38,229 bases of DNA from positions 1 through 38,229 of the IMG/VR virus record IMGVR_UViG_3300033153_004569. One strand, 5' to 3'. The notes below the pieces were generated by a model. The model did not search any database. It was given only the letters and a program-made list of their open reading frames with translations, and had not been told where the DNA came from. The position numbers and the translations under genes were made by a program. Source of the DNA: a virus. Positions 1 through 38,229 of this stretch are shown piece after piece. Positions within the stretch are counted from its first letter, which is position 1. Each line of letters begins with the position of its first letter.

Positions 1-114
1 GAAGTGTGCCAACATTATCACTTACCGTAGTGATGCTTCTTACCACTGGGTTCATTTGTGGGTCTGCTGGTACGCTTCCAGAAACTGAACCCACTACGAA
101 TCTTCCTATCGGAT
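1..114. repeat. Terminal redundancy, left copy (identical to 38116-38229)
   Basis: These 114 bases recur exactly, in the same orientation, at the right end of the window. The leftward reading frame that leaves the window at base 1 resumes in frame at 38115, so removing one copy gives a closed 38115-bp circle. Because the repeat lies inside a coding sequence, it is more likely an assembly overlap of a circularly permuted genome than a physical T7-type terminal repeat. Confidence 0.95.
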
Positions 115-1219
115 CGTCACCCACTGTGTCTACATTTCCATAGAACTTGAAGATACTATCATTCGTAAGCATGTACTCAGTACCATCACTGTCTTGAAGA
201 ATCCCTCTGATCTCTACGCTTTGCTTCATGCCATCTTGATCTGCCGCTTCGCACCATGAATATATCTGCCTTGCCTCATCTATCCTAAGCATGAAGTAGG
301 TTGCATTATCAAAGTCTTGCTCTGCCGCCATAGATATGATTGGACCCTCTCTCCCTGCAAATATCTTTCCTGCTTTATAATCTTCAAAGTGAATCGGTGA
401 GGCTACCGTTCTAGGTATTCTTTGATCTCCAAGATCTAGCTCTGCTGCCTCGTAGGAGCCAACACTCACTATACCATCCTTCGACAGGGCCACTGGTCCC
501 TTGGTTGTTGATGCACACTTAAAGAATCCATTGATTGGGTATCTACTAATCTTTTGAAAGGTTGGTTGTACAATCTCTCCACTATAAGCAGTGTCTGCTG
601 CAATCTGGTAGACCCCCTCTGTTGTTCCCATGATCAACATTCCAGCCTGAGATACCTTTAGGTAGTAAATAAAACCCGGAGCAGAGACTGTATTTCCAGC
701 GAGAAAGGCACGGGGAGATCCCAAGTCACTAAAATACAGAGCGTCCCTGACTCCGAGAACAATCCTGTTTTGCCATGACGCAACAAGCCCGTCGTTTATT
801 GACTGCGTTGTGAAGTCAACGTCTAGTGCGCTATTGGTTCTTTGAGCAATCTTAAAACCATTTCCGACGTATCCCCAGAACATTGGCATCCCCGGAGCAC
901 CCATCAGCAGTTGCCCATTACTTAAGACACCTCCCTGAAATGGTCCTGAAGGTCTTAGTCTTTTTCCAATAAACTTCTTAGCAAGTATCCCATACTCTTC
1001 ATTACACATTATAATGTACGAATCTTTGCTGTCATCAGCACCCATAATATAATGGAGCTGACCAGATGTTCTTGGGTTCTCTACGGAGAAACCACCAAAG
1101 ATCTCAGAGAATCCAATCTCGTATGCGTTGATTGTATGCTGCATACCTTCTCTGACAATCATCTCACCAGCTTGGTCTGTCCATATGTTTCTTTTATCCC
1201 AGAAAGAAATATCAATCAT
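1..1219 (-). CDS. Tail hub / head-completion beta-propeller-like protein, N-terminal part (continues at 38115 down to 37808)
   Basis: The reading frame starts at ATG 1219, overlaps the stop of the upstream beta-helix gene by one base, and stays open to base 1. Joined through the circular junction to 37808, the gene is 1527 nt and encodes 508 residues. The product starts MIDISFWDKRNIWT and has repeated short beta-strand blocks such as GQLLMGAPGMPMFWG, GTTEGVYQIAAD and KGPVALSKDGIVSVG. This looks like the multi-bladed beta-propellers of podovirus hub or stabilisation proteins (P22 gp10-like, T7 gp12-like). It would sit below the portal and adaptor and close the head. The family is inferred from pattern and gene order only; I recognise no diagnostic motif. 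Confidence 0.6.
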   Translation of the reverse strand, partial: MIDISFWDKRNIWTDQAGEMIVREGMQHTINAYEIGFSEIFGGFSVENPRTSGQLHYIMGADDSKDSYIIMCNEEYGILAKKFIGKRLRPSGPFQGGVLSNGQLLMGAPGMPMFWGYVGNGFKIAQRTNSALDVDFTTQSINDGLVASWQNRIVLGVRDALYFSDLGSPRAFLAGNTVSAPGFIYYLKVSQAGMLIMGTTEGVYQIAADTAYSGEIVQPTFQKISRYPINGFFKCASTTKGPVALSKDGIVSVGSYEAAELDLGDQRIPRTVASPIHFEDYKAGKIFAGREGPIISMAAEQDFDNATYFMLRIDEARQIYSWCEAADQDGMKQSVEIRGILQDSDGTEYMLTNDSIFKFYGNVDTVGDDPIGRFVVGSVSGSVPADPQMNPVVRSITTVSDNVGTL

Positions 1220-2094
1220 TAGATAGTCCTATTGTTTGCATCAGTGCTTGATGCGCCAATATTAAAAGCCCATCCACAAATGTTGCTTGTCACTATGTTG
1301 TCTGTGCCACTGTTGTCTACAAAGATAGATGTTTCAATACCAATGACTTCTCTGTATCCATAAATAGAGTTTCCAACGATATGATTGTTTGTCCCAAATA
1401 CATCTAGAAACCCCTCTGTTGTATTGTTGGATAAGACACAGTTGTAGAGCCCTCCAGCAAAAAAGACAACTCCCGCCTTTGCCTTCACCGTCGAGGGAGC
1501 AGGGAAGGCAGGAGGGTTTGTTGGCTCAACTATTGACCTATGCACATTGTTTTGAATATATGTCTTGTATCTTGCCCAGTTGTAAACAAACTCTCTTTGA
1601 ACTGAATCAAAGCTAAGGTTTTTAATAAAGGAGAGAACGTCACCTAAGAAGAAGTTTGTTGAGCATACATCACATCCCCTGACTGTTACTCCTTTGAACA
1701 CTGGAGACTCCTCCGTGTATACCGACTTAAAAAGAACAAAGGTTGAGAACTCAGTATCGCCATTCTCGTTTACTATAATATCTATCAGCTTGCAGTCCTC
1801 TACGTCCTCAAAAGTAAATAGAGTAAGATCTGGTTCCGAGGGTCTTAACGCTCCTCTTCCGACGCATCTTATTGTTAGATTTGGAACATTGATCTTAAAC
1901 CCTCTGGGAATATCGATGCTTTCTGTTATCGTAATAACTGATCCAGATTGCGCGAGAGCAAGGGCAGCAGCAAACTCACGATAACTGCCAATGTTAGCAG
2001 CAGTAAGATTAACAGCCTGTAACGTTCGTTCATCGAAAGTCCTTCCATCCGGCTCAGCCGCACCAGACCTGCTAAAGTATTGCATACTCTTCAT
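1219..2094 (-). CDS. Parallel beta-helix (pectate-lyase-like) virion protein
   Basis: This 291-residue protein lies between the head-tail adaptor and the propeller gene. Its stop overlaps the next ATG by one base. From about residue 45 it shows repeated short strand-turn units rich in V, I, N and G, for example SGSVITITESIDI, VPNLTIRCVGRG, NNHIVGNSIYG and DNIVTSNICGW. This spacing is typical of right-handed parallel beta-helices in phage spikes and decoration proteins. No catalytic residues could be assigned. A role as a tail spike, head fibre or adsorption protein is inferred from fold and position. At 291 residues it is short for a depolymerising tailspike, so it may be a structural beta-helix only. 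Confidence 0.5.
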   Translation of the reverse strand: MKSMQYFSRSGAAEPDGRTFDERTLQAVNLTAANIGSYREFAAALALAQSGSVITITESIDIPRGFKINVPNLTIRCVGRGALRPSEPDLTLFTFEDVEDCKLIDIIVNENGDTEFSTFVLFKSVYTEESPVFKGVTVRGCDVCSTNFFLGDVLSFIKNLSFDSVQREFVYNWARYKTYIQNNVHRSIVEPTNPPAFPAPSTVKAKAGVVFFAGGLYNCVLSNNTTEGFLDVFGTNNHIVGNSIYGYREVIGIETSIFVDNSGTDNIVTSNICGWAFNIGASSTDANNRTI

Positions 2095-2811
2095 TTAGTT
2101 TACCACGTCGTAAAAAGAATAAAGCGGTCTATGAATCTGAATCACGTTCTTCTTTCCAGTCTCAGCGTCGTATCTTATGTACGCCCATCGGTACTGTGCT
2201 TGCGCCGATGGAGCACGACCGTATCTTGGAAAGTCTACTGCTAATGGAGTTTGAACTATTTCTGTTATGGTATTCTCTGCCAAGAAGACTGCATCCTGCA
2301 ATGCTGGATTTTGCTCATTGTCTCTTGGGAGAAGGTTTCTTGTTGAGTATAAAACTGCCAACTGTTCCAGCTCTGGTATCTCAAGACCTGAATCTGAACA
2401 GAATCTTATATCCCCTGTTGCAGCATCTATTGATGGCTCTGGAATAAAGTTAACTCTTATTGTTCTCACTACATTGTCTCTGTACTCTACTTCGTCAGCT
2501 CTGGTTGCTCTTGCCTTTGCCCAGAAGTTATTCTCCTGAAGGCTGACATTAGAAATCCACAAAGCTCTATCAGGCTGAACCAAAAGTTCTGCCTGACCAT
2601 TTACGTCTGTTGCTATTGACTTCTGTACGGTTACTCCGTCGCCACCGTTTCTTGAATAAAATCTTAATGCCTGAAAGAGCGCAACCTTTATTGCCCTGTC
2701 TACAGGTGTCGCCTCATCCAAGGTTCCGATTGCAGATCCTGACGACCACCTTGTACCGTCGTCGTCAAGGTAACTGTAAATAGCAAGTCTTAGGTTTGGC
2801 AGTGTGATCAT
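2095..2811 (-). CDS. Head-tail adaptor (P22 gp4-like connector) candidate
   Basis: The product has 238 residues. It begins MITLPNLRLAIYSYLDDDGTRW and continues with a helical segment (DRAIKVALFQALRFYSRN), then alternating strands. This is the layout of small phage connector proteins that assemble as a dodecamer under the portal. It sits three genes after the portal and just before the beta-helix and propeller genes, where podoviruses carry their tail accessory factor. Its start overlaps the upstream 119-residue gene by four bases (ATGA), so translation is probably coupled. Function is inferred from length, N-terminal pattern and gene order. Confidence 0.45.
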   Translation of the reverse strand: MITLPNLRLAIYSYLDDDGTRWSSGSAIGTLDEATPVDRAIKVALFQALRFYSRNGGDGVTVQKSIATDVNGQAELLVQPDRALWISNVSLQENNFWAKARATRADEVEYRDNVVRTIRVNFIPEPSIDAATGDIRFCSDSGLEIPELEQLAVLYSTRNLLPRDNEQNPALQDAVFLAENTITEIVQTPLAVDFPRYGRAPSAQAQYRWAYIRYDAETGKKNVIQIHRPLYSFYDVVN

Positions 2812-3167
2812 CTTACTTGTACCCGCTTTGTGCTAACGTGTTTAAGCATTTCCTCAAACTCTTCTGATGCTTGATCTTTTTTGTACGCAGCACTTTTCTT
2901 TTGATTGTCTACGTACTTCTTCCAAGGCTCGAAGCCATTGGAGAACTTTGATATTCTATTGTTAAGTACTGACATGATAGGCTCGTCTGATCTCGCAATC
3001 TTTAACTCATCATCGTATTCAAAGATTGAAAAGAAGTCGCCAAGATTTAACTTAACCCTTCTCGGTGTACAGATAAACATATGACCATCACGAAGGCGGG
3101 GTATTAAACCCCACCTCCGCAATCGTCTGTCAACCATTCGTTCCAATGATTTTTGACTAGCAATCAT
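2808..3167 (-). CDS. Small basic protein between capsid and adaptor, unknown function
   Basis: The product has 119 residues. It is basic at the N terminus (SLERMVDRRLRRWGLIPRLRDG) and lysine/glutamate-rich and probably helical from residue 80 on. The start overlaps the capsid stop by one base and the end overlaps the next gene by four. I do not recognise the family. The place between capsid and adaptor is where head-completion or minor head proteins are found, so a structural role is plausible. No transmembrane segment or signal peptide is visible. Confidence 0.6.
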   Translation of the reverse strand: MIASQKSLERMVDRRLRRWGLIPRLRDGHMFICTPRRVKLNLGDFFSIFEYDDELKIARSDEPIMSVLNNRISKFSNGFEPWKKYVDNQKKSAAYKKDQASEEFEEMLKHVSTKRVQVR

Positions 3168-4546
3168 TATGCGCTTACCGCTTCATGAAAGACGTTAGTC
3201 AATCGACCACCAGAGTTACGACGAGTACAACGCATATTGTACATGCCCCAAATCTGAGTATCATAGATCAAGCTATGTCGATCTACCATACCGTGACTTC
3301 CGGCACTGGTATCTGAGTCAGTGGCAAAGTCTTTAAACTCAGCCAGCTTCACGTCATCCTTGTTGAAGTAGTAAATGTCTCGATCATTTACATTCTCATC
3401 AATGACGATAGGCAACCCTTGGAATGTTGGCATGGTGGAACCACCATCAGCATCCTTCATGGTTTGACCCGGTAACCAGTTAGTGAACGTATCGTTTGGA
3501 CCCGTAACACCAGTTTCGAAATACCGTTGCAATGCAGAAGAGTTCATAACTAGCATGTGCCAGCTTCCCCCTGCTCTGCGCTTGATATTCGTACTCATGT
3601 CACGCATGGCCTTGATGGACAAACCATTGAGTAATGTCTGGGTGTTACCCGTCCAGTTACCATTGGTAATACCATATAGGCCAGTAGCGTTTGCATAACA
3701 GTCAGCAAGCGATGTCATTGGTTCCATCGATGCTGCAACCGTAGGCGCAGCAGTCAACTTCTGAACGAACATACTTGATGCACCCGGAGCGTCAACACCC
3801 GGAACCCCTGCCCCTGCTGGATCAGTAACTCCACCAGCATTCACAGTGATTGCACCAACGGTGTTGTTCTTTAGCTTGATAGAATAGAAACCAGCAGCAA
3901 GCTGCTTTCCATTCGTATCCGTTAACGCTGTGCCATCCACCTTGGTATTAATCTGAGAGCTCATCCCAGTAATCTCAATGTTTTCATGACGTGCGCCTAC
4001 GGAGTCCGTGATCCCCAAGAACTGACTGATGTACAGACCAGCCAAGGTTGGAACCTTGACTTCTACTTCTGCACCAGCAGCAAAACCAAAACTCGCAGGT
4101 GCGGTATTGATTGTCGCTGCATTGTCTGGACCATAAAGAGCAACGATTGGAGACTCGAAGACTGCTTGACCAAGAACTTGACCAAGCTGTCGTCCAGCTA
4201 CCTCAACCTCTTCCTTGACCAATCGCACACCATCACGACCACCAGAAGCAAGATGCGCTGCTGCACGTGGAATGGACAATCGGGTAAAGAAGATCTTGGG
4301 TTGATAGCTTCCCTTCTCGAAGGAAACATTCTTCCCGGCTGGCAAGGTGCCACCATCTTCAATCTGACCTGTTGATTGCAAGCCATCACTATCTCGCATA
4401 CGCACGATACCTAGCTCATGTGTATGTTTGATCTTTTGAATGTGGCCATTCCCTACAAAGGGAGTGGCCCAGTTTACTTGTTCGTTGACAATCTGATTAC
4501 CAAATCTGGCAAGAAGACCATCGATCTCTGCGGCTGTAATACCCAT
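3167..4546 (-). CDS. Major capsid protein (HK97-fold type)
   Basis: This 459-residue protein directly follows the scaffold gene (2-base gap) and lies two genes after the portal, the standard capsid position. Residues from about 75 to 135 (GGTLPAGKNVSFEKG, then IFFTRLSIPRAAAHLASGG, then a long helix VRLVKEEVEVAGRQLGQVLGQAVF) look like the E-loop, strand and spine helix of HK97-type shells. Residues of about 175-270 are strand-rich with G/A/T/V-rich linkers and could be an inserted surface domain. I cannot place it in a named coat family with certainty; it is longer than the N4 gp56 group. The C terminus ends in VFHEAVSA. Confidence 0.8.
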   Translation of the reverse strand: MGITAAEIDGLLARFGNQIVNEQVNWATPFVGNGHIQKIKHTHELGIVRMRDSDGLQSTGQIEDGGTLPAGKNVSFEKGSYQPKIFFTRLSIPRAAAHLASGGRDGVRLVKEEVEVAGRQLGQVLGQAVFESPIVALYGPDNAATINTAPASFGFAAGAEVEVKVPTLAGLYISQFLGITDSVGARHENIEITGMSSQINTKVDGTALTDTNGKQLAAGFYSIKLKNNTVGAITVNAGGVTDPAGAGVPGVDAPGASSMFVQKLTAAPTVAASMEPMTSLADCYANATGLYGITNGNWTGNTQTLLNGLSIKAMRDMSTNIKRRAGGSWHMLVMNSSALQRYFETGVTGPNDTFTNWLPGQTMKDADGGSTMPTFQGLPIVIDENVNDRDIYYFNKDDVKLAEFKDFATDSDTSAGSHGMVDRHSLIYDTQIWGMYNMRCTRRNSGGRLTNVFHEAVSA

Positions 4547-4548
4547 TT

Positions 4549-5352
4549 CTAACTCCTTATTGCTGAGAGGAAGTCCACTAGGTCATCTTCCGAATGACCA
4601 TTAACTGGGACCATGCCTCCCTGCGGCTTCAAGGATCGTGGCGCTTTAGGACGCTTATGTTCCTTTGCGAGACTATCTTTATAGTACTCGTAACGGGACG
4701 AATGCATCTCCTTCGCTAAGTCCTCCATAGATTTATCAGAGTTCCTAAACTTATAAACAACTTCTTCCGCTGTGATGGTTGGATATTTCTCAGCAAGCGC
4801 ATTAGCTGTCTCTACAATTTGATCTGCTCTATCCTCTACTTGGGACTGTCGCTGCATCGCCACGACCCTCTGTTGATGTTCGGCTTCTAACTTTTGTCGG
4901 ATCTGCTGGGCTTGTGTCTGCTGCTGCATCTGCTGTATTTGAAGATCTCTTGGATCTGCTTCTTCATACTCTCGTAGCCTTTGCTCAGCATCGAACGCAC
5001 GGTTCTGCAAGATTGAAAAAGCTTCTCGGTATTCACCAAGCTGTTTTTCAAATCCAAGGTTTCTATCTTCAGCTTTCCGCTTTGCTGCTTGCAAGCCATT
5101 GACCCTCTTGAGGAACTTATCCTTGGGGATATTCTCCTCTGTCTTCGCCTCAACCTTTGCATCCTCTGCATCTGTCTTAGCCGCTGCACTTTCATCGGAG
5201 TCAGGTTCCGCTTCTCCCTGTACGTCAGGGGTATCGGAGGTTGATGAGTCCTCTGTATCAGACAAAGCTGATACCATCATCGCTTCCATATCGGAAGGGT
5301 CTGCTGCTTGTGAGGTTGGCGATTCCTCGATTACGCCTTCACTATCTGACAT
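4549..5352 (-). CDS. Scaffolding protein
   Basis: This 267-residue protein is encoded just upstream of the capsid gene. The first 75 residues are highly acidic and low-complexity, rich in D, E, S and T. A long charged, glutamine-rich helical stretch follows at about 80-190, probably coiled coil. The C terminus has a basic patch (KEHKRPKAPRSLK) that could bind the capsid protein. This acidic-head, coiled-coil, basic-tail plan together with its position is characteristic of phage scaffolds. Such proteins guide procapsid assembly and then leave the shell. I see no protease motif, so proteolytic head maturation by this protein is not indicated. Confidence 0.75.
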   Translation of the reverse strand: MSDSEGVIEESPTSQAADPSDMEAMMVSALSDTEDSSTSDTPDVQGEAEPDSDESAAAKTDAEDAKVEAKTEENIPKDKFLKRVNGLQAAKRKAEDRNLGFEKQLGEYREAFSILQNRAFDAEQRLREYEEADPRDLQIQQMQQQTQAQQIRQKLEAEHQQRVVAMQRQSQVEDRADQIVETANALAEKYPTITAEEVVYKFRNSDKSMEDLAKEMHSSRYEYYKDSLAKEHKRPKAPRSLKPQGGMVPVNGHSEDDLVDFLSAIRS

Positions 5353-5355
5353 AGG

Positions 5356-5463
5356 TTAATCTTCTTTCTTTTTAACTGGTGTTTTCTTTTTCTTCTTCTT
5401 GACTGGCACGGGTGCTACCTTAGCTTTTTCCTTAGCCAAACGATTTCTCTTTGAGCTTCTCAT
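5356..5463 (-). CDS. 35-residue lysine-rich miniprotein between portal and scaffold
   Basis: A short frame starts at ATG 5463, overlaps the portal stop (TAATG), and ends with TAA at 5356-5358, three bases before the scaffold start. AAGGA lies about eight bases upstream of the ATG, inside the end of the portal gene. The peptide begins MRSSKRNRLAKEK and contains a run of six lysines. It fills the only gap in this part of the late operon, and its coupling to the portal matches its neighbours. Function is unknown; a nucleic-acid or scaffold-binding peptide is possible. It is too short to be certain that it is translated. Confidence 0.5.
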   Translation of the reverse strand: MRSSKRNRLAKEKAKVAPVPVKKKKKKTPVKKKED

Positions 5464-7319
5464 TAGAACTGTCCTTCGTTTTGTGGAGATCCACCTTGTG
5501 GCATCATCGGTGGACCCTGTTGTTGTTGTTGCTGTTGCTGTTGCTGAGCCTCCATTTGCATCTGCTGCTGTTGCTGCTGTGCTTGGTATTGTTCATATAC
5601 CTGAAGTATCTCACTCAGTATCATGATGATGCTTTCCTTGCCTCCTGTTGATATTTGAATTTCTATAGCTTGTTTTAAATAATCTATAGCGAAGATCGGA
5701 TCTACCGATTCATCAACGTACGCATCAGCTCCTTGAAGGATCGTGCTAACGAGCTGAGACATTGCCATGTTCTGGCGCTGATCTTCTGTCCCTGACAATG
5801 TGCCAGTCTCAACCATCTGCCTAGCTTCTGACGAGTCTCGAAGACCCATCTGGGAATGCTCAATAACATCCTGTTCTTTTTGAGCAGTGTATCTAGCCTT
5901 GCCTTCGCGTGGCTCAAGGCGTAGGCCAACACCGTCAATATCCGAGCCAATGAAGGATGTTTGAGCAAGGACATTATCTTCTCCTACAATGCTTAGCATT
6001 CGTGGTTCAGTGTAGTAGTTTCGCACCAGAATGAGGGTTTTTCGCCACGATTCTAGCAAAAAACGCTCTATTGAGCGTGCTGTTCCGGCCTGTTTCATGC
6101 TATCTAGCTCACTTAAATAGGCTATAGTTTTGGCAGATTGACCGCTTTTTGCTGCTTCTGCACCCACCATTAGCTCATTTAGACCCGCTAAATCGTACAA
6201 TCTCTTGCTCATTTGGTCCCTATCGGTGAACAATAGGTTGTTTATTCTAGGTGGCTCCATGTATCTAATCATCTGTGCCTGTTGTGGATCATCTACCTTT
6301 AGTATCTGGTTCCCTGTATCTAATGCTTTTGCCACATTGCCCGGTGCAATCAGCTTTGCCCCTGCCGTATCCCTTCGAAGTTTAGTTAGTGTACTCTCTA
6401 CCTCATTGAGCTGACGCTGTATTGGAACAGCGTCATTCATCCAAGTATCCCCCCAGCAGGTTCCTCTTAGCGGATCAACTACAAACATGGCCAATGGCAA
6501 GAAACTTACGTCTAAATCTTTTTGAGGATCTTCTAACCTCTTAAAAACATAGGGATACTTCTCTGCTTCTGTTATATGCCCTGATACTTCTAAAGCGTAT
6601 ATCCCCTCCGGGATTCTTGGGTCCGGCCTGTACCAAAGTTCACGTACCTTGACACCTTCTCTGTCTGGATTGGAACCGATATAATACTGCTGTGTGACAG
6701 CTTTTTCTTGTATTCCTGCTTCACTGAGAAGCATATTGGCTTCATAGACTTCGATAAATCTTTCAAATATAACCCATCTTGAGTCTTCACTTTTTTCTTG
6801 AGGATCAAGAACAAAGTCAAAGATAGTAACGGGACCCCAATCAACATTATCAGTATCTGGATCATATACAATTTTCACTCCTCCTACGCCATGAGCGCAA
6901 GCTCTTGATACGATATCAAACATTGTTTCATCGATATCCATCTCGTATTCAAAAAACTCAATCATCTTTTCAGCAGCTTGTGAGCTCTGAACATCAGCTA
7001 TCTCAGCATTGTTAGGATAAGCAGAAACAGAGGGGCGATTTCGAAGAAGACGAGAAGTCCAAGTAAGCACAAGGTTTCTAAGAAGGTTGACCGTAATCTT
7101 TGGAACATAGTCCTGCCAAGGTACATCTTGTAGTACGCCCGTAAGCCTATTGATGTCTTGATACTGCTGACCGTTGACATATCTCTCGTTCCTGTCTGCT
7201 TTCACCAGATACTGATTTCTAGCTAGAGAGCCTTTTTTATAAAGCTCACTAATCAGTTCAGTTACCAGTATAGGCTCTACGCCCTTGCCAACCTTTACTT
7301 CTTTGTCGCCATTAATCAT
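5463..7319 (-). CDS. Portal protein (P22-like podovirus type)
   Basis: The product has 618 residues and is encoded between the terminase-side genes and the scaffold. Recognisable blocks are the N-terminal YVNGQQYQDINR, PKITVNLLRNLVLTWTSRLLRNRP at about residue 75, and the central DTWMNDAVPIQRQLNEVESTL near 295, which is the conserved clip/stem helix region of podovirus portals. The protein forms the dodecameric ring at the packaging vertex and serves as the DNA channel. The last 70 residues are extremely glutamine-rich, then GPPMMPQGGSPQNEGQF. The start overlaps the preceding acidic-protein gene by eight bases. Confidence 0.85.
   Translation of the reverse strand: MINGDKEVKVGKGVEPILVTELISELYKKGSLARNQYLVKADRNERYVNGQQYQDINRLTGVLQDVPWQDYVPKITVNLLRNLVLTWTSRLLRNRPSVSAYPNNAEIADVQSSQAAEKMIEFFEYEMDIDETMFDIVSRACAHGVGGVKIVYDPDTDNVDWGPVTIFDFVLDPQEKSEDSRWVIFERFIEVYEANMLLSEAGIQEKAVTQQYYIGSNPDREGVKVRELWYRPDPRIPEGIYALEVSGHITEAEKYPYVFKRLEDPQKDLDVSFLPLAMFVVDPLRGTCWGDTWMNDAVPIQRQLNEVESTLTKLRRDTAGAKLIAPGNVAKALDTGNQILKVDDPQQAQMIRYMEPPRINNLLFTDRDQMSKRLYDLAGLNELMVGAEAAKSGQSAKTIAYLSELDSMKQAGTARSIERFLLESWRKTLILVRNYYTEPRMLSIVGEDNVLAQTSFIGSDIDGVGLRLEPREGKARYTAQKEQDVIEHSQMGLRDSSEARQMVETGTLSGTEDQRQNMAMSQLVSTILQGADAYVDESVDPIFAIDYLKQAIEIQISTGGKESIIMILSEILQVYEQYQAQQQQQQMQMEAQQQQQQQQQQGPPMMPQGGSPQNEGQF
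5519..5583. repeat. CAG/CAA trinucleotide repeats encoding the portal polyglutamine tail
   Basis: Two runs of GTT/GCT triplets on the plus strand (about 5519-5546 and 5559-5583) encode two polyglutamine runs near the portal C terminus, separated by a short methionine- and glutamate-containing linker. Such tracts change length by slippage, so the exact repeat number here may vary between genomes. Confidence 0.8.
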
Positions 7320-7536
7320 AAAACTCTTCTTCTTCTTCTTCTACTTCGCCACCGTGCTTTTGCACTAACGCAACAACATCAGCGTAGTATTGGTGATCTT
7401 CATCGTCCCAGGAGTCTACCATATCCGCCAGCTCCGACAGAAGATCTCCATCTTCTTCCTTATCTTCTTTTTTCTTAGAGTCCATTTTGTCTGCTGCCAT
7501 ATCTTTGGCCTCTAAGATTAACATTCCTTCATCCAT
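7312..7536 (-). CDS. Small acidic protein upstream of portal, unknown function
   Basis: The product is a 74-residue, strongly acidic protein with a KKKEDKEED patch, a central SELADMVDSWDDEDHQYYADVVALV helix-like part and a glutamate run before the terminal FYD. It lies in the coupled chain between the glycine-rich 150-residue gene (one-base gap) and the portal (eight-base overlap). Short acidic proteins at this place are common in podovirus-like phages but have no fixed name. It could assist head assembly; this is inference from position only. Confidence 0.65.
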   Translation of the reverse strand: MDEGMLILEAKDMAADKMDSKKKEDKEEDGDLLSELADMVDSWDDEDHQYYADVVALVQKHGGEVEEEEEEFYD

Positions 7537-7537
7537 C

Positions 7538-7990
7538 TTAACTCCTTATGTATCCGCCCCATTTGTAGCCGGATTTATTTACGTTAGGTGTATTCGCAGA
7601 TATTCCATTAAGCGTAGACATTCTTCGCGCAAAGTCTCGTGCCTCTTGCTCCATCTCCAAATCAGCGTGCATCGCAGTAACCATTCTATCTGAGTCTAGT
7701 TCTGCCTGTGCAACTGCGTAGTCTGCCTGTGCATCGGCAGCATAACTTCCAGCCATATTGCCTGCGAACTCACCACCGACACTCCATCCACCGAGGCCTC
7801 CTGCAAGAGCCCCGGCTGGCCCTCCAACTATTCCACCCACCGTGGCACCTACCGCAGCACCACCAAAATTGCCCACAAGTGTCCAAAAACCAATATCATC
7901 ATTCGCATCTGAGGATGCTTGCCGCTCTCCTGTTGCATAAACTCTTTGAGGTGCTGGCGGTACGGGGTTTTCTCGTTTTCTTATTGCCAT
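7538..7990 (-). CDS. Glycine-zipper protein, possible membrane-interacting virion protein
   Basis: The product has 150 residues. Positions of about 38-80 are a glycine/alanine-rich hydrophobic stretch with GxxxG-type spacing (FGGAAVGATVGGIVGGP, then ALAGGLGGWSVGG), a glycine zipper. An alanine-rich, charged helix follows. Glycine zippers insert into or oligomerise in membranes, so a minor virion protein that helps DNA cross the cell envelope is one possibility. The start overlaps the large-terminase stop by one base. I do not recognise a named family. Confidence 0.6.
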   Translation of the reverse strand: MAIRKRENPVPPAPQRVYATGERQASSDANDDIGFWTLVGNFGGAAVGATVGGIVGGPAGALAGGLGGWSVGGEFAGNMAGSYAADAQADYAVAQAELDSDRMVTAMHADLEMEQEARDFARRMSTLNGISANTPNVNKSGYKWGGYIRS

Positions 7991-9420
7991 TAGAAATCAC
8001 TCCATGTTCCTGTGCGTGGCCTGTCAAAGTACCTCGCAATGTTAAATACTTCTGGTCCGGGTTCCGGTATCGGCTTTGGCATCTGTGGATTCTTATCTGC
8101 AAAAAGATAACAGAAACCAATCGCCATGCACAGATCTTTTTTTCCATCGAACTTTTCATATCGATTAACATGAAGAGAGTCGCACTCCTCTGCTAACTCT
8201 ATCGGGCCTGAAAGCCTGCCTTCTTCTACTGCTCGCTTTACTGCGAGCAGTCCCTGATATTGTGTGGACTTTGAGGTCTTCCATTCTACAACTGGGACAC
8301 CTCTTGCTCTTGTTGCTTGCACCGTTGCAAGCCCAATCCCGTTTGACTCTATGATTACTGAGCCACCGTACTTCGTGTACATAATCCTAATCATGTCAGC
8401 AAGCGTATCCACCGTAGCAGTCTCATCGCACCATGAAGCAACGATAGACATATCAGACTTTCTTATTACAGCTATTGCGCTCGCATCCTGCCCTAGACCC
8501 CCGGCAGTGTCTACGCCAATAACATATTCCTCTCCGCCTATTCTATTCTGGAATATCTTAAAGTCTTGCTGCATCATATGTTCCAACACTGGAGGAGTAA
8601 GGTTGATCCAGCGTCCCTCAGAGCTCATGAAGGCGTGTTCAGGCTTCTGGGGATACTCACGTAAGGCTCGAACCAGATCTCCTTGAAATCGATTCCTGAG
8701 AGTTTTTAGAAACCATGCTGCTGATTCTGCTCTGGTAAATCCGAGATCCTGCATCTCTCTCCACTCTTCTTCCGTAAAGGATGGCGTGCTTACATATGCC
8801 GCATGGTCCTCAACGGAGAAGAAGAGTTTCTCGAAATCATTCTTCTCTGACCAGAGTTTCCACATTAGATCACCCGGACCTGAGCTTGTGCTCTCCACCA
8901 TGATTGGCGCTGACAAACCTGCCGAACTTACCAGTGCGCCATATGCGTTTTGATCTGGCCAGAACGCGAGCTCTGAAAGATGAAGCAGTTGGAAGCTCAT
9001 AGATCTCCCAGCCTTAGACTCCGATTGCCCTTTTGCTGCGTTGGCTGTCACCGCATGTATTTCAGATCCCTCTTGAGTTACGATCTTACTGCGATTTGAA
9101 ATCCTCTGTGGGATTTTTAAGTCATCTAGCACCTGACGGGCGCGATCTAGCAGACCATGTACCTTTTGTTCCGTATCTGCCACGATTGCAACCTTAGATC
9201 CCGGATTCAAAATAACATATAGCGCATCTAGGAAACAACAAATCTGAGAGCACCCGATCTGGCGGCTCTTCAGAATAAGTATGTTCTTATTCCTAGATGC
9301 TGCGTCTAATATCTTAGCTTGTTCTTCATATACCTTGAACGGGATCATTTGGCCTGTGACCTGATCTGTTATCCGGCATAAGCTCGCCAGCTTCATCATC
9401 TTCGTCTTGTTCGGGAACAT
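7990..9420 (-). CDS. terL: Terminase large subunit (packaging ATPase and nuclease)
   Basis: This 476-residue protein carries an N-terminal ATPase with a Walker A-like K51-S-R-Q-I-G-C-S-Q and a Walker B ending LLHLSE (E150). The C-terminal RNase H-like nuclease has VIGVDTAGGLGQDAS, with D304 and D312 as likely metal ligands. It pumps DNA into the head through the portal and cuts the concatemer. The start at 9420 overlaps the small-subunit gene by 95 bases. The overlap is long, but the segment ITDQVTGQMIPFKVYEEQ is typical of TerL N termini, so I keep it. The ATPase loop is unusually cysteine-rich (GCSQICC). Confidence 0.88.
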   Translation of the reverse strand: MFPNKTKMMKLASLCRITDQVTGQMIPFKVYEEQAKILDAASRNKNILILKSRQIGCSQICCFLDALYVILNPGSKVAIVADTEQKVHGLLDRARQVLDDLKIPQRISNRSKIVTQEGSEIHAVTANAAKGQSESKAGRSMSFQLLHLSELAFWPDQNAYGALVSSAGLSAPIMVESTSSGPGDLMWKLWSEKNDFEKLFFSVEDHAAYVSTPSFTEEEWREMQDLGFTRAESAAWFLKTLRNRFQGDLVRALREYPQKPEHAFMSSEGRWINLTPPVLEHMMQQDFKIFQNRIGGEEYVIGVDTAGGLGQDASAIAVIRKSDMSIVASWCDETATVDTLADMIRIMYTKYGGSVIIESNGIGLATVQATRARGVPVVEWKTSKSTQYQGLLAVKRAVEEGRLSGPIELAEECDSLHVNRYEKFDGKKDLCMAIGFCYLFADKNPQMPKPIPEPGPEVFNIARYFDRPRTGTWSDF

Positions 9421-9883
9421 CTTCGTCCTCTGCTAGTAATGCCCGTAACTCTTGGGCAGGTGTTAAGATATTTGCGTCGGCTTCGGGCAAAGTCTTTAAG
9501 ACATGCGCGACAAGGCTGGAAACAACAGCCGCTGTTCGCGGTTCCATCTGGCCAGTCCTAACTTGATGCAGAGTTTCTACCGTGAACTGTCTAACATCTT
9601 CCATACTCTGCATCTCAGGTGAGGGCATTGACTCAGGTAGCTGCGCTGTTGTGTTGCCTCCCTTCTTACTATTCTCTAACCGGGTTTCTTTGTAGCTCGG
9701 CTCATGAAAATAACAAAAATCAAAACCATGCATTCTTCTTACGCTACATTGCTGCTCCTCAGAGTGGTAATGGGTACAGCGTATTCCAGAATGCGGCAGT
9801 TTTCTTTTTTTCTTGGGGGGTTTTTTCTGATCTGTAGATACAAAATAACCCGGTGTGTAGATTGGTATGTTTTGTTGTGTCAT
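9326..9883 (-). CDS. Terminase small subunit candidate with N-terminal zinc-type motif
   Basis: This is the first gene of the leftward late block, directly before the large terminase. The product has 185 residues. Residues 18-30 are lysine-rich. Next come C36, C46, C57 and H60 in a C-x9-C-x10-C-x2-H arrangement ending GFDFCYFH, a zinc-binding pattern seen in several phage small proteins. Residues of about 95-135 (VRQFTVETLHQVRTGQMEPRTAAVVSSLV, shown in part) are helical and resemble the oligomerisation region of small terminases. The C terminus is very acidic. It would recognise the packaging site and recruit TerL. The role is inferred mostly from position. AAGGA precedes the ATG by about nine bases. 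Confidence 0.55.
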   Translation of the reverse strand: MTQQNIPIYTPGYFVSTDQKKPPKKKRKLPHSGIRCTHYHSEEQQCSVRRMHGFDFCYFHEPSYKETRLENSKKGGNTTAQLPESMPSPEMQSMEDVRQFTVETLHQVRTGQMEPRTAAVVSSLVAHVLKTLPEADANILTPAQELRALLAEDEDVPEQDEDDEAGELMPDNRSGHRPNDPVQGI

Positions 9884-10036
9884 GGGCTTTGATCCTTGAC
9901 CTTTCCGACCTTGGGGAATAGATCCCCCTTGGACTGTTTTCTATATATTAACTAAGACCATGCCTATATGCACTATAATCGCTAATAATACTACTAACCT
10001 ACCTACCTACACTACTAACCACACCCACAACTACCA

Positions 10037-10065
10037 CCCTGAACACCCTACAACCCACTACCCCC
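10037..10065 (-). other. G-quadruplex motif on the minus strand
   Basis: Read on the minus strand, four G-runs (5, 3, 3 and 3 G) are separated by loops of 4, 5 and 6 bases, which fits the canonical G3+N1-7 pattern. A fifth run of three G lies 10 bases further along. If leftward transcription starts at the promoter candidate near 10443, the motif would lie in the long 5' leader of the late mRNA and also in the displaced DNA strand of an R-loop. Confidence 0.5.
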
Positions 10066-10256
10066 ACTTCGTGAGAGACTATCCCCTAGTTCCTAATACC
10101 TACTTACTATATAATAATAATACTCTATACCTACCTATATATTATTGTTTTTACAAACGCGGGGAATACCCCCCTATATTATTATTTATTTATTCATTTT
10201 ATTATTATATTATTTATTAATTCATTGATCCAATATGGATCTATTATCTATGTGTC

Positions 10257-10350
10257 TATTTACTCTAGGCACTCTCTCTCTCTTCTCTCTCTCTATCTCT
10301 ACTCTATCTCTCTCTATCTCGCTCTACTATTCTGGCTCTGCTTATCTAAG
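10257..10350. repeat. CT-rich microsatellite-like tract
   Basis: The plus strand is a run of CT and CTAT dinucleotide and tetranucleotide repeats with very few purines. Open frames through it translate to low-complexity S/L/Y-rich peptides without ribosome binding sites, so I do not call them genes. The complementary strand is GA-rich. It may form unusual DNA (triplex or R-loop) next to the proposed origin. Confidence 0.7.
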
Positions 10351-10442
10351 CTGTGCATCTGTCTTCATCTGCCTCTCTCATTCTGTGCTATGGTTGTGCC
10401 TCAAGGCGCGACCATCTTCTAGGCTGTACATTCCATACTATA

Positions 10443-10471
10443 TTAATAAGGTTGCCGACGGCTAAACGCAA
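10443..10471 (-). promoter_or_regulatory. Leftward promoter candidate for the late block
   Basis: On the minus strand TTGCGT (10466-10471) is followed, after exactly 17 bases, by TATTAA (10443-10448). The -35 box is embedded in CTTGCGTTT, the same 9-mer found at both rightward promoters of the paralogous cassettes. The start of the late block is about 560 bases further left, so the leader would be long, C-poor and G/A-rich. No closer sigma-70-like promoter was convincing. Confidence 0.4.
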
Positions 10472-10590
10472 GGCTGTATATTTCTGTGGTGTTACGGCCA
10501 CTTGAAGTTTACCCTTAGCTTATGGTTGTATGTTGTTGGGCTTGGGCTGTTTCTCTTGGTGACATTCTATTCTTGTTGCCAACGGAACAC

Positions 10591-10703
10591 TGACCAAACC
10601 AAAAGCCCATCCGACGGAACGTCAATCATTACGTCGTCACCTCTCATTCTGGGGTGACGATGTAAGCCTTGCCGTGCCATCAGCTGGGCTTTTGGTTTGG
10701 TCA
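10591..10703. repeat. 113-bp imperfect palindrome upstream of the first paralog
   Basis: Two 51-base arms (10591-10641 and 10653-10703) flank an 11-base loop. The outer 19 bases are perfectly complementary (TGACCAAACCAAAAGCCCA against its reverse complement). The inner 32 bases align without gaps with 23 matches plus one G-T wobble, and the 13 bases next to the loop are complete apart from that wobble. The element contains two opposed copies of AACCAAAAGC. It could extrude as a cruciform, fold as RNA, or bind a dimeric protein. It ends 62 bases upstream of the first rightward promoter. Confidence 0.8.
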
Positions 10704-10764
10704 ACCTTGCACACATGAGCTTACATTTACTTACTATTATTATTATCTTTATAGGTTTAGTTAC

Positions 10765-10793
10765 TTGCGTTTTGTGAATGTGTTCCTTAGTCT
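10765..10793 (+). promoter_or_regulatory. Promoter P1 of the first paralogous cassette
   Basis: TTGCGT (10765-10770), a 17-base spacer and TAGTCT (10788-10793) lie 44 bases before the start codon. The same two boxes at the same spacing precede the second paralog, while the intervening bases have diverged. The boxes match sigma-70 consensus at three of six positions each. The expected start point, seven bases after the -10, falls on the first base of the conserved leader hairpin at 10800. Confidence 0.5.
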
Positions 10794-10799
10794 AATCAT

Positions 10800-10815
10800 G
10801 TTCCAATCAAGGAAC
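10800..10815 (+). promoter_or_regulatory. 5' leader hairpin of the first paralog
   Basis: GTTCC and GGAAC flank a six-base loop (AATCAA). The matching leader of the second paralog has GTTCC, AATGAA and GGGAC, where the changed base keeps pairing as G-U. The hairpin would sit at the very 5' end of the mRNA and could protect it from decay or bind a regulator. Confidence 0.45.
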
Positions 10816-10836
10816 AAACAAACAAGGATAATGACA

Positions 10837-11505
10837 ATGACAAAGAAAACTAAAATGTTACGAACTGAGGAAAAGAAACACATTGAGGGTTTGGCTCTTG
10901 AGGTAGTCAATAAGGATGTGGATATTAAAACCCAGAAAAGTAATCTACTTAATAAGGGTCAACGGGATTATCTCGAAGCCTGTGTTAAGTCTCATTGGGA
11001 AAAGCTGGGTGCTGGTACTGACATTCGTCCTAAGCCTGTTAAGACCTCATATGATACTGGTACCCAGTTTACATTAACGCATGACTGGACTCAGCCTGCT
11101 GATTTCAATGTGTATGATTCTAGCTGGGTGTCGATTGCTAAGGTTTGCTGTAATACGCACAAGCTTAGTAAGCCTCTGTTTGATTTGCTGTTAGCTGATT
11201 TGCAGACTGCTAGTGATGATATCAATGCTAGGTTTGGGGATGATTACGAGTACGAGGTACACCTTGATAATGCTAAGTTATCAATGCTTTATATCTTTGC
11301 TTGGTTAAGTCGTCGTGGTCCTCAGTTTGATATGGATAAAGCTGGTAAGATTTGCGTTGATAGGTTTGGTAATATGTATCATCGTACGAACTTGAGTAGT
11401 ACATCTGCTTACACTGCTGGCCATGGTTCATGGGCTGTTGTTGTTTCGGGTGTGTTTAATGAGTATCACACTGGTAATCTTGATGCGGTCAAGCTGCTTG
11501 GTTAG
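10837..11505 (+). CDS. Paralogous early protein A, unknown function
   Basis: The product has 222 residues from ATG 10837. I chose this start over 10831 because AGGAT lies seven bases upstream and because the paralog at 11926 starts at the same point (both begin MTKK). I do not recognise the family. It shares with the paralog an N-terminal block (IEG..xEV, RDYL, W-x3-GAG) and a C-terminal block (SM-x-YI, W, DKAGKICVDRFGNM against SKAGTCVIDRMG). Codons are often T-ended (GGT, CGT, GCT, CCT), unlike the A-rich operon genes downstream, which suggests strong expression or different ancestry. It is monocistronic, with its own promoter, leader hairpin and terminator, so it is probably an early, abundant host-takeover or origin-binding protein; this is inference. 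Confidence 0.8.
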   Translation: MTKKTKMLRTEEKKHIEGLALEVVNKDVDIKTQKSNLLNKGQRDYLEACVKSHWEKLGAGTDIRPKPVKTSYDTGTQFTLTHDWTQPADFNVYDSSWVSIAKVCCNTHKLSKPLFDLLLADLQTASDDINARFGDDYEYEVHLDNAKLSMLYIFAWLSRRGPQFDMDKAGKICVDRFGNMYHRTNLSSTSAYTAGHGSWAVVVSGVFNEYHTGNLDAVKLLG

Positions 11506-11511
11506 TCAATC

Positions 11512-11543
11512 AGGATGGACCCCAAAAGGGGTTCATCCTTTTT
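11512..11543 (+). terminator. Rho-independent terminator of paralog A
   Basis: A 12-base-pair stem (AGGATGGACCCC with GGGGTTCATCCT, one G-U pair) with an AAAA loop is followed by four to five T residues. It starts six bases after the stop codon of the first paralog. It is one of the strongest terminators in the window and isolates the gene from the second cassette. Confidence 0.85.
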
Positions 11544-11665
11544 CTGTGGTGATTTCAAATCCTGAACCACCATCAAAAAAAAATCGCACAACCAAAAGCA
11601 CAACCAAAATACCAACAGCCAAACGGTGCAGTCGGATGATCGGATGACATCACCACCGTAAGGTT

Positions 11666-11827
11666 AACAAAACCAAAAGCGATTCTAAAAGTAGTAGTAC
11701 TATTTATATTACATAGACGCCCTTCGGTTGGGGCTGACATCGTGTCGAGCAAGCTCGTCCCGATCCGCCCTCGGCCACTAATGACTGGTATGTACTACGA
11801 CATTTTAAAATCGCTTTTGGTTTTGTT
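11666..11827. repeat. Large inverted repeat upstream of the second paralog, with internal hairpins
   Basis: The outer 19 bases (11666-11684, AACAAAACCAAAAGCGATT) are perfectly complementary to 11809-11827. Pairing continues inward to about 11700/11792 with two mismatches and one bulge, giving a stem near 35 bp. The roughly 91 enclosed bases hold smaller hairpins: GCCC...GGGC after 11728, GACA-TCG-TGTC, and CGAGC-AA-GCTCG near 11757. This closed stem with several inner hairpins looks like a structured RNA or a cruciform. It shares the AACCAAAAGC arms, but not the inner sequence, with the palindrome at 10591-10703. The rest of 11544-11853 has no gene; it holds A-rich DNA, another AACCAAAAGC, and tandem CGGATGAT/CGGATGAC. 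Confidence 0.75.
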
Positions 11828-11853
11828 CGTTTCATCTCTATGGTTTTAGTTAC

Positions 11854-11882
11854 TTGCGTTTCCTTATGTCATCAGCTAGTCT
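11854..11882 (+). promoter_or_regulatory. Promoter P2 of the second paralogous cassette
   Basis: TTGCGT (11854-11859), a 17-base spacer and TAGTCT (11877-11882) repeat the arrangement at 10765-10793. The flank TTAGTTACTTGCGTTT is identical in both. The predicted start falls at 11889, again the first base of the leader hairpin. Confidence 0.5.
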
Positions 11883-11888
11883 GTTCTT

Positions 11889-11904
11889 GTTCCAATGAAG
11901 GGAC
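11889..11904 (+). promoter_or_regulatory. 5' leader hairpin of the second paralog
   Basis: GTTCC, loop AATGAA, GGGAC. The stem is kept relative to the first cassette by a G-U pair, and the loop differs by one base. The ribosome binding site AGGAT follows about ten bases later. Confidence 0.45.
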
Positions 11905-11925
11905 ACAAACGAACAGGATAAAACA

Positions 11926-12570
11926 ATGACTAAAAAACTAAGCACACAACGTAAGCGAATGATCGAAGGCATCAGTACTGAAGTTATTAATGACGTCGTT
12001 AGCAAGTCTATTGCTTTCGAGGGAATGAATAACAAAGAAGAACGTGACTACCTTGCTCAACAGATCCAATCCTTTTGGGATGCTAAAGGTGCGGGATCTG
12101 TTCTTCATGCTAGTGACGATGACACTGAGCATTTACGTGATGCATGGGAGGTTTGTGATGACTTCACCCATTACGATAGCGAAGGTTATTCTGTTGCATT
12201 CGAAAAGGATTTAATCTTTGCATGTAATGCTAAGGCCTATCCTTTCCCACGTCGCAAGAGGTTTATTAATCAGCTTGAAAAAAGATCTGCTACTTTGCAG
12301 GTTGGTTTCAATAGTTATGATGGTGACTCGTTCCCTTATGAGTTACACAAGATGAACGCTCAGATCTCCATGATCTATATCTGTTATTGGAAGTCCATCA
12401 TGGGCGAGCAGTGGGATATCAGCAAGGCGGGCACCTGCGTCATTGACCGTATGGGTTGTCTCATTAGGCGTACACCCAGCGAGCACAAGTCAAAGGTTAG
12501 CGAGTACCAAGCTGATGAAGGTGCATGGTTAAATGTTATTAAGGATATCGTTAGCCGATACACCAAGTAA
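11926..12570 (+). CDS. Paralogous early protein B, unknown function
   Basis: The product has 214 residues, starting MTKKLSTQRKRMIEG seven bases after AGGAT. It is a diverged paralog of the product of 10837-11505, with roughly 30 percent identity by eye over the ends and less in the middle. Shared residues include RDYL, FWDAKGAG and DISKAGTCVIDRMG. The family is not recognised; no Walker, zinc or clear helix-turn-helix motif is visible. The N terminus is basic and helical. As for the first paralog, codons are enriched in T-ended forms and the gene is framed by its own promoter and terminator. Duplication of the whole unit including control DNA suggests dosage or division of labour between the copies. 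Confidence 0.8.
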   Translation: MTKKLSTQRKRMIEGISTEVINDVVSKSIAFEGMNNKEERDYLAQQIQSFWDAKGAGSVLHASDDDTEHLRDAWEVCDDFTHYDSEGYSVAFEKDLIFACNAKAYPFPRRKRFINQLEKRSATLQVGFNSYDGDSFPYELHKMNAQISMIYICYWKSIMGEQWDISKAGTCVIDRMGCLIRRTPSEHKSKVSEYQADEGAWLNVIKDIVSRYTK

Positions 12571-12584
12571 CAAACACGCAGAAG

Positions 12585-12610
12585 ATCCCTCACTTGTTGG
12601 GGGATTTTTT
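12585..12610 (+). terminator. Rho-independent terminator of paralog B
   Basis: ATCCCTCA pairs with TGGGGGAT (one G-U) around a five-base loop, followed by six T. It begins 14 bases after the stop codon. Pairing may extend by three A-T or G-T pairs into the T run. It isolates the cassette from the early operon, which therefore needs its own promoter or antitermination. Confidence 0.8.
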
Positions 12611-12667
12611 GCGGCACAACCAAAAGCGTAACCGAAGGTTTGCAAGTTTACCTTGTCGGATGATTAA

Positions 12668-12741
12668 GTTTAAAAGTTTCCCATCAGTTTAAAAGTTTCC
12701 CATCTGGTTTAAATGTTTCCCTCCTAGTTTAAATGTTTGCA
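12668..12741. repeat. Four iterons of 19-20 bp
   Basis: The core GTTTAAAWGTTTSCC-like unit starts at 12668, 12687, 12707 and 12727. The spacings are 19, 20 and 20 bases, about two helical turns. Copies 1 and 2 are identical over 19 bases (AGTTTAAAAGTTTCCCATC); copies 3 and 4 have AAAT for AAAA. Regularly phased direct repeats next to an early operon that encodes a RepA-like ATPase are typical of initiator-binding iterons, but an operator array is equally possible. Confidence 0.75.
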
Positions 12742-12774
12742 TGTTTTATTCATACCTCCTTTCCCATCTTGGGT

Positions 12775-12788
12775 AGCCCTTCGGGGTT
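12775..12788 (+). promoter_or_regulatory. UUCG-tetraloop hairpin in the early-operon leader
   Basis: CCC-TTCG-GGG, extended by a G-T and an A-T pair, forms a short, very stable tetraloop hairpin about 33 bases before the first operon gene. The following T run is only three long, so it is a weak terminator at best and may instead be a leader structure. No convincing -35/-10 pair was found between the iterons and the start codon; TATAAC at 12801 has no good -35. Confidence 0.35.
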
Positions 12789-12820
12789 TGCAATTAAGCA
12801 TATAACAACAGGAGATGAAG

Positions 12821-13123
12821 ATGGTAGATATAGCAGATCAGATTGACACTTGTGAAGTAGACATGAGAACCATGATTGAAGCGTTGCTTGATGACGACGT
12901 TGGTGCAGTGTGTGACTACATACTTAAAGACGACAGGTCTGAGGCATACATCAAGGAAGAGTTACTAACAGAGAAAGAGCAATGTATTACAATCGTTCGC
13001 AACAGAGTGGTGCAAACACAGAAGGAGATAGACATGCTAAAGAACATGGTCGAGCTCTTACTACGAGGACAAGAAAGAATGATTGTTAAGTTAGATAAAC
13101 TTCCACACCGAGGAGAGATCTAA
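12821..13123 (+). CDS. First gene of the early operon, small helical protein, unknown function
   Basis: The product has 100 residues, starting MVDIADQIDTCEVDMRTM. ATG 12821 is preferred over 12815 because the GGAG at 12811-12814 leaves a workable gap of six bases only for the later codon. The protein is charged and mostly helical, with a heptad-like C-terminal half (VVQTQKEIDMLKNMVELLLRGQERMIVKL, shown in part) that could form a coiled coil. Its stop overlaps the next ATG (TAATG). The family is not recognised. Confidence 0.7.
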   Translation: MVDIADQIDTCEVDMRTMIEALLDDDVGAVCDYILKDDRSEAYIKEELLTEKEQCITIVRNRVVQTQKEIDMLKNMVELLLRGQERMIVKLDKLPHRGEI

Positions 13124-13434
13124 TGTTTGTAAGCAATCTCAATAAAGGTTTCAGCATGACCTTTGCAAATGGAAACACGGTATCAATACAGTGGGGTGTC
13201 GCTAACTATTGTGAACACTACATGAAGAAGGACGACGTTAAGCTATCAGCAACAAAGGAGACATGGAAAAGTAAGGACACTGAGATGGCAGCATGGAACA
13301 TCGATGGCGAGTGGCATAGCTTTGAGGTGGGCTGCGGCTTAGGTGGTAATCAGGTACAGGGGTACATAAGTGCAGACGAGGTTCTTGCATTCATGAACTT
13401 CGTAGCAACAAACAAAATAACTAAGGGAGAATGA
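13123..13434 (+). CDS. Early protein of unknown function, 103 residues
   Basis: The product begins MFVSNLNKGFSMTFANGNTVSIQWG and reads as a small strand-rich domain, then a helix ADEVLAFMNFVATN. A GC-GLGGNQVQGY stretch lies in the middle. The gene overlaps both neighbours (TAATG at the start, ATGA at the end). No known family is recognised, and nothing suggests membrane location. Confidence 0.7.
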   Translation: MFVSNLNKGFSMTFANGNTVSIQWGVANYCEHYMKKDDVKLSATKETWKSKDTEMAAWNIDGEWHSFEVGCGLGGNQVQGYISADEVLAFMNFVATNKITKGE

Positions 13435-13436
13435 TC

Positions 13437-13784
13437 ATGACAAATATGAAAACGATGCAAAGCAAATACAATACAAGATGTAGATGTGGATGTAAGAATA
13501 CTATTAGACGGGGCACAACCATAGGATACTCAAATACAAGGTGGGGAGTCGGATGGTTAAGGCTGGCCTGTGCTGTGGAGCTAGATGTTATCAACAGATG
13601 TGATGACATCTATACTAGAAGAAGATTGATTAATGTTCGCATGGGTATAGAGCCCGACGTAAAAATAAAACCAACAGTTGAAAAGGAACCAGACAACACT
13701 GAATGGTTGGAAGAAGACCTACTGTGTGAGGATGTCTATACTTCTTTTCTTTTTGTAAAGGAGAACAGCAATGGGATTTTATAA
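13437..13784 (+). CDS. Small protein with cysteine-rich N terminus (zinc-binding candidate)
   Basis: The product has 115 residues. I use ATG 13437, since the ribosome site AGGGAG ends too near 13431. Residues of about 12-45 contain C-x-C-x-C followed by NTIRRGTTIGY and a later cysteine (RLAC). The pattern C-x-CG-x2-I-x2-G-T is common in small phage proteins that bind zinc and sometimes DNA. The C-terminal half is acidic. Target and role are unknown. Confidence 0.65.
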   Translation: MTNMKTMQSKYNTRCRCGCKNTIRRGTTIGYSNTRWGVGWLRLACAVELDVINRCDDIYTRRRLINVRMGIEPDVKIKPTVEKEPDNTEWLEEDLLCEDVYTSFLFVKENSNGIL

Positions 13785-14088
13785 ACAAGTTAAAATACTA
13801 ATGGACTATAATGGTTTCACTGAACCAGAGGCAATCAAGTTCATACAGAACCAAGACAGTATGAGGAAGCAGCTAATAGCAAACGAAGAACAACAAAGAA
13901 AGGACGAGAAAGAAATGGAGGACGAGCTTCAATCAAACAAGGACCGTGTAAGGTTCGAGCTGAAGTTAGCGTTAACAGATCTACGTGCATACCAAGAAGT
14001 CAACAGGAATGATATGCATGTTCAGTCAGCCATTGATCGTTTAAAGTTAGTCGAACAAATCGTTTGGGAAGTAACGGGTGTCTTATGA
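13771..14088 (+). CDS. Helical early protein of unknown function, 105 residues
   Basis: Translation starts MGFYKQVKILMDYNGFTEPEA after a good AAAGGAG site. Residues 30-60 are a highly charged helix (NEEQQRKDEKEMEDEL), probably coiled coil, and the rest is also helical. The start lies inside the end of the previous gene (14-base overlap), and the stop overlaps the next ATG. The family is not recognised. Confidence 0.7.
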   Translation: MGFYKQVKILMDYNGFTEPEAIKFIQNQDSMRKQLIANEEQQRKDEKEMEDELQSNKDRVRFELKLALTDLRAYQEVNRNDMHVQSAIDRLKLVEQIVWEVTGVL

Positions 14089-14609
14089 GTCCTCGTTGGC
14101 CAAGTGATAATCCGTGGATAAACAAGGAGGACGAGATAGCTAAGCGACCTTACGCATGTGAGCAATGTTTAGCTATTGATCCCGACACCGTACAGTACAA
14201 GGATGGTGACTTTGATGATCACCTTGGTATGTATAAATCTTATGATATATATCTAAGCTGGTGTTGCAGGGAACACGTTGTTCGATTAACCGATGCGTTC
14301 ATTGACGATGCGTATCACAAATGTCCAATAAGAATAAAAAACTTTGGGCATTGTGATGACAAACATAATGCAATGGCAGGGGTCAAGATAGTTATACCAA
14401 TGATGTATGCAAGACTGCTGGCATGGGATGTTGGTAATGACATATCGTTAAGGTACACCGAGGTCAGCCCTCACTCAGTGTTTATCGAACGTGTATCAAG
14501 ACTCTTAAACTATGACAGCCATCACGAGACAAGGTGGCAAGTTAAGCTTAAGGAAAATCCAAAATGGAAACAGGGTGTTGTAACACTTAACATACAATGG
14601 AGATTATGA
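14085..14609 (+). CDS. Early protein with paired cysteines, unknown function
   Basis: The start at 14085 (ATGA overlap with the previous stop) gives 174 residues beginning MSPRWPSDNPWINKEDE. Cysteine and histidine residues cluster as YACEQC, then SWCCREH, then YHKC and GHCDDKH, which may form a zinc site. The C-terminal part (RWQVKLKENPKWKQGVV) is basic. I do not recognise the family. It sits in the middle of the tightly packed early operon, with no separate promoter visible. Confidence 0.65.
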   Translation: MSPRWPSDNPWINKEDEIAKRPYACEQCLAIDPDTVQYKDGDFDDHLGMYKSYDIYLSWCCREHVVRLTDAFIDDAYHKCPIRIKNFGHCDDKHNAMAGVKIVIPMMYARLLAWDVGNDISLRYTEVSPHSVFIERVSRLLNYDSHHETRWQVKLKENPKWKQGVVTLNIQWRL

Positions 14610-14923
14610 TGAGTAACAAAAGCAAGATGCCAGATGGCGGCTACCCAATGGGACCGTGGGACGAGGCACATCGCCGTGGCACAGTAGCAGAGGACTACCC
14701 TCATACTGTACGTGGTGGTACCCTCAACGAAAGAATATGGTCGGACGATAAGTCAACAAGGTTTCAAGCTAAGGAGGAGCAAGCGTTCCAACTATATCTT
14801 GATGGAAGACTCGAAGAGAAAACTTTATCTCAATCAGATGATGATTGCATACGGCAAGCCATGATCGATTGGAACGAAAACAACTGGCTCAAGGTAGTCA
14901 GGGTAGGGGATATAGAAGTATGA
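14609..14923 (+). CDS. Early protein of unknown function, 104 residues
   Basis: The preferred start is ATG 14609 (MSNKSKMPDGGYPMGPWDEA), six bases after GGAG; an in-frame ATG at 14606 is nearer to the site. The C-terminal half is acidic and helical (AKEEQAFQLYLDGRLEEK, then AMIDWNENNWLKVV). Its last bases overlap the following start. No motif is recognised. Confidence 0.65.
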   Translation: MSNKSKMPDGGYPMGPWDEAHRRGTVAEDYPHTVRGGTLNERIWSDDKSTRFQAKEEQAFQLYLDGRLEEKTLSQSDDDCIRQAMIDWNENNWLKVVRVGDIEV

Positions 14924-15213
14924 TAGCGCCAACGGATAAATCAAAACAGATGCAACGGTTACTAGAAACATTCAAAGTAAACAGAGAGGAGTCAATACTT
15001 AACGAGGTATGTGTTAACAAACCAGTAGGGTGCGGTGAACCAGTAACAAAGTTTGACGACGAGGTGTCATCAAAAGAGTACATGATCTCAGGCCTGTGTC
15101 AGTCATGCCAAGACAAAATGTGGGAAGGGGTTGATGATGTCAAAGATGCAGAAGAGGATACCTGTGATTACTTAAACGAAGTATCAGGGTATCCAGTAGG
15201 AGGTGACGAATGA
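14920..15213 (+). CDS. Small protein with zinc-ribbon-like cysteines
   Basis: The start at 14920 uses an ATGA overlap and gives 97 residues. Four cysteines in two groups (VCVNKPVGCGEPV and GLCQSCQDKMWEG) resemble a treble-clef or zinc-ribbon pair, as in small phage DNA- or RNA-binding proteins. The C terminus is acidic. The ribosome site of the next gene (GGAGG) lies in its last codons. Function is unknown. Confidence 0.6.
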   Translation: MIAPTDKSKQMQRLLETFKVNREESILNEVCVNKPVGCGEPVTKFDDEVSSKEYMISGLCQSCQDKMWEGVDDVKDAEEDTCDYLNEVSGYPVGGDE

Positions 15214-15398
15214 ATATCTACATAGTTATAGTGGGAAACCCATTGGATGGCTACAGCTTCATAGGACCATTCGATGATTATGAAGCTGCATATGACTATA
15301 CAATACTAAAGGGTATAGCATCACGCGCTTGGGTATCCACTGTGCATTCACCAACAACTCCAGAAGAAGATAGAATGTTCGAGGAAGACAATGAGTAA
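15210..15398 (+). CDS. 62-residue early protein, unknown function
   Basis: Translation begins MNIYIVIVGNPLDGYSFIGPF after a strong GGAGG and overlaps the previous stop by four bases. The sequence alternates strand and helix (DDYEAAYDYTILKG) and ends acidic. Small proteins of this pattern (a G-P-F-x-D-x-E-A-A motif) occur widely in phages without an assigned role. It is coupled to the nuclease gene that follows, with an eight-base overlap. Confidence 0.65.
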   Translation: MNIYIVIVGNPLDGYSFIGPFDDYEAAYDYTILKGIASRAWVSTVHSPTTPEEDRMFEEDNE

Positions 15399-15843
15399 GA
15401 TGCAAAGAGACAAGGGTGCTAGGTTTGAACGCTGGACCAGACAGCAGTTTGAATACCTATATAGCACCACCCTTTCCAGAGGACAACAACGTGCAGGGGC
15501 TTTACAACCAGATGTCATCGCACCTGATTGGTGGATCGAATGTACTGTGGGAAAAAACCCACGGGTCTATGCAAAGATACATCAGTCGGAGCGAGATCTA
15601 AAGTCTTGTGCTCATGAACATAGAAACAAGAAACCTTTAATCATACATAAGAAAGACAGGGAAGATGTATGGGTAACACTAAGATGGAAAGACTTCGTTG
15701 AGTTACTACAAAACTCACAGAGTTATCAGGAGTTATACTATGAGAAAAAGGAAATCCCTAATGAACGGACAAGGAACATTAGGGACATCCAAAACAAACA
15801 AGATAAACAAGATGTAGTTAAGCATCTTGAAGGGGATATATGA
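15391..15843 (+). CDS. PD-(D/E)XK nuclease, Holliday-junction-resolvase-like
   Basis: The product has 150 residues. The core is KGARFERW, LSRGQQRAGALQPDV and WWIECTVGKNP, followed by a basic helix and VWVTLRWKDFVELL. This matches the E-D-ExxxK layout of small phage and archaeal-type resolvases: E13, D in QPDV, E in WIECT and a following lysine. It would cut branched DNA before packaging. The usual ExK is replaced by E-C-T-x-G-K, so the assignment is moderate. The last 35 residues are charged and low-complexity. The gene closes this run of overlapping genes; a 93-base gap follows. Confidence 0.55.
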   Translation: MSKMQRDKGARFERWTRQQFEYLYSTTLSRGQQRAGALQPDVIAPDWWIECTVGKNPRVYAKIHQSERDLKSCAHEHRNKKPLIIHKKDREDVWVTLRWKDFVELLQNSQSYQELYYEKKEIPNERTRNIRDIQNKQDKQDVVKHLEGDI

Positions 15844-15845
15844 TG

Positions 15846-15863
15846 ACTTTCTTTGAGGAAAGT
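15846..15863 (+). terminator. Short hairpin after the resolvase-like gene
   Basis: ACTTTC and GAAAGT pair perfectly around a six-base loop, three bases after the stop codon. The following bases are AT-rich but not a T run. It may act as a weak terminator, a processing site or a 3' end stabiliser at the only real gap in the early operon. Confidence 0.3.
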
Positions 15864-15882
15864 TATCATATATCTATATATA

Positions 15883-15911
15883 ATTATAAGAGCTTGCATC
15901 ATTAAACGCAA
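15883..15911 (-). promoter_or_regulatory. Antisense promoter candidate in the gap before the ArdC-like gene
   Basis: On the minus strand TTGCGT (15906-15911), 17 bases, then a perfect TATAAT (15883-15888). The -35 is again inside CTTGCGTTT. It would produce RNA antisense to the resolvase-like gene. The site overlaps a dyad (GCTTGC...GCAAGC, 15892-15913). It also overlaps a weaker plus-strand pair, TTGCAT (15894-15899) and TAAACT (15917-15922), that could serve the ArdC-like gene. Confidence 0.4.
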
Positions 15912-15936
15912 GCATATAAACTACAGGGAGAACAAG

Positions 15937-16791
15937 ATGAGTAGTCAGACAAAAAACAATAAGGTATTTCAATACATTATAGACGCTCTTGAAAAGGGAA
16001 CAGTCCCTTGGCGTAGTCCGTATAAGCCCATGATATCAGGTCATGGTCACGTTTACACTGGTGTGAACCGCATGGTTTTAAACATGGAAGCTAGGCTAAA
16101 GGAGTACACCAGTAGAACTTGGTACACCTACAAGGGTGCCAAGAAGAATGGCGGTACTGTGTGCAAGGGCGAGAAGGGTACACCAATCATATACTACTCG
16201 CAGGGCACGAAGGAGAACAAGGAAGGAGAGCAGCAGTTCTGGTTGGTAAGGAAGGTTTACTATGTATTCAACAAAGATCAGTGTGATTTTTGGGAAGACG
16301 AATCAGAGGTAGAAGAAGAATGGGCACCAACATGGTCAGGAGATACCATCGTGGGCGCATACGCAACCAACAATCCTGAGCTCAAGATTACTCATGTACC
16401 GGGCATGGCCTACTATGCTCCAAAGAAAGATGTAGTCAATGTTCCTATGCCAAGAGAACTAGAGGCAGGGATGTACTACCCGACAATGTTTCATGAGTTA
16501 GCTCATTCGACAGGCGCAAAGCATAGGCTTGATCGATCAGGCATAACAGATATTAACATGCATGGAGATCATGCTTACAGTGAGGAGGAGTTAGTAGCAG
16601 AGATGACGACAGCGTACCTATGTGGGTATGCAAACTTTCAGATGGAAATGTTAGATCAGAGTGCAGCATATATAAAAGGATGGATGAAGGGAATCAAAGA
16701 TGACCCGAACATACTTCAACGTGCAGCATCGATGGCAGAGAAAGCATTTGATTACATAGTACAAACAAACAAGGGAGATGACAATGGATAA
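15937..16791 (+). CDS. ardC: ArdC-like antirestriction protein (ssDNA-binding domain plus metallopeptidase)
   Basis: The product has 284 residues from ATG 15937, chosen because AGGGAG lies six bases upstream. The N-terminal domain (about 7-115) has the ArdC ssDNA-binding pattern: YIIDALEKGTVPWRSPY, YTGVNRMVL and KGEKGTPIIYY. The C-terminal domain is a zinc metallopeptidase with HELAH at 186-190 and a downstream glutamate in ELVAEM (E222). Proteins of this family protect incoming DNA from type I and II restriction and may cleave host defence proteins. The length and both domains are complete. Its own small intergenic control region suggests early, separately controlled expression. Confidence 0.85.
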   Translation: MSSQTKNNKVFQYIIDALEKGTVPWRSPYKPMISGHGHVYTGVNRMVLNMEARLKEYTSRTWYTYKGAKKNGGTVCKGEKGTPIIYYSQGTKENKEGEQQFWLVRKVYYVFNKDQCDFWEDESEVEEEWAPTWSGDTIVGAYATNNPELKITHVPGMAYYAPKKDVVNVPMPRELEAGMYYPTMFHELAHSTGAKHRLDRSGITDINMHGDHAYSEEELVAEMTTAYLCGYANFQMEMLDQSAAYIKGWMKGIKDDPNILQRAASMAEKAFDYIVQTNKGDDNG

Positions 16792-17377
16792 GCATACAAC
16801 GTCAGCAGAGTATAGCACAGTCGAAGCACATGAGAACGCATCACACTACATGGACGAGGAGGGTGGTCTAACTATACCAGACTCAGAGAAAGACAGACTT
16901 GCGGTAGGCAAGTATGTCTTCGATAAGGTGTACGAGATACCAGATAGGTATCGCAATGCCTTACTAATAGTCGCGCTTAACTGTGCTACTGAGATAGTGC
17001 AGAAGGGACAACCAGCACACATCAAAATAGCTACGGCATACAAGACTCTTAAGTCTGTCATGTCTGCTTACTCGCACGGCACTGAGCTACTAAGCATAGT
17101 GCAGCGTAGCTGGTTCACTGTCTTGGTTGAGTATCTTGTCTATTGCAGGCTGAAGCAAATGGACAAAGAAATAAAACCAGACACCTACGATAGTCATGAG
17201 GGCATACACTGGGAGGTGTGCTCTATCCATGACTTAGTGGATAACAATATGTATGACTGCAACATGATCGGACACGACGAGGAAGGCAATACATATAATG
17301 GATGGGCTGTTGTTTATGATCCGTATTCTATGGATGGACAATGGGACACCGTAACTGACATAGAACAGGAGCGTTAA
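16784..17377 (+). CDS. Early protein of unknown function, 197 residues
   Basis: ATG 16784 (MDKHTTSAEYSTVEAHENAS) is preferred because GGGAG lies too close to the upstream in-frame ATG 16778. The central part (DRYRNALLIVALNCATEIVQKGQPAH, shown in part, through SMVEYL-like helices) is helical, and the C-terminal 60 residues are acidic with aromatic residues. It overlaps the end of the ArdC-like gene by eight bases. No family is recognised. A role linked to ArdC is possible from coupling only. Confidence 0.65.
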   Translation: MDKHTTSAEYSTVEAHENASHYMDEEGGLTIPDSEKDRLAVGKYVFDKVYEIPDRYRNALLIVALNCATEIVQKGQPAHIKIATAYKTLKSVMSAYSHGTELLSIVQRSWFTVLVEYLVYCRLKQMDKEIKPDTYDSHEGIHWEVCSIHDLVDNNMYDCNMIGHDEEGNTYNGWAVVYDPYSMDGQWDTVTDIEQER

Positions 17378-17689
17378 ATGAGAACAAGGAATGTATATAG
17401 CAATGGTTTCAAATGGGATGAAGTGTTTCCCACTGGGGATAACGTGCTCGTAAAGGGCATACTACCTAGTGACTTCATGCAGATTGTACACACTGATCAT
17501 CTTAATGAGATGAGCATGTGTAAAATCTTTGAGGTTATTAATATCGGTGACGACGTAAAAGGATTAGAGAAAGGAATGATCGTTACTATTTTAAAAGCAG
17601 GGATCGATATGATTGATCCCGATGAACCACGTATGGGCATAGTATCAGTTCTTGATATCAAGGCCAGAATAGTAGGAGATACAAAATGA
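17378..17689 (+). CDS. Possible GroES-like co-chaperonin
   Basis: The product has 103 residues. The order of elements resembles GroES or T4 gp31: an N-terminal strand PTGDNVLVKGI, a gap in the mobile-loop position, CKIFEVINIGDDVKGLEKGMIVTI in the place of GEVLAVG...VGDIVIF, and a final strand MGIVSVLDIKARIV like VLIMSESDILAIV. If correct, it would replace host GroES to fold the capsid protein. Identity is low and the mobile-loop residues are not clearly hydrophobic, so this remains a structural hypothesis. AGGAG lies eight bases before the start, directly after the previous stop. Confidence 0.35.
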   Translation: MRTRNVYSNGFKWDEVFPTGDNVLVKGILPSDFMQIVHTDHLNEMSMCKIFEVINIGDDVKGLEKGMIVTILKAGIDMIDPDEPRMGIVSVLDIKARIVGDTK

Positions 17690-18261
17690 CAAACAAGTTA
17701 AAACCTGAGATAGTTAAGATACTTAAAGAGTTCGGACTAGATCCAAGAGAGGCACTATGGGACTGTCATGGGTCATGGATTTTATTACATAAGTCTTGTC
17801 AAACAATAGCCATGAAGATGGGTATCAAGTTCGATAAGCCAGAAGTTCTACATATGGATATCGGAAAGAAAGAAGTAGTCTTCTTGTTATGTGGAACCAA
17901 CTCAGACGGAGAGGTCAGGTGGGATATTGGTGAGGCAATGCCTTCAAACAATAAGAACTCCTACCCTGTCTCAATGGGGCTTAAGCGAGCAGAGGATAAG
18001 ATCATTATCCACTTGGCTCGACTAAGAGAACATGGTGTCTATTCAAGCGAAGAGGCTGACGAGTTCAAGGACAAGCCAGTTAACAATAATCAAAAAGGAT
18101 TTGCTGATCGTATTAGTATTCTTATTTCTGAGGCTACTAATAAACAGCAAGTAAAGCAGATCGTTGCGGGACATCGTAGCGATCTTAACAACTTGCCAGT
18201 GCGTACGCGCAACGGCATTAAGAAGCTCTGTGATGAAAAGGTCACACAGCTACAGGAGTAA
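17686..18261 (+). CDS. Recombination-associated protein candidate (single-strand annealing type)
   Basis: The product has 191 residues. The central part, DIGEAMPSNNKNSYPVSMGL then KRAEDKIIIHLARLREHGVYSSEEADEFK (shown in parts), matches a pattern I know from phage proteins next to exonucleases and SSB: GEA-x-P-N, YP-x2-M-x2-KRA-x-D, then EEADEF. The C-terminal 50 residues form a helical arm (SEATNKQQVKQIVAGHRSDL). It is followed at once by SSB, and a YqaJ-type exonuclease lies downstream, so an annealing or DNA-loading role is likely. I cannot name the exact family. The ATGA start overlaps the previous stop. Confidence 0.4.
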   Translation: MTNKLKPEIVKILKEFGLDPREALWDCHGSWILLHKSCQTIAMKMGIKFDKPEVLHMDIGKKEVVFLLCGTNSDGEVRWDIGEAMPSNNKNSYPVSMGLKRAEDKIIIHLARLREHGVYSSEEADEFKDKPVNNNQKGFADRISILISEATNKQQVKQIVAGHRSDLNNLPVRTRNGIKKLCDEKVTQLQE

Positions 18262-18264
18262 CAA

Positions 18265-18657
18265 ATGAGTGTAAGAGGTGTAAACAAGCAGATAGTTATG
18301 GGTCGCCTTGGTGTTGATCCAGCATTAAACGAGAAGGCTAAGATACCAGTATGTAATCTTAGCGTTGCCACACCGGGCAGAATGGAGGGTACGGAGCAAT
18401 CCGTTGAGTGGGTAAAGGTTACAGTGTTCGGCAAGACTGCTGAGAACTGTGCCAAGTACCTCAAGAAAGGAAGCACCGTCTACATCGAAGGGCGTCAGCA
18501 GACTGAGAAGTATGAGGACAAACAAGGTGTAACCCGTTACTCAACAAAGTGTATAGCTGGACACGTCGTCTTCGTTGGTTCTGACAAGCCAAAGAAGGAA
18601 CGAGAAGAAGAGCATCACTTTGAAGATGCAGAGGATGGCTTTGGAACGCCGTTCTAA
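18265..18657 (+). CDS. ssb: Single-stranded DNA-binding protein
   Basis: The product has 130 residues with the bacterial SSB OB fold: NKQIVMGRLGVDPAL, VCNLSVATPGR, EWVKVTVFGKTAENCAKYLKKGSTVYIEG (shown in part) and GRQQTEKYEDKQGVTRYST. It ends in a short acidic tail with DGFGTPF, equivalent to the DDDIPF tip that recruits partners. It coats ssDNA during replication and recombination. AGGAG lies six bases before ATG. The end overlaps the start of the sigma-like gene by 32 bases. Confidence 0.92.
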   Translation: MSVRGVNKQIVMGRLGVDPALNEKAKIPVCNLSVATPGRMEGTEQSVEWVKVTVFGKTAENCAKYLKKGSTVYIEGRQQTEKYEDKQGVTRYSTKCIAGHVVFVGSDKPKKEREEEHHFEDAEDGFGTPF

Positions 18658-19081
18658 AAAAGATCTGGTAGATTATTATCTTAGGGTCTTTGAGGTACCA
18701 TCAACTTATCCCGGAGATAAGGACGACTTACGACAAGTAGGTCGGATGGGTGTCTTAAGGGCCATTGAGACTTTCGACTCAACCAAGTCCAAGTTTAATA
18801 CTTGGGCTTGGTTTTGGATCAGGTCTTATATAAGAGATGAGATTACCAGACATAAGCGTCGTCAGTACTCAGAAGATTTGTGTTATCATAATGGGTGTGA
18901 TAGAAAGGTCTTACTTAGGCAGCTCGTAAGTATGATCGATGATGACAAAAACAAAGAGTTACTTACAAGATACTTAGCAGGACAAACAACAAGCGAGATA
19001 GCAAGAACATGGAAGGTATCAAGACAGTCGGTGGACCAGAGATTGTCAAAGATACACAGCAACATAAGGGAGAAGATATGA
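18626..19081 (+). CDS. Sigma-70-family RNA polymerase sigma factor, phage-encoded
   Basis: The product has 151 residues from ATG 18626 (ATG 18635 is the alternative). Region 2 is clear at about 33-75: DDLRQVGRMGVLRAIETFD, KFNTWAWFWIRSYIRDEI, the pattern of the core-binding and -10-melting helices. Region 4 at about 110-150 (YLAGQTTSEIARTWKVSRQ then SVDQRLSKIHSNI) is a helix-turn-helix that reads the -35 box. Region 1.1 and a long linker are absent, as in small alternative sigma factors. It probably redirects host RNA polymerase to phage promoters. The gene sits between ssb and the RepA-like ATPase and overlaps both, so it is made from the early operon. Confidence 0.85.
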   Translation: MQRMALERRSKKDLVDYYLRVFEVPSTYPGDKDDLRQVGRMGVLRAIETFDSTKSKFNTWAWFWIRSYIRDEITRHKRRQYSEDLCYHNGCDRKVLLRQLVSMIDDDKNKELLTRYLAGQTTSEIARTWKVSRQSVDQRLSKIHSNIREKI

Positions 19082-19902
19082 GAAAAGACTTCATGAAGGC
19101 AGAGCACTTTTTTAAAAGGGATCTACCTAAACTACAGTGGACGGTAGGATCTCTGATAGAACAGGGAACCTTTGTTCTTCTAGGGGGCGAGCCTAAGACA
19201 AGTAAGACTTGGGCCGCACTGGACATTTGCCTATCCGTGGCAAGTGGAATGAATGCCTTTGGTGACTCGGAGTTCCACACAGAACCCAGACCTGTCTTTA
19301 TGTTTCTACTTGAAGACGGAGAGTATAATGTGATGGCACGGTTACAGGCACTGGCCAAGGGTAAGGGCATTAGCGATAAGCAAATCTATCACATGCCAAT
19401 GTATCTTAGATGCCGCAAGCCTCTATGTATAGACGAAGAGGTGAACAGCATCGTCAACATGATAGATGATTTCATGAGAGAGCATGAGCTCATGGAAATA
19501 AGAAAGGGTCTAATATTAATAGACCCCTTAAGAAATGCTCATCACAAAGAAGAGAACGACTCTGGCCAAATGAGGCAGGTCATGGAAGCATGTTTATATA
19601 TAAGAGATAGAACAGGCTACTCTATCTTAGTCAATCATCACTTCAAGAAGATGACAGCAGCGCAGCAAGAAACTCCTGGAAACGCTATGCGTGGTAGCAG
19701 CAGTATCTATGGTAGCGTTGATGGCATAATAGGTATGCGTCGGATCGAGTCAGAAGAGAAAAATACTTGGAGAAATAATGTTTCGACTCAGGTAAAAGCT
19801 GGGCCACAGGCAGCACCATTTGGTCTTGAGCTCGTTGTCGAAGACGGAGATCATGGTCGAGCCAAGGAAGCAACATGGAAAGTAGGAGGTTTGTACGGAT
19901 GA
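19078..19902 (+). CDS. RepA-like hexameric ATPase/helicase (AAA_25 type)
   Basis: The product has 274 residues from ATG 19078, which overlaps the sigma stop (ATGA) and follows AGGGAG. This start fits better than an in-frame ATG 69 bases earlier. Walker A is G37-EPKTSKT44, with FMFLLEDGEYNVMARL following, Walker B KGLILIDPL, then LVNHHFKK and RGSSSIYGSVDGIIGM, the RecA-fold order of RSF1010 RepA and phage AAA_25 proteins. It could unwind DNA at the origin, or load SSB or an annealing protein. No primase domain is fused and no primase gene is seen, so host primase is probably recruited. Neighbours are sigma and a recombination exonuclease. Confidence 0.75.
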   Translation: MRKDFMKAEHFFKRDLPKLQWTVGSLIEQGTFVLLGGEPKTSKTWAALDICLSVASGMNAFGDSEFHTEPRPVFMFLLEDGEYNVMARLQALAKGKGISDKQIYHMPMYLRCRKPLCIDEEVNSIVNMIDDFMREHELMEIRKGLILIDPLRNAHHKEENDSGQMRQVMEACLYIRDRTGYSILVNHHFKKMTAAQQETPGNAMRGSSSIYGSVDGIIGMRRIESEEKNTWRNNVSTQVKAGPQAAPFGLELVVEDGDHGRAKEATWKVGGLYG

Positions 19903-20534
19903 AGATAAACGATGTGGATTTTATCTCTATTGATCGCTCACTCGTCATCGGTGGAACCGATGCCAGTGTTCTTCTTGGAGTGAACAAATGGAAGAACAGA
20001 GATCAGCTTCTACTAGAGAAGGCAGGTAAGTACAAGGTTGAGCAAAACGATGCGATGTATTGGGGAGTCATGGCCGAGCCTATGATTGCCAAGCACATCG
20101 AAGCAAACTTCATTGAAGACAATCAGCTCTTGTTCAACCCAGCCGAACATCATCCACAGGTTGCTCATCCAGAGTATCCCTTTATCGTTGGCTCTCCTGA
20201 TAGGTTAGTCATCGATAAGGATACTCAAGAGGTTGTCGAGGGAGTTGAGATAAAAACTTCTTTCGAGTGGGCCTTAAAGGGATGGAAGAAAGGTGTACCT
20301 GATTACTATATACCACAGGCACAAGTCTATATGATGTGTCTTGGTTTTAGTTCATGGAGACTGTTCGCCTTAGTTGGCAACCGTACCTTTCTCCACTATA
20401 CCATAGAAGAAGATCTATTCATGCAGGAAGAGATCATCGATAAATCAAAGGCGTTCTATAAAGAAATGCTAGAACAAGATAACAAGGACTGTAAGGAGGC
20501 TTTGAAAAAATATGAAACAATCTTGGAAGGATGA
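19899..20534 (+). CDS. YqaJ-type viral recombinase exonuclease
   Basis: The product has 211 residues from ATG 19899 (ATGA overlap, GGAGG upstream). The PD-(D/E)XK core is visible: GGTDASVLLGVNKWKN at the N terminus, MYWGVMAEPMIAKHIE, the catalytic D in GSPDRLV, E-x-K in EGVEIKTS, and YYIPQAQVYMMCLG with the motif glutamine and tyrosine. Like lambda exonuclease, it would chew 5' ends to give 3' tails for annealing. With ssb and the annealing-type candidate upstream, it forms a recombination module that can generate concatemers for packaging. Length is normal for the family. Confidence 0.8.
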   Translation: MKINDVDFISIDRSLVIGGTDASVLLGVNKWKNRDQLLLEKAGKYKVEQNDAMYWGVMAEPMIAKHIEANFIEDNQLLFNPAEHHPQVAHPEYPFIVGSPDRLVIDKDTQEVVEGVEIKTSFEWALKGWKKGVPDYYIPQAQVYMMCLGFSSWRLFALVGNRTFLHYTIEEDLFMQEEIIDKSKAFYKEMLEQDNKDCKEALKKYETILEG

Positions 20535-20886
20535 AAGAAGCAAGCACGTAAGGCTTGTCGGCCACTGTGAAACTCTAAGGGCGGCAATCAAAGAAAGGCT
20601 CAATGAGAAGCTTGACCCAATAATGCTAGGCACTGAATGCCTAGATTCGGGCGAGGCTGTTTCAGTAATACTTGAAGTAGCGATAGCGTGTGAGGTGTTA
20701 TCATCCACACTGCTAAAGGCAGCAGAAGATATTTCAGGGTCGGATGAGGAAAAGCGTATGATCGACTGGATGAAGAAAGATCAAAAGTTTTATGAGACCT
20801 ATACCGAAATGACATCACAAGGTATAAGTCGAAGATACCATAGCACTAAAAGGTTTCGATTTGCTATGCCAGCAGGAGAAGCTTGA
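20512..20886 (+). CDS. Last certain gene of the early block, unknown function
   Basis: The product has 124 residues, starting MKQSWKDERSKHVRLVG, with AGGAGG 11 bases upstream and a 23-base overlap with the exonuclease gene. The middle is helical (AVSVILEVAIACEVLSSTLL) and the end is basic and aromatic (GISRRYHSTKRFRFAM). No family is recognised. Coupling to the exonuclease may point to a recombination accessory role. Confidence 0.65.
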   Translation: MKQSWKDERSKHVRLVGHCETLRAAIKERLNEKLDPIMLGTECLDSGEAVSVILEVAIACEVLSSTLLKAAEDISGSDEEKRMIDWMKKDQKFYETYTEMTSQGISRRYHSTKRFRFAMPAGEA

Positions 20887-21233
20887 AGGTCGTATTGGAT
20901 GAAAGAGATCTTAGGATCTTAGATAGGGTAAACGCTTCGCCAGAAGCGAGGCGTTTGCTCGCATACATTAAGGGCAAGTTTAAGGGCGAGATACTATCTG
21001 CCGAGATTATTCGCCCAGAGCCTTATGAGTCCATCCATCAAGTTCCACGTGGAACGGGTCCCATCCCAATGGGATCTTTCGACCCTTTCTCCAGTTCCCT
21101 CCCCAGCGAAGCTTCGGATGCTCTGTCGCAAGAACGCGCCCGAAGTAAAGCCATACGGCTAGAACATCAGGAAAAACAACTTGGCCTCCTTTTACCCCTG
21201 TCTCCCACGGAGAAAAACCAACAAGATCGGTAA
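20883..21233 (+). CDS. Doubtful TTG-start gene running antisense into the endolysin
   Basis: A frame of 116 codons opens with TTG at 20883 (GGAG six bases upstream; TTGA overlap with the previous stop). The first 41 residues (KVVLDERDLRILDRVNASPE, then ARRLLAYIKGKFKGE) look like a real soluble helical protein. The remaining 75 lie antisense to the endolysin gene and are low in recognisable features. Either a short gene has drifted into its convergent neighbour, or this is only an open frame. The hairpin at 20930-20956 lies inside it, which argues against it. Confidence 0.35.
   Translation: MKVVLDERDLRILDRVNASPEARRLLAYIKGKFKGEILSAEIIRPEPYESIHQVPRGTGPIPMGSFDPFSSSLPSEASDALSQERARSKAIRLEHQEKQLGLLLPLSPTEKNQQDR
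20930..20956. terminator. Bidirectional terminator candidate between converging blocks
   Basis: An 11-base-pair stem with one G-T pair (AAACGCTTCGC with GCGAGGCGTTT) and a five-base loop lies between the rightward stop at 20886 and the leftward endolysin stop at 21007. The stem has AAA at its left foot and TTT at its right, so it gives a short U tract in either direction. Its place at the meeting point of the two transcription units supports the call; the U tracts are short. Confidence 0.45.
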
Positions 21234-21471
21234 AGCCATCTGTGTCTAGGATTACATCTACAGCAAAACCATGAGTGTGAGCTCCCTGTCTTCCCTTAAG
21301 CTTGGAGCGTCCTTCGTCATAGAGATAGGTTTGACGTTCGGGAGAACGGTAAGCCTCGAAGATAAGAAGAGGAAGATTGTACATGGCTATACTGTCCTGA
21401 ACAGTTTCCCACATAGGCAGGAAGTCAGGATGCAATCTGCCGATATCCTTGTCTACACTCTTAACGCTCAT
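21007..21471 (-). CDS. Endolysin, M15-family L-alanyl-D-glutamate peptidase type
   Basis: The product has 154 residues, the last gene of the leftward block. Zinc ligands are H65 and D72 in HTHGFAVD and H141 in WDPFHVEL; E39-A-Y-R-S opens the active-site region (IFEAYRSPERQ). This is the complete layout of VanY/M15C peptidase endolysins such as that of phage T5. It cuts the peptide stems of peptidoglycan at lysis. No signal peptide or cell-wall-binding domain is present, so it needs a holin to reach the wall, and a Gram-negative host is likely. The start overlaps the holin-like stop by four bases. Confidence 0.88.
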   Translation of the reverse strand: MSVKSVDKDIGRLHPDFLPMWETVQDSIAMYNLPLLIFEAYRSPERQTYLYDEGRSKLKGRQGAHTHGFAVDVILDTDGFTDLVGFSPWETGVKGGQVVFPDVLAVWLYFGRVLATEHPKLRWGGNWRKGRKIPLGWDPFHVELDGWTHKALGE

Positions 21472-21803
21472 TTATTGACCAGTCTTAGACTGCCTCTTTT
21501 TTTCTCGTGCAAGATGCCGATAGCTCTGAGAATGAGGTTCTTCTCTTTGGGCTTAGGCTCACGACCAAGCTCGTCGGCCACCACCTTAAGGGCCTCAGCA
21601 ATCTTGTCATCGATTTTATTCTCAGACTTTCGAGACAGCTTCTCGATAGCGAAGTAAGCTCCCTCAGCTATGCGAGATAGGGTTAGCTCTTGCTCATTGT
21701 TAAGCTTGGCGCGTAAGAGTTTTATAAGCCAAGGCAGGGCCATAGTTATGACTATAGGCAATCCAATATTTCCAACCATTCCTAGTAGTTCAAGTGTTAT
21801 CAT
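21468..21803 (-). CDS. Holin-like protein, one membrane segment
   Basis: The product has 111 residues. Residues of about 3-29 (LELLGMVGNIGLPIVITMAL then PWLIKLL) form one membrane segment. A cytoplasmic helix with IAEGAYFAIEKLSRK and a basic C terminus follows. The single N-terminal segment and the A-x-E-A-x2-A-I-E-x-L pattern are like the LLH-type phage holins. Placement directly before the endolysin supports a role in timing lysis. The product of 21988-22257 is a second candidate, so holin and antiholin roles cannot be separated from sequence. Confidence 0.55.
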   Translation of the reverse strand: MITLELLGMVGNIGLPIVITMALPWLIKLLRAKLNNEQELTLSRIAEGAYFAIEKLSRKSENKIDDKIAEALKVVADELGREPKPKEKNLILRAIGILHEKKRGSLRLVNK

Positions 21804-21991
21804 TATTCACTTACCTTTTCCGCTGCTCTGTTTTTTGCAGCTTGTGAAAACTTTTGCATCTTCTTCTTGCCATACTTCTTTCGGCCTATGGACGCAGCTA
21901 AGGCACCCGGATCTTTAACGCCCTTCTTCTTAAGATCGCCTTCAAGCTTTTTGAATCGGCCACCACCTCCGGGCTTCATTGAATCACTCAT
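21803..21991 (-). CDS. Small basic protein with an AASIGRKKYGKKK motif
   Basis: The product has 62 residues, glycine-rich near the N terminus (MSDSMKPGGGGRFKKLEGDL) and then VKDPGALAASIGRKKYGKKKM. This short basic motif is familiar from small proteins of many phages, often close to lysis or structural genes, with no proven function; a DNA- or virion-associated role is possible. The start overlaps the preceding membrane-protein stop and the end overlaps the holin-like start. Confidence 0.65.
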   Translation of the reverse strand: MSDSMKPGGGGRFKKLEGDLKKKGVKDPGALAASIGRKKYGKKKMQKFSQAAKNRAAEKVSE

Positions 21992-22257
21992 AACTTTCCT
22001 CCTCGCATCATTTGGTTTTTAACATAATCACTTATTATATCTAGCTTGCCTTCTTGGTTTGATAGTTCTTTTTCTATGCCAGTCAGCCTCTCAAGAACCT
22101 TGATCTGCATATCATGCAGCTCCCTGTGAGAATCGGCAAACTGATTAGCTTTACCTACCAAGGCAAACATAACAATCCTGTATAATGCTATTGCCATTGC
22201 CACTGCTGCAACAAGTGTAAACCCATACCTCTCTATAAAGATAAATGAATCTTCCAT
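21988..22257 (-). CDS. Membrane protein with coiled coil, lysis-related candidate
   Basis: The product has 89 residues. Residues of about 11-35 (YGFTLVAAVAMAIALYRIVM then FALVG) form one membrane segment, followed by a charged heptad-like helix (LHDMQIKVLERLTGIEKEL and on). This plan is like XhlA/XpaF-type haemolysin helpers or small holins. Its place just before the holin-like and endolysin genes suggests a lysis role, but it could instead be a virion membrane protein coupled to the huge upstream gene, whose stop it overlaps by one base. Confidence 0.55.
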   Translation of the reverse strand: MEDSFIFIERYGFTLVAAVAMAIALYRIVMFALVGKANQFADSHRELHDMQIKVLERLTGIEKELSNQEGKLDIISDYVKNQMMRGGKL

Positions 22258-25200
22258 TATCTCTCCCTACTGTTCCTAATAAAAGCCTCTTGCTCCATTT
22301 GCATTTTCTCACGACTGGTTTTATTTTTATAGGTAGGAGTTTTCTTTAAAGACTTGATCTTCCTAGAGCCTGTCTTGAGAGCATGAGCTTGATGCTCTGG
22401 CCCAAAGTTCCTTATTCCTGTAAACGCTTGCATAACAAAATCCCTCTTGGGGTATGGTATTCCGTACAGCGTATCTTTGTCTAAAGATTTTTTAATATAG
22501 GAAGGTGCCATCTTAAAGGCACCCTCTATTGGATCTCCAATCATCATATCGGCTATAGGCTCTATATGCATTGGCAGAGGAATATTCAGACCTGTTTGCT
22601 TCGCTACAACATTACGGTGATCTTTATACGTGGGTCGTTCTTCTCCCATTGTAGATGCTTCCGACCACCTGTCTACATTGTACCCATAAGGCTCACTAGG
22701 AATATCCGTTAAGGGTGTCCAATACCTAGCACTCAGGTTCATCTCCTTGTATGGATCGGCACCAACAAGGTTCATTCCTCTATTCATTAAATCTACTGAT
22801 GGCTGAGAGACTGGATAGAGAAAGTCATTTGGATAATGACTCTCTCTTCTTCTGAGCTCATCTCGCGTACCCTGTGTGATGGACGCATCCCTTGCGGCCA
22901 TTACGGTTTTAAACATTTTTGGTTTTCTAAACGGGAACTCCACTGTATACTTTGTCGCTCTCCACGGGTAGGCGATAAACGGTGCGATAGCTGACTGACG
23001 CAATGCTTGGATGGCAAACGGTAGATCACCATAGTAAAGCATGATGTCTTCAGCATGTTTAGCTGCCTGAAGAACCAGTCCCGAATCATCGAGTGCTTGG
23101 TCTACAGTTAGGCCAGCTCTCTTTCCTAGCTTCTGTACCTTGTCCATAAAAAGAACGTGTCTCGCAAGTCTGTCAGTCCCTGTAAAGAACTTGGCCATCT
23201 TTCCATTTAGGCCCAGTATATGATAGCTAAGGAACTCTAGGTTCTGCATTGCTAACTCTGGACCACCTCTTCCTAGTGTACTAAAGGCCGCTTCAGTAGC
23301 GCCCTTTCCACCCTTCATCCCCTGCTCGAAATCTTTGAACATGATTTGAAGCATGTTGATTGGGTTCTTAGATCTGGTGATAGCATTCATAACATCATCT
23401 AATGAGCCAAAGTCTCTACCAGCCTGTGGCATCGTGCCCACTTCCGCATGTCTTGAGTAGCCCTTGTTCTTCCAGCCCTTCATGAAATCTTTTGCGTAGC
23501 TCATGGCCTTGCGCCAGTCTATGCCCTCATTTATGAATAGCTGGTTTATCCCATAGATACTGTGAGCCTGTGTTGCATAGTTTGCGATGAGCCTATTATG
23601 CTTTACGACGTTAGAAAGCCTAGAGTATCCCTTAAAGAATCTAGTCATAAAGTTATCAAACTCTGTGATGTGCTGCTCGGTTGACTTGATTATCCTATAG
23701 ACCTCTGGAGGAACGTAACCGTTCGTCGCAGGACCATACCTCTCTATGTTGCCACCATGCTTCTTACTTCTTCTGGTCGCCAGCTTTCCGCCATGTAGCT
23801 TCTTCCATCCATGTACAGGTATCAAAGAGAAAGCCTGTGGCATGTTTACTAGGTCATTGTAAAACTCATATCTATGAACATCGTCAATGAGCTTTGGTAT
23901 TGATAGCTGTAGCGCCTCGATAAAGTTATCGCCTGTTGGATATCCCTCAACCCTCATTAACTCATCAAGAGTATTTCTGTCAGGCAACATCTGCCCAGCT
24001 TCTCTGGGTGCTGCTTGTTTATAGGATAGCTTCCTTCCCTTCTTTCTAAACAGATCTTTGCCAGTGGGGTGTACCTCGTACCCAAAGTTTCCAGCCAGTG
24101 TTAACCAGCCTTCCATGTCTGGCATCCCACGCTTAGGTATCTTAATGTTCGGAAAGTAAGATGGTACTATTGCTCTAAATAGATCTTCTGTTAGAAACGC
24201 AGAACCCTCTCCCTTGTTTCCAAGTATCTTCATCTGACGAAGGCTTAGGTCGAACATCAGCTTCTTTATAGCGAGAAGAGTGTTGGCCACTTCTTCTCCT
24301 ATCTTTCCTCCGGCCAGAAGCTGATACGATATTCTACTGGCATCCCATGTCTTTGGTGACAAATCAAAGAGGAACTCCGATGATGTCATTGGGACACCAT
24401 CGTACTTCCAAATAATATCTTTCGGCTGAAAAGCATCTATCCGATCTCTAGCTGAGTACAGTCTCTTTACCAGTGCCGGATCTTGCATCATGGTATTGTT
24501 TACAAATTCTTCTACTGTGTTGAACTCTGTCTTCGCCTTGGCAACCGGAGGCAACCAGCCTTCGGCTTGCCTTATTGCTCCCTTGGGTACAGGAACATTG
24601 GTCGCCTCAACTAGACCGTGCTCCATAAAGTTTGGTGAAACAGAGTGTGCAGCCTGAGTTTTGAATGATCCGGGAACTGTCTGCGATGCCCTGTCTACGA
24701 TTGCCTTGATCGCAGGTTCATCGAACAGTGAGTACATCTTTACGTATGTGAGTAGCTGGCCAGCCCTTGGGTCATTAAGACCTCTTAGTTTTGTATATAG
24801 CTTTTCAAAGTCTTTCTCGAAGAACGGAGGAGAAGAAGACTTAACCTTCCTCTTTGGTTTCTTGGGTGGCCATCCATATTCCTCTAGCCACTTAACAAGC
24901 TTCAAGACATCATGAGTAGATACTCTATCTATCGTGCTCTTGTCGGCTTGGTACTTCTTTAGCAATCCCTTTTGCTTCTTGCTTAGCTTTGGCATTGGGT
25001 CGTCTAGTGGTGTCCACTCAACAACTCTCGGACGAGGCTTCACTCCTATTGCCTTTTCTGTTCTAGCTGCTGTGCCCAGATCTGGCTTATCCTTCGTTAA
25101 TGCGATCAACCATCGATCTTCTTTGGGAGTTAGCTTTGGAGCCTTAACAGCCGCTGTCTCAAGAAACTCGGCAGCAAACTCATTAACTGGTGTAGCATCA

Positions 25201-27464
25201 GATATAGATCTCCTTGCAGTAATACCCTCATCAGAGAGCTCTCTCATTCTCTTAAACGAGTCAGGACCTATTCCAACATACTTATTGTACGCAGCGAAAG
25301 CTATGTGTTGTCGAGATGGACCCATCTCATACAGGTGGTTTATTAGACCAACAGCAGTCTTTAAGTCTAAAGCCCCTATTGATACAGCAGGGTTTGACGG
25401 CATGTATTTCACACTTGGCTTCTGTACTCCCGGAGGTAGAGCATCTATGCCCGGAGCCCTCATTGTCATCATAGGCACTGTGTCTTGGGGTATCGCTGCC
25501 TCACCCCAGTGCTCACCAAGCTCTTTTAATATTGCCTTGTATGCAGCAGTTTCCCTTACCGTCCACTCTGTTGGCACAAGTGCTGCCTTCGTAGCTTCAA
25601 CAACCTTAGCGGCTGGCTCTGTGTTTAGAAGCTTTGTTAGGTAGTCTGAGTACTTTTCAGGTCCAGCCACCTTCCATTTTTCAAGCCCTGCTCTTGCTGC
25701 TTTCACCAGCTCAGGGTCAGCAAAGATAGCTTTCTTCATCACTGACTTGCCCAACGCTACGTGTATGGCTGCCTCAAGGTGCTCAACTGCAAACTCGTAT
25801 ATGTTTACCGGAGGCGTGTCGCTTAGCATTGCCAAGCCGAACTGCTCCTTAAGCCTGTTAAACTCAAAGAACAAGGTTTGTGGTGCGGGCTTGGATGTAT
25901 CCTTCTGCCACTTTGTTCCAAAAAGAAATATGTCTTTTTCGACACCGGGCTTGGCTTTGTTCCAAGATATGTAATCGGTAGATCTCTTGAGCCCAAGCAT
26001 CTCATTCACCAGAAAGCTTGGATCAAACCAAGACGATAAGCTGTCTCCCTTTACTAGGTCTGCTGCATACTGTTCATCTGTTTGATTTTTCTTCTTTCTT
26101 GGAGATGCAGACCTATCAAACCTGTACGCATCATTCTTTTTATTAAAAGGAATATCAACAGTCGGATCGATGTAAGACTTGGATGGAGGTGCCTCCTTGG
26201 GCAAAGACCTTGTTACCGCCTCTGCTATGCCTAGCTCCCCTGCTTCTTCGGCGATACGTATAACATCTCTTGGGTTATTCTTAACCACTGCCCGTGCTTC
26301 TTTTTGATACCAGTCTAAAGTCTTTAACCTGAACGGGATGTCATCGATGTTCTGTATCAGAGAAAAGAATGCTGCGTCCAGCTCAGCATCTGAATGCTTG
26401 CCCGATGCCCTTATCTTCTCCAATGGCTGTAAGACCTGCTCATTCCAAATGATCATGTCTCGACCCTTGCGAAGTCTTAGCTTTGTCTTTGCTACCTGCA
26501 ATGCTTCATCTACGTTTGCATACATATCAAAGAAAGACTGCTTTACTAGGGATGGTATCGGTAACTTATTCACTGCTGCCGACGCTGCGCCTCTTATAAT
26601 ATCGCTTGCACTATTGGCGCTGTACGCCTTTTGGAAGGCTTCAGCACCCCCGACCATTCCATCTGGCCCGGTCAAGCCTAGCTTCACTGCTGTTTTAATA
26701 CCCTTCTGTGCTGCGGGTATTGCCTTGATGCCTTTGCCCCACCAAGCTATTGGAACCCACGTTGCAGCATCGATGGTGTCAGTCCGAGCATATTCAAATG
26801 GCCGAGTTGTAAGCCCCATTAGGGATGCTGCAATCTCATCTCCGACCATGCCAGTGAACTCGAATGCCTCTTGCCCTCTGTCGCCGATCTCTGCTGCATC
26901 TCCCTCGATTATATTCTCTGTAGTCCCAGCTATCCAATCCCCACCTTTTTCCATCAGTATCGGGAAAGCCTCCATAAACTCCTTGCCAAACCTGCCCATG
27001 TTTTGAGTCATAGACATCTGACTTTTCTCTATCTCTCTCTTCTGCCTAGCTGAGATTTGGTCGGTCTGATACATACGATCAATCTCATGTGGAGCATAAT
27101 AAGGTTTTCCAGAGGACTGGTAGTAGAGCTCTCTTGGGTCTACATCCATCTTATCTAATGCCCACTGAGTTACACCACCATACTTAACATCACCCGCTGG
27201 AGTAGGTATGGATGGCGGAGCTATCGCCTGAGTAGCAATCTCTCTCCCTATTGCCTTGAATGGATTAAACTCTGCTGGCCTATTCCACTCTTCCTTTATG
27301 GCACTGCCTACATGCCCAACTTGCTTTTGTGGGTCAACACCCTCTCTATGCTCTACCTCCTTAGCTATCTGCTCATAAGGATTCTCCTCTTCAGGAGGAG
27401 ACTCCTCTTCCTCTAGTTCAGCGTAAAGGCTTTGATAGAGATTACTTTTGGGTAGATCAGCCAC
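22257..27464 (-). CDS. Very large (1735-residue) ejection-type or polyvalent virion protein
   Basis: This is the largest gene of the phage, with a GTG start directly at the previous stop. The N terminus is acidic and proline-rich. The middle is mostly helical with hydrophobic patches (QEAFEFTGMVGDEIAASLMG). The C-terminal 500 residues carry blocks such as LSNVVKHNRLIANYATQ and ALRQSAIAPFIAYPWRATKY followed by a metal-poor, aromatic-rich part. Similar C-terminal blocks occur in giant phage proteins that enter the cell with the DNA. I see no lysozyme or protease motif. Large size and position before lysis genes suit an internal virion protein (T7 gp15/gp16-like place). The protein may have several domains that I cannot delimit. 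Confidence 0.5.
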   Translation of the reverse strand: MADLPKSNLYQSLYAELEEEESPPEEENPYEQIAKEVEHREGVDPQKQVGHVGSAIKEEWNRPAEFNPFKAIGREIATQAIAPPSIPTPAGDVKYGGVTQWALDKMDVDPRELYYQSSGKPYYAPHEIDRMYQTDQISARQKREIEKSQMSMTQNMGRFGKEFMEAFPILMEKGGDWIAGTTENIIEGDAAEIGDRGQEAFEFTGMVGDEIAASLMGLTTRPFEYARTDTIDAATWVPIAWWGKGIKAIPAAQKGIKTAVKLGLTGPDGMVGGAEAFQKAYSANSASDIIRGAASAAVNKLPIPSLVKQSFFDMYANVDEALQVAKTKLRLRKGRDMIIWNEQVLQPLEKIRASGKHSDAELDAAFFSLIQNIDDIPFRLKTLDWYQKEARAVVKNNPRDVIRIAEEAGELGIAEAVTRSLPKEAPPSKSYIDPTVDIPFNKKNDAYRFDRSASPRKKKNQTDEQYAADLVKGDSLSSWFDPSFLVNEMLGLKRSTDYISWNKAKPGVEKDIFLFGTKWQKDTSKPAPQTLFFEFNRLKEQFGLAMLSDTPPVNIYEFAVEHLEAAIHVALGKSVMKKAIFADPELVKAARAGLEKWKVAGPEKYSDYLTKLLNTEPAAKVVEATKAALVPTEWTVRETAAYKAILKELGEHWGEAAIPQDTVPMMTMRAPGIDALPPGVQKPSVKYMPSNPAVSIGALDLKTAVGLINHLYEMGPSRQHIAFAAYNKYVGIGPDSFKRMRELSDEGITARRSISDATPVNEFAAEFLETAAVKAPKLTPKEDRWLIALTKDKPDLGTAARTEKAIGVKPRPRVVEWTPLDDPMPKLSKKQKGLLKKYQADKSTIDRVSTHDVLKLVKWLEEYGWPPKKPKRKVKSSSPPFFEKDFEKLYTKLRGLNDPRAGQLLTYVKMYSLFDEPAIKAIVDRASQTVPGSFKTQAAHSVSPNFMEHGLVEATNVPVPKGAIRQAEGWLPPVAKAKTEFNTVEEFVNNTMMQDPALVKRLYSARDRIDAFQPKDIIWKYDGVPMTSSEFLFDLSPKTWDASRISYQLLAGGKIGEEVANTLLAIKKLMFDLSLRQMKILGNKGEGSAFLTEDLFRAIVPSYFPNIKIPKRGMPDMEGWLTLAGNFGYEVHPTGKDLFRKKGRKLSYKQAAPREAGQMLPDRNTLDELMRVEGYPTGDNFIEALQLSIPKLIDDVHRYEFYNDLVNMPQAFSLIPVHGWKKLHGGKLATRRSKKHGGNIERYGPATNGYVPPEVYRIIKSTEQHITEFDNFMTRFFKGYSRLSNVVKHNRLIANYATQAHSIYGINQLFINEGIDWRKAMSYAKDFMKGWKNKGYSRHAEVGTMPQAGRDFGSLDDVMNAITRSKNPINMLQIMFKDFEQGMKGGKGATEAAFSTLGRGGPELAMQNLEFLSYHILGLNGKMAKFFTGTDRLARHVLFMDKVQKLGKRAGLTVDQALDDSGLVLQAAKHAEDIMLYYGDLPFAIQALRQSAIAPFIAYPWRATKYTVEFPFRKPKMFKTVMAARDASITQGTRDELRRRESHYPNDFLYPVSQPSVDLMNRGMNLVGADPYKEMNLSARYWTPLTDIPSEPYGYNVDRWSEASTMGEERPTYKDHRNVVAKQTGLNIPLPMHIEPIADMMIGDPIEGAFKMAPSYIKKSLDKDTLYGIPYPKRDFVMQAFTGIRNFGPEHQAHALKTGSRKIKSLKKTPTYKNKTSREKMQMEQEAFIRNSRER

Positions 27465-30400
27465 CTATCTTCTCCTCTTCTTTTTCTTGCCAGCATTTGG
27501 ACTGTGCTTGTAAAAAGTATCAGGACTTAGATTGTGTCCTTTCGGGCTTCTTATAAGGTTGAATATCAGATCTTTTGCTTCCGGATCTTGGGACATATAA
27601 TCTAAAATATCTGGATCATCAGACTTCATAAAGATGTTAATCATCTCAGCACCAACATTCTTAAGGTGATCATTGTACGATAGCTCACTATTGAACTTAG
27701 AGGCCACTGCTACATCAAGAGCAGTCTTTCTATATTTCTCTAGCTCCTTTCTTAGCACATTTATATCTGTTCCTTGGGTCAGTGTATCGTCCTGATCGAT
27801 TTCATCCTCGCTAATCCTATCAGCCTCAATGTCATCCCCACGCGCAAGAGCCGCTTGGTATTTTGCAATAGTAGTAATGCGAGCAGCTTGATCTCTTAGC
27901 TGTTTACTAGACCCACTCTTTGCACTACTTCTTGCCTCTTGCATGTTTGCCAAGTAGTTGGCTACTCCTTGATCTCTCATTGTCCATATTGCAATATCAG
28001 CTAGGTGAGCACTTGGGTTCTGTTTCCATTGCGTCAAGAAGTCGGTATAGTCCCTCTCCCCTCTCTTTTTATTCTGTTTCGATAAGCGATCTTTATAGTT
28101 TATCTTTTGCATATCTCTCTTAAACCTGAGCTCATCATCCTCTAACTTCTCTCCTCTTTTCCTCTTGCCTTCTATCTCATCAAGGATTGCTTTGTTAGCA
28201 GACCTACCCATCTCTTGGAGCTGCTTATCCCAGGAAATTCGAGATCCTCTGTTTTCCTTAGACTGCTTATCTATAAACCAGTTGTACCACTTCACTCCCG
28301 TGTTGTGTGCTATCCTCCTAAGCGCCCTGTTCCCAAGTGCTGTCTTAACAAGCCCAGTTTCTTGGTTGGTCTTTAAGAAGTTAAACATAGTTTCAAAGTA
28401 GTTATCGGATGTCATTGCCTCGGTTACGGCATTGGCAAGTCTGATCTTCCCAGTGCTCTGCGTTGGAGTCATCTGAGTTCCCTTGGGCTTTACATTCCTT
28501 GCTGGTGCATTCTCGTAGATGGTTCCCTTTGCAGACGGTGCCGACTTTACTTCCTCTACCGTATCATCAGGCAATGCCTCTTCTGTTATTGTTTCCTCAA
28601 CCTCTACTGGATCTTCCTTGGTTGGCTCAATCGCCTCTTCTACTGGGTAGTCTGAAACTAAACCACTGCTTGTTATCGGATATGTTTTACTGGTACGACC
28701 CTCCCCTGATTGAAACCTAGACATCTTTTCTGATAAGACCTCTAGCAGTCTTTGATCATAAGCCTTTTCTGTTTCATGTGGACTATAGGGAAACGCACTG
28801 TGCCCCGCCAATGCCTCATCTGGTGTAGTGCTGGTCGGTGCTAGGAAGTCCGTTACTCCTCCAAGTGCTCCACCCATAGCCTCACTAAGTTTACTTCCCA
28901 GTGTTTTGCTTCCCTCTCCAGCACCCGCAAGGATCTCTTTCTCTGTTAGGCCTATACCCGGAGCCTTTCCAGACAAGAGCCTAGCTCTCTCGGCCTTTAT
29001 CGCCGCCTCAAGAGCACCGGGCTTCATGATCTGTTTTGGTGTTAGCCCGTATGCTGCACCATAAGCTCCACTTAGGGAGTTACCATGACCTGAAAAGTAT
29101 GTTTGAAAGCTTGAGTTTGCTCCAAACCCAAGATCATCTGCCATCCCCACCATCTCGTTATCAAGAGATTTGTCCATTTTCTTAAGTTGAGCATAGCTTA
29201 CAACCCTTGGAAGCTTCACTCCCTTTAATACTCTGAATAGTGGGCCAATGATTTTTGCCACACCAGCACCCGCAACATGGCCCAAGGCCATTGATGGTAA
29301 CTCGCTCCTCATTATTCCGGGTGTATCGCTAACTCTTGCCGTTTCTGTTGCCTGTATCCGACTTCTTTGTGGGTCTACTTCGCCAAATGCCGCATCATAA
29401 ACCTTTATGTATCTAGCTCTCTCATCGGCATTAAGATCTGTGGGCAAGTTTATAGGGTGAAGCAATTCCTTTTGAGGCGTCTTACCCTCTGGCCAGTCAA
29501 GCAATCCTTTCGGACTCCACTGAAGTCCCGGAAGCCTGTCTACCAATGCTCCCACTGCCCCCGTTGCTTGGGCATTTCTCTCTGCCATCCTCATCATCGA
29601 GCTGTCGCCTTCGTTTTCATAGATAGGAGCTAGGTCTGTTCGTCCGGCTGAGACATCTTTTCCAAGTGGAGACATCGCTGCCTTTGCCACCATAGGCGCT
29701 ACGTCATCACTAGCCTCCTCCGGCCCTCCGCCTACTAAAGCATTCTTTATATCTTTGGCCCACTGAGGCTTCGGGACTCCAAAGACAGACTCCCACGGCG
29801 TCTCTTTAGGCGCAGCCGCTTTGGGTATCCTATCGCCCTCGTGTGGGGGTTGACCGATAATCCCCCGACCATGATCCCGTTCAAGAAGCTGCTGTAAGGC
29901 AAAGTGATCTTGACCCCATCCACCGGGAACCTCCATGTTAGCCTGTTCTAATATGCTCATATCCTCATAGGCTTTCATAGCATTCGCATTAACGCTTGCT
30001 ATCTCGCCTCGTTCGGCCTCCACTGCAAGCGGTGGCATCATATAGTTTTGATCAAATAAGTTTTGTGCATTACTTTGACCGGATATGTCATCCCTACTTT
30101 GACCGGACAAGTCAGGCGCAGGTGCATTTCTCGCAGCTCTTTGCATCTGATACTGAGCTGTGGGGATGCCCTCTGCTTGAGCTTGCTCTATGATATTTTT
30201 ATATCTCCTGCCCGGTGATCTATGATCACTAACAACATGCTCATCGCCAAAGGCGTGATCACCATGCCCAAGCCCTCCATCAGCACCATCGCGGCCAACA
30301 TTGATTACAACATTGGGCGCTTGACCCGCTGCGTTAACTGGTCCCCTTCCCTGCATGAAGTCTAGCTGAGCTGGCTTCACTACTGGAGCTGGCTCTGTGA

Positions 30401-30737
30401 AGTAATCCTTCACTGCATGATAAGCATCTCCGGGAGGAAAACCTCTGGGCACACTCCAGTCCACGGACGGGGCAACGTCTGGTCCTGTGGGTAATCTCGC
30501 GTACCCTGTGCTGACTGACTCAGACACTTCCTCTACAACAGGTGGCTGTTGTTGAGGAATGGGCTGCCTATCTCCAAGCTCGTGCCAACGCTTCTTTGAG
30601 GAAACCTTATCCTTTCCACTGATAACATCCTTCACCTGCTTCTTTGTGAACCATCCCTCTACTGACTTCTTTGCTCTTTCAACATCTCCAGGAATCTTAT
30701 TCAAATCTTTATACGGATTATAGTTTGGGTCAGCCAT
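27465..30737 (-). CDS. Large (1090-residue) low-complexity virion protein, ejection-type candidate
   Basis: The product begins MADPNYNPYKDLNKIPGDVE. The first 350 residues are proline- and charge-rich with many short insert-like segments. Residues of about 470-620 hold a glycine- and alanine-rich hydrophobic part (SMALGHVAGAGVAKIIGPLF). The C-terminal third is strongly charged and helical and ends GKKKKRRR. The N terminus resembles that of the 1735-residue neighbour (NPY...K motif after an opening MAD), so the two may share a virion-targeting signal. Such pairs of large disordered-plus-helical proteins usually form the internal core or DNA-ejection machinery. No enzymatic motif is visible. 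Confidence 0.5.
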   Translation of the reverse strand: MADPNYNPYKDLNKIPGDVERAKKSVEGWFTKKQVKDVISGKDKVSSKKRWHELGDRQPIPQQQPPVVEEVSESVSTGYARLPTGPDVAPSVDWSVPRGFPPGDAYHAVKDYFTEPAPVVKPAQLDFMQGRGPVNAAGQAPNVVINVGRDGADGGLGHGDHAFGDEHVVSDHRSPGRRYKNIIEQAQAEGIPTAQYQMQRAARNAPAPDLSGQSRDDISGQSNAQNLFDQNYMMPPLAVEAERGEIASVNANAMKAYEDMSILEQANMEVPGGWGQDHFALQQLLERDHGRGIIGQPPHEGDRIPKAAAPKETPWESVFGVPKPQWAKDIKNALVGGGPEEASDDVAPMVAKAAMSPLGKDVSAGRTDLAPIYENEGDSSMMRMAERNAQATGAVGALVDRLPGLQWSPKGLLDWPEGKTPQKELLHPINLPTDLNADERARYIKVYDAAFGEVDPQRSRIQATETARVSDTPGIMRSELPSMALGHVAGAGVAKIIGPLFRVLKGVKLPRVVSYAQLKKMDKSLDNEMVGMADDLGFGANSSFQTYFSGHGNSLSGAYGAAYGLTPKQIMKPGALEAAIKAERARLLSGKAPGIGLTEKEILAGAGEGSKTLGSKLSEAMGGALGGVTDFLAPTSTTPDEALAGHSAFPYSPHETEKAYDQRLLEVLSEKMSRFQSGEGRTSKTYPITSSGLVSDYPVEEAIEPTKEDPVEVEETITEEALPDDTVEEVKSAPSAKGTIYENAPARNVKPKGTQMTPTQSTGKIRLANAVTEAMTSDNYFETMFNFLKTNQETGLVKTALGNRALRRIAHNTGVKWYNWFIDKQSKENRGSRISWDKQLQEMGRSANKAILDEIEGKRKRGEKLEDDELRFKRDMQKINYKDRLSKQNKKRGERDYTDFLTQWKQNPSAHLADIAIWTMRDQGVANYLANMQEARSSAKSGSSKQLRDQAARITTIAKYQAALARGDDIEADRISEDEIDQDDTLTQGTDINVLRKELEKYRKTALDVAVASKFNSELSYNDHLKNVGAEMINIFMKSDDPDILDYMSQDPEAKDLIFNLIRSPKGHNLSPDTFYKHSPNAGKKKKRRR

Positions 30738-31852
30738 TACTTACCTCCCAGCGAGTACGAAGACTCAAGCACTGTCGAAGGATGAACATCGGATTGATAC
30801 TCTGCCCATTGCTGGTGTAGCATCATTAGCAACTCTTCCATACTTGATATCCTCTGAAAGCTTGGAGTCATACGAACCCTCTCCCAGTCAGCATCATTCA
30901 GTGGCGGCACTCCAGCCATGTTAAGCTCCCTGTTTACTATTTCCCTTTGACCCTGATCGGAGGTTATTCTTTCCAGCATATACCCGTCAGGTGCTGCTGC
31001 TAGTAATGCTGCATCTTTCTCTTGTATGGTTGCTGGGCTTGAAAGCGGCGAAGCAGCAACACTCAATGGGTCAAGCGAATCATACCTAGCCATGCTGTCC
31101 TTAGTTTCAATGTTCCGCTGGGTAGCATCGGCTATGAGTTTCTTGCGGCTACGGTTTGCGTTAAGGGCAACCTGCTGCTCTGCTTCACGAGGCCCTAGTC
31201 CTCCCACCAATCTTGGTCCGGGTTGGGCAGCCTGCTCTAAGGGACCCCATAGGGCCTTTTCGCTGTTCTCTTGTTCGATCACACTAGCCCTCTGCATCTG
31301 GCCAACCTTCTCCATACTTGCTTGAGTGTTCGCCGCAGAGCTCACTGCCATCTTTGTGTTCCTCATTTCGAACTGAAGACTATCGGCTTGCTGCTGGTAC
31401 AGAGCCCTCATGCCGTCTGACAGTGATGGGTCCGACGCCTTTGACATTAGGGAGTTATATTTCATCTCCTGCTCTTTAAGCAGTTTATCCCTACTGTTCA
31501 GATTGCTTTCTGCCATATCTGTTATTCGCTTCTGCTCAGCATTCTCCTGCTTTATCGCTATTGCATCATCAGCACCCTGCATCCAATCTTCTTTTCGCCC
31601 GTGAAAACCAGCATCATCTCCAAGCCATCCTTGCGCGGCCCCACCAAGACTCTGACCACCCGGCATAGAAACGTCTGCCAGATCTCCGGGGAGTTTGGAT
31701 ATTGCCATCCCTCTAGCTTCTGCCTCTTTTCGCTTTCGCTCCTTAGCATTGACATCTAGGTTTGAAGCCAAGGTTTGTTCCTTAACCATATCAGCCTGCG
31801 TTGTTCGGCCCGGAAGCATTGGGAAAAATTGTGTACCAGATTGTCCAGTCAT
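30737..31852 (-). CDS. Coiled-coil virion protein, 371 residues, unknown function
   Basis: The product is a charged, methionine-, glutamine- and alanine-rich helical protein with long coiled-coil stretches at about 95-260 (AEQKRITDMAESNLNSRDKL, ENSEKALWGPLEQA). The N terminus MTGQSGTQFFPMLPGRTT is flexible. It belongs to the run of four genes (528, 371, 1090, 1735 residues) that looks like the ejection-protein cluster of podoviruses. Its stop overlaps the 1090-residue gene start by one base (TAATG). No family is recognised. Confidence 0.55.
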   Translation of the reverse strand: MTGQSGTQFFPMLPGRTTQADMVKEQTLASNLDVNAKERKRKEAEARGMAISKLPGDLADVSMPGGQSLGGAAQGWLGDDAGFHGRKEDWMQGADDAIAIKQENAEQKRITDMAESNLNSRDKLLKEQEMKYNSLMSKASDPSLSDGMRALYQQQADSLQFEMRNTKMAVSSAANTQASMEKVGQMQRASVIEQENSEKALWGPLEQAAQPGPRLVGGLGPREAEQQVALNANRSRKKLIADATQRNIETKDSMARYDSLDPLSVAASPLSSPATIQEKDAALLAAAPDGYMLERITSDQGQREIVNRELNMAGVPPLNDADWERVRMTPSFQRISSMEELLMMLHQQWAEYQSDVHPSTVLESSYSLGGK

Positions 31853-31865
31853 GTTCTGTCTCCTT

Positions 31866-33452
31866 TTAGTTTCCGGGCTTGTACCAGAATGTAATCTCGT
31901 TATTTGACCTTACATCATAATACTTGTACTCAATATGTTCTACAGGGGGATCTCCAAATGTTTCTTTCCTGCCTGTTGGTTCAGCATTGACGGGCAAGCC
32001 AATGACATCACCGTCAACAACGAGCTGATCTGAACCCCACTTATCGCCCAGATCACCATCCACATAGTAGCTGTTTTCAGACATGGTTTCTCCGGTCATT
32101 GTTTGTGACCCCATCGTCATCTCGTCACCACGTTGTGAGGCAATAAGTTCTTCAGTTGTCTGGTTCCCTTCTGGTTCTTCGGACACAAAGTTTCCATCTT
32201 CATCCAGATAGGTTGATGTTATTGTTCCATCTGGATTTGTTTCCTGCTTTGTCTGCGGTGTATACTTACCAGTCCCGCCACCTGTCCCTGCGGTTCCCAG
32301 TCCATCCGTTCCACTCGCTGCTCTTTCTTTGGCATTCCTTGCCTCAACCGATGCAAAGTGTGGACTAGAAGGATCTAGCCCTGAACCAGTATCCCCTGAA
32401 CCAGTATCCCCTGAACCATCGCCCTTTTGTGAGTCCAGATAGCTTTGCAGTGCTCTCATCCCTTCAGGACTTCTAGCATGCTCAGGTATGTTTAGCATGT
32501 CATATATTTCTTCTGCCGTATCTGCATCAACAAACTCAGCAGCTTTAAGTGCGGCCAATGCTGCCTGTCTTAGCTCTGCTTTATTATATCTGTTCTTATC
32601 AAGATCAAAACCCATGAGCTCCATGCCAAGACCAACGATACCCATTGTTCTTTCAAGCTCGGCTGTCCTTGCTTTTTGCTCTGCCATGCGTCCTGCCTCT
32701 CCCTCAAGGAGAGCAGACGCACCAGACCTACCAGCTTCCCCGGCACCCATAGTAGCTCTTACCATAGCCTCTTGCGCTGCACGTTGTCTGATCACTCTGC
32801 GTTCTGCCTCTTCAGGATCAAGCTGTTCGTTTAGTCTGTTCTGCATCCAGTCTCTCATGCCATAGGGATCATCAGGAAATGGATCTGGGACTTCTTCCTT
32901 TGTCCCCTCTGTTGATGACTGCTCTAACAGTTTCTTCTCCTCGGCTGTCTTATCTCCTCTAAGCTGACCCCAAGCTGCAAGCTTTGCTTTCATCTCTGGA
33001 TCAATAGGAGCTCCCTGACCTCCGACCTGATCTGCGCCATCGAACTGTACTTGAGGGGTGGCGCTTTGATGGTTTATAATCGTGATTGATCCATCAGGAT
33101 TTGTTCTCTGGGTGCTGAATGGAGGAGATCCGGGAGGTAGGTCGTAAACTGTTTCACTTGCTGGATAGCCACCCGGAGTGCCCGCCTGTTCACCAATGCC
33201 CGGAGGTATCGCTGGAGGCTGATACTGTCCTCTTTGTGGCATTGTCGGTGGCTGTATTGGTCCACCAGATCCCATGCCAATAGGGTTCATAGGGTTTGTA
33301 TAGGATTTTGGCATCTTCGCTTTTGGAGATTCCATCTTTCCTATTGCTGACTGCTTGGCTGCCAGCTCGTTTTGATCATCAGTCAATGCCATACCTGTTG
33401 GTATTTTCTTATGTGATCTTCTATATCCCTGAATGTCATTTAGTTTCTTCAT
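31866..33452 (-). CDS. Proline/glycine-rich structural protein with helical core, 528 residues
   Basis: The first 170 residues are proline-, glycine- and glutamine-rich (MNPIGMGSGGPIQPPTMPQR). Next comes an alanine-rich helical core at about 215-320 (AEERRVIRQRAAQEAMVRAT and on), a glycine/serine/threonine-rich linker with the repeat SGDTGSGDTGSG, and a strand-rich C-terminal domain of about 110 residues ending ITFWYKPGN. The linker points to separable domains. It follows the 600-residue tail protein by eight bases. It may be a tail or ejection protein; I do not recognise it. Confidence 0.55.
   Translation of the reverse strand: MKKLNDIQGYRRSHKKIPTGMALTDDQNELAAKQSAIGKMESPKAKMPKSYTNPMNPIGMGSGGPIQPPTMPQRGQYQPPAIPPGIGEQAGTPGGYPASETVYDLPPGSPPFSTQRTNPDGSITIINHQSATPQVQFDGADQVGGQGAPIDPEMKAKLAAWGQLRGDKTAEEKKLLEQSSTEGTKEEVPDPFPDDPYGMRDWMQNRLNEQLDPEEAERRVIRQRAAQEAMVRATMGAGEAGRSGASALLEGEAGRMAEQKARTAELERTMGIVGLGMELMGFDLDKNRYNKAELRQAALAALKAAEFVDADTAEEIYDMLNIPEHARSPEGMRALQSYLDSQKGDGSGDTGSGDTGSGLDPSSPHFASVEARNAKERAASGTDGLGTAGTGGGTGKYTPQTKQETNPDGTITSTYLDEDGNFVSEEPEGNQTTEELIASQRGDEMTMGSQTMTGETMSENSYYVDGDLGDKWGSDQLVVDGDVIGLPVNAEPTGRKETFGDPPVEHIEYKYYDVRSNNEITFWYKPGN
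32380..32418. repeat. 15-bp tandem repeat in the linker of the 528-residue protein
   Basis: Two and a half copies of CCTGAACCAGTATCC (plus strand) encode the SGDTG linker repeats. Such units change number by slippage and would alter linker length between phage variants. Confidence 0.8.
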
Positions 33453-33460
33453 AGTTATTC

Positions 33461-35263
33461 CTATACCGTCCAGAGTAATACATATATTTTCTGAAAGTTT
33501 CTATATTGATCTTCGTGTGTCATACCCTCACCGCTTTCCACTAGGGTGTTAAGCAGCAGATAGAGCTCATCTTGAAGATTTTGCCCCACTGAGTCTCCTG
33601 CATTAATAACAGTATTGCCCTCTACACTGTTCCCCGGCTCTCTAAATGTTCCAATGCCAACACTCATATCACCAAGATCCGCAGAGGTTGTTGGTAGTGT
33701 GTCTGGATCTATACCGTACTGAGTTCCACTATGTATTTCTGCTAGGTAGTCACCCGGAAAACCGGATGCGTGTCCGGGTCTAGGGTCGGCAGATCCCTTG
33801 CATTCCGGTATCGATGTTGATCCACGAGCTGTATCATTCATATATAACTTGTCTGCTGCCGTGGCACCAACGTGAAGACCTCCAAAGTCTCCGATATTAT
33901 CTTCTCTAACCATAGGTTGTCTTGGTTGATCTCCACTGAGGGGTATCGAGTTATTCTCCCACGTCTTATAGTTTCTAGGCGCATCAGCGAATGCAGGATT
34001 GAACGCTAATCCATGACCCAGTGCAGCATGAAAGTTAAAACCAAGGTGTCTTGTTACGTCTTCTGTTTCTACTGACCCCCACATATCCGTTGTCATGCCG
34101 TGAGACATGCCAACGGAGTATCCCCATATGTTTTTTCCGGGAACATTCTCGGTAACTGGAGACATCGGAGCTCTCCATACAGACTGAAACTGGAAGTTGT
34201 GTGCCCACTTCGTGTCCATAAAGGTATTGCCAGCTTGATTTATATATTTAAAGTCAAGGTCAGGTGATATCTTTAAGATCTCCGAGTCAATAACACCGTT
34301 CTGAGCAGCTTGCTTTGTTGACTCATGCTCTCCTCCGGCATCAACACACGTTGAGCATAGTGGTCTTGACCATAATCCATTTATATTCCCAAAGCCAAAC
34401 CAGTAAAGCTCTGGCTTTGGATATCTTTTCTTTGCAAGTGTCTCATCCCTAGACGCATCCAGTGCTGATAGCTGATCATAAACACCCGTGCCGTCCACAT
34501 TTGTCTGCTCTACCTTGTCTTTTGCGTTCTTGAACGTGACATCTGGTCTATTGATCTTGTCAAACTGCCACTTGTCATACTTAAAGTTTAACTGAATCCA
34601 TGCCAGTCTGTATCTCCAGAACCATGACTGAGTATATGTGCTTATGCTTGGGATATCTGGGTCACTAACCATTACCCTGTAGCATTGACCTGCTCTTAAT
34701 GTGTACTCACCGTTGTCCGTTCTTGCAAAGTATCCATTCTGTTCAGTTATCTCTGTAGTTATCTGCGTATGATACCTAGTTATCTGTGGATCACCGGAGG
34801 TTGGCATACCTTCTGGAAGTTTTGATGGAGGTCTTGGCGGAAATCCTTCACCACCATCGTCAACAATCCACTGTACCTTGGCCACCATCGGCTGAGTGTA
34901 TGTCATCTGAGCCTCTACCTCAGATCCACCCTTCACGTAGAAGTCTGTTGAGACTAGCTTCATATCCATAGGCGGAACAAAGGAGAATGTTCTAAGAGCC
35001 TCATGGTTTCCCGGATTGTTTAGCTTCCATCCAGCAATATCATCACCACGAAAGTTAGGTATCTCACCTGTCTCGACATCCTCTGGTCCCACCTTCTGCT
35101 TTGATGAGTAGGTTGCCATAGGTACTCTTACAGAACTGTATACATATCTATCGTCCTGATCGTTACGAATCATATTTGATGCGTGACTAAGATCTCTATT
35201 GAGATCTTCAGTAGTAAACGCCCTGTCTGGAAAGAACCTATTTGGAACCTTGGATACTTTCAT
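33461..35263 (-). CDS. Large tail-structural protein, 600 residues, unknown family
   Basis: I use the start at 35263 (MKVSKVPNRFFPDRAFTTED), which overlaps the previous stop (ATGA) and follows AAGAAGG; an upstream in-frame start would overlap by 31 bases. The protein is rich in aromatic residues, G, N and D with many short strands (ITTEITEQNGYFARTDNGEY), as in tail fibres or hub proteins. It has CSTCVDAGGEHES as an isolated C-x2-C. Gene order after the propeller suggests a tail appendage or adsorption part. No chaperone or sialidase motif is seen. Confidence 0.55.
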   Translation of the reverse strand: MKVSKVPNRFFPDRAFTTEDLNRDLSHASNMIRNDQDDRYVYSSVRVPMATYSSKQKVGPEDVETGEIPNFRGDDIAGWKLNNPGNHEALRTFSFVPPMDMKLVSTDFYVKGGSEVEAQMTYTQPMVAKVQWIVDDGGEGFPPRPPSKLPEGMPTSGDPQITRYHTQITTEITEQNGYFARTDNGEYTLRAGQCYRVMVSDPDIPSISTYTQSWFWRYRLAWIQLNFKYDKWQFDKINRPDVTFKNAKDKVEQTNVDGTGVYDQLSALDASRDETLAKKRYPKPELYWFGFGNINGLWSRPLCSTCVDAGGEHESTKQAAQNGVIDSEILKISPDLDFKYINQAGNTFMDTKWAHNFQFQSVWRAPMSPVTENVPGKNIWGYSVGMSHGMTTDMWGSVETEDVTRHLGFNFHAALGHGLAFNPAFADAPRNYKTWENNSIPLSGDQPRQPMVREDNIGDFGGLHVGATAADKLYMNDTARGSTSIPECKGSADPRPGHASGFPGDYLAEIHSGTQYGIDPDTLPTTSADLGDMSVGIGTFREPGNSVEGNTVINAGDSVGQNLQDELYLLLNTLVESGEGMTHEDQYRNFQKIYVLLWTV

Positions 35264-36030
35264 GAGAACCTTCTTCTTGATACCTGACAAATGAGCGTAA
35301 GCTGTAAGCTTGTTATCAGGTGAATCGCCGGAATGCTCTCAGCATCCTCAACAGCATTGTCTTCTAGGTCTTTTGGACTAAGGCTTATTATATATTCTGC
35401 ACCACCATGAAGCATGGTTGACTCTGCTGTATCTTCAATCGGAAAGAAAAGCTGTCTTGATGGTACGGTCCTTGGCGCATCGTCTGCGTCAAGGTAGTTC
35501 TCGTTTGACTTGTAGCTACTAGCGAAGACAAATGCTGGAAGAAGTCCGGGGAGTCTGTCGGTAAACCCATCAGCATCCTTAAACTCTAAAGTTATATCGT
35601 TTACTAAGTTAAACTCTGTGGACTTATATATGGCAGGATATCCCAGCTCATCATCTATCTTTGTATAGTTCCCAAGTATCTTCAAACTAAAGCATATTGC
35701 ATTCGATTGCTTGGCAAGTATGTTCGATGCTGGCAACTCATTAGCCATAACACCAGACCTGTCTAGCCCCCATAGGTCTGCAACAACTCCTACAATCTGA
35801 ACGTCATCATATATTCTAAATATCTGTTCCAAGTTTTCGGCATCATACCTTGTGGACATATCAGTGACTGTCCCTATAAGGCCAGTCGCTCCCGCTGTCG
35901 CACCAAGAGTTATCATGTCAAAGTTAAAGGATAGGGACTTGTAGCCAGATGATGACTTGTTCGCATCAACAAGCTCAGTCATCTTCTTGTTAAACTTAGT
36001 ATTCAAATCCAGTGATGATATTTTTGTCAT
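35260..36030 (-). CDS. Tail-structural protein, 256 residues, unknown family
   Basis: The product begins MTKISSLDLNTKFNKKMTEL and is mixed strand and helix (NFDMITLGATAGATGLIGTV, then EQIFRIYDDVQIVGVVADLW). The last residues (LTLICQVSRRRFS) are basic. Start and stop both overlap the neighbours by four bases, so it is made in step with the 594- and 600-residue proteins. The three probably form one tail substructure; the individual role is unknown. Confidence 0.6.
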   Translation of the reverse strand: MTKISSLDLNTKFNKKMTELVDANKSSSGYKSLSFNFDMITLGATAGATGLIGTVTDMSTRYDAENLEQIFRIYDDVQIVGVVADLWGLDRSGVMANELPASNILAKQSNAICFSLKILGNYTKIDDELGYPAIYKSTEFNLVNDITLEFKDADGFTDRLPGLLPAFVFASSYKSNENYLDADDAPRTVPSRQLFFPIEDTAESTMLHGGAEYIISLSPKDLEDNAVEDAESIPAIHLITSLQLTLICQVSRRRFS

Positions 36031-37811
36031 CTTGGAACCACCTCTATATATCCACTCACGCCTATAAAGGTTCCCTGTCTATCTCTTCCCGGAGTAGCGT
36101 ATGGTGTACCAGCAACACTTGAGTAAAAACTTTGTTCATCCTCATCTCCAACGCCGGATGCACTCCACGCTGCCTCGTCCACAACAAACTTACATGCGTA
36201 GCCGTCAAACTCTTTTATGAATAACTCTGCTGCCTTTACAACATTATCAAGATTGCCTGAAGGTTGATCAAGGTACTTCCCTGTCGTTATAACATTGCTT
36301 GAGTCTCCGAGCTCTACCTGATCTCCCTGCTCAAGAAGAAGTTTCCATTCGAACTTTTGTGACTCCATTGTTATCTTTGGGTACTTATAGTCTTCAGACA
36401 GTCCAACATTGTTTGGAGTAGGCTGAAGTCTAGTATTCCATTCTTCATAGTCCCACTTGATATCTATACGTGGACAATAGGCTTCGGCGATTACAATGGG
36501 ATCAGACATTACATGGGCTCCGGCAGTAACCGTAGCTGGAGGTGATCCATCATAGTAATCACTAAACGCAAACAAGTCTTGATACAATAGCTTTATCTTT
36601 GCCTTCATCGTAGACTTGCCTCTTGACGGATTGTTATTCTCTCTTCTTTTGTAGGATGCCTTTTGCTTGTAATCTGTTCCGGATACATTGGGAAAGTTTG
36701 TTTGCGGCCCCGGAAGCACACACTCTATGGGCTCAATGGATAACATCATTATCCCTTTTGCCACAGCATTAACACCCAAGTCACCCTCGTTCAATGCTGA
36801 CAACCCATTGTATGCAATGACCGTTCCCCCGACAGGCCCTTGCTCAAGCTCTCTCATTCTCTTAAAGGGCTTACCATAGTTAGTATCAAATGTTTGACCA
36901 CCACCCGTCTTATATCCACGGTACCATAATGGAAGCCCTACAAACCTGCATTGACTTCCAGAACCGTAACCACCATTCCATGCCTGATTCTTTGTGGCGT
37001 GAGATAGTTTCGATCTCGACCAGAAATAATCCGGAGTTGACATATAGTAGTGAGGCTTTCTAAAAAAGGAATGCCGAGGGATATCAGTCATGCTCTCTAT
37101 TGGGGTCGTTGGGTCTGGAAACCCTGTCCACTTTTGCTCATTTACGGTTACGCCTGAATGCCTTATGAACTCATCTGGGGCGCAAGCATATGCGTTCAGC
37201 CCTGTGGGAACCCATTGCGCTACCTCTGATATCCACTTCTCTGGACCACCCGAAAGGTATCCTCCCGGAAGAGCACACTCTCTGCCCTTTGGTACTGTCT
37301 CGTTTATATCGGGAGCTGTTGTTCCATCTGTAGCGTCCCATCTTGGCTCTGTTGCTGTTGGGTATAATGCCGTGCTACCCCTGTCACCAAAGTCCCACAT
37401 ATATATACGAGGCATATTAAAGCTTGTCCCAGATAACGCAAACACCACAAACTGTTTTTCGGGAGCAAGCCTATCATCGAGAGGCATTCCATCCGGAAAC
37501 TCTACGGATAGAGGAACATGAAAGTGTAGTCTTGATCCAAGACATCCAACCTTAAGTATCTCAATCTCATCTACTCTTACTACTGGTATCGCATTCTTAT
37601 CACTGTAGGATATCTTAACATCTCGCAATCCCTCTACAGCATCCTCGCCTGCTGTAACGTCAAAGGTGAGAGATCCCACTAGCCAGCTTATGCTTGATAC
37701 AACGCAATCCCCTCCCTGCACCGTAATCTTGAAAGATGTTGAGGGCCATGATGTCATAGCAGTTGTCAGAGTTATAGTCTCTGTTGTTCCGGGTCTGATA
37801 TATGTGGTCAC
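36027..37811 (-). CDS. Tail-structural protein with Ig-like N terminus, 594 residues
   Basis: Translation starts at GTG 37811, overlapping the propeller-gene stop by four bases; GGAG lies nine bases upstream. Residues 1-90 look like an Ig/TIG-type sandwich (FKITVQGGDCVVSSISWLVG, then LRDVKISYSD). The rest is rich in W, Y, G and P with strand-loop patterns (GDRGSTALYPTATEPRWDAT), typical of fibre or hub parts. Cysteines are scattered. It is the first of three coupled tail genes after the propeller. I cannot tell whether it binds the receptor. Confidence 0.55.
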   Translation of the reverse strand: MTTYIRPGTTETITLTTAMTSWPSTSFKITVQGGDCVVSSISWLVGSLTFDVTAGEDAVEGLRDVKISYSDKNAIPVVRVDEIEILKVGCLGSRLHFHVPLSVEFPDGMPLDDRLAPEKQFVVFALSGTSFNMPRIYMWDFGDRGSTALYPTATEPRWDATDGTTAPDINETVPKGRECALPGGYLSGGPEKWISEVAQWVPTGLNAYACAPDEFIRHSGVTVNEQKWTGFPDPTTPIESMTDIPRHSFFRKPHYYMSTPDYFWSRSKLSHATKNQAWNGGYGSGSQCRFVGLPLWYRGYKTGGGQTFDTNYGKPFKRMRELEQGPVGGTVIAYNGLSALNEGDLGVNAVAKGIMMLSIEPIECVLPGPQTNFPNVSGTDYKQKASYKRRENNNPSRGKSTMKAKIKLLYQDLFAFSDYYDGSPPATVTAGAHVMSDPIVIAEAYCPRIDIKWDYEEWNTRLQPTPNNVGLSEDYKYPKITMESQKFEWKLLLEQGDQVELGDSSNVITTGKYLDQPSGNLDNVVKAAELFIKEFDGYACKFVVDEAAWSASGVGDEDEQSFYSSVAGTPYATPGRDRQGTFIGVSGYIEVVPR

Positions 37812-38229
37812 GGGTTGAACTCCAAGTCTGGTGGATCAAGCTGGGTTCCGTCTTGAGGTCTAAACTGTCCCGGACCTTTTGACGTGAAGGACACTAGGCC
37901 AATCCTAAATCCAGACCCCTCTACTGCTACCTCCATGCCCAAGTCATTTGTTCTTACGGAGAACAAATGGCGCACTGACTGCAATCTTCTTGTGTAATAT
38001 TTCAAGTTAGCTGGATCTACTGCTGGGTACCAATCGGTCACATCGCATATAGGTATCTCTGCTGTCTTCCTGTGTGGTGACGCACTCTTCTGTATGCCCT
38101 GTATAGATGCTATCTGAAGTGTGCCAACATTATCACTTACCGTAGTGATGCTTCTTACCACTGGGTTCATTTGTGGGTCTGCTGGTACGCTTCCAGAAAC
38201 TGAACCCACTACGAATCTTCCTATCGGAT
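37808..38229 (-). CDS. Tail hub / beta-propeller-like protein, C-terminal part (continues from base 1)
   Basis: This is the 3' end of the gene that begins at 1219 and leaves the window at base 1. Its true first codon is not here: the in-frame GTG at 38209 is internal (valine in RFVVGSVSG, which is also read from bases 84-114). The C terminus is DPPDLEFNP followed by TGA, which overlaps the GTG start of the next gene. The segment YYTRRLQSVRHLFSVRTNDLGMEV is mixed helix and strand. Bases 38116-38229 duplicate 1-114. Confidence 0.75.
   Translation of the reverse strand, partial: PIGRFVVGSVSGSVPADPQMNPVVRSITTVSDNVGTLQIASIQGIQKSASPHRKTAEIPICDVTDWYPAVDPANLKYYTRRLQSVRHLFSVRTNDLGMEVAVEGSGFRIGLVSFTSKGPGQFRPQDGTQLDPPDLEFNP
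38116..38229. repeat. Terminal redundancy, right copy (identical to 1-114)
   Basis: Exact second copy of the first 114 bases. See the left copy for why it is read as a sign of circularity. When counting genes or coverage, this segment should be used once. Confidence 0.95.

Follow-up and report, generated by a model that had tools for sequence, protein, structure and literature searches.

Two diverged copies of an accessory, moron-like cassette, candidates for early expression, between the divergent operons of a 38-kb virus sequence

What are two similar gene cassettes doing between the divergent operons of a virus, and why has their control DNA been kept while the genes and spacers have diverged? 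We analysed the virus sequence IMGVR_UViG_3300033153_004569 over its whole length of 38,229 bases (the window). The cassettes sit between leftward late genes, which include TerS, TerL, a P22-like portal and a coat gene and resume at the right end (21988-38209), and rightward early genes (12815-21233), i.e., ardC and the genes for SSB, a sigma-like factor, an AAA ATPase and a YqaJ exonuclease (Table 1). The record is probably a near-complete circular map, because genes from the two ends of the window adjoin each other in the related record L007. A search for the host via prophages gave no match. Judging by the sample numbers of its relatives, the phage may be of marine type. The phage-encoded sigma-like factor (18626-19081) has a match at E up to 0.001 in seven of 12 related records. 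Directly before the early operon, four tandem repeats of 19-20 bp (AGTTTAAAAGTTTCCCATC and variants; 12667-12745) have an iteron- or operator-like appearance, and upstream of terS runs a long low-complexity tract (CCTA, TATTATT, CTCTCT; 9950-10340), similar in character to a tract in the related record L004.

Table 1. Positions of the cassette elements and neighbouring features in the window
Feature	Position	Strand	Details	Basis
TerL	7990-9420		leftward late genes	
TerS	9326-9883		leftward late genes	
Inverted repeat 1 (IR1)	10591-10703	.	19-bp perfect outer stem TGACCAAACCAAAAGCCCA, extended imperfect hairpin; AACCAAAAGC at 10597(+), 10688(-)	folding, simulation
Promoter A	10756-10793	+	box TTTAGTTACTTGCGTTT 10756-10772; TTGCGT (10765)-N17-TAGTCT (10788)	predicted only
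Leader hairpin A	10799-10816	+	TGTTCC-AATCAA-GGAACA, at or near predicted mRNA 5' end	
Ribosome-binding site A	10825-10829	+	AGGAT, 7 nt before ATG	
Gene A	10837-11505	+	222 aa (P0001), without family	sequence and profile searches
Intrinsic terminator A	11512-11544	+	-21.9 kcal/mol	
Downstream site A	11586-11609	+	GCACAACCAAAAGC and degenerate copy AACCAAAA, after terminator A	
Inverted repeat 2 (IR2)	11666-11827	.	19-bp perfect outer stem AACAAAACCAAAAGCGATT; AACCAAAAGC at 11671(+), 11813(-)	folding, simulation
Promoter B	11845-11882	+	same box 11845-11861; TTGCGT (11854)-N17-TAGTCT (11877)	predicted only
Leader hairpin B	11888-11905	+	TGTTCC-AATGAA-GGGACA	
Ribosome-binding site B	11915-11919	+	AGGAT, 6 nt before ATG	
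Gene B	11926-12570	+	214 aa (P0002), paralog of A	tblastn, codon-position comparison
Intrinsic terminator B	12578-12612	+	-20.8 kcal/mol	
Downstream site B	12614-12627	+	GCACAACCAAAAGC, after terminator B	
Inverted promoter box at ardC	15904-15920	+	AAACGCAAGCATATAAA, just upstream of ardC (15940)	

Genes A and B are diverged paralogs, as a sequence-only reading of this DNA had proposed. Their products share 33% identity in tblastn (E 7e-29; 36% in an alignment), and the identity at codon positions 1, 2 and 3 amounts to 47, 55 and 36%, a pattern of change that identifies both as real coding sequences. Their T-ended codons set them apart, again in line with that reading: the share of T at fourfold sites is 0.63 in A and 0.58 in B vs 0.13-0.42 in the 34 other genes scored, and the major capsid protein gene ranks next (0.42) among all 36 genes. 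This shift is consistent with high expression or with foreign origin, which are inseparable here.

Neither product matches a known family, by sequence, profile or structure, which leaves the earlier statement to this effect intact. Searches of Pfam, PHROGs, NCBIfam, PADLOC and PDB sequences gave no match for A or B, and no relative was found by tblastn against phages (A and B) and plasmids (gene B) or by seeded scans of IMG/VR and bacterial genomes, where a missing match is weak evidence of absence because such scans detect close relatives only. None of the 33 matches to the degenerate peptide pattern D..KAG....DR.G....R was a relative, and homology, seeded and pattern searches found no second carrier of the cassettes. 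Two weak phage matches on the same stretch of the proteins, one to an ORF resembling a methyltransferase and one to an unrelated small ORF, were taken as chance. The AlphaFold models of A and B were poor (pLDDT 54 and 57), and the best Foldseek match obtained from them (E 0.67) was discarded; a DNA-binding domain was not recognized in either protein, the models being too weak to judge.

In contrast to the genes, the putative control elements have been kept. The 17-bp box TTTAGTTACTTGCGTTT is exact in both cassettes, with 81 nt from box to ATG in each, and the identical TTGCGT-N17-TAGTCT pair that had been noticed before each gene is indeed there. The same holds for the GTTCC/GGRAC leader hairpins, with a 5'UTR similarity between the cassettes of z = 9.4, and for the strong terminator behind each gene. 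The interiors of the upstream repeats are not significantly alike (46 of 500 shuffles score as well), nor are the outer flanks, so the claim of retained control elements amid diverged genes and spacers stands. The spacing between AGGAT and ATG, described as the same, differs between A and B. As a promoter, predicted from its conservation, TTGCGT/TAGTCT is a weak sigma-70 match and was absent from the promoter-scan output; a promoter-pattern search gave no match. In the window, each of the four intergenic copies of TTGCGTTT is paired with a TA-rich hexamer at a distance of exactly 17 bases; the intragenic copy lacks it. A TTGCGT-N17-TATTAA pair on the minus strand (10471-10443) faces TerS and may be a late promoter of the cassette type.

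Upstream of each gene lies a large inverted repeat, of 113 bp for IR1 (arms 10591-10641/10653-10703) and 162 bp for IR2 (arms 11666-11690/11803-11827). That these repeats, already singled out from the letters, exceed chance expectation is seen in simulation: the longest perfect inverted repeat in 40 simulated genomes, counted over spans of up to 250 bp, measured 10-13 bp vs 19 bp for both outer stems. Folding as single-stranded DNA yielded z = -7.2 (IR1) and -5.4 (IR2). The core AACCAAAAGC has six exact copies in the 38-kb genome, all inside 10597-12627, compared with three copies altogether in the 40 simulated genomes (<0.1 per genome). Each gene is preceded by an inverted pair and has one further copy directly behind its terminator (11590, 12618); this trailing copy is an addition to the earlier description of the cassettes. 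All six core sites are identical despite the 33% identity of the paralogs, and where the 14-bp arm cores of IR1 and IR2 differ, at one place, the opposite arm carries the matching change (ACC/GGT to ACA/TGT), thus stem symmetry was kept. Simple looping by a dimer is disfavoured because the half-site spacings, 91 and 142 bp, are out of helical register. In the literature, AACCAAAAGC occurred in unrelated uses among the matches listed. Readings of the repeats as integron attC or REP-type elements, made by eye, were dropped (no matching core, no HUH motif).

Genes A and B occur in none of the 12 related phage records sharing the same head genes, not every one of which spans the whole locus; AACCAAAAGC is missing from 11 of them, and the remaining record has two scattered copies. 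The cassette unit is therefore accessory. L004 and L006, among the nearest relatives, have the locus sequenced and both lack A and B, and the nearest relative with the region sequenced carries other small genes between terS and the early operon. The suggested co-occurrence of genes and sites is seen in that the site cluster is missing from the same 12 records as the genes, which ties the sites to the genes. TerL identity to the nearest relatives is 74-76%, compared with 33% between the paralogs, which points to a pair of long standing and not to a recent duplication: the duplication probably predates the split from these relatives, unless A and B evolve much faster than TerL, and the pair would therefore have arrived together or been lost elsewhere. 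Early regions of the relatives have repeated elements of their own. A leader, TTAGTTAAATGCAAAGCATTGAAA, whose first half resembles the cassette box, is repeated before several early genes of L004 (6752-8460), and hairpins with CTCTCTCT/AGAGAGAG arms are found in four relatives (L013 4872, L030 5764, L032 5012, L033 2095).

Such an accessory distribution, together with the inverted copies that flank each gene (10688/11590; 11813/12618), would also be expected if the AACCAAAAGC repeats bounded, or were left over from, a small mobile element (of MITE type, or a gene set between GCTTTTGGTT...AACCAAAAGC) that spread as mobile cassettes and whose repeats are non-regulatory. We assign this a small though appreciable probability: the 113- and 162-bp repeats with perfect outer stems do look MITE-like, but domain searches with both proteins revealed neither a transposase nor a recombinase domain, no target-site duplication was seen by eye at 10590/12628 and the flanking copies have only about 10-14 bp in common. 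Moreover, a search of IMG/VR (viral_contigs) with the IR1-type repeat pattern returned six matches, apparently chance, with no relative of A or B nearby.

It is unlikely that the repeats are only hairpin insulators or weak bidirectional terminators against outside transcription, like the ardC-upstream region of pLS20, where EGeRS1-B blocks readthrough (PMC8708921). Their RNA folds are very stable on either strand (-62 to -69 kcal/mol), but they have long loops and a broken U-tract, a strong terminator already precedes IR2, no rightward gene was recognized from terS to IR1, and the trailing single AACCAAAAGC copies form no hairpin.

A third copy of the cassette box in the window lies inverted within 36 bases before ardC, with three mismatches, and overlaps a different promoter-like pair there. 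In L004, the only box match (at most three mismatches) is at the same place before its ardC, with two mismatches over 16 nt. ardC is missing from ten other related records, and a search of nine of these with the same threshold gave no box match. The shared box is a lead rather than proof, because L004 and L006 are near copies that count as one independent relative and the box pattern was widened after the L004 match had been seen. It agrees with an early role of the cassettes. The inverted repeats were not found at ardC. Both the window (15836-15920) and L004 (5190-5300) have a strong hairpin before ardC, followed by the box AAACGCAAG, which is conserved and lies within a promoter-like pair.

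The position of the box also bears on whether A and B, rather than being early takeover proteins, are accessory proteins of the virion or internal proteins, made in large amounts. Their codon bias goes in the same direction as that of the major capsid protein, and morons can encode virion proteins (PMC2147016). Yet neither gene belongs to the late operon; both are encoded on the other strand and have terminators of their own, and apart from the cassettes close copies of the promoter box were found only by ardC, all of which makes a virion role quite improbable. Binding of the A/B pair to a replication origin or packaging sites, for which clustered repeats between divergent operons and the iteron-like 19-20-bp repeats following at 12667 could speak, is highly improbable, since a core role in replication or packaging is hard to reconcile with 12 related records that have the same head genes and neither the genes nor the site cluster, and the earlier suggestion of an origin-binding pair thus finds no backing.

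The explanation that we prefer, and to which we give about an even chance, is an accessory pair of moron-like, independent early-expression cassettes that share a box with ardC and specify early counter-defence or host-takeover products. The two cassettes would have long diverged from one common ancestor. The TTGCGT-N17-TAGTCT promoter of each gene would give rise to a short mRNA with the hairpin at its 5' end and the strong terminator at the other, resulting in a high dose of a protein of about 25 kDa. The earlier notion of a self-contained, retained expression unit fits a gene pair in which each member has its own predicted promoter and terminator and no detectable family. The AACCAAAAGC sites may be a control element that belongs to the cassettes themselves: a single trans-factor, be it protein A, protein B or a factor from the host or the phage, would recognize them, and/or they would insulate the cassettes as hairpins. 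Because ardC has the promoter box too, a role among early functions for counter-defence or takeover of the host would be most likely for the products, and the cassettes perhaps form part of a regulon linked to ardC, like those of the Bacillus pLS20 plasmid family. A bolder version, in which A and B represent a new protein family and both paralogs bind AACCAAAAGC as a self- and cross-regulated pair within a counter-defence regulon marked by the ardC-shared box, we regard as doubtful.

Morons are accessory phage genes with their own promoter and terminator. The cassettes resemble them as extra genes between conserved operons, each with its own predicted promoter and terminator and atypical codon usage, that are absent from the related records compared here; they differ in forming an old duplicated pair, each member with a large inverted repeat and a post-terminator site, and in an overall GC content that is not atypical for the phage. 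Like MITE and REP/RAYT-type elements, the cassettes combine a small gene with inverted repeats that flank or adjoin it and have the same terminal core, but there is no transposase family match, no target duplication was seen and only two units occur in one genome. In pLS20-family plasmids, ardC and variable genes of unknown function have upstream sequences in common, among them EGeRS1, which is rich in inverted repeats and blocks readthrough, and EGeRS2, a promoter with repeated operators beside it (PMC8708921). The likeness to these establishment regulons lies in a candidate upstream sequence common to ardC and genes of unknown function, in upstream inverted repeats as in EGeRS1 and in repeated, operator-like sites next to a promoter as in EGeRS2; unlike them, the cassettes are phage-borne, and only the 17-bp box, inverted at ardC, is shared with that gene, where the repeats do not occur. 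We treat the likeness as one of shared logic. Should the box in common be the mark of a regulon, the DNA before phage ardC genes could reveal early counter-defence genes by position rather than homology, as genes have already been picked on Bacillus plasmids, and the A/B pair, having no detectable relative, would be a direct candidate for such a position-based test of counter-defence.

Follow-up and report, generated by a model that had tools for sequence, protein, structure and literature searches.

Why should a virus genome carry a quasi-palindrome of 113 bp between two divergent blocks of genes, and would such a sequence act as DNA or as RNA? The question is raised by virus record IMGVR_UViG_3300033153_004569, the whole of which (38,229 bases) is referred to here as the window. 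A 114-bp end repeat indicates that the window is probably a complete circular assembly. Its leftward block includes genes for a P22-like portal and the terminase large subunit; the rightward block includes genes for a RusA-like resolvase, an ArdC-like anti-restriction protein, a DnaB-like helicase and a RecE-like exonuclease. The palindrome (H1) lies where the preliminary description had placed it, in the divergent region bounded by the start of the leftward genes at 9883 and that of rightward gene A at 10837. The features on which the argument draws are these:

10464..10472, minus strand: third copy of the 9-mer CTTGCGTTT; TTGCGT, then TATTAA 17 bp on (by eye)
10591..10703, no strand: H1, quasi-palindrome of 113 bp with 51-nt arms and an 11-nt loop
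10596..10606, plus strand: core AAACCAAAAGC in the left arm of H1 (complement at 10688-10698)
10765..10793, plus strand: promoter-like pair TTGCGT-17-TAGTCT before gene A
10837..11505, plus strand: gene A, 222 aa, no known family
11512..11544, plus strand: intrinsic-terminator-like site 3' of gene A
11666..11827, no strand: H2, quasi-palindrome of 162 bp, outer 25-nt arms paired at 24 of 25 positions, 5' of gene B
11854..11882, plus strand: promoter-like pair TTGCGT-17-TAGTCT before gene B, hexamers kept, spacer diverged
11926..12570, plus strand: gene B, 214 aa, paralogue of A
12586..12609, plus strand: intrinsic-terminator-like site 3' of gene B
15835..15874, no strand: H3, hairpin with a 17-bp stem (one G.T) and a 6-nt loop, before the ArdC-like gene
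15894..15922, plus strand: promoter-like TTGCAT-17-TAAACT before ArdC, with AAACGCAAG in the spacer (by eye)
15937..16791, plus strand: ArdC-like anti-restriction gene, with a start inferred from its match to the ArdcN domain
1226-1265 of the related locus L002: sequence-diverged counterpart of H3, equal in stem and loop length

Structure of the palindrome in the divergent region

Recomputation reproduced the palindrome exactly as first described: the arms (10591-10641 and 10653-10703, with 11 nt between them) are complementary at 42 of 51 positions (82%) and the outer 19 bp are perfect. The mismatches, at arm positions 20, 22, 25, 28, 32, 36, 37, 38 and 43, are all confined to positions 20-43 (p 4e-4), leaving a perfect foot, an imperfect middle and a perfect top. 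That there are nine of them counts against an assembly artefact in which one arm was copied. No ungapped palindrome in the window outscores H1 (28.5); when the entire window was dinucleotide-shuffled 200 times, the best score averaged 12.3 and reached at most 17.0, and 500 shuffles of 9884-12814 gave a maximum of 14.0. Among 4188 windows of 150 nt, drawn from the window and seven other loci, it ranks first in stability for its GC content.

Comparison of fold energy with shuffled sequence, the check proposed at the outset, puts H1 far beyond chance. As RNA, the plus strand folds at -68.1 kcal/mol (z -11.3; equalled by 0 of 200 shuffles) and the minus strand at -67.6 kcal/mol (z -10.2); folded as DNA the value is -36.8 (z -9.3). 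Since H1 folds equally well on both strands, stability alone cannot tell a DNA role from an RNA role.

Several familiar identities fit poorly. H1 does not resemble an intrinsic terminator: no T-tract is present, ACCTTGCACACA follows instead, and H1 is missing from the list of terminator-like sites. Rfam 15 gave no match in the window at the gathering score. Both arms read DQTKSP.DGT...TSSP in one frame; a coding origin is nonetheless not compelling, just five of the nine mismatches falling at third codon positions (hand count). Set against integron attC ends and protelomerase sites, H1 has no matching end boxes by eye, and no such gene was recognised.

The preliminary description had also assigned H1 to a probable origin region, for which we found no evidence. 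The proposal that H1 is a replication element, either for single-strand initiation (primosome or Frpo-like) or as an origin hairpin, draws on its location in the divergent region, a GC-skew switch at ~10.5 kb and the gene for a DnaB-like helicase. That switch, however, is also the point where transcription diverges, and skew follows gene direction. H1 contains no -35/-10-like pair, and it was not seen in those relatives whose helicase and exonuclease genes are kept. At least two copies exist, tied to paralogous genes; the recurrence before a paralogue favours an element linked to the gene. We regard an origin function as improbable, and as the least likely of the explanations weighed.

The nearby interval 9930-10330 is non-coding and shows marked strand asymmetry, with AT-rich blocks followed by CT repeats. 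Pieces of it (a CGGGGAATACCCC hairpin, ATTCATTGAT and ACTCTAGGC) recur more or less exactly in L002.

Paralogous cassettes and promoter-like blocks

Genes A and B are 33% identical over 218 residues (E 1.4e-31), and the 87-90 nt preceding each are 77% alike. H2 sits between the terminator of gene A (11512) and the leader of gene B; its full 162 bp are ~65% self-complementary with gaps, and its folds reach z -6.8 and -7.0. H1 and H2 share AAACCAAAAGC at the same place in the stem (H2 copies at 11670-11680 and 11813-11823). Aligned on this core, the two have 18 consecutive outer pairs, all paired in both: in this one pair of copies, 13 pairs are identical, five have changed on both sides and none is broken. 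The six copies of the 10-mer AACCAAAAGC in the window are confined to the three spacers around genes A and B.

The two proteins, probable early or host-takeover proteins, found little by way of kin. Searches of PDB, Pfam and NCBIfam returned only weak matches below cutoff, and searches of phages a single match at E 0.3; neither gene has a relative in viral_contigs, nor has gene B one in genome_contigs. Rows from an A/B profile in G001 and G002 (0.007-0.009; 9.6 bits, 55 residues inside a 506-aa frame) were too weak to retain. AlphaFold2, given a two-sequence input, modelled gene A at a mean pLDDT of 54. Between gene B and the next operon, at 12666-12746, four near-copies of a GTTTAAAAGTTTCCCATC-like unit of 19-22 nt can be seen by eye; by the same inspection they look iteron- or operator-like.

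An ungapped alignment of the A and B leaders shows TTTAGTTACTTGCGTTT and TAGTCT kept and the spacer diverged, with exactly 17 bp between TTGCGT and TAGTCT in both. A hexamer pair held at 17 bp around a free spacer is the typical look of a bacterial promoter. The hexamers are weak matches to the sigma-70 consensus, and a promoter scanner made no call on them; over 9700-13200 it reported three promoter-like sites, none inside 10591-10703. The pattern CTTGCGT-17-TANNNT occurs three times in the window against a mean of 0.05 in 500 shuffles, and in none of seven other records searched; one of the three, a leftward TTGCGT-17-TATAAT reading at ArdC, is probably fortuitous. The window has four copies of the 9-mer CTTGCGTTT: one each upstream of A and B, one leftward at 10464-10472, where it is possibly part of a leftward promoter, and one reversed before ArdC. 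That it stands either way round with respect to its gene points to DNA. Because the ArdC copy falls within the spacer of another promoter-like pair, the 9-mer may be either a -35 or an operator.

Each of H1, H2 and H3 is followed 25-60 bp on by CTTGCGTTT or the complementary 9-mer, in a region that looks promoter-like. By palindrome score the top three in the window (28.5 and 14.5, both with short loops, and 22.5, with a loop of 112 nt) are all within 65 bp of a copy of the 9-mer. Random placement never brought all three that near in 200,000 trials, and did so 485 times in as many trials with centres limited to non-coding bases; as the 9-mer sites and the distance limit were set after inspection, this test of association is descriptive, and the patterns used throughout were likewise picked after inspection of A and B.

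The order of these parts bears on whether the hairpins are transcribed. If the A and B blocks are promoters, then H1 and H2 lie outside the mRNAs of A and B. A 5'-UTR reading of H1 becomes less likely, the promoter-like regions lying downstream of the hairpins. As to the suggestion that H1 might form a stable RNA if transcribed, with promoter-like blocks downstream of it H1 need not be in the gene A mRNA.

Read-through transcripts might even so form the hairpins, which would be cut by RNase III or would shield an RNA end, separating cistrons in the manner of the hairpins between genes of T7-type early regions. The hairpins are very stable on either strand, H2 and H3 stand between co-oriented genes, with H3 starting at the end of RusA, and H1 and H3 each have one G.U on the plus strand. 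The plus-strand wobbles are not enriched, however: H1 has one G.U against two C.A, and the outer stem of H2 has a C.A. Moreover, upstream of H1 the promoter scan placed no promoter-like site pointing rightward, a terminator precedes H2, and Rfam offered no match. An RNA-level boundary is, in our estimation, possible but rather doubtful.

The ArdC hairpin and the comparison with relatives

The 201-nt region around H3 folds at z -8.1. In two relatives, L002 and L004, a hairpin likewise built of a 17-bp stem and a 6-nt loop occupies the RusA-ArdC spacer, with TATATATAA and then the same 9-mer as in the window downstream. Compared with H3, seven of its 17 pairs are the same, nine have changed on both sides and one is the G.T of the window; L002 and L004 are 99.7% identical over the 6 kb compared, so that two distinct sequences are being set side by side. 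Against the window, their TerL is 74% and their ArdC 45% identical. The relative's ArdC leader has TTGACT-17-TAAAGT with the same 9-mer, and by eye both ArdC leaders allow a reading as TTG(C/A)(A/C)T-17-TAAA(C/G)T promoters. An ArdC relative in L021 provides a counter-example, with no comparable hairpin upstream (z -1.2). Because H3 directly follows RusA, it could act on the RusA transcript. Between RusA and ArdC there are two tandem hairpins in the window and three in L002 (1226-1325), one of these a terminator-like ATCCCACGA..TCGTGGGAT stem.

Compensatory change, which had been put forward as a check between relatives, is thus seen for H1 against its paralogous copy H2 (5 of 18 pairs) and, between two phages, at the sister element H3 (9 of 17); H1 itself lacks a relative in every collection searched. 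Such patterns might also arise passively, from an inverted duplication whose arms template switching keeps complementary (quasipalindrome correction) and which serves no function. Template switching is described in PMC8794818 as creating and mending stems, and it can yield the double-sided pattern of H1 and H2. In keeping with this, the AACCAAAAGC box also stands singly at 11590 and 12618, and an arm-like 42-nt segment lies at 12618-12657 (E 0.14). Against it, the three long palindromes are all upstream of 9-mer sites and not in other spacers, H3 and its counterpart retain stem and loop length despite their changed letters, and the mismatches of H1 are unevenly spread. A passive origin is unlikely, though real competition.

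To examine the neighborhood of H1 in relatives we used 13 TerL-matched IMG/VR loci, seven of which (L002, L004, L007-L011) extend at least 1 kb past the TerS homologue. None of the seven yielded an H1-like palindrome tied to an A/B-like gene; the A/B profile search took in the records of L002, L004, L005, L008, L010, L011 and L021. In L002 the part of the divergent region rich in AT and in pyrimidines is retained, but other small genes follow. Loss of the palindrome with its flanks kept, named at the outset as grounds for refutation, is therefore seen on one side: H1 is absent where the TerL/TerS side is kept, but those relatives also lack A and B, which means that the palindrome goes with the cassette. 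H1 appears to belong to a module gained or lost together with A and B.

Wider searches were largely empty. A blastn search of phages with 9500-11800 gave no match, the exact outer-arm pattern of H1 is absent from IMG/VR, and a TerL search of genome_contigs found nothing. Six stretches matched the core pattern with a gap of 66-96, their arms unpaired beyond the core, and were taken as chance; so were three IMG/VR matches to the leader motif TTTAGTTACTTGCGTTT, on unrelated contigs and with no adjacent palindrome in the stretches inspected.

Other repeats were noted in the relatives. A perfect 24-bp palindrome with a loop of 4 nt lies in L008 (1294-1345), inside a predicted 147-aa frame; it is a counter-example without an established link to an early promoter. 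Two spacers of L010 (880-3060) contain many inverted copies of short, TTGACG-type repeats of the form TTTTGACG(C/T)GTCA, a further counter-example; one of these spacers folds very stably (z -9). L002 (2750-4460) repeats the leader TTAGTTAAATGCAA(A/G)GCATTGAAA before several successive small genes.

Interpretation and known systems

Judged from sequence, we tentatively prefer, at somewhat less than even confidence, to see H1 as an element that acts at the DNA level, as a boundary or regulator of early-gene cassettes, and is kept for its pairing. An RNA insulator or a site of RNase III type follows close behind, ahead of the passive product. We infer from their place that A, B and ArdC are early genes. 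Each cassette would run from palindrome through promoter-like region and gene to terminator, with H1 as the upstream boundary; the cassette would have been duplicated (A and B) in this phage, and a related hairpin would stand before ArdC. Selection would keep the pairing of the arms, plus the short core AAACCAAAAGC in A and B. Given the promoter-like blocks downstream and the 9-mer in both orientations, the module most likely acts on DNA. The palindrome may serve as duplex, offering an inverted pair of binding sites, or as a hairpin or cruciform extruded under negative supercoiling, and may set or insulate the activity of a promoter ~25-60 bp downstream. Our confidence in the mechanism overall is moderate to low. 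A more specific version strikes us as quite unlikely: a supercoil-sensing early-promoter switch in a phage of P22-portal type, in which long DNA hairpins conserved for pairing only would extrude upstream of the host-read early promoters of A, B and ArdC and gate them. Gating would start when the genome, after injection, has become a negatively supercoiled circle, and the action would resemble that of N4 hairpin promoters without the virion polymerase.

The hairpins read by the N4 virion RNA polymerase likewise stand next to early phage promoters. They are short and are themselves the promoter, however, lying just upstream of +1, whereas the stems here are of 17-51 bp and upstream of promoter-like blocks; H1, with its 51-nt arms, is ~60 bp upstream of the promoter-like -35. 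Proteins of 1735 and 1090 aa gave no PHROG, Pfam or PDB-sequence match by which an N4-type polymerase might be recognised, although remote homology is possible. In N4 hairpin stems conserved bases are combined with variable ones whose sole requirement is to stay paired (PMC4496689). The Frpo/ssi single-stranded DNA promoters of conjugative plasmids offer an imperfect hairpin before early-expressed genes, and these genes include anti-defence genes (PMC11541004). Frpo stems carry -35 and -10 elements, of which H1 has none, and this phage has no known single-stranded entry stage. In the early genes of T7, RNase III sites are long hairpins between co-oriented genes, often beside promoters. The likeness to T7 lies in such hairpins; the difference is that H1 precedes the first rightward gene and that its transcription is only conjectural. 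By analogy, N4 is the nearest functional and Frpo the nearest architectural parallel; membership in either is not supported, there being no promoter elements in the stem and no virion polymerase recognised.

According to a survey of 118,019 genomes (PMC13155455), viruses and bacteria are enriched in inverted repeats ~50 bp ahead of their translation starts, which suggests that upstream hairpins as such are common. What is unusual here is the length, the paralogous pair and the conservation of pairing only; no account of such an arrangement came up in our literature searches.

If the pairing has its function on DNA, extruded hairpins would have a second use in early phage transcription, independent of that in N4, and the pairing would supply a sequence-free signature (stem kept, letters changed, by early promoters) for finding such switches in uncultured phages. 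If the hairpins act as RNA, they would mark out an expression cassette that is compact and insulated. In both cases an anti-restriction gene and two unknown, probable early proteins stand out as one possibly co-regulated set.
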